Source: Telmatospirillum sp.
GTDB lineage: Bacteria > Pseudomonadota > Alphaproteobacteria > Rhodospirillales > Magnetospirillaceae
Direction: 5' to 3'
Length of the DNA: 42,038 bases
Assembly: GCA_031291415.1 (NCBI GenBank)
Contig: JARLJB010000191.1
Location: forward strand, 1-42,038
Within the stretch, counting starts at the first letter, position 1. Each line of letters opens with the position of its first letter. The position numbers and the translations under genes are program-made. The notes under the pieces were generated by a model, which saw only the letters and a list, made by a program, of their open reading frames with translations, was not told the origin of the DNA and made no database searches. Below, piece by piece: positions 1 through 42,038 of this stretch.

Positions 1-62
1 ATTACCTCGATCCGGCGCATCGTGTTGGGCATAATGGTAGGCGTATGACTATCGCCAAGCAT
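1..62 (-). CDS. 5' end of an unrecognised gene, cut by window edge
   Basis: An ATG at 62-60 (minus strand) is preceded by a clear GGAGG six bases upstream. It opens a frame of 20 codons (MLGDSHTPTIMPNTMRRIEV) without a stop up to the window edge. It lies beyond the terminator of the nuo operon, so it would be a separate transcription unit or a read-through gene. In many alphaproteobacteria birA follows nuoN, but the few residues visible do not allow that or any other identification. The ribosome binding site is the main support. Confidence 0.4.
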   Translation of the reverse strand, partial: MLGDSHTPTIMPNTMRRIEV

Positions 63-159
63 CCGAGACCTCCGTCGTTGATGACCGGATTCTCAGCGAC
101 GCGCGAACAAATGAACAGGCGATGGCGGGGCGACGCTTACATCCTTGTCTGCATAAACG

Positions 160-197
160 AAAAAGGCCCTTGGCATATCGACGCCAAGGGCCTTTTT
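160..197 (-). terminator. Rho-independent terminator of the nuo operon
   Basis: A perfect 15-bp stem (160-174 pairing with 183-197, arm AAAAAGGCCCTTGGC) with an 8-nt loop lies 20 bp beyond the nuoN stop. Read on the minus strand, the GC-rich stem ends in a run of five T. The plus strand is nearly symmetrical (TTTTTCTT), so it could terminate transcripts from both sides. Confidence 0.9.
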
Positions 198-216
198 CTT
201 GTGGCATCCGGACAGA

Positions 217-1641
217 CTACTTAAACAGCCCGCGTCCGGCGGCGATGGCAAATTCGAAGACGGGACTGGGCATTATGCCGAGAACCAGCACCACGGCGCT
301 CAAGATTCCCGCTCCGACCAGGCTGAACGCGCTGGTGTCTGGGGCCGACCGGCCTTCCGGCACCGTTTCCTCGGTATAGGCATGGCGAATCAGCGACAGG
401 TAATAATAGATGGCGAAAGCGCTGTTGACCGCCAGGGTGACGACAAGCCAGTTATAGCCATGATTCCAGGCGGCGGTGATCAGGAACAGCTTGCCGATGA
501 ACCCGACGGTCGGCGGCAGGCCGACCAGCGCGATTGCCCCGACGCCCAGCGACAAGGCGAGTGCCGGAGCGCGTTTATAGAGCCCGTTCAAGTCATCCAG
601 TTCGAGATTGCGGCCGTCCGAGGCGACGCGGCTGACCACCCAGAAGGCCAGCAAATTCATCGCCACATAGGCAAGCGCGTAAAACGCCGCCGCCGCCATT
701 CCCTCCGCCGTTCCGGCCACCAGACCGACCATGATATAGCCGGCGTGCGCCACCGACGAGAAACCGAGCATACGCTTCACGTCCTTCTGGGCCAGGGCGC
801 AAAGATTGCCGAACGTCATCGAGATGGCGCCCAACCAGGCCAGGATGGTGGTGATCTCAAGACCCGGCGTCAGGAGCGTCGACAGGCGCACCAGGATAAC
901 CACGGCGCCCAGCTTGGGCAGGGTGGCCGCGAAGGTCGCGGTTTCGTTGCTGGCGCCCTGGTAGAGCTCGGGACACCAGAAGTGGAAGGGAAACAGCGCC
1001 AGCTTGTAGAACATGCCGACCAGAAACAGCGTCAACCCGACGACCGCCATCGGTGCGTCGGCAAACTTCCAGGACTTGGCCGCGAGTTCGGCGATATAGG
1101 TGGTGTGCTGGCCGGCCAGGACGTAGGACAGGCCATAAAGGGAAAGTGCGGTGGCGACCGCGCCAAACACGATGTATTTGATGCCGGCTTCCGCGGCCCG
1201 CTTGTCCTTGGCACGCAGAGAAATGAGCGTGTAGAGGCTGTAGGAGGACAACTCCAGCGCCAGATAGATGCTGAAAAGCTCGGTGGTCGAGGACAGAAGC
1301 ATCAGGCCCCAGGTCGACAGGGCAAGGAACAGATAATAGTCGGCCCGCCGATCCTCGGCCAACGTCGGCTGACGCGACGCATTGAGCGTGGTCACGAAGA
1401 AGCAGACGGCGATGACCACTTTGAAGAACTGGGACAGTCCGTCGATCTTGTAGACATCGGCGAACATCATGCCGTGCGCGTTAAACGAGGCGACGGCGAC
1501 GACAATCCCAACGGCCGCCAGCAGCGGCACCCATTTTTCGGCGCGCGGCCCCTTGCCGTTCAGCACACTAAGAAGGAACAACGCCAGAATCAGGAAAAAC
1601 TGGAAGAGTTCCGGTACGATCAAAGCCGGGTTGAAGTTCAC
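217..1641 (-). CDS. nuoN: NADH-quinone oxidoreductase subunit N
   Basis: Antiporter-like membrane subunit of respiratory complex I. It sits next to the peripheral arm and forms one ion channel of the membrane arm. The 474-residue product is almost wholly transmembrane and carries the family core: a Glu in the LFSIYLALELSSYSLY helix, the Lys-containing FYKLALFPFHFWCPELYQGA segment (TM7) and the broken-helix region near LGFSSVAHAGYIMVGL. Length agrees with bacterial NuoN (about 475-485). The start is a GTG at 1641, chosen because GGGAGAG lies six bases upstream. It is the last gene of the operon, 12 nt after nuoM and just before a terminator. Confidence 0.95.
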   Translation of the reverse strand: MNFNPALIVPELFQFFLILALFLLSVLNGKGPRAEKWVPLLAAVGIVVAVASFNAHGMMFADVYKIDGLSQFFKVVIAVCFFVTTLNASRQPTLAEDRRADYYLFLALSTWGLMLLSSTTELFSIYLALELSSYSLYTLISLRAKDKRAAEAGIKYIVFGAVATALSLYGLSYVLAGQHTTYIAELAAKSWKFADAPMAVVGLTLFLVGMFYKLALFPFHFWCPELYQGASNETATFAATLPKLGAVVILVRLSTLLTPGLEITTILAWLGAISMTFGNLCALAQKDVKRMLGFSSVAHAGYIMVGLVAGTAEGMAAAAFYALAYVAMNLLAFWVVSRVASDGRNLELDDLNGLYKRAPALALSLGVGAIALVGLPPTVGFIGKLFLITAAWNHGYNWLVVTLAVNSAFAIYYYLSLIRHAYTEETVPEGRSAPDTSAFSLVGAGILSAVVLVLGIMPSPVFEFAIAAGRGLFK

Positions 1642-1653
1642 GACGATCTCTCC

Positions 1654-3186
1654 CTAGTTCTTCGCATTCCCAAGGCCAGTCGTCGGCACATGGGCAAGCG
1701 TTTGCGTCGTTTCTACCGTCCGAGTTGCCACCCGCCCCGAGTCGTATTGGGCAAGCAGCTTCTCGACGGAGGGCGTTATCATCTGGAAAAACACACCCGG
1801 AGCCAACCCGATGTAGAAGACCATCACGGCCGGACCCAGCAGGAAAACCCACTCGCGGGGGCAAAGGTCTTTCCAATCCTTGGCAGCCGACGGCTGGCCC
1901 CAGGCCATCTTGAGGCTGACCCGGAACATATAGGCGGTTCCCAGCAACGCGCCGGGCACCAGCAACAGACCGACCAGCAGGCTGTGCTTGAAAGCGCCAA
2001 TGAAAACCAGAATTTCACCGACGAAACCGTTGGTTCCCGGGAAACCGAGGGATGCCAGCGAGAAAAGTCCCCAGAAGAACATGTAGGCCGGCATATATTT
2101 GCCCAACCCCATGTTCTTGCTGATGTCGCGGGTGTGGCTGCGCTCATAGACGGTGCCGATCATCATGAACAGGCCGCCGGTGACGACACCGTGGTTCAGC
2201 ATCTGGAAAAGCGCGCCTTCGACGCCGCGCTGATTGAACAGAAAGATGCCCAAGGTGACAAAGCCCATGTGGCCGACCGAGGAATAGGCCACCAGCTTCT
2301 TGATGTCGCTTTGCCCAAGGGCCACCGCCCCGCCATAGAGGATCGAGGCGATCGAAATGGCGATCATCATCGGTGCGAAATACTCGCTGGCCGCTGGCGT
2401 CAGCGGCAGGCAGAACCGCAGGAAGCCATAGGTTCCCATCTTCAGCAGAATGGCTGCCAGAATGACCGACCCGGCGGCCGGCGCCTGCACATGGGCGGCC
2501 GGCAGCCAGGTATGGAATGGGAACATCGGCACCTTGATGGCGAAGGCCAGGGCCATGGCGAGGAAGCACAGGCACTGGAAGCGGAAGCTGAAGGTCTGCT
2601 GCATCAGATCGGGAATCGAGAAAGTGCCGCCGGCGATACGGAAAGCGACGATCGCCACCAGAAGCAGCGTCGAACCCGCCAACGTGTAGAGGAAGAACTT
2701 GATCGACGCGTATTTGCGCTCGTCGCCGCCCCAGACCGCGATCAGCAGATACATCGGGATCAGCATGGCTTCCCAGAACACATAGAACAGCACCAGATCC
2801 ATCGACGTGAAGACGCCGATGCAGGCCGCCGTCATGAACAGCAGGCAGATATGGAATTCCTTGATGCGCTTGCCGATGCCGGTCCACGAGCACAGCACGC
2901 AAAGCGGCAGCGTGAACAGCGTCAACCAGACCATCAGGATGCTGATGCCGTCCACCGCCAGATGATATTCGAGTCCCCACTGGGGAACCCAGGACAGCCG
3001 CTCGATGAACTGGAAATCCGCGTTGAACTGGTAGGCAGTCAGCGGCAATGCCAGCACGACCTCGATGAGGGATGCGATCAGCGTGTATTTCCGCACGATG
3101 GACTCGCCGCGGATGAAAAAGAGCCCCGCAGCCGCCAGAAGCGGAAAGAAGATCAGACTGCTGAGAACCGGATAGGCGAAATCCAA
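1654..3186 (-). CDS. nuoM: NADH-quinone oxidoreductase subunit M
   Basis: Antiporter-like membrane subunit of complex I. The product is 510 residues if it starts at the TTG at 3186, where GGAG sits eight bases upstream. An ATG at 3231 in the same frame would add 15 residues but has no visible ribosome site. Counting from the TTG, the key charged residues are present: E139 in VFWEAMLIPMYL (TM5), K218 in FAIKVPMFPFHTWLP (TM7) and K249 in ILLKMGTYGFLRF (TM8). The length matches the family (about 500). A 121-nt gap containing a hairpin separates it from the upstream NuoL-like gene, unlike the other very tight junctions of this operon. Confidence 0.93.
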   Translation of the reverse strand: MDFAYPVLSSLIFFPLLAAAGLFFIRGESIVRKYTLIASLIEVVLALPLTAYQFNADFQFIERLSWVPQWGLEYHLAVDGISILMVWLTLFTLPLCVLCSWTGIGKRIKEFHICLLFMTAACIGVFTSMDLVLFYVFWEAMLIPMYLLIAVWGGDERKYASIKFFLYTLAGSTLLLVAIVAFRIAGGTFSIPDLMQQTFSFRFQCLCFLAMALAFAIKVPMFPFHTWLPAAHVQAPAAGSVILAAILLKMGTYGFLRFCLPLTPAASEYFAPMMIAISIASILYGGAVALGQSDIKKLVAYSSVGHMGFVTLGIFLFNQRGVEGALFQMLNHGVVTGGLFMMIGTVYERSHTRDISKNMGLGKYMPAYMFFWGLFSLASLGFPGTNGFVGEILVFIGAFKHSLLVGLLLVPGALLGTAYMFRVSLKMAWGQPSAAKDWKDLCPREWVFLLGPAVMVFYIGLAPGVFFQMITPSVEKLLAQYDSGRVATRTVETTQTLAHVPTTGLGNAKN

Positions 3187-3268
3187 CGCAGTTACTCCGT
3201 TACGTTTCCCGACCCAGTCTCCGATCGGCATTTGCCAAGAACGAACACTGGACTTGAATGTGACACCT

Positions 3269-3297
3269 GCGCCTCCCGCTTCGGCGGGCTCAGGCGC
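3269..3297 (-). other. Intra-operon hairpin before nuoM
   Basis: GCGCCT (3269-3274) pairs with AGGCGC (3292-3297), and CCCGC (3275-3279) with GCGGG (3284-3288), around a four-base loop with a three-base bulge. There is no U-tract on either strand, so it is not a typical terminator. It occupies the only sizeable gap inside the nuo operon, between the NuoL-like gene and nuoM. It could stabilise or process the mRNA; that role is inference. Confidence 0.6.
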
Positions 3298-3307
3298 CGC
3301 TCGGGTT

Positions 3308-5095
3308 CTAACCCAGGTACCAGACCAATCCGAATACGGCCAGCCCAAGCACAGTGGCCATCGCCAGATAGTCCTGAATATTGCCGTTCTGCACTTTCGC
3401 CCCGATACGGCCCACACCCAGGACCGCGGCGGCAGAACCATCGACCACCCCGTCGATCCCCTGCCTGTCGAACCAGGAACAACCCGAGGCGACAAGCATC
3501 AGGCCGCGCAGGCCACCGACGCGGTACGCCTCGGTCCAGCGGTCATCGAGCCAGGCGAACGGGTGGCACAGCAAAGCCAGAACCGCCCGACCGATCAACC
3601 GGTAGAAATAGTCGAAATCGAGATTGATGCCCGACCGCACGGTGATGATGCCGCGCAGGAGGACCACCGCCAGTCCCGAAAAGCCCAACAACAAAAGAGC
3701 CTGCAGGACATGCCACTGAGTCCAGGGGACATAGGGCTCTTCGACAGGGAAGGGCAACGAGCGATAGAGCATGTCGGGGTAGAGCCCCTGCGCGATGCAG
3801 AGAACGGCGGCCAACGCCATGCCGGCATACATGTTCCACGGAATGGGTTTCATTGCGGCATCGTTCCAGCTTCCCTCCGGCTTGCGCCGCCAGAAGACGA
3901 AATAGGGCAACCGGATGCCGACAGCGATGAACGTTCCCGCCGTGGCAACTTCGAGCGCCAAGGCCTGCCAGGTATGATGGGCCTCGGCCGTGCCGGCGAT
4001 GGTCATCGTCTTGGTGACGAAGCCGTTGAACAGCGGCATGCCCGAGATCGACATGGCGCCCACCGTGAAGAGGATGGTCACCCAGGGCAGACGTTCGGCC
4101 AGACCGCCCAGTTTCTCCAGCTTGTCGGTGCCGACCGCGTAGATCAGGCAGCCGACGCTCATGAACAGCAGGCTCTTGTAGAGGATGTGGGCATAGGCGT
4201 GCGCCGCCGTGCCATCGAGCGTGAGCGCGGTGCCGACACCGATGCCGACAACCATGTATCCCACCTGGGAAATGATGTCGTAGGCCAGAACACGCCGGGC
4301 GCTATTGGCAATGATGGCATAGAACACGCCGTAAACCGCCATCACCGCTCCAGCCACCGCCAGCACTTCCCAGCCGGCGAAGCCACGCGCCAGGACATAG
4401 ACCGCCGTCTTGGTGGTAAAGGCGCACATGAACACCGCCCCGGATGGCGTGGCGCGCGGATAGGCATCCGGCAGCCAGGCATGCAACGGCACGACTGCGG
4501 CGTTGACACAGAAACCGATGAGAATCAGCCAGTCATAGAGGGCGGCATCGGCCGACGGAATGTGGTCGAACGCAAAACTTCCGGTGGCCTTGTAGCGCAG
4601 CAGCAAACCACCCAGCAGGAACAGTCCGCCGACGGTGTGAAACAGGAAGTAGCGGAACCCCGCCAGCGTCGATTCCCGTGTCCGGTTCAGGAAGACCAGG
4701 AAGGTCGAGCCGATGCTCATCAGTTCCCAGAAGACGAACAGGCTGATGTAATCGCCCGAGAACACGCAGCCGAAGCTGCCCGCCACATAGAGCGATGCCG
4801 CGATATGCTGGCCTTTGTCCTCGACGTTCAGGGCGTAGATCATGCCGATCAGCGACATGACGGCGAAGACCTGCGCGAAGATCAGCGACAGCGAGTCGAC
4901 GCGTCCCAGGGTCACCTGTTCGCCAAGGTAGGGCAGCACGGCATAGACGCCCGGCGCCATGGAAAAGACGCTCCAAAGGGCGACGATCGGCGGGACGAGC
5001 AGCAGCCACTTCCACTGCCGGCCAGGCAGGAACGGCAGAATCAGAGCCAGCAGAAGAAAGCCCACAGAGGGGTGAATGAAATTAGAGATCACCAT
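3308..5095 (-). CDS. MrpD/NuoL-type antiporter-like subunit, hybrid
   Basis: Membrane subunit of the Nuo/Mrp antiporter family, 595 residues, in the position nuoL normally takes. The core is closest to MrpD-type proteins (LHAWLPDAYPRATPSGAVF, FTTKTAVYVLARG). The last 100 residues (FDRQGIDGVVDG, GNIQDYLAMATVLGLAVFG) resemble the end of NuoL that carries the lateral helix and anchors it. Visible key residues are E124 (FWELMS, TM5), K229 (TM8), H303 and K307 (HILYKSLLF). The TM7 lysine is replaced by asparagine (N198, CVNAAVVPLHAW). The start overlaps the 85-aa gene by 14 nt. It probably forms the distal ion-pumping module of this complex I; this is inference. Databases may label it Na+/H+ antiporter subunit D. 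Confidence 0.88.
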   Translation of the reverse strand: MVISNFIHPSVGFLLLALILPFLPGRQWKWLLLVPPIVALWSVFSMAPGVYAVLPYLGEQVTLGRVDSLSLIFAQVFAVMSLIGMIYALNVEDKGQHIAASLYVAGSFGCVFSGDYISLFVFWELMSIGSTFLVFLNRTRESTLAGFRYFLFHTVGGLFLLGGLLLRYKATGSFAFDHIPSADAALYDWLILIGFCVNAAVVPLHAWLPDAYPRATPSGAVFMCAFTTKTAVYVLARGFAGWEVLAVAGAVMAVYGVFYAIIANSARRVLAYDIISQVGYMVVGIGVGTALTLDGTAAHAYAHILYKSLLFMSVGCLIYAVGTDKLEKLGGLAERLPWVTILFTVGAMSISGMPLFNGFVTKTMTIAGTAEAHHTWQALALEVATAGTFIAVGIRLPYFVFWRRKPEGSWNDAAMKPIPWNMYAGMALAAVLCIAQGLYPDMLYRSLPFPVEEPYVPWTQWHVLQALLLLGFSGLAVVLLRGIITVRSGINLDFDYFYRLIGRAVLALLCHPFAWLDDRWTEAYRVGGLRGLMLVASGCSWFDRQGIDGVVDGSAAAVLGVGRIGAKVQNGNIQDYLAMATVLGLAVFGLVWYLG

Positions 5096-5339
5096 AGAAA
5101 TCCTCTTTGCGGGCGATGAGAGGACGGACGATCTTTTCCACGATCAGCACGACGGCCGCGCCGACGATCAAGCCGAATCCGGCGAAGAACCCTGGATAGC
5201 GGTCTGCCCCGAAATGTGCCTCGTCCGGCCCGATGACCAGATTGAGGCCGAGGAGGACGACCAGGAGGACGAAAAAGAGATTTCGCCAGAGCCTGTGCTG
5301 GCCTCTGAGCCGTTCGAACACTGCGCCAAGACTGCTCAT
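5082..5339 (-). CDS. Small two-helix membrane protein of the nuo operon
   Basis: An 85-residue protein with two hydrophobic helices (about residues 21-37 and 50-67) joined by a short polar loop (GPDEAHFGADRYPG), and charged ends (KIVRPLIARKEDFYGDL). I do not recognise the family. It sits between the two MrpD-type genes, 9 nt after the first and overlapping the start of the second by 14 nt, so it is very likely co-translated and part of the same complex. It is not NuoK/MrpC-like, since it has only two helices and no conserved membrane Glu of that family. Its role could be to bridge the extra antiporter-like subunits, but nothing in the sequence proves this. Confidence 0.8.
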   Translation of the reverse strand: MSSLGAVFERLRGQHRLWRNLFFVLLVVLLGLNLVIGPDEAHFGADRYPGFFAGFGLIVGAAVVLIVEKIVRPLIARKEDFYGDL

Positions 5340-5348
5340 AGCCGTTTC

Positions 5349-6836
5349 CTAGTAATTCCCGAAGACACGAATGAAGTCCTGAAACAACTGCGGATAGAAC
5401 CCGAGGACCACCGACATCAGCGCCGTGAAGCAAAGCGGCACCACCATGGTCAACGGGGCCTCCTTGTAATTTTCGATGGCGATCACCGGCTCCTTGAAAA
5501 AGGCGCGATAAAAGATCGGCACGAAATAACCGGCGTTAAGCGCCGTCGAGGCCAGCAAAGCCACCAGAAGGACGACCTGACCGGCCTGCAGAGTGCCGTT
5601 GACCAGATACCATTTGGAGACGAAACCGCAGACCGGCGGCATGCCGATCATCGACAGCGAGGCCAAACCGAAGGCGCCGAAGGTCCACGGCATCTTGCGG
5701 CCCAAGCCGTTCATCAGGCTGATCTTTTTCTGATGTGTCATCACATAGATGGCACCGGCGCCGAAGAACAGCGTGATCTTGGCGAAGGCGTGATTGGCGA
5801 TATGAAGAAGGCCGCCTTGCACCGCCATCGGGGTCAGCAAGGAAACGCCGATGATGACGTAGGAAAGCTGGCTCACCGTCGAATAGGCCAAGCGGGCCTT
5901 GATGTCGTCCTTGGTCAGTGCGATGAGCGAGGCGACCACGATGGTGAAGGCAGCCAGATAAGCGGTGGGCAACCCGAGGCCCAGGCTGTTCATCGTCTCG
6001 ACACCGAAGCCCGACAGAATGATGCGGCTCATCGAGAAGACGCCCGCCTTGACCACCGCCACCGCATGCAGCAAGGCCGACACCGGCGTCGGCGCAACCA
6101 TCGCCGAGGGCAACCAGTTGTGGAACGGCATCAAAGCCGCCTTGGCCAGACCGCAGATGTAAAGGACATAGGTCAGCCGCACCAGATTGGGATGCTCCGC
6201 CACGACGTCGGCCGGGAAAATGCCTGACACGACAGTGCCGAGATTCATCTCGAGGGTGCCGCACAACACATAGGTCAGCACCATGGCCGGCAACAGGAAG
6301 AGCTTGGAAGTCCCCATGAGGTAAACCAGGTACTTGCGGGCGCCGGCGAACCCTTCCGCGTCCTGGTGATGGGCGACCAGGGGGTAGGTGAAGACGGTGA
6401 TGACCTCGTAGAAGAGGTACAGCGTGAAGACATTGGCGGCCAGCGCCACGCCGACCGCGCCGAAGATGGCGATGGCGAAGCAGAAATAGTACCGCGTCTG
6501 GGCGTGTTCCTTGAGCCCGCGCATGTAGCCGACGTTGTAGCTGGTGGCCATGCCCCAGAGGAGCGGGGCGATCAGCCCGAAGATGATGCCGAGACCGTCC
6601 AGGCCGAAGGTCACGTTGATGCCCGGCAGGATGGTGAACAGCGTATAGGTATAGACGTGTCCTGAGAGGATGCCCGGCACATAGGAGAGCATCGCAAGGA
6701 AAGTCAGGGCCGCAGCGATGAACGACACCGCCTCGCGGCGGTTCTCGTTGTGCCGGTTGAGCCAGATGGCGAATGGCGCCACCAGGGTCACGGCAAGCGG
6801 AAGAAGAAGTCTGGCGCTTTCGATGGTCGCGGGCAT
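5349..6836 (-). CDS. MrpD-type antiporter-like subunit of complex I
   Basis: A 495-residue polytopic membrane protein of the proton-conducting antiporter-like family (PF00361). All the charged residues expected in a working channel are present: E144 (LFYEVITVFTYPL, TM5), K232 (GLAKAALMPFHNWLPSAM, TM7), K263 (VVKAGVFSM, TM8), and H349 with K353 (HAFAKITLFFGAG, TM12 region). It lacks the long NuoL-type C-terminal tail. It lies 11 nt after nuoK, where nuoL begins in ordinary operons. It therefore adds a fourth antiporter-like module beside the NuoL-like, NuoM and NuoN subunits. Databases often name such proteins monovalent cation/H+ antiporter subunit D. Confidence 0.9.
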   Translation of the reverse strand: MPATIESARLLLPLAVTLVAPFAIWLNRHNENRREAVSFIAAALTFLAMLSYVPGILSGHVYTYTLFTILPGINVTFGLDGLGIIFGLIAPLLWGMATSYNVGYMRGLKEHAQTRYYFCFAIAIFGAVGVALAANVFTLYLFYEVITVFTYPLVAHHQDAEGFAGARKYLVYLMGTSKLFLLPAMVLTYVLCGTLEMNLGTVVSGIFPADVVAEHPNLVRLTYVLYICGLAKAALMPFHNWLPSAMVAPTPVSALLHAVAVVKAGVFSMSRIILSGFGVETMNSLGLGLPTAYLAAFTIVVASLIALTKDDIKARLAYSTVSQLSYVIIGVSLLTPMAVQGGLLHIANHAFAKITLFFGAGAIYVMTHQKKISLMNGLGRKMPWTFGAFGLASLSMIGMPPVCGFVSKWYLVNGTLQAGQVVLLVALLASTALNAGYFVPIFYRAFFKEPVIAIENYKEAPLTMVVPLCFTALMSVVLGFYPQLFQDFIRVFGNY

Positions 6837-6847
6837 GGCGCTGTTCT

Positions 6848-7156
6848 TTATTCTTTCAGGGTGGAAAGGGCGCTGAGTTCGGTGGTGCCGAAACGGCGCG
6901 AGACCACCACGATAATGGCCAGAACCAGGGTCGCCTCGGCGGCCGCCAGGCCCATCACCAGAAGCGTTCCCAATTGACCGAGCATGGCGTTCGCCTCTGT
7001 CAGTTGGGCGGCGGCGACGATCGATAGTCCGGCGCCGTTCAGCATGAGTTCCACCGAAATCAACATGCCGACCAGGGTCCGGCGCTGAACGATGCCGTAA
7101 AGGCCGATGGCCAAAAGCATGAGAGCCACCAGTTGGTAAAGTGTGAGGGCGCTCAT
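6848..7156 (-). CDS. nuoK: NADH-quinone oxidoreductase subunit K
   Basis: Small three-helix membrane subunit of complex I, homologous to MrpC. The product is 102 residues, the usual length. It contains the conserved ISVELMLNGAGLSIV helix with its membrane glutamate and the AAAEATLVLAIIVVV helix with a second one, both on the proton path in known structures. The start at 7156 is chosen over a GTG seven codons upstream because the ATG overlaps the nuoJ stop as ATGA and has GGAAAAGAA just before it, and because the family begins at this point. Confidence 0.95.
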   Translation of the reverse strand: MSALTLYQLVALMLLAIGLYGIVQRRTLVGMLISVELMLNGAGLSIVAAAQLTEANAMLGQLGTLLVMGLAAAEATLVLAIIVVVSRRFGTTELSALSTLKE

Positions 7157-7662
7157 TTCTTTTCCTTTCGCTCCCACGTCAGGAGAACCGCTCCCGACAT
7201 GGCGACCAGCAGCACCAGCGAAATCAGCTCGAAGTTCAGCGAGTACTGTTCAAGAAGACCGCTGCCCAGGGCTGGCAACGGAACCTCCTCCGGCAGGATC
7301 TTCGAGATCCCGGGATGCTTCACGAGAACAAGGGCGAGGCCGCCGGCCGGCAGCAATCCGGCCGCCAGGGCGTAGAGGCGCCGCTTCGCCGTAATGGGAG
7401 CGGCCTCCTCGCCCTGGCCGTCGGCCCGGGTCAGCATGACGGCGAAGAAGACGAGGACGCAGACGGCACCGACATAGATGAGCATCTGCATGAAGGCCAG
7501 GAACGGCGTGTTCAACAGCAGATACATGCCCGACACGCCGAAGAAGGTCACGATGAGCCCGACCAGTGAGCGGACCAGACTTTTGGCCGATACCGCCACC
7601 AGTCCACCGCCCAGAATAATCACGGCATAGATCGTGAACGCGAGTTTCGCCAGAATTTCCAT
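7153..7662 (-). CDS. nuoJ: NADH-quinone oxidoreductase subunit J
   Basis: Membrane subunit of complex I, 169 residues with about five helices, ending in the soluble tail LLTWERKEKK. The hallmark third helix with its glycine-rich, pi-bulge-like region is seen in LIYVGAVCVLVFFAVMLT. The family's LVGLIVTFFGVSGMYLLLN segment precedes it. It starts 2 nt after nuoI and its stop overlaps nuoK by four bases, so J and K are translationally coupled. Confidence 0.94.
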   Translation of the reverse strand: MEILAKLAFTIYAVIILGGGLVAVSAKSLVRSLVGLIVTFFGVSGMYLLLNTPFLAFMQMLIYVGAVCVLVFFAVMLTRADGQGEEAAPITAKRRLYALAAGLLPAGGLALVLVKHPGISKILPEEVPLPALGSGLLEQYSLNFELISLVLLVAMSGAVLLTWERKEKK

Positions 7663-7664
7663 TT

Positions 7665-8225
7665 TCAGTTCTCTTCGGCCTTGGGAGCCTCGGGCGTCGC
7701 CGGCCTCAATGCCTCAGGAAAGGGCACCAGCAGGTCGTGCATGAAGTCGCTGCGGCTTGTTCCGACGGAATAGAGGTCGTGGGAAAATTCGATGCAATGG
7801 GTCGGACAGGCTTCGACACACACGCCGCACAGGCTGCACAGCGAAAAATCATTGATCCAGATGACCGGTTCACGCGGGGCCGATGGCCGTTCGACCTCTT
7901 CGCCCCGCGCCTCGGCCTCCTGGAAGGCCTTTTCCTGCTCCGGCGTGACCGTCGGCACCGGCGCCTTGACGACCGTGATGCAGCTCGACGGGCAGGCCGT
8001 GACACAAATCATACAGGCCGTGCATTTGGGCTTGGCCTGATTTCTGGGGTGCGCCACCAGCATGATGGGGCCGCGATAGCTGGCGTTGACCTCAGGGTCA
8101 ACCTCCTGACGCGGATAGTGGACCGTCACCTGACTGCGGGTGAAATTCCGGCCGGTGATCTGGAGACCGACGACAAGGCTCCAGAGGTCGGCGACGGGCT
8201 GAAGGATTTTCTTGATCGCGCTCAT
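7665..8225 (-). CDS. nuoI: NADH-quinone oxidoreductase subunit I, 2x[4Fe-4S]
   Basis: Peripheral-arm iron-sulfur subunit that passes electrons to the N2 cluster on NuoB. The product is 186 residues. Two CxxCxxCxxxCP motifs ligate clusters N6a and N6b: C68-C71-C74-C78 and C130-C133-C136-C140. The N-terminal amphipathic stretch (ILQPVADLWSLVVGLQITGRNF) matches the membrane-contacting helices of the family. The linker between the two motifs (52 residues from C78 to C130) is longer than the roughly 30-36 usual in NuoI and contains an acidic insert (EKAFQEAEARGEEVERP). The first motif (CTACMICVTACP) also differs from the CIACKLCEAVCP of the standard alphaproteobacterial enzyme, which hints at a separate origin of this operon. 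Confidence 0.94.
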   Translation of the reverse strand: MSAIKKILQPVADLWSLVVGLQITGRNFTRSQVTVHYPRQEVDPEVNASYRGPIMLVAHPRNQAKPKCTACMICVTACPSSCITVVKAPVPTVTPEQEKAFQEAEARGEEVERPSAPREPVIWINDFSLCSLCGVCVEACPTHCIEFSHDLYSVGTSRSDFMHDLLVPFPEALRPATPEAPKAEEN

Positions 8226-8244
8226 GACGTTTCCGAAGCCTTTC

Positions 8245-9219
8245 CTAGAAAACCTTCATGAGGAAAACCGTAGCCAGAAGATTGAGCGTTGCCAGAGGCA
8301 AAAGCCACTTCCAGTTGAGGTTGAGGAGTTGATCGAACCGAACGCGCGGATAGGTCCAGCGAACCCAGATGATCAGCCCCAGAAGGGCGTAGACCTTGAT
8401 CAGGAACCACCACACTCCGTCGATACCCGGACCTTTCCAACCACCGAGGAAAAGTGCCGCGCAAACACCGGAAACCACCACCATGTTGGCGTATTCGGCC
8501 ATGAAAAACAGACCGAAACCCATGCCGGAATATTCCGTGTGAAAACCGGCCGTCAGTTCGGATTCCGCTTCCGGCAAATCGAAAGGCGCACGGTTCGTCT
8601 CGGCAAACGAGCTGACCAGGAAGATCAGGAAGGCCAGCGGCTGGCAGACGAAATTCCATTGCCACGGCCAGGACCCTTGCGCTTCAACGATCGTCGAGAG
8701 ATTGAGGCTGCCATATTGGAAGGCGATGCAGAGCACACACAGCAGCAACGGAATCTCATAGGCGACCGACTGCGACACGGCGCGCGCCGCCCCCAGCAGG
8801 CCAAATTTGTTGTTGGACGACCAACCGGCCAACAGCGTCGCCAACACGTTGATTCCGGCGAAGGCCAGGATCAGCAGCAGGCCGAGATTGACCTCCTGGA
8901 CGGTCAGCACCGGCCCGAATGGCATCGGCACGAACAACAGCAGTACCGGCAGGAAGGACAGAATGGGGGCCAGCCAGTAGAGAATCGGATCGGCGCCGAT
9001 CGGCGTCAGGAGCTGCTTGCCCATGAGCTTGCCGGCGTCGGCCAGCGGCTGGAGGATGCCGTGCGGTCCCACCTCGTAAGGACCGGGACGCCGCTGAATA
9101 TGGCCGGCGCCTTTGCGTTCGGCGTAGACCAGGACCAGGACATTGATGGCGACGAAGGCCATCACGGCAACCATGCCGACGACAATACGAATGAGTTCCG
9201 GAGGGATGATAGAAAGCAT
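8245..9219 (-). CDS. nuoH: NADH-quinone oxidoreductase subunit H
   Basis: Membrane subunit at the junction of the two arms, forming much of the quinone chamber. The product is 324 residues with about eight helices. Family signatures are clear: YAERKGAGHIQRRPGPYEVG near the N-terminus, LAGWSSNNKFGLLGAARAVS, and the acidic quinone-site loop FAETNRAPFDLPEAESELTA, followed by FHTEYSGM. The start lies 5 nt after nuoD. In a standard operon nuoE, nuoF and nuoG would stand between these two genes, and none is present here. Confidence 0.95.
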   Translation of the reverse strand: MLSIIPPELIRIVVGMVAVMAFVAINVLVLVYAERKGAGHIQRRPGPYEVGPHGILQPLADAGKLMGKQLLTPIGADPILYWLAPILSFLPVLLLFVPMPFGPVLTVQEVNLGLLLILAFAGINVLATLLAGWSSNNKFGLLGAARAVSQSVAYEIPLLLCVLCIAFQYGSLNLSTIVEAQGSWPWQWNFVCQPLAFLIFLVSSFAETNRAPFDLPEAESELTAGFHTEYSGMGFGLFFMAEYANMVVVSGVCAALFLGGWKGPGIDGVWWFLIKVYALLGLIIWVRWTYPRVRFDQLLNLNWKWLLPLATLNLLATVFLMKVF

Positions 9220-9224
9220 GCGAT

Positions 9225-10388
9225 CTACCTGTCGATCTCGGGTATGACCAGATCCAGGCTGCCCAGGATGGCCAGAGCGTCAGCCAGCAGGGTCCCACGC
9301 GCCGCTTCGGCAAAAAGGCTTAAGTTACTGAAGCATGGGGACCGTAGCTTGATCTTGTAGGGGAACTTGCCGCCGTTGCTGACCAGATGGACGCCGGCCT
9401 TGCCGCGCGCCGCTTCGAACGCGAAGTAAGATTCACCTTTGGGAACAGCCCACGTCACCTTGGGCGCCTTGGCCATCATGACCTTGCCTTCGGGAAGCGA
9501 GGCCAAGGCCTGCTCGATGATGTTGAGGCTTTGTTCCATCTCATCCATGCGCACCAGATAACGGGCCATGCTGTCGCCGGCCTGCTGAACCGCCACCTTC
9601 CAGTCGAAACGGCTGTAGATGGACAAATTCTCGGTCTTGCGCACGTCGTAGTCGATCCCCGATCCCCGCGCCACCGGGCCGGAACCGCCATAGCGGCGGC
9701 AGAGATCGGCGTCGAAGACACCGACGCCCTCAAGACGGTTGCGCAGGATGGTGTTGCCGGTGACCAGATCGCGGTACATCGGCAACCGGGCGCGCATATG
9801 GGGAATAGCCTCTTTGCAGGCGGCGACGAATTTGTCGTTGATGTCGGTGCAAACACCGCCCACCCGGAACGAGCTGTGGGTCAGCCGCGACCCGGTCGCC
9901 ATCTGCAGAATGTCGAGCAGACGCTCGCGATCGTCGAAGGCGTACATGATCGGGGTGATGGCGCCAAGATCCAGCGTGAAGGCGCCCCACCACAGCAGAT
10001 GCGAGGTGATGCGGTTGAGCTCGGTCGTGATGACGCGGATGTACTCGGCCCGCTCCGGCACCTCGAAACCAGCCAGCCGCTCGACCGCACCGACCAGGGC
10101 CCAGTTCCAGCCCAGGGCGTGGCCGTAATCGACCCGGCCCATGTTCGGCAGATACTGATAGAGGGACCGTCCCTCGGCCATCTTCTCGTGCATGCGGTGG
10201 AGGTAGCCGATGACCGGCTCCGCCCGGATGACATATTCGCCATCCAGCTCCACGATGACCCGAAGGACGCCGTGTGTGGCCGGGTGTTGCGGCCCGAGGT
10301 TCAGAATAAGCGTATCCTCGCGGGCTCCCTTCTGGAAATTCCGCGAGTAAAAATCGCCCTCGGTCAGACCCATTTCTTCGTAACGCAT
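9225..10388 (-). CDS. nuoD: NADH-quinone oxidoreductase subunit D
   Basis: Peripheral-arm 49-kDa subunit that forms the quinone-binding cleft with NuoB. It is 387 residues if started at the ATG at 10388; the frame is open further upstream but that part would overlap nuoC. Conserved features are LNLGPQHPATHGVLR near the N-terminus (its His takes part in quinone binding in known structures), YLHRMHEKMAEG, and the C-terminal LGSLDLVIPEIDR that closes almost all NuoD proteins. It is a stand-alone gene, not fused to nuoC. No strong ribosome site precedes the chosen start, so translational coupling to nuoC (stop 28 nt upstream) is likely. Confidence 0.94.
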   Translation of the reverse strand: MRYEEMGLTEGDFYSRNFQKGAREDTLILNLGPQHPATHGVLRVIVELDGEYVIRAEPVIGYLHRMHEKMAEGRSLYQYLPNMGRVDYGHALGWNWALVGAVERLAGFEVPERAEYIRVITTELNRITSHLLWWGAFTLDLGAITPIMYAFDDRERLLDILQMATGSRLTHSSFRVGGVCTDINDKFVAACKEAIPHMRARLPMYRDLVTGNTILRNRLEGVGVFDADLCRRYGGSGPVARGSGIDYDVRKTENLSIYSRFDWKVAVQQAGDSMARYLVRMDEMEQSLNIIEQALASLPEGKVMMAKAPKVTWAVPKGESYFAFEAARGKAGVHLVSNGGKFPYKIKLRSPCFSNLSLFAEAARGTLLADALAILGSLDLVIPEIDR

Positions 10389-10416
10389 GGTCGTTGCCGT
10401 TGATCCTTTTGGCCGA

Positions 10417-10947
10417 TCAGGCTCCGGTTGCCCCACCGCCTTCGGCGGCTTTGGGAGTAAGAAGGTCAAACCCCGGTGCGGACCGCAGCACCTCGCCGAC
10501 CGGCAGCATATCGATCAGAGAAACGCGGGCGCCATCCTCTTTCCGCAGGGGATGAAACTTCATTTCGGGAGCCAGCAGCAGGGGGATGGGATTGGGATTG
10601 CCGTTGAAAACGATGCCGTAAAAATCGGTGGTTTCACGCTCGTGCCATTCCGCCCCCTGGAAAACCGAGGCGATGGAGGCGATCTCCGGCGTCTCGTGGG
10701 GGATCAGAACGCGAAGCGCGAGCCGTCCCTGCCGATCCATGTGGTCGAAGTGGTAGACCAGCAGATAGCCTTCCCTGGCATCGATGGCCGTGATGTCCTC
10801 GAGAGCGTACTCGGCCTGGTAGAGAAGCCGAACTGCCGGCAAGAGGTCAGCGGACGACAGGAAAACCGACCAGGCAAGCCCGGTTCTGGCCGGATCGCAT
10901 TTGGCCAGACATTGGACTGGAAGCGGGGAAAACAACGTATCGATCAT
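10417..10947 (-). CDS. nuoC: NADH-quinone oxidoreductase subunit C
   Basis: Peripheral-arm 30-kDa subunit, 176 residues from the ATG at 10947, which overlaps the nuoB stop as ATGA. The family signature is present as [21 protein letters not shown], followed by the [16 protein letters not shown] segment where the canonical protein has a basic LL.DW.GHPLRKD motif. The DW/GHP part is altered here ([10 protein letters not shown]), so this is a divergent NuoC, like NuoI in the same operon. It supports assembly of the peripheral arm and has no cofactor. Confidence 0.92.
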
Positions 10948-11492
10948 TCCACGGCCCCTCCGGCTTTCGGCCACCAGCGGCGGCCGGTCAGCTTCTCCTG
11001 GATCTGGAACAATCCCTCGAGCAGCGCCTCGGGACGCGGCGGACAGCCCGGCACATAGACGTCGACCGGAATCAACTGATCGACACCCTCGACGATCCCA
11101 TACTGGTTCTCGAACTTGAAGGGACCACCGGAAATGGCGCAGTTGCCGAGAGCCAAAACGAAACGCGGCGCCGGCATCTGCTCATAAAGGCGAACAACCG
11201 CCGGGGCGATCTTCTTGGTCACCGTCCCGGCAACGATCAAGAGGTCGGACTGACGCGGCGACGGCCGAAAAACCTCGGCACCGAAACGCGAGATATCGAA
11301 ACGGGCCATACTGGTCGACATCATTTCGATGGCGCAGCAGGCCAGGCCGAAGGTCATCGGCCACAGCGACATGGCGCGGCAGACATCGAGAACGTCCTGG
11401 ACGGCCTTCACCCCGATGACGGGGGGAACGATGCGAACACCGCCGTCGTCCGGAATCTCCGGCGTAACTATAGTCGGATTTTGCGCGGCCAT
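10944..11492 (-). CDS. nuoB: NADH-quinone oxidoreductase subunit B
   Basis: Peripheral-arm subunit that carries cluster N2, the direct electron donor to quinone. The product is 182 residues. The four ligands are visible: the tandem C52-C53 in [11 protein letters not shown]118 in GNCAISGG and C150 in [13 protein letters not shown]. The start at 11492 has AAGGTG seven bases upstream and lies 25 nt inside the end of nuoA. The stop overlaps nuoC by four bases. Confidence 0.95.
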
Positions 11493-11848
11493 GTGAACAC
11501 ACCTTTCGCCCAGAAATAGACGATGGACAACCCGAGGAACGACAGGAAGAAAAGCACCTCGAAGAACGCCGTCCAGCCGACGGTCAGACGGTATTGGACG
11601 GCGACCGGGAAGAGGTAGAGAACGTCGACGTCGAAAGCCAGAAAAATCAACGCATAGACGTAGTAGCTGATGCCGAACTTGGCTCTGGCGTTGCCCTGCG
11701 GCTCTATGCCGCACTCGTAGGACATACCAATGTCGCCACCGCGCGCCCGGGGGGACAGCAGGGCGCCAATCAGCAACGGGCCGGTGGCAAACAGAGCGCC
11801 CAGCACCAAAAACAATATGATGGCAAGATGCAGCCAGCTAAAGACCAT
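11468..11848 (-). CDS. nuoA: NADH-quinone oxidoreductase subunit A
   Basis: Small three-helix membrane subunit of complex I, 126 residues, the first gene of the operon. Signature motifs are [20 protein letters not shown] (the loop whose Cys lies at the quinone chamber in known structures) and [19 protein letters not shown] with its conserved acidic residues. AGAGGA lies about ten bases before the ATG. Upstream is a 541-bp intergenic region that should hold the operon promoter. Confidence 0.95.
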
Positions 11849-12389
11849 GACGAGACATTCCTCTCAAGACCGGACCGATCCATCGTCAGAACCCTGCACA
11901 CTCCGACCGCAGGCCACCGCTCCCGTTTCGCCACAGTCTGGAAAGAAAAAACCGCTGCGAGAAACCGGTCTCAGCCGCGGCAACCGCGCCGCGGCGAAAG
12001 AAGACGTGCTCTGATTAAGGACGGATAAGATCCGCGGCGACGTATTACCACAACTGAACCCTTAATGCCTATAAGGATATGCTCCTTTCGTATAGGTCCC
12101 AGAGAGGCCTTCCTCGACGGTCAAGGCACCACGCCGAGAGCGCGTGACCCGGCGGAAACACGGGCAAGAATGCGTCGGAATGCCCGGCAGCGGGCCGCTA
12201 TCGGCAAATCGGCATGTCAGACCAGACCGAATCGCATGCCCAGGAAAGATGTCCGGGCATCGCGGTGGTCGCCCCACTCGCCTGTTGAATGACACAGAGA
12301 GATTAATAATCAATTTATAATTATATAAAAACCTCTGACCCGCACTCCGATGGCGGATCGCCAGCATGGAATAGTCCCGCTTTCAATGT
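11849..12389. other. Intergenic region upstream of nuoA
   Basis: No gene is supported here. The promoter of the nuo operon should lie in this stretch, but I cannot place it with confidence. Two structures are visible: an interrupted hairpin at about 12068-12098 (CCTATAAGGA against TCCTTTCGTATAGG) and a sharply AT-rich block at 12301-12331 containing TTTATA-ATTA-TATAAA. The chemoreceptor gene ends at 12390, and I see no convincing U-tract terminator for it. Confidence 0.5.
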
Positions 12390-14069
12390 TCAACCGGCAC
12401 GCACGTCGGCCAGGAACTGGCGCACTTGGCTGCGCAACGATTCGCATTCCCGCCGCAATTGTCCGGCCGCCCCCAGAACATCGCCGGACACCTGCCGGCT
12501 CTCGGTCACCGCCGACGTCACCTCGGCAATCGCCCGGCTGACTTCGGCCGTACCCGACGAGGCTTCGTGGACGTTACGGGTGATTTCCCGCGTTGCGGCA
12601 TTCTGTTGATCGACCGCGGCGGCAATTGCCGTCGTCGAATCCCGAATGGTGCCGATGGTTTGGGAAATGCCGTTGATGGCGCCGACAGCGACGTCCGTCG
12701 CCTGTTGGATCGCCGAAACCTGCTCGCTGATCTCACCGGTGGCACGAGCCGTTTCGTTGGCCAGGCTTTTGACTTCGTTGGCAACCACGGCAAATCCCCT
12801 GCCCGCCTCGCCGGCCCGCGCGGCTTCGATGGTGGCGTTCAGGGCAAGCAGATTGGTCTGAGAGGCGATGTCGTTGATCAATTTGACGACCGCGCCGATC
12901 CGCTGCGCCGCCTCAGCCAAGCCTTGCACGTGGCTACTGGTCCGTCCTGCCTCGCTGACCGCAGCGGCGGAGATCTCTTCGGAGGAAGCGACCTGTCGGC
13001 CGATTTCACCGATCGACGAGGTCAGACCCTCGGTGGCGGTCGCGACACTCTCGACATTGGCGGACGCCTGTTGCGCCGCAGACGCCACGGTAATTGAGCG
13101 ATCCGACGTCAATTCGGCTGCCGACGACATGCCCGTCGCGTTCTTTTCGAGATTGCCGGCTGCTCCGGCCACGACGTCGAGCGCTGCCGAAACCGCGGCA
13201 TCGAAGTCGTGCGCCAGCGAAGCCACGCGTTCGGCCTCTGCGGCTCGGCGCGTTTGTTCGGCTTCGCGCGCCTCGGTCAGATCCCGGTTTTCAAGCATGC
13301 GGTGCCGAAATCCCTCAAGGGCCTGCGCCATGTGCGAAATTTCGTCGTCGCCGCGATCATCGGCCCCCTGTGCGTCGAGATGGCCATCGGCCAAGGCCAG
13401 CATATGATCGGCCTGCACCCGGACCCTGCGGCCGATGCCGTTGGCGATCATTACGCCGACCAACCCCACGAGCACCAGCGCCCCACCGCCAACAGCGGCT
13501 ATTTTCCACAATACCCGCGTCGTTTCGGTTTGGACGTCGTCAACGTAAACACCCGTTCCGATCACCCACTCCCAGGGGCCGAACATCGCCGCGTATCCCA
13601 ACTTGGCCACCGGCGTCGTCTCACCTGGCTTGGGCCACAGGAACGGAACGTAGCCGCCACCGGCCCGGGCCGCCTTGATCAACGCGTCGATCGTCCGCAG
13701 ACCGGCGGCATCGACGGTATCCTTCAGCTTGTAGGTTCCTTCGAGATCTGTCTGGACCGGATGGACGATCAGCTTTCCGTCATAGGCATAGACGTAGAAA
13801 TACTCGTCGCCGGCGAAACGGATCGTCCGCAAGGCATCGCGCGCCAGGGTCTGTGCCTGCGCCTCGTCCAATCGTCCGGCCTGTACTTCGGCATGAAACG
13901 ACTGGACGACATGGACGGCCGCATCGGTAACACTTTTGAGTTGGAGCCGATGGGCTTCGTCGATTTTTTCATGGACGACCGCGGCGGCAAAAACCGCAAC
14001 CAGACAGACGACAAAAACGGAAAGCAGGGGAATCAGCAGAATCTGCTGCCGGACTTTTAGTGCCTTCAT
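12390..14069 (-). CDS. Methyl-accepting chemotaxis protein with single Cache domain
   Basis: Membrane chemoreceptor of 559 residues. Order: TM1 (about 10-32), a periplasmic sCache_2-type sensor (about 40-185, with [18 protein letters not shown] and [16 protein letters not shown]), TM2 (about 190-212), a HAMP linker, then a long coiled signalling domain. The hairpin tip that binds CheA/CheW is intact ([20 protein letters not shown], about 400-430). There is no C-terminal pentapeptide tether for CheR. The ligand cannot be read from sequence; sCache_2 receptors often sense small organic acids. It stands alone, with no che genes nearby, so it feeds a chemotaxis system encoded elsewhere. Confidence 0.93.
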
Positions 14070-14235
14070 AGGTATAAAATCCTCAAGAGTCTTCGCGCCC
14101 CGTTCGGCTTCTCAGAATACCTATCAAAGGTGCGGTTATTTCTCTTAGCCTATCAGCCGGACTGCCCCAAAGCAATCTGCGGGCTATCATCGTTCGGTGG
14201 AATAAACGCGGACAGAACACCTATTGGATGCCGGC

Positions 14236-17200
14236 TTACGGAGAGACGATCTCGCGCTCCGAACCGGGCGCCTCGATCACCCGGTTCCGGCCGGCGCGCT
14301 TGGCTGCGTAAAGGGCGCGATCGGCGCGATCGAGCAGCGTGGCCAAGGTTTCGGATGGTCCCGAAAGCGTGGCGAGGCCGACGCTGATGGTAACCGTCAA
14401 GGCTCCGCCGGCCGACATCGGGTGCTCCTGGACCGCCACGGCCGAACGGAGCCGTTCAGCAACGACCATGGCCGCCGCCCCATCGGTCTCCGGCATCAGA
14501 ACCACCAGTTCCTCGCCGCCCAGCCGGGCAAAGAGATCGCTGGTACGCAGCGCGGCTTTGATCGTCGCAACGATGGCACACAACACCTGGTCGCCAGAGG
14601 CATGTCCCTGGGTATCGTTGACGCGCTTGAAATGATCGACGTCTATCATCAGAAGACTCAACGACCGTTCGAGGCGCCGCGTCCGTTCGAGTTCCCGCTC
14701 GGCCAGTTCCAGAAAACAGCGGCGATTGTAGATTTCCGTCAGAGAATCGCGCGATGCAAGCTCCTCGAGACGGCGATTCGCCTCGATCAGATCCTGGGTT
14801 TGACGGGCGACCAGTTCTTCGAGCAACCGGCGCCGACGTTCCAGGAAAGCGGTACGGCCATACACCAGCCCGGCCATGCCGGCCAGGAACAACAAGACGA
14901 GCAAGAAGCGGAACCACAACGTCTGCCACCAAGCGGGCTGCACGATAATCGGCAGTTCCACGGCGTCGGTCGCCACGCCATCCCGATTGGTGCCGCGCAC
15001 CAGCAGTCGATAATGGGCCGGCGAGAGGTTGGTGTAGGCGGCGACCCGGCGCGTTACGTCGGTCGTGATCCAATCCTCGTCGAACCCTTCGAGCTTGTAG
15101 GCATAGCGCAGCCTGTCCGGCGCCGAATAGTCGAGTACGGCAAATTCGACCTCGATATTGCGCTCCGACGGCGCAAGGACGAGCGCGGTCGCACCTCCGC
15201 CGGGAGCGACCGGGACAGCATGCCCGTTGACGCGGACACCCGTCACGACGGCCGGCGCTCGATAAGCCCAGGTGGTGAGGCGATCCGGATGCACGACGGT
15301 CAGGCCGCCACCCCCGCCGAACAACAGAGTGCCGTCCGGCAACGCCGCCCCCGAGTGAACCCAATAGGCCGGAATCGCCACGCCATCTCCGCGCCCGAGA
15401 GCCTGGATGGACAGGTTGTCAGGATCGATCACAGCGATCCCGTCGGCCGTACTGGCCCAGATCCGACCGGCATGATCTTCCAGCAGCGTACCGATATTGA
15501 CGTTGGGGAGTCCTTCGGGCGAGGACAGTCTGTGGAACCGCGACCGGCCGTCAACCGTTTCCATTACGCCAATGCCGCCACCCAGCGTCCCGACCCAGAG
15601 CCGTCCCCGCCGGTCGATGAGGAGCGTACTCACCAAGTCTTCGGGCAAAGACTGCGGATCGCTCCGGTCATGGGTAAAATGGCGGAACTGCTCGGTCGAG
15701 AGGTCAAAATAATCAAGCCCATGCCGCGTCGCCACCCACATGGCGCCCTCACCCGCCGGAAGCATGACATTGATGCTGTCGTCAACCAGGGACGCCGGGT
15801 CGGAGCCATGCCGGTAAACGCGGGTTTCTCCCGTCGCCGGATCGTAGCGTACCAGGGGTCCGGCAGCGAACCACAACGCCCCGGCATACCAGACGCCAGA
15901 GAGGATTTGTCCTCCGTCGCCGTGCGGAAATGGCCGTTGGACGACCCTTTGCGTCTGCTGGTCATAGCGATAGAGAACCCGTCCGCTATTGGCCCCGATC
16001 CAAACGCCGCCATTCGGTTCGACGGCAAACCCGACGACAGCGCCGGTCGCCAGATCCGGCGCCTGCGGCAGCCTGTCGAAGGTGCCCCGTTTGGGGTCGA
16101 GTACCGCGACGCCGCTCCCCTTGAGGCCCAACCACGCCCGACCGTCCGGAGTCTGGTCGACGGCGAGAACATTGGCATCGGGAAGTCCGTCGACCGTTCC
16201 GCTCGACGGCATGATCGTGTCGATGGCGTCGTTCGCCAAATTGGTCACGCTGACCCCGACATTGGTCCCAGCCCAGATCAACCCCGACCGATCGCGCAAC
16301 AGGCCCCGCACCGAATCGTCGGCCAGGCTGCCGGAAAGCGCCAGATCATGATGGATCGTGCGGATAACCGCACCGGTCTCGGCGCTGATGACCGTGATAC
16401 CGCCGGTGAGTCCGCCGACCCAGATCTCCCCTTTTCGGCCTTCCATCAGCGTGAAGCTCAGCGGTCCGCTCAGGGTCGCCGGACCGATAGGCGGCAACAG
16501 CCGTGCAACAGACCACCCGCTTGCCGTTCCCGGCATCGGATCGACTTTTCCAAGACCCGAACGCGAGGTCGAGAACCAGACCCGGCCGGCGCTGTCCTCG
16601 GCAAAGGCGACAATCACGTCGTCGACGGCCTGTCCCTGACCGCCGATGACCTTGACCGGCTCGAACGCGCCGTTGCGGTAGCGAACCAGGCCTTGGTAGG
16701 ACGCCACCCACAGCGTGCCATCGCGGGTCCGCAGCAGCGACCGTATCCTGTCGTTGGGCAGACTTCCGGCATCACCGTCGCGATGGACATAGCGCGTGAC
16801 CGTGCCGCTTTTCGAATCGATATGTTCGAGACCGTTGTTGGTGCCCACCCAGACACCCTCGCCACCGTCGCCGACGAGCCGCCAGACGCTGCCGCGCGCG
16901 GAGCCCCCCGATGGAGCGGGAAAACTGCGAAATTGTTCAGTGGCAGGATCGAACCGGGCGACGCCGCCGGACAAGGTTCCGACCCACAGACGACCGGCGC
17001 TGTCGGTCGTCAAATCCGAAATGGTATTGCCCGGCAACGAAGACAAATCCTCGTCCCGGTGGAAAAATGTACGGAATCGATAGCCGTCATAGCGCGACAG
17101 GCCGCCTTGCGTTCCGACCCAAAGAAAGCCATCCCCATCCTGGGTCAGCGCCATCGTCACCGGATGGGGCAATCCCTCCGCCCGTCCCAGATTACTGAAA

Positions 17201-17310
17201 ACAATCGTGCGCAGCCGATCCCAGCCATCCGCGGCGATCGAATCGGTCGCGATGACGGCGATCGTCAAAAGGGCCGCGAGGAATGTCAGGATCTGTCGTA
17301 GAGCAGCCAC
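14236..17310 (-). CDS. Beta-propeller/Y_Y_Y sensor diguanylate cyclase
   Basis: Membrane sensor of 1024 residues predicted to make cyclic-di-GMP. An N-terminal signal sequence (about 1-28) leads into two sets of Reg_prop beta-propeller repeats (about 50-680, e.g. GDGFLWVGTQGGLSRYDGYR and many later W(V/I)GT copies). Next come a Y_Y_Y domain (about 700-775, YAYKLEGFDEDW), one TM (about 790-815), a coiled coil and a GGDEF domain. The active-site motif is GGEEL (about 928-932). An I-site RTSD stands five residues before it, so product inhibition is expected. This is the architecture of hybrid two-component sensors, with a cyclase in place of the kinase. The GTG at 17310 is the first possible start and has no Shine-Dalgarno; a hairpin directly abuts it. 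Confidence 0.92.
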   Translation of the reverse strand: MAALRQILTFLAALLTIAVIATDSIAADGWDRLRTIVFSNLGRAEGLPHPVTMALTQDGDGFLWVGTQGGLSRYDGYRFRTFFHRDEDLSSLPGNTISDLTTDSAGRLWVGTLSGGVARFDPATEQFRSFPAPSGGSARGSVWRLVGDGGEGVWVGTNNGLEHIDSKSGTVTRYVHRDGDAGSLPNDRIRSLLRTRDGTLWVASYQGLVRYRNGAFEPVKVIGGQGQAVDDVIVAFAEDSAGRVWFSTSRSGLGKVDPMPGTASGWSVARLLPPIGPATLSGPLSFTLMEGRKGEIWVGGLTGGITVISAETGAVIRTIHHDLALSGSLADDSVRGLLRDRSGLIWAGTNVGVSVTNLANDAIDTIMPSSGTVDGLPDANVLAVDQTPDGRAWLGLKGSGVAVLDPKRGTFDRLPQAPDLATGAVVGFAVEPNGGVWIGANSGRVLYRYDQQTQRVVQRPFPHGDGGQILSGVWYAGALWFAAGPLVRYDPATGETRVYRHGSDPASLVDDSINVMLPAGEGAMWVATRHGLDYFDLSTEQFRHFTHDRSDPQSLPEDLVSTLLIDRRGRLWVGTLGGGIGVMETVDGRSRFHRLSSPEGLPNVNIGTLLEDHAGRIWASTADGIAVIDPDNLSIQALGRGDGVAIPAYWVHSGAALPDGTLLFGGGGGLTVVHPDRLTTWAYRAPAVVTGVRVNGHAVPVAPGGGATALVLAPSERNIEVEFAVLDYSAPDRLRYAYKLEGFDEDWITTDVTRRVAAYTNLSPAHYRLLVRGTNRDGVATDAVELPIIVQPAWWQTLWFRFLLVLLFLAGMAGLVYGRTAFLERRRRLLEELVARQTQDLIEANRRLEELASRDSLTEIYNRRCFLELAERELERTRRLERSLSLLMIDVDHFKRVNDTQGHASGDQVLCAIVATIKAALRTSDLFARLGGEELVVLMPETDGAAAMVVAERLRSAVAVQEHPMSAGGALTVTISVGLATLSGPSETLATLLDRADRALYAAKRAGRNRVIEAPGSEREIVSP

Positions 17311-17346
17311 GAAGAAACCGGGGAAAACGCCGGTTTTCCCGGCTTC
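17311..17346 (-). terminator. Hairpin between uspA-like gene and GGDEF gene
   Basis: GGGAAAAC (17321-17328) pairs with GTTTTCCC (17333-17340) around GCCG. The stem extends to CCGG/CCGG with one bulged G, and to GAAG (17311-17314) with CTTC (17343-17346). On the minus strand it is followed by TTTCTTC, which would fit a terminator for the tetR-usp transcript. It ends exactly where the GTG start of the next gene begins, so it could instead act as a leader attenuator. Confidence 0.6.
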
Positions 17347-17447
17347 TCCCCAAAGGTTATCATCGGAGGAACTGATAAAGATAGGGCCTTCTCTATACCG
17401 GCGCGTCTTTTACCCAGGTCGAGAAACGCCGCAGGATTGTGCCAACA

Positions 17448-18308
17448 TCACCGGGAAACCAGAATCGGCACCGGCATATGGGCCAGCAAAGCCCGGGTAA
17501 CGCCGCCGAAAATCATCTCGGTCGAACGAGCATGGCTATAGGCGCCGATGACGATGAGATCGGCACCGATCTCCGCCACCCTGGCCGCGATGACCTCGGC
17601 GATTGACCGGCCCCCCGAGAGGACCTGCTCCAGATCGACCCGAACACCGTGGCGCGCCAGGTAGGTGGCGATATCGGCGCCAGGGTCCTCGCCATACTTC
17701 CCGGGCGTCCGGGCGGAATCGACGACGAGCACCGTGACCGATTGGGCCGTGCCAAGGACCGGCATCGCATCGGAAATCGCCCGGCGGGCTTCCCGACTGG
17801 CATTCCAGGCGACGAGCGCCTTGCCACCGACCGTATCGGCTGTCCAGGTCTCGGGAATAATGATGAGAGGCACGCCGCTGGCGATCAGCAACCGTTCCGC
17901 CGACCAGTTGTCCGGCAGCCCGTGCGGCTTGGGATGACCGAGGACGACCAGATCGCAGTGAAGCGAATTCAGCAAGGCCTCGTCATCGGAACGTCCACTC
18001 CAGAGCACGCGGAACTCGCTGCTGACGCCATGCTTCGCCGACAAGGCGGCGAAGCATCGGCCAACGGCAAGCGCCTGATCTTCTTCGGCTGCCCGCTGCC
18101 GGGCAATGACACCGTCGATGGCTTGCTTGCCGCGAGCGTAGGAATCCGCTGAACATTCGCCGGGTATCCCGTCGATACTGTGAATTCCGATGAGGTGCGC
18201 GGTGAAACGCTTGGCCAACACGGCGGCATAGTCGCCGACCCTCGCGCCTTCGGGGCTGTCGTCGAGAAAGACGGCGATGTTCTTCCAATTCGTCAGTGTA
18301 TCGCTCAT
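17448..18308 (-). CDS. Tandem-domain universal stress protein
   Basis: Cytoplasmic UspA-family protein of 286 residues with two Usp domains. The first (about 8-153) starts NIAVFLDDSPEGARVGDYA, and the second (about 162-286) starts KALVAWNASREARRAISDA. The second ends in GAYSHARSTEMIFGGVTRAL...PVPILVSR, which matches the nucleotide-binding Gly pattern typical of such alphaproteobacterial two-domain Usps. The first domain lacks a clear version of that motif. Members of the family help cells through stress or growth arrest, but the exact role here is unknown. The gene starts 10 nt after the TetR gene, so the pair is probably one operon controlled by that regulator. Confidence 0.9.
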   Translation of the reverse strand: MSDTLTNWKNIAVFLDDSPEGARVGDYAAVLAKRFTAHLIGIHSIDGIPGECSADSYARGKQAIDGVIARQRAAEEDQALAVGRCFAALSAKHGVSSEFRVLWSGRSDDEALLNSLHCDLVVLGHPKPHGLPDNWSAERLLIASGVPLIIIPETWTADTVGGKALVAWNASREARRAISDAMPVLGTAQSVTVLVVDSARTPGKYGEDPGADIATYLARHGVRVDLEQVLSGGRSIAEVIAARVAEIGADLIVIGAYSHARSTEMIFGGVTRALLAHMPVPILVSR

Positions 18309-18318
18309 CTGGAATCAC

Positions 18319-18999
18319 CTATTTGTTGGGGTCGCGATTGCAGACCGATGGTTCTTCAGACCGGGCGGACCCATTGAGAAACAAGGAAACGGCCGACAGG
18401 ACGATTCGCTCGCGCTCCTTCTCGTCGGGAAAGGCGATCGTGCCAAGAATCAAGCGACGCACCAGCGGCCCCCATATCAGTTCAAGGAACTGACCGGCCG
18501 CCCGATCGGGATCGGACGGACGCAGATATTTCTGTTGCATGGCCACGGCAAGATACTTTGCCACCGCGTCGACGGCGCTTTGTTCGGCGTCGGCAAAAAT
18601 TCGCGCGAGTTCGGGAAAGCGTGACGCCTCGCGATAAACGAGACGCAAAAGCATGATCGCTTCGGAATTGATGGAGGACGACGAAATGACCAATCGGCCA
18701 TAAGCCGACAAAACCTCCTCCGGCGATTTCCCGTCAACGGGGACATCGCCAAGCTTCGGCCACACCGGCTCCAATGAACAGTTGAGGACGGTGCGAAAGA
18801 GATCCGCCTTGTCGCCGATATTGCGATAGATCGTGGTCTTGGAGGCACCGGCCACCTTGGCGATATTTTCCAGGCTTGTGGCTTCATAACCGTCGGAAAG
18901 GAAAAGTCTGGTCGCCACCTGGATCAGATGGTGACGGCGTTCCTCGATTTCATGGGCTGGCGGACGGCCGCCCGTGCCATGTCCCCGCTTCGCAGTCAT
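18319..18999 (-). CDS. TetR/AcrR-family regulator
   Basis: Transcription factor of 226 residues. The N-terminal helix-turn-helix (about 25-70: ATRLFLSDGYEATSLENIAK, then AGASKTTIYRNIGDKADLF) is typical. The C-terminal ligand-binding part (about 95-215) resembles the AefR-type TetR C-terminal domain. AAGGGG lies five bases before the ATG. The gene heads a probable operon with the universal stress protein. A palindrome-like CGAAACAG-TT-CAGTATCG about 30 bp upstream is a good candidate for its own operator. The effector and other targets cannot be told; the divergent glucan synthase gene is a possible one. Confidence 0.9.
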   Translation of the reverse strand: MTAKRGHGTGGRPPAHEIEERRHHLIQVATRLFLSDGYEATSLENIAKVAGASKTTIYRNIGDKADLFRTVLNCSLEPVWPKLGDVPVDGKSPEEVLSAYGRLVISSSSINSEAIMLLRLVYREASRFPELARIFADAEQSAVDAVAKYLAVAMQQKYLRPSDPDRAAGQFLELIWGPLVRRLILGTIAFPDEKERERIVLSAVSLFLNGSARSEEPSVCNRDPNK

Positions 19000-19029
19000 A
19001 ATCGCCCCTTTCCCAAAGAGCGCGAAAAT

Positions 19030-19047
19030 CGAAACAGTTCAGTATCG
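19030..19047. promoter_or_regulatory. Candidate TetR operator
   Basis: An imperfect inverted repeat, CGAAACAG-TT-CAGTATCG, with six matching pairs of eight per arm. It lies 31 bp upstream of the TetR start codon, where autoregulatory TetR operators usually sit. Assignment to this regulator is inference from position. Confidence 0.4.
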
Positions 19048-19219
19048 TTCTTTTTATGCCCCGCCGACAAGACAAGTTTCGCGACAGATCAATTTCTCGG
19101 CTGCCCCGTTTTTCACAGGCGCAACACGTTGTGTCGTGCAAAATTACGTACAGAAATATGGTCCGGTATGCCATTCTGCATATAAGGAAAAATAAATATT
19201 ACTTGCATTTTTCTATCAT

Positions 19220-19240
19220 ATCGAATTATATATATTCGAT
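19220..19240. promoter_or_regulatory. AT-rich palindrome upstream of ndvB
   Basis: ATCGAAT and ATTCGAT flank a TATATAT centre, giving a 21-bp almost perfect palindrome in the AT-rich part of the tetR-ndvB spacer. It could bind a dimeric regulator or a nucleoid protein. No known site is recognised. Confidence 0.4.
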
Positions 19241-19520
19241 TAAAATGGCGATGTTATTTATGATTTTCTGAAAACATTTCGGAATAAACTAGCATATTTG
19301 TTGTGATAATTTTTGGTATTACCACACCGCGCTTTTCCGGGTGAAAAGTTCCGCGCCTGTACGTCTGTCTGCCGACGACGCATCGGATGCCCCTGCACCT
19401 CACTGAAGGTCGCGGGGTCTTTCATCTTTTTTGCCGCTCCGCCATGTGGCGGCAGGAGTGTGAACCCCCCTCCCGTGAACCCGACCGGCAGCCTCGTGTT
19501 GTGACGGCAGAAAGGTCCCA

Positions 19521-22500
19521 ATGACATCTCTCATCCGCCGTGTCTTGCGACACATGTCATCGACGCCATCGTGGAACAGCCGAAATCCGATCAGGGAAGA
19601 GCTTTTCGGTATCGAGCGGCTGGAAGAACATGCGCGAAGCCTTGCCGCCGCACAGTTGGTCAAGCCAAAACCCGCCAGGGGCCACCCCCTGGCGGGGCGG
19701 CTGGCCGACAACGGTGCCGTTCTGCTCGACGCCTACCGCTCCATCGCCAAGGCGATCGACGAGGGTGGGGTCATAACGCCCGCCGCGGAATGGCTGGTCG
19801 ACAATTACCACCTCGTCGAAAGACACATCCGGGAGATTCGCTCGGATCTTCCCGCCGGCTATTACCGGCAGCTTCCCAAACTGGCCGCCGGCCCATTCGC
19901 CGGATACCCGCGAGTCTTCGGCATTGCCTGGGCATTCATCGCCCATACGGATAGCCGCTTCGACAAGGAAATGCTGATTCGCTACATGCGGGCCTATCAG
20001 GAAGTCCAACCGCTGACGATCGGCGAATTGTGGGCAGTGTCGATAACCTTGCGGATCGTTCTCGTCGAGAACCTGCGACGGCTCGTCACACAGATCCTCG
20101 AAGATCGCACGGCGCGCTCGCAGGCCGATGGCCTTGCCGATCGCCTGCTGGGGGTGGGCGGACACGCGCCGGAACCGGTCTCGACCGTGCTCGTCCGGCA
20201 TGAACATGGTCCGTTGGCCGATGCGTTCGCCGTCCAGCTCGTGCTGAGACTCCGCGACCAGGACCCAAGGATTACCCCGGCGCTCACCTGGCTCGACCGC
20301 CGCCTGTCGGCGCAGAACATGACCGCTGACGCCGTTGTACGCGATGTCCATCGCAGCCAGGGCGCATCGAACGTCACCGTCCGCAACATCATCACCAGCA
20401 TGCGGCTGATTTCCGATGTCGATTGGACGAAATTGTTCGAACGCATCAGTCTCGTCGACGAAGTCCTCGCCGAGGGCAGCATTTTTCGCGACATGGATTT
20501 TCCGACGCGCAATCTTTATCGCAGTGCCATCGAGAATTTGGCGCGCGGTGCCAATCGAACCGAAATCGACGTCGCACGCAATGCCGTGCTCGCCGCACAA
20601 CGTGCCCGCGCTACGGATCTTGCGGCGAAGAATACCGACAAAGCCGAACTCGAAGGTGATCCCGGTTACCACCTTCTCGCCGGCGGACGGCCCGCCTTCG
20701 AAACAACGATCGGTTTTCGCCTGCCGCTGCACAGCTGGGCGACCCGACTGACCCGTGCTTTCGGCATCCATGGCTATGGCTCGGCCATCACCATCGTCGC
20801 GGCAGCCCTGCTGGCTTTGCCGCTGGTGGCCCTCGCCTCGCTGGAACAAGGCACATTATGGTTGTGCGCGCTGGGCATTCTCGGTGCGATTCCCGCCATC
20901 GATGCGGCTGTGGCGCTGGTCAACCGCGCCGTGACCTACAGTTTCGGCGCGACGCCCCTTCCGGCACTCGACCTTCTTCATGGCGTTCCGGAGCATCTGC
21001 GGACGCTCGTCGCCGTCCCTACCCTGCTGACATCTCGTGCAGCCATCGCGGAACAAATCGAACGCCTGGAAATCCACCACCTGGCGAGCCCGGGCGGTGA
21101 CCTCCATTTTGCTATGCTCTCTGATTGGACCGATGCCGAGACGGAAACCGTCGCCGGTGACCAGCCTCTTCTCGCACTGGCCGCCGCAGGGATCGCCAAC
21201 CTCAATCAGCGCTACGGCCAGACCCGGCCGGACACCGACGGTGGCAGCGCCCGTTTCCTGCTGCTGCATCGACGGCGTGTCTGGAACGAGAGCGAGGGGC
21301 GGTGGATCGGTTGGGAACGCAAGCGCGGCAAGCTGCACGAGTTGAACCGTCTGCTGCGCGGCGCGACCGATACCACCTTCGTCGCTGTCGCGGGAACGCC
21401 GCCCCATCCGCCGGCCGACGTCCGATATGTCGTGACCCTCGACGCCGATACGCGATTGCCGCGCGACACGGTCCGCCGATTGATCGGCAAAATGGCCCAT
21501 CCGCTGAACAGACCGCGCTTCGACGACATCGCGGGCCGTGTCGTCGAGGGCTATGCGATCTTGCAACCGCGCGTCACCCCCTCGCTGCCGGTCGGCCAGG
21601 AGGGATCGCTCTTCCAACGGACTTTTTCCAGTCTGAGCGGCATCGATCCCTACGCCTCGGCAGTATCCGACGTTTATCAGGACCTGTCCGGCGAGGGGTC
21701 CTATGCCGGCAAGGGCATTTATGACGTCGATGCCTTCGAGCGGTCGTTGGCCGGCCGGGTTCCCGACTCGACACTCTTGAGCCACGATCTCTTCGAAGGC
21801 GTCTTCGCCCGCGCCGGTCTCGCCTCCGATGTCGAAGTCGTTGAGGAATATCCGGCACGCTACGACGTCGGCGCGCTTCGTCACCATCGCTGGGCCCGCG
21901 GCGACTGGCAACTTCTGCCTTGGATCCTGGGCATCAGGCAGCGCTCCACCAAAGGCAAGCCAAACGCCACACGCGACACCAAATCCCGGGCATGGGCCAC
22001 CATTCCGGCGATCGGCCTTTGGAAAATGCGCGACAATCTTCGCCGCACGCTCTCCGCGCCGATGGCGGTTCTCGCTCTGCTTGCCGGATGGACAAGGCCG
22101 TTCGACGCAGCCCTGGTGTGGACCCTTTTCGTCCTTTCGACGATCGTCGTGCCGACCCTGATTCCCGTTGTCGCCGCCATCCGTCCCGGCCGCCCCGGCA
22201 TCACCATCGCCAGCCACCTGCGCGCCCTTGGCGGCGATTTCCGCTCGGCCCTCACGCAATCGGCCTTCCTTGTCATCTTCCTGGCCCATCAGGCCTGGCT
22301 GATGGGCGACGCGATCACCCGCACCTTGTGGCGTCTGGCCGTCAGCCGCCGCCACCTTCTCGAATGGGTGACGGCCGCCCAGACGACGATCGGCCGCAGC
22401 CCCGATCTCAAGGGATCCTATCGCCGGATGTCCGGCGCACTCGGCATCGGCGTCGCGACGCTCGTGCTGATCGGCATCTCGGAACTGCTGGGATCGCCGG

Positions 22501-25500
22501 GACATGGGACCTGGCCCCTGGGGTCGTGGCTCCTGGCCACCCCTTTCGTGGCGCTTTGGGCTGCCTCGCCGGCGGTCGCGCGTTGGGTCAGCCTTTCCCC
22601 GTCGGACTCGCAACAGCTCCAGATGTCGGATAGCGACACGCATCGCCTGCGGCTGGTCGCCCGCCGCACATGGCGGTTCTTCGAAAGTTTCGTCACTCCG
22701 ACCGACCATCTGCTGCCGCCGGACAATTTCCAGGACAACCCGATACCGGTTCTTGCCCACCGGACCTCGCCCACCAATCTCGGCCTTTATCTCCTGTCGG
22801 TGGTCTCTGCCCGTGACTTTGGCTGGATCGGAACCGCCGAAGCTGTCGATCGGTTGGAAGGGACGCTGGCCACCATGAGCGGATTGGCCCGCTTTCGCGG
22901 TCACTTTTACAATTGGTACGACACCAAGGATTTGCGCCCACTCGATCCGAAATATGTTTCTTCCGTCGACAGCGGCAATCTGGCCGGACATCTCATCGCG
23001 CTCGCCAACGCCTGCCAGGACTGGAAACAGCGCCCGCCAAGCGCATCGACCCGCCTGGCGGGCATCGCCGATGCGATCGATCTGACCCGCGAGGAGGCGG
23101 CCGGCCTGCATGACGGGCGGCTGACGCAAACCGTAACCTGGCGGCAGTTCGACGACACGCTCACTACGTTTGCCGGTGGCGTGCGTCAGACCTCCGACAC
23201 CGATCTACCGCTCCGGCTCACCGAGTTGGTCGATGACGCCGAGAATATTGCCGACATCGCGCAGGCGCTGGCCGTCGAACGCGGCGACGCAAGCGGCGTT
23301 GACATGCAGTTCTGGGCGCAGGCCAGCCTGAATGCGATCCGCTCGCACAACCGCGATCTCAAACAGAACACGGCTGAGGCGGCAACCGTCGCGGCGCGCT
23401 TGACCATCCTCGAAGACACCGCCCGCTCCATGGCGTTGGCCATGGAGTTTGGCTTCCTGTTCGACCAGGATCGCCATCTCCTTTCCATCGGCTATCTGGT
23501 GCCGGAAGGAACGCTCGACACCAATTGTTACGATCTCCTGGCGTCGGAAGCCCGGTTGGCCAGTTTCGTTGCCATCGCCAAGGGCGACATTCCGGCCCGT
23601 CATTGGTTCCGATTGGGCCGTACCGTCACGCCGGTGGCGCGGGACGCCGCGCTGATTTCCTGGTCGGGCTCGATGTTCGAATATCTGATGCCGTCGCTCA
23701 TCATGCGCGAACCGGCCGGAAGCCTGCTCGAACGGACGAACCGGCTGATTGTGCACGCCCAGATCGACTATGCCGCGACACGCCACATTCCCTGGGGTAT
23801 CTCGGAATCCGCCTACAATGCCCGCGATCTCGAATTCACCTATCAATATTCGAACTTCGGCGTTCCCGGCCTCGGGCTGAAACGCGGCCTCGGAGAAAAC
23901 CTCGTCATCGCCCCCTACGCGACGGCTTTGGCGTCGATGATCGATCCGCGAGCCGCCGCTGCCAATCTGGCGCGACTCGAAAAAGTCGGCGCACGAGGCC
24001 GTTATGGCTTTTACGAAGCCTTGGATTACACACCGATCCGCCTGCCCATCGGCGACAGCATCGCCGTTGTCCACGCCTTCATGGCGCATCATCAGGGAAT
24101 GAGCATCGTCGCCATCGCCGACGCCTTGCTCGATGGCGCGATGCGAACACGATTCCACGCAGAGCCCATCGTGCAGGCGACCGAACTGCTCTTGCAGGAA
24201 CGCCCGCCGCGCGATGTCGCGGTGGCGCATCCTTGGGCGACCGAGGTGCCGTCGACGGCATTGGCGCGCGACATCGAACCGGCCGGCAGCCGAACTTTCA
24301 CCTCCGCCGGTCAGATGACGCCGCCCACGCATCTGCTCTCGAACGGTCGATTCGCGACGATGCTGACCGCCGCCGGGTCCGGGTACAGCCGCTGGGGCGA
24401 CATTGCCCTCACCCGTTGGCGCGAGGATGCCACCTGCGACGACTTCGGGTCCTACATCTTCCTCAGGGACGTCCGCAATGGCGAAATCTGGTCGGCGGGT
24501 TTCCAGCCGAGCGGCGCCGAACCGGACGAATACCAGGTCACATTCCGCGAGGATCGCGCCGAGTTCATAAGGCGAGACGGCGCTCTGACGACGACATTGG
24601 ACGTACTGGTCTCGGCCGAGGGCGATGCCGAGGTTCGTCGCGTCTCGATTTCCAATACCGGCAATCGCATCCGGGAACTCGAAATCACCTCCTACGCCGA
24701 GCTGGTTTTGGCGCCACAGGCCACCGATGCCGCCCATCCGGCCTTTTCCAAACTGTTTGTCGAAACGGAATATCTCGCCGACGTCGGGGCCATTCTGGCG
24801 ACAAGACGACGGCGGACACCTGTCGAACCGGAAATTTGGGCCGCGCATCTGGCGGTCGTCGACGGTGACGCGGTCGGACGGCCGGAAATCGAAACCGACC
24901 GGGCCCGCTTTCTCGGCCGCGGCCACGATATCCGGACACCGATGGCCGTAATCGACGGACGGTCTTTGTCGAACACCGTCGGCACGGTGCTCGATCCGAT
25001 TTTCGCACTTCGTCGCCGCGTGCGCGTGGCACCGGGAGCAGTCGTTCGCGTTGCCTATTGGACCTTGGCGGCCTCGACACGTGAAGCGCTTCTCGACAGT
25101 GTCGACAAACACCGGGACTCGACAGCCTTCGGACGGGCGACAACCCTCGCCTGGACGCAGGCCCAGGTCCAGCTTCATCATCTTGGCATCACGGCGGGCG
25201 AAGCCGCTCTCTTCCAGAATCTCGCCGGGCATGTGGTCCATGCCGCATCGGTTCTCAGGCCCGCCTCGGATACTATTCGACGAGGCGGCGGCGCCCAGTC
25301 CGGATTGTGGGCGCAAGGGTTGTCGGGAGATCTGCCGATCGTCCTGTTGCGCATCGCCGATTCTGAATACATCGACATCGCCCATCAGTTGCTGCAGGCG
25401 CACGAATATTGGCGAATGAAACAGCTCGCCGTCGATCTCGTCATCCTCAACGAACGTCAGTCTTCCTATGTTCAAGATCTTCAAATAGCGATCGAAACAC

Positions 25501-28193
25501 TTGTGCGGACCAGCCAATCGCGCCCCCATGCCGAGACGACCGGACCAACGGGACGCGTCTTCGTGCTTCGCGCCGACCTGATCCCGATCGAGACCAGAAC
25601 CCTTCTCACGTCGGTCGCTCGAATCGTGCTGGTGGCGCAACGTGGCAGCCTGTTCGACCAGTTGGAGAGGATTCAGGACGATACCATCCCGGCAAGAAGC
25701 GCAGGCAAACGTCCGGTTACCCGTTCGGAGCAGCCGGCAGCGCCGCCGCCGCCGCCTGAGCTCGAATTCTACAACGGCTTGGGAGGGTTTGCCGATGGTG
25801 GGCAGGCCTATATGACAATCCTGGGCCCCGGCCAATCGACACCGGCGCCCTGGATCAACGTGATCGCCAATCCGTCGTTCGGCTTTCAGGTGGCGACCGA
25901 GGGCAGCGGCTACACCTGGGCGGTCAACAGCCGCGAAAACCAACTGACCCCATGGTCGAACGATCCGGTTACCGATCGTCCGGGTGAGGCATTCTATGTC
26001 CGCGACGATGACACCGGCGATCTCTGGACGCCGACCGCCCTTCCGATCCGTGACGAACAGGCGACTTACGTGGCCTGCCACGGACGGGGATACAGCCAGT
26101 TCACACACACGACGCATGGGATAGCCAGTGACCTCTTGCAATATGTTCCGCTTGACGCCCCTCTCAAGATATCGCGGCTCCAGCTCCACAATCAGTCGAG
26201 CCGGGTCCGCACGCTGAAGGTCACGGCCTACGTCGAATGGGTCCTGGGGCCGTCGCGAGCGACCTCCCTGCCGTTCGTGACGACGGAAATCGATGCCGCG
26301 ACCGGTGCCATGTTCGCCAGAAACCCCTGGAGCACCGCCTTCGGATCGCGCGTCGCCTTCATCGACATGTGCGGCCGCCAGACGACTTGGACAGGTGACC
26401 GCCGCGAATTCATCGGCCGCAACGGAACCTTGGCCAGTCCAGCGGCGCTCGTCGGCCGGATGCCACTATCCAACACCGTCGGAGCCGGCCTCGACCCTTG
26501 TGGCGCCATGACGGCAAAGATTGAATTGCAGCCCAATAGCCGCACCGAAATCGTCTTTTTCCTGGGCGAGACGGCTAACGCCGACGAGGCCAGACGCTTG
26601 GTCACACAGTACCGGGAGATCGATCTCGACGCGGTTCGTCGGGACGTCGAACGGTCTTGGGACGACCTCTTGGGCGCTGTCGAGGTGAGAACGCCGGATC
26701 GGCCGATGGACATCATGCTGAATGGCTGGCTGCTTTATCAGACTCTGTCCTGCCGCATATGGGCCCGTTCCGCATTCTATCAGGCAAGCGGTGCCTATGG
26801 TTTCCGCGATCAGTTACAGGACGGTATGGCGCTGGCCACGACAAGACCCGCCATAACACGCGAGCATTTGTTGCGGGCAGCCGGGCGCCAGTTCATCGAG
26901 GGCGATGTCCAACACTGGTGGCTGCCGCATTCCGGGCAAGGAGTGCGGACGCGCATCTCCGACGACCGCGCCTGGCTCGCCTACACCGTCGCCAATTATG
27001 TCGGCGCGACGCGAGACGTCGCTGTTCTCGATGAGGTGCTCCCCTTCCTGGAAGGAGGAAGGCTCGGGCTTGAGCAAAAAGAGAATTACTTCCAGCCCAC
27101 GACGTCCGACGAAACCGCGACGCTATTCGAACATTGCGCCCGCGGCCTCGACCAAAGCCTTGCCCTCGGAAGCCACGGTCTGCCGCTGTTCGGCACCGGC
27201 GATTGGAACGATGGCATGAACCGCGTCGGAGAACAGGGCCGAGGCGAAAGCGTCTGGCTGGGCTGGTTCTTGTACGCGGCCCTGACGGCTTTCCAGCCTC
27301 TCGCCGAGGCGCGCGGCGACGTGGCGCGCGCCTCGACATGGCGGGCGCACGCCGATGCGCTGCGGGCCTCCCTCGATCGCGAGGCCTGGAACGGCGAATG
27401 GTATCTGCGCGGTTGGTTCGACAACGGAACACCGCTCGGTTCGGCCAACAACCAGGATTGCCGGATCGACTCGATCGCGCAATCCTGGTCGGTACTCTCG
27501 GGCGCCGGAACGGCCGATCATGCCGACCGCTCGATGGCCGCAGTCGAACGCGAACTGATCCTTCCTCATGACCAATTGGCTTTGCTTTTCGCTCCACCTT
27601 TCGACAAGGCGACACTCAACGCCGGCTACATCGAAGGCTATCCGCCGGGAATCCGGGAAAACGGCGGCCAATACACCCACGCCGCCTTGTGGTCGGTGAT
27701 GGCATTCGCCGAATTGGGCGACGGCGACAAAGCCGCCGGCCTATTCTCGTTGCTCAATCCGATCAACCATGCCCGCACTCGGGCGGGCGTGTTCCGCTAC
27801 AAGGTCGAACCCTATGTCGTCGCCGCCGATGTTTACGCAACGCCGCCTCACGTCGGTCGTGGCGGCTGGACCTGGTACACCGGCTCGGCCGGCTGGATGC
27901 AGCGAGCCGGCATCGAAAGCATTCTTGGTCTCACCATGAGGGGGGATGTTCTCTGCCTCGATCCCTGCATACCGACGACTTGGCCACGCTTCGAAATGAC
28001 TGTCCGCCACCGGTCGGCACGCTACGAAATCGTCGTCGAGAATCCCGACGGTATCGCCAAAGGCATCCTTTCGGCCACCGTCGACGGGACAGAGGTAGCC
28101 CGCCGTCCATTGTGCCTGCCGTTACTCGATGACGGCGGATCGCACCATGTTCAAGTAAAACTTGGAGTTCCGCCAACGAGAAATGCCAAATAA
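19521..28193 (+). CDS. ndvB: Cyclic beta-1,2-glucan synthase
   Basis: Giant inner-membrane enzyme of 2890 residues, the length of Brucella Cgs and rhizobial NdvB. It builds cyclic beta-1,2-glucan for the periplasm by initiation, elongation, length control and cyclisation. Visible parts in order: an N-terminal region; TM helices (about 415-470); a GT84 transferase domain with VTLDADTRLPRDT (about 637) and HHRWARGDWQLLPWI (about 786); further TM helices (about 845-1010); a glycoamylase-like domain (about 1425-1560, YNARDLEFTYQYSNFG, MAHHQGMS). Two carbohydrate-binding units follow (about 1610 and 2085), then a GH94 phosphorylase domain with GTGDWNDGMNRVG (about 2560) and ENGGQYTHAALWS. No exporter (ndvA) is adjacent. 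The product likely serves osmoadaptation and host or surface interaction, by family knowledge. Confidence 0.95.
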   Translation: MTSLIRRVLRHMSSTPSWNSRNPIREELFGIERLEEHARSLAAAQLVKPKPARGHPLAGRLADNGAVLLDAYRSIAKAIDEGGVITPAAEWLVDNYHLVERHIREIRSDLPAGYYRQLPKLAAGPFAGYPRVFGIAWAFIAHTDSRFDKEMLIRYMRAYQEVQPLTIGELWAVSITLRIVLVENLRRLVTQILEDRTARSQADGLADRLLGVGGHAPEPVSTVLVRHEHGPLADAFAVQLVLRLRDQDPRITPALTWLDRRLSAQNMTADAVVRDVHRSQGASNVTVRNIITSMRLISDVDWTKLFERISLVDEVLAEGSIFRDMDFPTRNLYRSAIENLARGANRTEIDVARNAVLAAQRARATDLAAKNTDKAELEGDPGYHLLAGGRPAFETTIGFRLPLHSWATRLTRAFGIHGYGSAITIVAAALLALPLVALASLEQGTLWLCALGILGAIPAIDAAVALVNRAVTYSFGATPLPALDLLHGVPEHLRTLVAVPTLLTSRAAIAEQIERLEIHHLASPGGDLHFAMLSDWTDAETETVAGDQPLLALAAAGIANLNQRYGQTRPDTDGGSARFLLLHRRRVWNESEGRWIGWERKRGKLHELNRLLRGATDTTFVAVAGTPPHPPADVRYVVTLDADTRLPRDTVRRLIGKMAHPLNRPRFDDIAGRVVEGYAILQPRVTPSLPVGQEGSLFQRTFSSLSGIDPYASAVSDVYQDLSGEGSYAGKGIYDVDAFERSLAGRVPDSTLLSHDLFEGVFARAGLASDVEVVEEYPARYDVGALRHHRWARGDWQLLPWILGIRQRSTKGKPNATRDTKSRAWATIPAIGLWKMRDNLRRTLSAPMAVLALLAGWTRPFDAALVWTLFVLSTIVVPTLIPVVAAIRPGRPGITIASHLRALGGDFRSALTQSAFLVIFLAHQAWLMGDAITRTLWRLAVSRRHLLEWVTAAQTTIGRSPDLKGSYRRMSGALGIGVATLVLIGISELLGSPGHGTWPLGSWLLATPFVALWAASPAVARWVSLSPSDSQQLQMSDSDTHRLRLVARRTWRFFESFVTPTDHLLPPDNFQDNPIPVLAHRTSPTNLGLYLLSVVSARDFGWIGTAEAVDRLEGTLATMSGLARFRGHFYNWYDTKDLRPLDPKYVSSVDSGNLAGHLIALANACQDWKQRPPSASTRLAGIADAIDLTREEAAGLHDGRLTQTVTWRQFDDTLTTFAGGVRQTSDTDLPLRLTELVDDAENIADIAQALAVERGDASGVDMQFWAQASLNAIRSHNRDLKQNTAEAATVAARLTILEDTARSMALAMEFGFLFDQDRHLLSIGYLVPEGTLDTNCYDLLASEARLASFVAIAKGDIPARHWFRLGRTVTPVARDAALISWSGSMFEYLMPSLIMREPAGSLLERTNRLIVHAQIDYAATRHIPWGISESAYNARDLEFTYQYSNFGVPGLGLKRGLGENLVIAPYATALASMIDPRAAAANLARLEKVGARGRYGFYEALDYTPIRLPIGDSIAVVHAFMAHHQGMSIVAIADALLDGAMRTRFHAEPIVQATELLLQERPPRDVAVAHPWATEVPSTALARDIEPAGSRTFTSAGQMTPPTHLLSNGRFATMLTAAGSGYSRWGDIALTRWREDATCDDFGSYIFLRDVRNGEIWSAGFQPSGAEPDEYQVTFREDRAEFIRRDGALTTTLDVLVSAEGDAEVRRVSISNTGNRIRELEITSYAELVLAPQATDAAHPAFSKLFVETEYLADVGAILATRRRRTPVEPEIWAAHLAVVDGDAVGRPEIETDRARFLGRGHDIRTPMAVIDGRSLSNTVGTVLDPIFALRRRVRVAPGAVVRVAYWTLAASTREALLDSVDKHRDSTAFGRATTLAWTQAQVQLHHLGITAGEAALFQNLAGHVVHAASVLRPASDTIRRGGGAQSGLWAQGLSGDLPIVLLRIADSEYIDIAHQLLQAHEYWRMKQLAVDLVILNERQSSYVQDLQIAIETLVRTSQSRPHAETTGPTGRVFVLRADLIPIETRTLLTSVARIVLVAQRGSLFDQLERIQDDTIPARSAGKRPVTRSEQPAAPPPPPELEFYNGLGGFADGGQAYMTILGPGQSTPAPWINVIANPSFGFQVATEGSGYTWAVNSRENQLTPWSNDPVTDRPGEAFYVRDDDTGDLWTPTALPIRDEQATYVACHGRGYSQFTHTTHGIASDLLQYVPLDAPLKISRLQLHNQSSRVRTLKVTAYVEWVLGPSRATSLPFVTTEIDAATGAMFARNPWSTAFGSRVAFIDMCGRQTTWTGDRREFIGRNGTLASPAALVGRMPLSNTVGAGLDPCGAMTAKIELQPNSRTEIVFFLGETANADEARRLVTQYREIDLDAVRRDVERSWDDLLGAVEVRTPDRPMDIMLNGWLLYQTLSCRIWARSAFYQASGAYGFRDQLQDGMALATTRPAITREHLLRAAGRQFIEGDVQHWWLPHSGQGVRTRISDDRAWLAYTVANYVGATRDVAVLDEVLPFLEGGRLGLEQKENYFQPTTSDETATLFEHCARGLDQSLALGSHGLPLFGTGDWNDGMNRVGEQGRGESVWLGWFLYAALTAFQPLAEARGDVARASTWRAHADALRASLDREAWNGEWYLRGWFDNGTPLGSANNQDCRIDSIAQSWSVLSGAGTADHADRSMAAVERELILPHDQLALLFAPPFDKATLNAGYIEGYPPGIRENGGQYTHAALWSVMAFAELGDGDKAAGLFSLLNPINHARTRAGVFRYKVEPYVVAADVYATPPHVGRGGWTWYTGSAGWMQRAGIESILGLTMRGDVLCLDPCIPTTWPRFEMTVRHRSARYEIVVENPDGIAKGILSATVDGTEVARRPLCLPLLDDGGSHHVQVKLGVPPTRNAK

Positions 28194-28265
28194 CTCGGAA
28201 ACCATGAGAACAACATTCCGTCAATTATTTGCATATTTATTTCGATATGAAAAATAAACGTGCTC

Positions 28266-28279
28266 ATTTTCATGAAAAT
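28266..28279. repeat. 14-bp perfect palindrome after ndvB
   Basis: ATTTTCATGAAAAT reads the same on both strands. It lies in the AT-rich 180 bp between ndvB and the next small ORF, about 75 bp after the ndvB stop. It could be a regulator site for the small gene downstream; no known consensus is claimed. Confidence 0.4.
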
Positions 28280-28311
28280 TAAGAATTTGTCACCATATTG
28301 AATCCATGATT

Positions 28312-28352
28312 CGTGAGTTTCGATTTTTCACCCCAAAAAATCGAAACTCACG
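28312..28352. repeat. Perfect 17-bp inverted repeat
   Basis: The arms at 28312-28328 (CGTGAGTTTCGATTTTT) and 28336-28352 are exact reverse complements around a 7-nt loop CACCCCA. No U-tract follows on either strand, so it is not an ordinary terminator, though it lies 118 bp after ndvB. It ends 23 nt before the ATG of the next small ORF, inside its likely leader. Confidence 0.85.
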
Positions 28353-28375
28353 TCCTCCAACAGCGGAGCTCCGTT

Positions 28376-28660
28376 ATGCCTTCCCGCTTTTTCCCAGGCC
28401 CACCGGGACCTGACTTCCACAACAACCGGCGACAGGCGGCCATCGACCACCTCCGGAACATCGGCGTCAACCCCTTCGAAACCGTGCCGCTGGCACCGAA
28501 CGTCCTCCGGCAGGGCTCTCTGGCCAATGTCGAGGACCGCTATCTGCGGGAAATGCGGACCATGCCCCGCCTCGACGTCGAAGTGCGCTGGGAGCTGGCT
28601 CACATCAAGGAACAGATCAAGAGTCTCACCGGCCGCATCCTCGAAGCGCAAAGAACCTGA
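28376..28660 (+). CDS. Small unrecognised protein, 94 aa
   Basis: No family is recognised. The start at 28376 is chosen because GGAG lies seven bases upstream; the frame is open further 5' but that part would run through the perfect inverted repeat. The protein is soluble, begins with a Pro/Gly-rich stretch (MPSRFFPGPPGPDFHNN) and ends in a charged, probably helical region (ELAHIKEQIKSLTGRILEA). GC content and codon use look like the chromosome's own. The next small ORF follows 87 bp downstream on the same strand, possibly co-transcribed. Confidence 0.7.
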   Translation: MPSRFFPGPPGPDFHNNRRQAAIDHLRNIGVNPFETVPLAPNVLRQGSLANVEDRYLREMRTMPRLDVEVRWELAHIKEQIKSLTGRILEAQRT

Positions 28661-28747
28661 CAAGACCAAAGCCCTTCAGCCCGGCCCTGCTTGTCTTGCC
28701 GACATGGCCGGACTTGGATTACTCAATCGGCCTAAGGAGTCCTCGTA

Positions 28748-29074
28748 ATGTCGAAAGACGCGCCGACCGGATTGTACGATAACGCTGTTCTCTTCAATTA
28801 CAGCGGCTCGCCACGCAATAAACAAAGAGAGAAAGGGCGCAAAATACTCCAACATAAATTCGAAGTTGGACAGATGCTGTCTTTCTCACCCAGCATATTC
28901 GAAGCGGTTAAAGGAAAAGGTCCCTTCCGGGTGGTCAAGTTGTTGCCCGCTGACAGTGGCGACAACCAATACCGGGTGCAGAGCGAGTCCGATGGACACG
29001 AACGCGTCGTCCGCGAAAGTCAGCTCTCGCCGGAACAAGGGACAACGGCGACAGACTGTCCACCCGCGATTTAG
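28748..29074 (+). CDS. Small basic protein, SH3/KOW-like, 108 aa
   Basis: AAGGAG stands eight bases before the ATG, a strong ribosome site. After a lysine- and arginine-rich N-terminus (SPRNKQREKGRKILQHK), the core reads like a small beta-barrel (FEVGQMLSFSPS, GPFRVVKLLPADSG, NQYRVQSESDGHERVVRESQ). I recall similar short conserved hypothetical proteins in Rhodospirillales, usually several per genome, but no function. The pattern G-x-F-x-V-V-x-x-L-P followed by QYR-x-x-S-E and ERVVRESQL is the useful search handle. It lies in the accessory stretch between ndvB and the liu operon. Confidence 0.72.
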   Translation: MSKDAPTGLYDNAVLFNYSGSPRNKQREKGRKILQHKFEVGQMLSFSPSIFEAVKGKGPFRVVKLLPADSGDNQYRVQSESDGHERVVRESQLSPEQGTTATDCPPAI

Positions 29075-29516
29075 TGGATAAAATCTCTGATAGGAGAGTC
29101 TCCTGCAGTAATTCCGCCGCGCTTGCCTGATGAACGAGTCTCGAGGCTTGCGAGAGGGGGGAGCCGGTGAAGAAAATCCGTCGACCGGAGCCGCCTGGAG
29201 ATAGTGATGGCAAATCGCAACGCCCGCAGAGGCACGTCCGGCGATCGTTGATAGTGCGCTGACCGCCGATGGTCAGCCCTGCCCCGCAAGCTTCTTGGTG
29301 GACGACGTCATCGCCCAAGAGGCGGTGGTTTTTTTGCTCCGTCCTGAGCGTAGCAGAGAGGCCGACTCGCTCGCCTTTTATTACAAGGCCGACAAATAGC
29401 CAGATTGGATGGTTCACACGGTCTGCGGTTGCACAAAAAAATAGTCTGTGGATGATAGTAGTAGGCTGCTGATCTTTGGTGATGCCCGACCCAACGCGGG
29501 ACTGAAAGGCGCCACT
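29075..29516. other. Gene-poor stretch with a broken frame
   Basis: No intact gene is supported. It contains a 13-nt palindrome AGGAGA-G-TCTCCT at 29092-29104 and a coding-like frame at 29207-29399 that appears frameshifted (listed separately). The rest shows no recognisable signal. Confidence 0.5.
29207..29399 (+). pseudogene. Possible frameshifted small gene
   Basis: An ATG at 29207 has GGAG six bases upstream but reaches a stop after 14 codons (MANRNARRGTSGDR). The neighbouring frame is open from 29208 to a TAG at 29397-29399 and reads like protein (ALTADGQPCPASFLVDD, VIAQEAVVFLLRPERS, ADSLAFYYKADK), yet has no good start of its own. A single-base shift would join them into a protein of about 64 residues. 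No family is recognised. It could also be chance in a GC-rich region. Confidence 0.3.
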
Positions 29517-29816
29517 ATGTCAAAAATGTTTCAGCACAACGTGTTTGTTCCACGCATTGACAATGATCAATATGAAAATCTCCGAAACGTACTTGGCAGC
29601 AACGCTCCGCCATCCTATAAAGATTGGCAAAATATATTTTTACAAAGAGAAATATCATCACTTGGAAAGCCAAGTATTTTTGGATATACATTGGTTAATT
29701 ATGTCCATATAGATCCGGAAGAATTCTCACGATTCTGCAGTTCTACTGGGACAGAGAGAAATATAGATGGTATTGACGAGTTTATGTCGAATAAATTCAG
29801 CGGGAAAAACTTCTGA
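29517..29816 (+). CDS. Small AT-rich ORF, 99 aa, unrecognised
   Basis: The frame starts at the ATG at 29517 with GAAAGG about seven bases upstream; an earlier in-frame ATG at 29448 has no ribosome site. The product (MSKMFQHNVFVPRIDNDQYE..., with PPSYKDWQNIFLQREISS and GYTLVNYVHIDPEEFSRFC) looks like a real soluble protein. Codon use is markedly AT-rich (AATATATTT, AGAGAAATA), unlike every other gene in the window, which points to recent acquisition. I recognise no family and no partner gene. Confidence 0.55.
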   Translation: MSKMFQHNVFVPRIDNDQYENLRNVLGSNAPPSYKDWQNIFLQREISSLGKPSIFGYTLVNYVHIDPEEFSRFCSSTGTERNIDGIDEFMSNKFSGKNF

Positions 29817-30617
29817 CGCCTTAAGTGTTTTTATACCAACTTTTGGTGAATGCCGCTTCGCAGGAAGTTGGGGATTCAGATCGGAGAATGTGGAAAAGCG
29901 TTTTCAAAAAAACTAACGTATAAGATGGTAAAATTGTAGATGCTATGAAAGACACATGAGGTTTATCCCGATTGTTCTGGTGTAGCCGATATTTTGTTGA
30001 ACCACCAAGACACCAAGCTTAAGAAGTGCCGAATGTAAAATACAACTCCTCTGTGATCTCCGTGTCTCCGTGGTGAATTTATTTTCTACCGCAATTCTTG
30101 ATAGCGCAATTCCACTGGGGTGTGGAATCAGCAAAAGTTCACGTTGCGTTCCAATCTGGCGATGGAGCCAGCTTCTTTTCGGCGACGAACAGCGCACCGA
30201 TTGCCGGATTGAGCGAATCGATGAAGGGAGCGTTCGGAAACGATTGCTCCTGAATTTTGCATGTGTCCCCCTCGTGACTCAGCGTGGATCCACATCAAAG
30301 TGGAATTGCGCCCTCTTGATTACCATCATTTGTCGCCTAACCCCGAAGACGATCGAAATTCATCAAACTAGACAAGCCTATCGCTGGTCGATATTTCACC
30401 ACGGAGACACGGAGATCACAAAGATTGAGCAATGATCGAAGCTTGGCGACGGGTCGTCATCGATTTGCGCTGCGGGCATTAATCGCGTCGTCCGACGCAA
30501 TACCGGAGTACGGACACAGGAATGCCTGTGGCGCATTCCGTCACCTTGGTGTCTTGGAGCCTTGGTGGTTCGAAATTTTTCCAAGCCATCGGGGCGCCGG
30601 AAGCAAAGGGATAAGCC
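29817..30617. other. Gene-free accessory stretch with nested repeats
   Basis: About 800 bp without a supported gene. It starts with a small hairpin (CCAACTT at about 29838 with AAGTTGG about 22 nt later) and an AT-rich segment. From 29999 to 30571 it is occupied by a nested set of inverted repeats, described separately. The short frames here read TTETRRSQR and TTKAPRHQG, the usual translations of such repeats, and are not genes. Confidence 0.6.
29999..30571. repeat. Nested inverted-repeat element
   Basis: Three pairs of inverted repeats are nested. Outer: ACCACCAAGACACCAAG (30001-30017) against CTTGGTGTCTTGG...CTTGGTGG (30544-30568). Middle: 26 bp identical, 30052-30077 inverted relative to 30395-30420 (TTCACCACGGAGACACGGAG then ATCACA). 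Inner: GCGCAATTCCACT (30104-30116) inverted relative to 30299-30311. These CACGGAGACACGGAG and CCAAGACACCAAG words recur between genes in many environmental bacteria. No transposase is seen; it may be a non-autonomous or palindromic repeat element. Confidence 0.8.
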
Positions 30618-30827
30618 TTAAACGCATCCGGGCCAGAGGGACTGAAATCTCTGATAGAGTGGCCCCGTCATTACGCACATTCCGCCTATTCCGATTAAAA
30701 CGAATACATCAATAATATAGTGATGATTAATTATACGGCATTCCATATCCGTTTCTTTCAGATGCCAAGCTTCCCGTCCGCCACGGCGAGAACGGAAATA
30801 GCCGTCGGGCCAAGGGAGCCCGCTCAT
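30618..30827 (-). CDS. Possible small membrane protein, 69 aa
   Basis: The ATG at 30827 has GGAGG five bases upstream. The product starts MSGLPWPDGYFRSRRGGRE and has one hydrophobic segment near the C-terminus (IIDVFVLIGIGGMCVMTGPL, about 37-57), so it could be a single-pass membrane peptide. It lies 68 bp after the acyl-CoA synthetase on the same strand and might be transcribed with it. No family is recognised. The Arg-rich N-terminal half may be chance coding, so support rests on the ribosome site and the hydrophobic segment. Confidence 0.35.
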   Translation of the reverse strand: MSGLPWPDGYFRSRRGGREAWHLKETDMECRIINHHYIIDVFVLIGIGGMCVMTGPLYQRFQSLWPGCV

Positions 30828-30895
30828 TTGCCCCTCCGATCAACGCCGCCACACAAGCACTGAGTGAGCCATGTTGTCAGAGCGTGGCGCGAAGG

Positions 30896-32590
30896 TCACG
30901 CCGTCTTCTGCTCCCTGAGCCCCAGTTCCTCGATCATCATCTTGCGCATCACGAACTTCTGAATCTTGCCGGTGACGGTCATCGGGAAGGACTCGACGAA
31001 GCGGATGACCCGGGGAACCTTGTAATGGGCGATCTGGCTTGCGCAAAAGTCGGTGACCTCGGCGTCGCTCATCCGCAGGCCGTCCTTGAGAATGATCCAG
31101 GCGCAAAGTTGTTCGCCGAACTGCGGATCGGGAACACCGAAGACCTGCACGTCGCGAATCTTCGGATGGCCATGCAGGAATTCTTCGATTTCGCGGGGAT
31201 AGATGTTCTCGCCGCCACGGATGACCATGTCCTTGATGCGGCCGACGATATTGCAATAGCCGTCGGCGTCCAGCACCGCCAGGTCGCCGGTGTGCATCCA
31301 GCGGGCGGCATCGATGGCGGCACCTGTCTGGAGGTCGTCGTCCCAGTAACCGCGCATCACCGAATAGCCGCGCGTCAGCAACTCGCCGGCCATGCCACGC
31401 GGCACAATGCGCCCAGCGGCGTCGACGATCTTGACCTCGACATGCGGGTGGATACGGCCGACCGTCGAAACGCGGCGCTCCAGAGGATCATCGACGGCGC
31501 TTTGGAAACTGACAGGACTGGTCTCGGTCATGCCATAGGCGATGGTGATCTCGGACAGATGCATCCGCTCGATGACCTGGCGCATGACCTCTATCGGACA
31601 GGGCGAGCCGGCCATGATGCCGGTCCGCAAGGACCGCAGATCATAGCGCGCGAAATCGGGATGATTGAGCAGCGCGATGAACATCGTCGGCACGCCATAA
31701 AGGGACGTGCACCGTTCCGCTTCGACGGTCTGCAGGACATGCTGCGGATCGAACCCCTCGCCGGGGATGACCATGCAAGCGCCGTGGGTCACCGCCCCCA
31801 GATTCCCCATCACCATGCCGAAGCAGTGATAGAAGGGCACAGGAATGCACATCCGGTCGTTCTGGCTCAGACGGATGGCCTCGCCGACGAAAAAGCCGTT
31901 GTTGAGAATATTATGGTGGCTGAGCGCCGCGCCTTTCGGACGGCCCGTGGTGCCGCTGGTGAATTGAATATTGATGGTGTCGTCGAATTGCAGCGACGCC
32001 GCAACCTCCGCCAGGCGGGTCCGATGATCATCGGCGGCAAGACCGGATACCCCGGCGAAAGTCAGCATTCCGGGGGTCTGCCCATCGCCCATGCGGATGA
32101 CCACGCGCAGATCGGGCAGCTTCGCCGCCCGCAAGGCACCGGCCGGACAATGGGCCAACTCGGGAGCCAGGCTTTCCAGCATCTGAAGGTAATCGCTGGC
32201 CTTGAACGAGGGGGCCAGGATCAGCGCGACACACCTCACCTTGTTGAGGACATACTCCAGTTCGTGCAGCCGGTAGGCGGGATTGATATTGACGAGAATC
32301 AGACCGGCCTTGGCGGCGGCGAACTGTGTCACCACCCATTCCATTCTGTTGGGCGACCAGATGCCGATGCGATCGCCGGGGTTCAACCCGAGTGCGAGCA
32401 AACCGGCGGCGAAGGTATCGGTCTCGCGGCGCAACCGGTCGTAACTCCAGCGGATATCCTGATGGGTGACCACCAGGGCATCACGGTCGGGGAAAGCGGC
32501 GGCCACTCGATCAAGATGGCCGCCGATGGTGTCGGACAGCAGGGGCGTCGCACTGGCCCCATGGGTGTAGCTGTGGGTCCTGTCTTCCAT
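30896..32590 (-). CDS. Acyl-CoA synthetase (AMP-binding) of the liu operon
   Basis: ATP-dependent acid:CoA ligase of the ANL superfamily, 564 residues. The nucleotide loop is [18 protein letters not shown], the A5 motif is YGMTETSP, the A7 motif is [20 protein letters not shown] and the C-terminal catalytic Lys lies in [15 protein letters not shown]. The substrate cannot be read directly. Genes of this subfamily (medium-chain/branched fatty acyl-CoA synthetases) are common members of leucine/isovalerate clusters, where they could activate isovalerate or acetoacetate-related acids. GGGAG lies seven bases before the ATG. It is the last recognisable gene of the liu operon, 41 nt after the HMG-CoA lyase. 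Confidence 0.92.
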
Positions 32591-32631
32591 GGCACGTCTC
32601 CCGATGCTTGTTCGTTGATTTTTTCAGCTTG

Positions 32632-33558
32632 TTAGCGAACCACCGTGCTCCTTGCGCCGCTGGCTGCCAGCAACGCCGGACCGGCGCGCGATCCGTTGGG
32701 ACGGCCCAGCAGACGGCTGATCCACGCTCCGGTTTCGGCGACCGCCAGCAAATCCACGCCGGTCTCGATCCCCAGGCCCTGCAGCAGGTAAAGAACGTCC
32801 TCCGTCGCCACATTGCCGGTCGCCCCGGTGGCAAATGGACATCCTCCCAACCCGCCGACGGAGCTGTCGAAAACCGCGATACCCGCCTCCAGGCTGGCCA
32901 GCACATTGGCCACGGCCTGCCCATAGGTGTCGTGGAAATGCATGGCGATGCAGGCCCGAGAAACACGCAGGGCAACCCGATCGATCAAGTGCCTGACGGC
33001 GTCGGCGGTGCCGACACCTATGGTGTCGCCCAAAGACACCTGGTAACAGCCCATCTCCATCAGCCGCACCGCCATCTCGGCCGGCTGATCGGGATCGACC
33101 GGACCGTCATAGGGACAACCGATGACACAGGACACATAGCCGCGCAGCCGCAGCCCGTGGGCCACCGCCCGTTCGGCGACCGGCGCCAGACGCGCCAGGC
33201 TCTCGGCCCGGGAACAGGCGATATTGCGTGAACTGAAGCCTTCCGACGCCGACACGAAAACCGCCACCTCGGCCACACCGGCCGCCAAAGCGGCATCCAA
33301 TCCCTTGAGGTTGGGAACCAACACTGGATAGGCCGTCCGGGTCCGGCGCCGCAGGCCGCCGAGGACCTGGGGGGTGTCGGCCATTTGCGGCACCCGCTGC
33401 GGCGAAACGAAGGATCCGGCCTCGACAGCCGATAAACCGGCGGCCGCCAGCCGTTCGATCAGTTCGATCTTGACTGCGGTGGCCACCGGTTCCGGCTCGT
33501 TCTGCAAACCGTCGCGGGCCCCGACCTCGACCAGTTTGACCTGCGGCGGACGCGCCAT
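32632..33558 (-). CDS. liuE: Hydroxymethylglutaryl-CoA lyase
   Basis: Cleaves 3-hydroxy-3-methylglutaryl-CoA to acetoacetate and acetyl-CoA, the last step of leucine breakdown. It is a 308-residue TIM barrel, the normal length. Visible signatures are VEVGARDGLQNE (R15, D16 at the active site and metal), AMHFHDTYGQ (metal-binding H207 and H209) and the family signature SVGGLGGCPFATGATGNVATED region with catalytic C240. The gene starts one base after the liuD stop. The gene is also called mvaB or hmgL. Confidence 0.95.
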   Translation of the reverse strand: MARPPQVKLVEVGARDGLQNEPEPVATAVKIELIERLAAAGLSAVEAGSFVSPQRVPQMADTPQVLGGLRRRTRTAYPVLVPNLKGLDAALAAGVAEVAVFVSASEGFSSRNIACSRAESLARLAPVAERAVAHGLRLRGYVSCVIGCPYDGPVDPDQPAEMAVRLMEMGCYQVSLGDTIGVGTADAVRHLIDRVALRVSRACIAMHFHDTYGQAVANVLASLEAGIAVFDSSVGGLGGCPFATGATGNVATEDVLYLLQGLGIETGVDLLAVAETGAWISRLLGRPNGSRAGPALLAASGARSTVVR

Positions 33559-33559
33559 G

Positions 33560-35611
33560 TCACACCTCTTGCGCCGTCAGGGGCGGAGAGTGCCGCCGGG
33601 CCTCGTCCACCACCGACGCCTCGGGATGGAAGTCCACCAGTTGGGCCCCCTCCTCGACCAGGGCGCCGACCGGATAATACAGTTGCGACACGATGCCATC
33701 GGCGGGGGCGGTCAAAGTGTGTTCCATCTTCATCGCCTCCATGATCACCAGTGGCTGCCCCCTGGTCACCTTGGCCCCGGCCGCCACCAGCAGGGCGACG
33801 ACAATGCCGTGCATGGCGGCGGTAACGCCACCGGTCGCCGCATCCGGTTCGTCGGACGGCAATGGATCGACCAGCGTCAGATGGTGGCGGCGCCCGTCGA
33901 CGAACAGCGACACGCCCCCATCGCGTAAGACGAAGCCGACGTTGCGATGGGCCGGCCCCAATTCGGCGGCCAGGCGGCCATCCGCCTGCAGGCATCCACG
34001 CGCTTCCACCTTGCCGCCGGACAGGAACAACTCGTAACCCCAAGGGCGATAGATCAGCGGCACCGCGATATCGGTTTCATCCTGCCGCAGCGAAAGGATG
34101 TCGTGGGCGTCGTCGTTGAGCCGCCAGCCATCGCATTGCGCCCAGGGACTGTAGGGATCGCCGGACGCCCCGGCTTCGCGCTGGGCGGCAGCACGGCGGT
34201 CGAGCAAGACGCCGAGGCAAGCCAGTCCCAGGACGGTATCCGACACCGGTTCCGGTGGCGGCAGCAGGACATCCAGATGCCGGGGAATGAAACCGGTATC
34301 GAGGTCGGCCGCAGCAAAAGCCGGATGACCGGCGATCGCCGCCAGAAAATCGACATTGGTCGCCAAGCCGACGATCTCGGTCGCTCCAAGCGCCAACCGC
34401 AAGCGGCGCACCGCCCCTTCCCGAGTCTCGTCCCAGACGATCAGTTTGGCGATCATCGGGTCGTAATGCACCGTGATGCGATCGCCCTGCCGCACCCCGC
34501 TGTCGACACGCAGATGCGGTCCCGGCTCGGGAAAGCGCAGATGCTCCAATCGGCCGACAGCCGGCAGGAAATCCCGCCCGGCGTCCTCGGCGTAGAGACG
34601 GACCTCGATGGCGTGGCCGTGAACCGCCAGTTCCTCTTGCGCAAGCGGCAGCGGCTGCCCGGCGGCAACGCGCAACTGCCACTCCACCAGATCAAGGCCG
34701 GTGATGAACTCGGTGACCGGATGTTCGACCTGCAGACGGGTGTTCATTTCCATGAAATAGAAGCAACCATCGGCGTCCAGCAGGAACTCGACGGTACCGG
34801 CTCCCCGATAGTCGATGGCTTTGGCGGCGGCAATGGCCGCCTGCCCCATGCGCTGACGCAGCTTGGGATCCATGCCGAAGGCCGGCGCCTCCTCGATGAC
34901 TTTCTGATGCCGCCGCTGGATCGAACAATCGCGTTCGAACAACGAGACGCAGTTGCCAAACCCATCGGCGAACACCTGGATTTCCACGTGGCGCGGGCGG
35001 GTCAGATATTTTTCGATCAATACGCGGTCGTCGCCGAACGATGCCTTGGCCTCGCGCCGGGTCGCCGCCAGTTGGAGCGCGAAGGTCGCAGGATCCTCGA
35101 CGACCCGCATCCCTTTGCCGCCGCCGCCGGCCGAAGCCTTGATCAAGATCGGATAGCCGATGTGGCGGGCCTGGATGGCCAGCAGGTCCGCATCCTGGTC
35201 TTCGCCGTGATACCCCGGTACCAACGGTACGCCGGCCTTCTCCATCAGGGTCTTGGCCTCGCTCTTGCCGCCCATGGCGCGGATGGCAGCCGGCGGCGGA
35301 CCGATGAAGACCAGCCCGGCGGCCGAGCAGGCTTCGGCGAAGAGAGCGTTCTCCGACAGAAAACCGTAGCCGGGATGGATGGCCTCGGCGCCGCTTTTCC
35401 GGGCCACGTCGATCACCCGGTCGCCTCGCAGATAGGACTCGCGCGACGGCGCCGGGCCGATCGCCCAGGCTTCGTCGGCCATCGCCACATGCGCGGCCCC
35501 GATATCGGCGTCGGAATAGACCGCCACCGTGGCAATTCCCAGGCGACGGGCCGTGCGGATCACCCGGCAGGCGATTTCGCCACGATTGGCGATCAGAATT
35601 TTCGCGAACAT
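33560..35611 (-). CDS. liuD: Methylcrotonyl-CoA carboxylase alpha (biotin) subunit
   Basis: Biotin-carrying subunit of 3-methylcrotonyl-CoA carboxylase, 683 residues. It has a biotin carboxylase domain (about 1-450: FAKILIANRGEIACRVIRTA, the ATP-grasp Gly loop KASAGGGGKGMRVV, MEMNTRLQVEHPVTE), a middle domain and a C-terminal biotinyl domain with the lysine K628 in EAMKMEHT. The start at 35611 was preferred over an upstream in-frame start because the homologous sequence begins at MFAKILIANRGE and GGAG lies nine bases before it. It follows liuC by four bases. With LiuB it makes 3-methylglutaconyl-CoA. Confidence 0.95.
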   Translation of the reverse strand: MFAKILIANRGEIACRVIRTARRLGIATVAVYSDADIGAAHVAMADEAWAIGPAPSRESYLRGDRVIDVARKSGAEAIHPGYGFLSENALFAEACSAAGLVFIGPPPAAIRAMGGKSEAKTLMEKAGVPLVPGYHGEDQDADLLAIQARHIGYPILIKASAGGGGKGMRVVEDPATFALQLAATRREAKASFGDDRVLIEKYLTRPRHVEIQVFADGFGNCVSLFERDCSIQRRHQKVIEEAPAFGMDPKLRQRMGQAAIAAAKAIDYRGAGTVEFLLDADGCFYFMEMNTRLQVEHPVTEFITGLDLVEWQLRVAAGQPLPLAQEELAVHGHAIEVRLYAEDAGRDFLPAVGRLEHLRFPEPGPHLRVDSGVRQGDRITVHYDPMIAKLIVWDETREGAVRRLRLALGATEIVGLATNVDFLAAIAGHPAFAAADLDTGFIPRHLDVLLPPPEPVSDTVLGLACLGVLLDRRAAAQREAGASGDPYSPWAQCDGWRLNDDAHDILSLRQDETDIAVPLIYRPWGYELFLSGGKVEARGCLQADGRLAAELGPAHRNVGFVLRDGGVSLFVDGRRHHLTLVDPLPSDEPDAATGGVTAAMHGIVVALLVAAGAKVTRGQPLVIMEAMKMEHTLTAPADGIVSQLYYPVGALVEEGAQLVDFHPEASVVDEARRHSPPLTAQEV

Positions 35612-35615
35612 GGCA

Positions 35616-36413
35616 TCACACTCCCCAGGATGGCGCGCGTTTTTCCAGAAAAGCAGAGATGCCTTCACGCCCCTCGTCGGCCACTCGCAAAAGGGCGATG
35701 CGCCGCGCCGTATCGGCGATCAGCAACTCGCTCACCGGCTGGTTCGCCACCGCGCCGATCAAATCCTTGGCCGCCGCCTGGGCGCCGGGTGCCCCCTGGC
35801 GCAAGCCGGCCAGCAAGGCCTCGACCGCATCGTCCAGGCGTTCGGCGGCGACCACCTGATGGACCAATCCCTGGCGCCGGGCCTCGGCGGCATCGAAGCG
35901 TTCAGCGGTAAGAAACCAGCGCCGCGCCGCCCGCGCGCCCATGGCGGCAATCACATAGGGCGAGATCACCGCCGGAATCAGACCCAGCCGCACCTCCGAC
36001 AGACTGAAGACAGCGGTTTCGGAAGCGACGGCGATGTCGCAGCAGGCGATCAGCCCGACGCCACCGCCATAGGCCGCGCCTTGGACGCGGGCGATCGTCG
36101 GTTTCGACAAACCGTTCAGGACCTTCATCAGGTCCGCCAGGGACTGCGCGTCGGCGAGATTCTCGGCCATACCGTAACCCGCCATGCGCTTCATCCACCC
36201 GAGATCGGCGCCAGCCGAAAAGCTCTTACCCTCAGCGGCCAACACCACCATCCGGACGGCGGCGGTGGCGTCGAGCCGCACCAGGACCGCCGTCAATTCG
36301 GCGATCATCACGTCGTCGATGGCGTTGTGGACCAGGGCGCGCGCCAAAGTGACGAAGGCGGCGCCGTCATCGCGGGTCTCGACGCGAAGCGTGGTTGGGG
36401 AAACATCGCTCAT
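35616..36413 (-). CDS. liuC: Methylglutaconyl-CoA hydratase
   Basis: Enoyl-CoA hydratase/isomerase family enzyme, 265 residues, converting 3-methylglutaconyl-CoA to HMG-CoA. The crotonase core is clear: GKSFSAGADLGWMKRM (first oxyanion-hole segment) and GAAYGGGVGLIACCDIAVA (second), followed by SEVRLGLIPAVISPYV. The open frame extends 83 codons upstream into liuB, but that part is non-native Arg-rich sequence. The ATG at 36413 has GAGG five bases before it and begins the family-like sequence. It sits 7 nt after liuB and 4 nt before liuD. Confidence 0.93.
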   Translation of the reverse strand: MSDVSPTTLRVETRDDGAAFVTLARALVHNAIDDVMIAELTAVLVRLDATAAVRMVVLAAEGKSFSAGADLGWMKRMAGYGMAENLADAQSLADLMKVLNGLSKPTIARVQGAAYGGGVGLIACCDIAVASETAVFSLSEVRLGLIPAVISPYVIAAMGARAARRWFLTAERFDAAEARRQGLVHQVVAAERLDDAVEALLAGLRQGAPGAQAAAKDLIGAVANQPVSELLIADTARRIALLRVADEGREGISAFLEKRAPSWGV

Positions 36414-36420
36414 CGTCGCC

Positions 36421-38019
36421 TCACATCCTGAAGATGCCGAAGGGGGTCGGCTCGATCGGCGCGTTGAGAGCCGCCGACAGCCCCAACCCCAGCACCATGC
36501 GGGTGTCGGCGGGATCGATGATGCCGTCGTCCCACAGGCGCGCGCTGGCGTAATAGGGATGTCCCTGGGTCTCGTACTGGGCGCGGATCGGCGCCTTGAA
36601 CGCCGCCTCCTCCTCTTCGCTCCATGGTTTGCCGTCCAGACCGTCGCGACGTACCTGGGCAAGAACGGCGGCAGCCTGCTCGCCGCCCATCACTGAAATG
36701 CGGGCGTTGGGCCACATCCAGAGAAAGCGCGGCGAAAAGGCCCGCCCGCACATGCCGTAATTGCCGGCCCCGAAGCTGCCGCCGATCACCACGGTGAACT
36801 TCGGGACGCGGGCGCAGGCGACGGCCGTCACCATCTTGGCGCCGTCTTTGGCGATGCCGCCGGCCTCGTATTTACGTCCGACCATGAAGCCGGTGATGTT
36901 CTGCAGGAAAATCAGGGGAATGCCCCTTTGGGCACAGAGTTCGACGAAATGCGTGCCTTTCAGCGCCGATTCCGAAAACAGGATGCCGTTGTTGGCAACA
37001 ATTCCCACCGGATAGCCGAAGATATGGGCGAATCCGCAGACCAGCGTGGTTCCGTAAAGCTTTTTGAATTCATCGAAGACACTGCCGTCGACCAGTCGGG
37101 CGATCACCTCTCGCACGTCGAACGGCTTGCGCGAATCGGTGGGAATGATGCCGTGCAGGTCTTCGGCCGGATAAAGCGGATCCTGCGGACGGCGGATTTC
37201 GACGCCCGGAGTCTTCGGACGATTGAGATTGGCCACCACCCGCCGGGCAATCGCCAGGGCATGGGCATCGTCGCCGGCGTAATGATCGGTAACCCCCGAG
37301 ACGCGCGAATGGACGTCGGCGCCGCCCAGATCCTCGGCGCTCACCACTTCGCCGGTCGCGGCCTTGACCAACGGCGGCCCGGCCAGGAAGATGGTACCCT
37401 GGTTGCGCACGATGATCGATTCGTCGCTCATCGCCGGCACATAGGCGCCGCCGGCCGTGCAGCTTCCCATCACCACGGCGATCTGCGGGATCTTTTCCGC
37501 CGACATGATGGCCTGGTTGTAGAAAATACGCCCGAAATGGTCGCGATCGGGAAAGACCTCATCCTGATTGGGAAGATTGGCGCCGCCTGAATCGACGAGA
37601 TAGAGGCAGGGAAGCCGGTTCTCGCGAGCGATTTCCTGGGCGCGCAGATGCTTCTTCACGGTAAGCGGATAGTAGGTGCCGCCCTTGACCGTGGCGTCGT
37701 TGGCGATGACGACGCATTCCCGTCCGGCCACACGGCCGATGCCTGTCACCAGGCCGGCGGCGGCGATCGGCTCCTCGTAGACGCCGAACGCCGCCAATTG
37801 CGACAACTCGAGAAACGGTGTCCCGGGATCGAGGAGCCGACGCACGCGATCACGCGGCAGCAGTTTGCCGCGCGCCAGATGACGTTCGCAGGACCGTTCG
37901 CCGCCCCCCAGCTTGATCGCCGCGACTTTGTTCCGCAAATCGTCGACCAGCACCCGCATGGCGGCGGCACTGGCCTGGAACGCCTGATCCTGCCGAGACA
38001 GGGCCGAGTGAAGAATCAT
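36421..38019 (-). CDS. liuB: Methylcrotonyl-CoA carboxylase beta (carboxyltransferase) subunit
   Basis: Carboxyltransferase subunit of 3-methylcrotonyl-CoA carboxylase, 532 residues, the usual length. Signatures are [42 protein letters not shown] (acyl-CoA pocket) and [20 protein letters not shown] in the C-terminal half. The start at 38019 has GGAG seven bases upstream; the frame's 18 extra upstream codons overlap the end of liuA and look non-native. It lies 22 nt after liuA. MCC-type rather than propionyl- or geranyl-CoA carboxylase is inferred from the complete leucine operon around it. Confidence 0.95.
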
Positions 38020-38041
38020 CGTTTTTCTCCGGTCTGCCCCG

Positions 38042-39214
38042 TCACGCGGTTTCCTGGAACAATTCGCGGCCAATCAGCATGCGGCGGATTTCGCTGGTGC
38101 CGGCGCCGATCTCGTAAAGCTTGGCGTCGCGCAACAGGCGCCCGGTGGCGAAATCGTTGATGTAGCCGTTGCCGCCCAACAATTGGATGGCGTCCAGGGC
38201 GACGCGGGTCGCCCGTTCCGCTGCGTAGAGAATGGCGCCGGCGGCATCCTGCCGGGTGGTCCGCCCTCGGTCGCAGGCCCGCGCCACGGCGTAGACATAG
38301 GCGCGCGACGCGTTCATCTCGGTGTAGATGTCGGCTATCTTCGCCTGCACCAGCTGGAATTCACCGATCGGCCGGCCGAACTGGCGGCGGTCGTGCACAT
38401 AGGGCAGCACCACGTCGAGCGCCGCCTGCATGATGCCCAAGGGACCGCCGGCCAGGACGACGCGCTCGTAATCGAGGCCGCTCATCAAGACTTTGACGCC
38501 CTCGTTGACCGCGCCAAGGATATTGTCCGCCGGCACCTCGCAATCCTCGAACACCAACTCCGAAGTCGGCGAACCACGCATGCCGAGCTTGTCGAGCTTC
38601 TGGCCCGGACGAAACCCCTTGAAGCCTTTTTCGATCAGAAAGGCGGAAATCCCGCGCGGCCCGGCCGCCGGATCGGTCTTGGCGTAAACCACCAGGGTGT
38701 CGGCGACGTGACCGTTGGTGATCCACATCTTGGTACCGTTCAGCAGATAGCGGTCGCCTTTGCGATCCGCCCTGAGGCGCATCGACACCACGTCGGAGCC
38801 GGCTTCCGGCTCGCTCATGGCCAGCGCCCCGACATGCTCGCCCGATACCAGCTTGGGAAGGTAAGTCTCCTTCTGCCGGGGCGTTCCCCACCGGTGAATC
38901 TGATTGACGCACAAGTTGGAGTGGGCGCCGTAGGACAACCCCACCGAACCCGACGCACGGCTGATCTCCTCCATCGCCACGCAATGAGCCAGATAGCCCA
39001 TGTGGGAGCCGCCATAATTCTCGTCGACGGTAATGCCGTGCAGGCCAAGCTTGCCCATTTCCGGCCACAGACCGGCCGGAAACTGGTCGGTCCGATCGAT
39101 CTCGGCGGCACGCGGCGCGATGCGCTGGGCGGCAAAGCTGCGCACGCTGTCGCGCAGCATGTCGATCTCCTCGCCCAGGCCGAAATCGAAAACGGTCGAT
39201 AAATCCAACGCCAT
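38042..39214 (-). CDS. liuA: Isovaleryl-CoA dehydrogenase
   Basis: FAD enzyme oxidising isovaleryl-CoA to 3-methylcrotonyl-CoA and passing electrons to ETF. The product is 390 residues. The catalytic base E250 lies in [17 protein letters not shown], the placement that marks isovaleryl-CoA dehydrogenases among acyl-CoA dehydrogenases. Flavin/substrate segments [15 protein letters not shown] and [12 protein letters not shown] are present. The start at 39214 has GGGAGG five bases before it; the frame is open upstream across the operator but that part is not protein-like. It is the first gene of the liu operon and faces the TetR gene. Confidence 0.95.
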
Positions 39215-39278
39215 CAAAGCCTCCCTGGTGGTCCAACCACTCGGATGTCCGGCGGCATCTTCAATTGATTGGCCGCTC

Positions 39279-39308
39279 ATTATAGAAACGAGCATACGTT
39301 TTTATAAT
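39279..39308. promoter_or_regulatory. Operator palindrome with two divergent -10 boxes
   Basis: ATTATAGAAACG (39279-39290) and CGTTTTTATAAT (39297-39308) form a 12-bp inverted repeat with one mismatch around AGCATA. Each arm ends in a -10-like TATAAT pointing outward: one for liuA on the minus strand, one for the TetR gene on the plus strand. A dimer bound here would block both promoters. It lies 65 bp before liuA and 90 bp before the TetR gene. Binding by that TetR protein is inference. Confidence 0.7.
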
Positions 39309-39397
39309 TGCCGCGCAATGGGGATTTGCGGCACTATGCGATAAGTCAGATACGGCCAGGCGGGGACAGGACAGACAGGCCGACGTAAGGACGGAAA

Positions 39398-39994
39398 ATG
39401 GCAAGAACAACGGGATCCAATGGTCCGAAGACGATGGAGGCCATCAACAAGGCCGGACTGCGCCTGATCTACGAACATGGCTACGAGGCGATGAGCCTGC
39501 GCCATCTGGCGGCGGAAGTGGGGATTCAGGTCGGCTCGCTTTACAATCACATCAGCACCAAGCAGGACCTGCTGTTCGGCCTGCTGCGGATGCATATGGA
39601 AACACTGCTGCAGCAGTTGACCCTGGCGCTGGCGGCGGTCGACGGGGCAGAAGCGCAGCTCCGGGCCTTCGTCGCCTTCCACGTCCGCTATCACATCGCC
39701 CGCAAGCGCGAGGTGTTCATCTGCTATTCCGAGCTTCGCAGCCTCGACCCCGATCATTACGAAACCATCGTCGGCATGCGCCGGGACTATGAGAAACGGC
39801 TGATCGGCATCCTGGAGAGAGGCGCCGGCGAAGGCCTTTTCTCTCGTGATGACGCGCCGGTGACCGCCTATGGCATCCTGGCCATGCTGACGGGAGTCTG
39901 CACATGGTTTCGGCCCAAGGGACGGATGACGGCCGATGACCTGGTGGAGCTCTATACCCGCATGGTTCTGAACGCCGTCGGTGGGAAGAAATGA
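39398..39994 (+). CDS. TetR-family regulator, probable liu repressor
   Basis: Transcription factor of 198 residues. The helix-turn-helix lies at about 20-63 (AGLRLIYEHGYEAMSLRHLA, VGIQVGSLYNHISTKQDLLF). The C-terminal domain is all-helical and binds an unknown effector, probably an acyl-CoA of the pathway. It is divergent from liuA and separated by one strong palindrome, the usual layout for an autoregulated local repressor. TetR-type regulators of leucine genes (called LiuQ) are known from other proteobacteria, but identity with them is not shown here. Its stop overlaps the ggt start as ATGA. Confidence 0.92.
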   Translation: MARTTGSNGPKTMEAINKAGLRLIYEHGYEAMSLRHLAAEVGIQVGSLYNHISTKQDLLFGLLRMHMETLLQQLTLALAAVDGAEAQLRAFVAFHVRYHIARKREVFICYSELRSLDPDHYETIVGMRRDYEKRLIGILERGAGEGLFSRDDAPVTAYGILAMLTGVCTWFRPKGRMTADDLVELYTRMVLNAVGGKK

Positions 39995-41763
39995 GGCGAT
40001 CGTTACAACGGGCCGCCGTGGGAAGCCGACGACGTCTCACCCACGTTCTCAGTCTCGCCCTGACAGCGGTGTTTTCCGTGCTCGGGCCGACGCCCGCCGA
40101 CGCCGACCCGCAATCGGCCCCGTCGGAACAGGGCATGGTCGAGACCGCCCACTATCTTGCGGCGGCCGTCGGCGTGGACATCCTGCGCAAGGGGGGCAAC
40201 GCGGTCGATGCCGCCGTGGCGGTCGGTTACGCTCTCGCGGTGGTGTGGCCACAGGCCGGCAATCTCGGCGGGGGTGGGTTCATGACGATCCGTCTGGCCG
40301 ATGGCCGCACGGTCTTCCTCGACTTTCGCGAACGCGCCCCGCTGGCGGCGACCGAGACCATGTTTCAGGATGCCGATGGCCAAGTGATCGCCGGCTTGAA
40401 CGAGGACGGACATCTGGCGGTTGCCGTTCCCGGATCGGTGGCCGGCCTTGACACCGCGCTGGCCCGATATGGCACGATGACGCGCGATGTCGTGATGGCG
40501 CCAGCCATCGATCTGGCCGAGCAGGGCTTCGTCCTGACGGCAAACGACGCCCATTGGCTCGATATGCCCAAATTCGTCGCGGCATTCCGGCAAGACACCC
40601 CGGCGGCGGAGATATTTCTGAAAGATGGGAAGACGCCCTACCAGGCGGGGGACCGTCTGATCCAGCACGATCTCGCCCGGACTCTCCGGAAAATCGCCGC
40701 CGGTGGTGCCGACGCCTTCTACAATGGTCCGATCGCCGACGCCATCGTCGAAAGCAGCCGACGCGGACATGGGGTTCTGCAGAAGACGGATTTCCAGACC
40801 TATCGCGTCCTGGAGAGGGCGCCGCTCTCCTGTTCCTATCGCGGCTACCATATCGATTCGGCGCCGCCACCAAGTTCCGGGGCTGTCAGTCTTTGCGAGA
40901 TGCTGGCGATCGTCGAAGGCTACCCGATGAAGACGCTGGGCGCCCAGACCGCGGCTTCCATCCATGTGATGGCCGAAGCGATGCGCTATGCGTTCGCTGA
41001 TCGCAACCGACTGCTGGGTGATCCCGACTTCGTTGACAACCCGACCCGGCATTTGATCGACAAATCCTATGCCAAGACGATCCGCGATCGCATCGACCCG
41101 GACAAAGTGGTGCCGATAGCGGCCTCGGGACAAGACGACGAACCACGGGAAGGCAATCACACCACCCACTATTCGATTGCCGATGGGGCCGGGAACGCCG
41201 TCGCCGTCACCTACACGCTCAATGCATGGTATGGAGCGAAGGTTGTCGCGGCGGGAACCGGCATCCTCCTGAATGATGAAATGCTCGATTTCGCCGCCAA
41301 GCCGGGGGTCTCGGGCGTCAGCGGCCTGGTTACCGGCACGGCGAACGCCATCGCCCCCGGCAAGGCGCCGCTCAGTTCCATGGCGCCGACGATCATGTCG
41401 AAGGACGGCGTCCCTGTTCTGGTGGCCGGAGCCGCCGGAGGGCCGACCATCATCACCACCATGTTCGAGATGATCGTCGATTTGGTCGATTACGATATGA
41501 CGATCGCCGACGCCATTGCGGCACCTCGCTTTCATCACCAGTGGCTTCCCGACGATCTTGCCGTCGAGCCCGGGTTGTTCGCCAACTCCCCCGAAACGGC
41601 GACGCGCCTCACGGCAATGGGCTATCACCTGGTCAGCAAACCGCAATGGGGCATGGCCGGCGGCATCCTGATCGGCGGCCCGCGACTTGCCACCCCCGGG
41701 GAACGCCGTTTCCATGGCGCCGCCGATCCGCGCGAACCGAGCGGACAGGCGCTTGGATACTGA
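39991..41763 (+). CDS. ggt: Gamma-glutamyltransferase, periplasmic
   Basis: Exported N-terminal nucleophile hydrolase that removes or transfers the gamma-glutamyl group of glutathione and related peptides. The 590-residue precursor has an Arg-rich signal peptide (SRRRLTHVLSLALTAVFSVL, possibly Tat) with cleavage expected near ADADP. The autoprocessing site is intact: T391 in NHTTHYSIADGAGNAV becomes the catalytic N-terminus of the small subunit. PLSSMAPTI (oxyanion serines), AGGPTIITTM and APRFHHQWLPDDL are also conserved. The start overlaps the TetR stop by four bases with GGGAAG upstream, so the two are co-translated, which is unusual for this enzyme. Confidence 0.95.
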   Translation: MRRSLQRAAVGSRRRLTHVLSLALTAVFSVLGPTPADADPQSAPSEQGMVETAHYLAAAVGVDILRKGGNAVDAAVAVGYALAVVWPQAGNLGGGGFMTIRLADGRTVFLDFRERAPLAATETMFQDADGQVIAGLNEDGHLAVAVPGSVAGLDTALARYGTMTRDVVMAPAIDLAEQGFVLTANDAHWLDMPKFVAAFRQDTPAAEIFLKDGKTPYQAGDRLIQHDLARTLRKIAAGGADAFYNGPIADAIVESSRRGHGVLQKTDFQTYRVLERAPLSCSYRGYHIDSAPPPSSGAVSLCEMLAIVEGYPMKTLGAQTAASIHVMAEAMRYAFADRNRLLGDPDFVDNPTRHLIDKSYAKTIRDRIDPDKVVPIAASGQDDEPREGNHTTHYSIADGAGNAVAVTYTLNAWYGAKVVAAGTGILLNDEMLDFAAKPGVSGVSGLVTGTANAIAPGKAPLSSMAPTIMSKDGVPVLVAGAAGGPTIITTMFEMIVDLVDYDMTIADAIAAPRFHHQWLPDDLAVEPGLFANSPETATRLTAMGYHLVSKPQWGMAGGILIGGPRLATPGERRFHGAADPREPSGQALGY

Positions 41764-42038
41764 TACCTACGGCAATAAGTGGTGCCCTATTGCCGTTGGT
41801 CGGCTGCAAGTGCAGCCGCGCCGCCGATGCGGCGGACGCCAAGGCGGACGGATGTCCGCCGCCCGGCGTCTCGTGTCTTGAAAATTTGGTAAGAATTTCT
41901 GTCCGTAAGGATGAACGCGGGGGGATGGCCATCCCCCCGCGTTCGGCGGCACGGAGACCGAAGGCGTTTGGGGTTAAGAACCCGTCCCTCAGTACGGCTC
42001 CCGTGCCGCCCCATCTCGTAAGCCCGAACAGTTGTCCG
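41764..42038. other. Array of consecutive stem-loops after ggt
   Basis: No gene is supported. Stem-loops follow each other. H1: ACGGCAATA (41769-41777) with TATTGCCGT (41788-41796). H2: CGGCTGCA-AG-TGCAGCCG (41801-41818). H3: CGCCGC-CGAT-GCGGCG (about 41819-41834). H4: GACGCC (41835-41840) with GGCGTC (41865-41870), enclosing GGCGGAC-GGAT-GTCCGCC (41843-41860). H5: a 32-bp perfect palindrome (41913-41944). H6: GGCGGCACGG (41945-41954) with CCGTGCCGCC (42001-42010), containing GGGTT-AAG-AACCC. None has a clear U-tract. H1 may help end the ggt transcript. Confidence 0.75.
41913..41944. repeat. 32-bp perfect palindrome
   Basis: GAACGCGGGGGGATGG (41913-41928) is followed without any spacer by its exact reverse complement. 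As RNA or single-stranded DNA it would form a very stable GC hairpin. Its last four bases (GTTC) can alternatively pair, as GTTCGG, with CCGAAC at 42024-42029, so two structures compete. Confidence 0.8.

Follow-up and report, generated by a model that had tools for sequence, protein, structure and literature searches.

The window, the whole 42,038-nucleotide stretch of DNA analysed here, comes from a Telmatospirillum relative and holds a 13-gene operon at 217..11848. Every gene is encoded on the minus strand; the order is nuoABCDHIJK–MrpD1–85-aa protein–MrpD2–nuoM–nuoN, without nuoEFG:

nuoA: 11468..11848, minus strand, 126 aa
nuoB: 10944..11492, minus strand, 182 aa, with the four cluster N2 cysteines
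nuoC: 10417..10974, minus strand, 185 aa
nuoD: 9225..10469, minus strand, 414 aa counted from TTG; quinone His present, Asn for the quinone Tyr
nuoH: 8245..9219, minus strand, 324 aa, 5 nt past nuoD
nuoI: 7665..8225, minus strand, 186 aa; two CxxCxxCxxxC motifs separated by a long linker
nuoJ: 7153..7662, minus strand, 169 aa
nuoK: 6848..7177, minus strand, 109 aa; both conserved membrane glutamates
MrpD1: 5349..6836, minus strand, 495 aa; antiporter-like, full E/K/K/K, without a lateral helix
85-aa protein: 5082..5339, minus strand; two hydrophobic stretches (judged by eye)
MrpD2: 3308..5095, minus strand, 595 aa; MrpD-type core, TM7 Asn, NuoL-like lateral and end helices
nuoM: 1654..3231, minus strand, about 525 aa from ATG 3231; full E/K/K/E
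nuoN: 217..1641, minus strand, 474 aa; full E/K/K/K

With nuoD ending at 9225 and nuoH starting at 9219, the 5-nt gap leaves no space for nuoEFG, and their absence from the operon, proposed in an earlier note on this DNA, is confirmed. A later ATG is a likelier start for nuoD than the TTG of the longest frame; nuoM is most simply started at ATG 3231. Searches with NCBIfam profiles place MrpD1 (795 bits versus a cut-off of 663, PRK08375.1-1) and MrpD2 (703 versus 564, PRK12668) above the cut-offs of these models, bearing out the proposal of a pair of MrpD-like proteins among four antiporter-like subunits. NuoM exceeds the cut-off of TIGR01972, and NuoN falls slightly below that of TIGR01770 (327.6 versus 332.6). 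NuoB, NuoD, NuoH and NuoK all exceed one or more curated NCBIfam cut-offs. Matches of NuoA, NuoC, NuoI and NuoJ are all below the cut-offs of the NCBIfam models shown, and these subunits are therefore divergent; Pfam cut-offs are passed by NuoC and by the NuoI clusters. The 85-aa protein has no NCBIfam or Pfam match at E ≤ 0.001.

Distribution and origin of the operon

The arrangement is not a product of chance, because gene set and order recur in other genomes: all three other large assemblies of the genus have the 13 genes in the same order, and the identical set recurs in Desulfobacterota. A contaminating contig is ruled out by T. siberiense, which carries the operon on a 392-kb contig. We compared 80 loci from named genomes, the best 80 of 531 relatives and hence a sample leaning to close relatives. 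All 11 large genes are visible in 57 of them, and in all 67 loci that show nuoH as well as nuoD, the two are not separated by any recognised nuo gene. MrpD1 and MrpD2 are both present in 75 loci, 70 of which have the small gene; relatives, and two rhizobial loci as well, have a gene of the 85-aa type flanked by MrpD1 and MrpD2. NuoE/F/G-like genes occur in four of the 80, one of which (L118) has them between nuoC and nuoD.

A seven-gene tree (51 of 81 sequences, being the window and the loci having all seven genes, plus two rhizobial sequences) groups Telmatospirillum with a Desulfovibrio MAG, with local support of 1.0, inside Desulfobacterota. Because of this placement, the operon looks to have been acquired by horizontal transfer from Desulfovibrio-like bacteria. 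We rejected the idea that dissimilatory sulfite reductase arrived with it: no dsrA match exceeds the cut-off in five genus assemblies, four of which give weak matches (best 3.6e-13).

Conserved residues of the core and membrane arm

Residues were tallied in the window and in loci with a long enough match among the best 80 (79 loci for MrpD2, 73 for MrpD1, 74 for NuoM, 63 for NuoN, 65 for NuoD, 60 for NuoB and 73 for NuoK), with position 1 of every reference protein set to M. The cluster N2 cysteines of NuoB (61/61), the glutamates of NuoK (74/74) and the quinone histidine of NuoD (66/66) are all kept, and so the coupling core of the EFG-less complex looks active. The quinone tyrosine, termed essential in T. 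thermophilus in the available part of PMC7434922, is replaced by Asn in 65 of 66 NuoD sequences, which makes the role of quinone as acceptor less certain. A link between this Tyr and EFG-like genes was discarded: L118 has Asn, and the lone Tyr belongs to another locus, L139.

In the membrane arm, three positions, TM5 Glu, TM8 Lys and TM12 Lys/Glu, do not vary in any of the four antiporter-like subunits in the sequences tallied. The full residue set is found in three (MrpD1, NuoM and NuoN); in all 80 MrpD2 sequences, Asn replaces the TM7 lysine. A motif search of the fetched loci, which overlooks some antiporter-like ORFs, gave 50 matches; dropping two non-antiporter ones (L035 9780, first match; L033 1802) left 39 Lys and 9 Asn, with Lys in 39/39 antiporter-like sequences outside the MrpD2 group. 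Neither this Asn nor that of NuoD was met in the literature consulted, which was not searched for either change by name.

The C-terminal arm of MrpD2 is NuoL-like, with a predicted lateral helix at 495–568 (pLDDT only about 51–73) and an end helix at 573–594. It is about 13 aa longer than that of the genome's own NuoL, by alignment and with the helix modelled at modest confidence, and the arm of its Mrp relatives is shorter and different. The operon holds no other nuoL, and MrpD2 appears from its sequence to take NuoL's place. Earlier described as a NuoL/MrpD hybrid, it is better seen as a member of the MrpD group that carries this NuoL-like arm.

The same note had each subunit able to move an ion, so that the complex might translocate more ions per electron pair; with only three of four subunits carrying the full set, this is unsupported as stated. 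One form of the idea is that all four subunits and the E-channel move one ion each, five per two electrons, funded by the larger ferredoxin–quinone drop. We judge this unlikely. The three invariant positions speak for it, as does a fifth proton proposed in the PMC9040806 excerpt for complexes having a fourth subunit, but the uniform lack of the TM7 lysine in MrpD2, set against its constancy elsewhere, speaks against it. Experiments on that lysine are mixed in the portions of the papers available: alanine at this position abolished antiport in one Mrp (PMC5703873), and PMC4938563 cites a severe loss of complex I activity from the change, yet its authors saw next to no effect in their own growth test of NuoL and MrpA, a point in favour of five ions.

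Relation to known variants of complex I

The components are already known, from the arm of the rhizobial green complex I (Degli Esposti and Martinez-Romero 2016, via PMC9040806, seen in excerpt) and from the EFG-less nuo of Desulfovibrio gigas. Green complex I shares the JK–MrpD1–small–MrpD2–M–N order, the replacement of NuoL by two MrpD (PMC9040806, excerpt; two plasmid loci) and the TM7 Asn of MrpD2. The four-subunit arm that the earlier note described therefore has a precedent. Identity to Rhizobium lentis is 52% for MrpD1, 46% for MrpD2 and 40% for NuoD, which has Leu at the quinone Tyr place rather than the Asn found here. The two rhizobial loci have nuoEFG after nuoD, with nuoH and nuoI apart, unlike the present operon; as it lacks nuoEFG, we class the latter as a variant of green complex I and not a plain member.

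The D. gigas nuo also lacks the NADH module, with ferredoxin proposed as donor; known here by description only, it comes with no mention of four antiporter-like subunits in the available text (PMC4287179), whereas the Desulfobacterota loci that we found equal the Telmatospirillum operon in gene set. The 11-subunit enzyme of Desulfitobacterium and the cyanobacterial/plastid NDH-1 are likewise EFG-less, and ferredoxin is thought to be their donor; the Desulfitobacterium operon, nuoABCDHIJKLMN, has NuoL and three antiporter-like subunits against four here (PMC11238625, in part). Extra antiporter-like subunits are shared with the 2M complex I of Nitrospira and Complex_I_3 of Manganitrophaceae, and the latter also has two MrpD-like subunits. 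Both differ in having an extra NuoM, there being no second NuoM here, and may differ in the lateral helix too, where their insert measures about 26 aa, compared with the 13 aa or so in MrpD2 (PMC9040806, excerpt).

Electron donor and coupling

We consider the operon probably to encode a ferredoxin (or flavodoxin):quinone oxidoreductase with a green-type membrane arm, acquired from Desulfovibrio-like bacteria. Its subunits would assemble as one complex. Ferredoxin, reduced by an enzyme such as pyruvate:ferredoxin oxidoreductase (PFOR), would dock at the usual site of the NADH module. From it, electrons would enter the NuoI and NuoB clusters; these would reduce a quinone bound by the histidine of NuoD, with Asn standing for Tyr in the binding site.

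The top four PDB matches of NuoD are all NdhH, from cyanobacterial/plastid NDH-1. NDH-1 receives electrons from ferredoxin, which docks at its NdhS subunit; a search for NdhS found none, and in this the Telmatospirillum complex differs. PFOR is over cut-off in the genome, which can therefore make reduced ferredoxin from pyruvate. No RnfC exceeds the cut-off there; a partial RnfC-like match (1.9e-61, below cut-off) is a possible rival ferredoxin user. Two candidate markers of the donor were rejected. The NuoI linker is no general ferredoxin site, being long in the Desulfovibrio-type sequences shown and short in many others. Nor was a conserved neighbour found: with flanking ORFs of at least 80 aa, stop to stop, clustered over the window and the 80 loci (many flanks being short), the widest cluster spans only 12 loci. 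The 11-subunit enzymes, too, are described as lacking a shared donor gene in the part of PMC11238625 available.

Electrons might mainly run the other way, ion-motive force lifting them from quinol to ferredoxin for nitrogen or CO2 fixation. The related five-pump complex of Manganitrophaceae has been suggested to work in this direction (PMC9040806, excerpt), and green complex I is found in rhizobia; we think such reversal improbable for the present operon, as the genome makes reduced ferredoxin from pyruvate and no sign of reverse flow was seen in the locus.

The genome also has a separate, complete nuoA–N operon including nuoEFG, which lie on contig C318, so these genes are not those of an only complex I. 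Were its NADH module to serve the EFG-less complex too, the latter would be an NADH dehydrogenase with a spare arm, which is very improbable. The two rhizobial loci and L118 do retain EFG or EFG-like genes, and strong NuoF-family matches turn up in 10 of the 15 carrier genomes searched (four over cut-off, two of these Telmatospirillum), making an NADH partner possible there. However, NuoD and NuoC are only 36% and 30% identical to the genome's standard copies, and four of the 15 carriers give no NuoF match at E ≤ 0.001 (a fifth gives only a partial one, 7e-8). In those four the complex must function without an NADH module; that electrons come from some other donor, as the earlier note suggested, is likely.

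A separate Mrp-like cation/H+ antiporter, made up of MrpD1, the 85-aa protein and MrpD2 and merely co-transcribed with nuo, is scarcely credible: the same family does contain true Mrp loci with MrpD1/MrpD2 relatives (L034 adjoins MnhB, MrpF and MnhG domains; L035, L036 and L161 resemble it and are candidate Mrp loci), but mrpE and mrpB, both expected of an Mrp antiporter, were not found in the genome, which thus has no separate ordinary one, MrpD2 has the NuoL-like arm in an operon with no nuoL besides, and the nuo linkage is retained in the loci examined.

In the favoured ferredoxin:quinone oxidoreductase, redox energy would push ions via the E-channel, NuoN and NuoM, then along MrpD2 to MrpD1. 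As MrpD2 is without NuoL's TM7 lysine, MrpD1, with its full residue set and probably at the outer tip, is the likely last working pump; we infer this order, as well as the ion and the stoichiometry. Tentatively, coupling may have been rebuilt, with the quinone Tyr gone, the subunit in NuoL's place lacking its central Lys, and the work of the last pump moved to an added outer MrpD1.

It is still debated which subunits of complex I translocate protons and in what way quinone chemistry powers them. Here is a common natural complex I without two residues that mutants showed to matter, and with a fourth antiporter-like subunit. If its coupling is indeed rebuilt, it would be a natural experiment on where protons exit complex I and on whether coupling needs the quinone tyrosine.

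The operon and its genome

Features of the window, by coordinates and strand
11848 to 217, minus strand: nuoA, B, C, D, H, I, J, K, MrpD1, an 85-aa membrane protein, MrpD2, nuoM and nuoN
19521-28193, plus strand: 2,890-aa ORF with glycosyl hydrolase 94 and glucoamylase domains, cyclic beta-glucan synthase-like
30896-39295, minus strand: likely leucine/isovalerate degradation cluster (acyl-CoA ligase, HMG-CoA lyase, biotin carboxylase, carboxyl transferase, acyl-CoA dehydrogenase)
39991-41763, plus strand: gamma-glutamyltranspeptidase

The gene set described in the earlier note, with four antiporter-like subunits and no NADH module (nuoEFG), is borne out by profile matches and by a nuoD–nuoH distance of only 5 nt, which establishes that nuoEFG are absent from the operon. 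Matches of NuoA, C, I and J to nuo models fall under the curated cut-offs shown, these subunits being divergent. MrpD2, the second MrpD-type gene, has a NuoL-like end. Neighbouring genes overlap or lie at most 20 nt apart, except for 76 nt from MrpD2 to nuoM; the contig ends 216 bases past nuoN. Opposite the 2,890-aa ORF are five long minus-strand ORFs without a family match.

The window is one of 412 contigs of a 7.14-Mb assembly. A search for nuoEFG and a second, standard nuo operon located both on contig C318, where NuoF passes its cut-off and a standard NuoD is present, in frames fitting nuoA to nuoN in order, E, F and G included. Three further NuoD homologues lie in clusters on C212, C42 and C47 that, judged by sequence, resemble energy-converting hydrogenases or relatives of these. 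On C212, a 1,309-aa frame with two antiporter-like stretches adjoins homologues of NuoH, NuoB, NuoC and NuoD, a putative additional energy-converting complex. That MrpD1 and MrpD2 belong to a separate Mrp antiporter is unlikely, as the genome has no MrpE or MrpB and thus no ordinary Mrp antiporter to which they could belong.

Distribution and origin

All three other large Telmatospirillum assemblies hold the 13 genes in identical order; a fifth genus assembly (0.9 Mb) has nothing over the PRK12668 cut-off. A scan of named genomes gave 531 MrpD2 relatives, the best 80 of which form our locus set. By title, two of these 80 are Telmatospirillum and most others Desulfovibrio-type or other Deltaproteobacteria/Desulfobacterota, with four (L081, L119, L123, L145) titled Proteobacteria or bacterium only. 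Within the best 80, all 11 large genes are visible in 57 loci, MrpD1 and MrpD2 are both seen in 75 (70 of them with the small gene), and every locus showing both nuoD and nuoH (67/67) lacks a recognised nuo gene between them. E/F/G-like genes occur in four of the 80. In the operon of L118, a Desulfobacterales MAG, nuoC and nuoD are separated by NuoE-, NuoF- and NuoG-like genes, which may represent an NADH module that was regained.

Of 99 genomes sampled from the family to which Desulfovibrio sp. A2 belongs, 62 match at E<=1e-150 (46 to 75% identity; sequence matches alone, without gene context). The window's own family passes the PRK12668 cut-off in 8 of 55 genomes, four Telmatospirillum and four others; in the three inspected among these others, MrpD1 and MrpD2 relatives are accompanied by a third gene of antiporter type, and no redox subunit is recognised. 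One of the three, L034, has MnhB, MrpF and MnhG domains and is a true Mrp. L034, L035, L036 and L161 all show this arrangement of MrpD1/MrpD2 relatives beside a third antiporter-like gene, again without any recognised redox gene, and their MrpD2 likewise carries Asn at TM7. Of 385 genomes drawn class-wide, 69 match at E<=1e-100, none above 49% identity, own genome aside. The four next best comprise L158 and L160, rhizobial-type with EFG; L159, cut by a contig end, with no EFG within the visible part; and L161, Mrp-type in appearance.

A FastTree phylogeny of seven joined subunits (53 sequences, 2,698 columns, rooted on two rhizobial sequences only) places the window with Telmatospirillum sp. 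L085 (0.98), next T. siberiense 26-4b1 (L070; 1.0) and next the Desulfovibrio MAG L071 (1.0). Telmatospirillum and L071 sit inside a clade (0.985) with Nitratidesulfovibrio and termite-gut-type Deltaproteobacteria, the whole nested in the Desulfobacterota set. On the simplest reading, the operon would have entered the genus by horizontal transfer, prior to the species split. Its G+C (60.8%, versus 61.9% for the remaining window) gives no sign of recent arrival. None of the five genus assemblies has dsrA over cut-off.

Electron donor and known systems

In a complex lacking NuoEFG, electrons would first reach the clusters of NuoI and NuoB. NuoF has no match at E<=0.001 in 4 of 15 carrier genomes (L075, L078, L095, L138), only a partial one in a fifth (L071; 7e-8) and strong ones in ten, four over cut-off. 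The carrier genomes are mostly drafts, and the four NuoF-less ones are concordant; at least there, the complex functions with no NADH module. NuoD has its nearest solved structure in NdhH of NDH-1, whose electron donor is ferredoxin. PFOR exceeds its cut-off in all four large genus assemblies, the own genome included; RnfC does so in two of the other three (G051, G053), remaining under it in G052 and the own genome (in the latter a partial match, 1.9e-61). Ferredoxin has been proposed as donor for the EFG-less nuo of D. gigas (PMC4287179, in excerpt) and of Desulfitobacterium (PMC11238625, in excerpt). Because no conserved donor gene is seen in the flanks and NdhS is absent, the donor can only be inferred; the enzyme is probably driven by ferredoxin.

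In rhizobial green complex I, two MrpD-like subunits replace NuoL (excerpts of PMC9040806). Two rhizobial plasmid loci likewise read J-K-MrpD1-small-MrpD2-M-N but, unlike the window operon, have nuoEFG. A 2025 survey puts the number of species without EF or EFG at 415 (PMC12361115). Judged by title, abstract or excerpt, no paper in the portion of the literature covered, on MrpD-like subunits of complex I, extra antiporter-like subunits and EFG-less nuo, describes an EFG-less complex with four antiporter-like subunits.

Membrane arm and residue changes

The TM8 Lys assigns MrpD2 to the MrpD side, and the helix VIII histidine of NuoL/MrpA is missing from it, but its C-terminal arm is NuoL-like. 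AlphaFold2, run on 30 sequences (mean pLDDT 84), predicts a single helix over residues 495-568, followed by an end helix at 573-594, with pLDDT about 51-73 in the arm; Foldseek returns MrpA, MrpD, NdhF and NuoL chains as best PDB matches. By alignment, the arm is ~13 aa longer than that of the own NuoL, half of the 26-aa insert reported for complexes with an extra NuoM (PMC9040806, as excerpted). The NuoL-like arm, predicted helix and ~13-aa excess favour MrpD2 in NuoL's place, with MrpD1 beyond.

All four key residues are present in every MrpD1 (n=74), NuoM (n=75) and NuoN (n=64) sequence. MrpD2 keeps TM5 Glu, TM8 Lys and TM12 Lys in 80/80 (window plus 79 loci), and in the same 80/80 Asn replaces the TM7 Lys. 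Across 25 fetched loci searched by motif, the TM7 residue is Asn in 9/9 MrpD2-group matches and Lys in all 39 antiporter-like matches outside that group; the Asn is also present in MrpD2 of R. lentis and three relatives from Mrp-like loci. Excerpts of PMC4938563 describe this lysine as universally conserved and cite K229A for a severe loss of complex I activity; in the paper's own complementation test, lysine mutants were almost without effect. In another system, MrpD-K219A and MrpA-K223A abolish antiport (excerpts of PMC5703873). Given the exchange in MrpD2, the extra ion transport that the earlier note drew from four antiporter-like subunits is not supported as stated.

NuoD retains its quinone-site His (66/66); the quinone Tyr is Asn in 65 of 66, L139 having the single Tyr. 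This position is Leu in R. lentis and Tyr in the own standard NuoD. In T. thermophilus, the Tyr bonds quinone and is termed essential (PMC7434922, in excerpt).

The operon encodes a conserved variant of green complex I, probably driven by ferredoxin and, on the simplest reading, taken up from sulfate reducers. Its two fixed residue changes, MrpD2 TM7 Asn and NuoD Asn, are the most interesting part, and testable.
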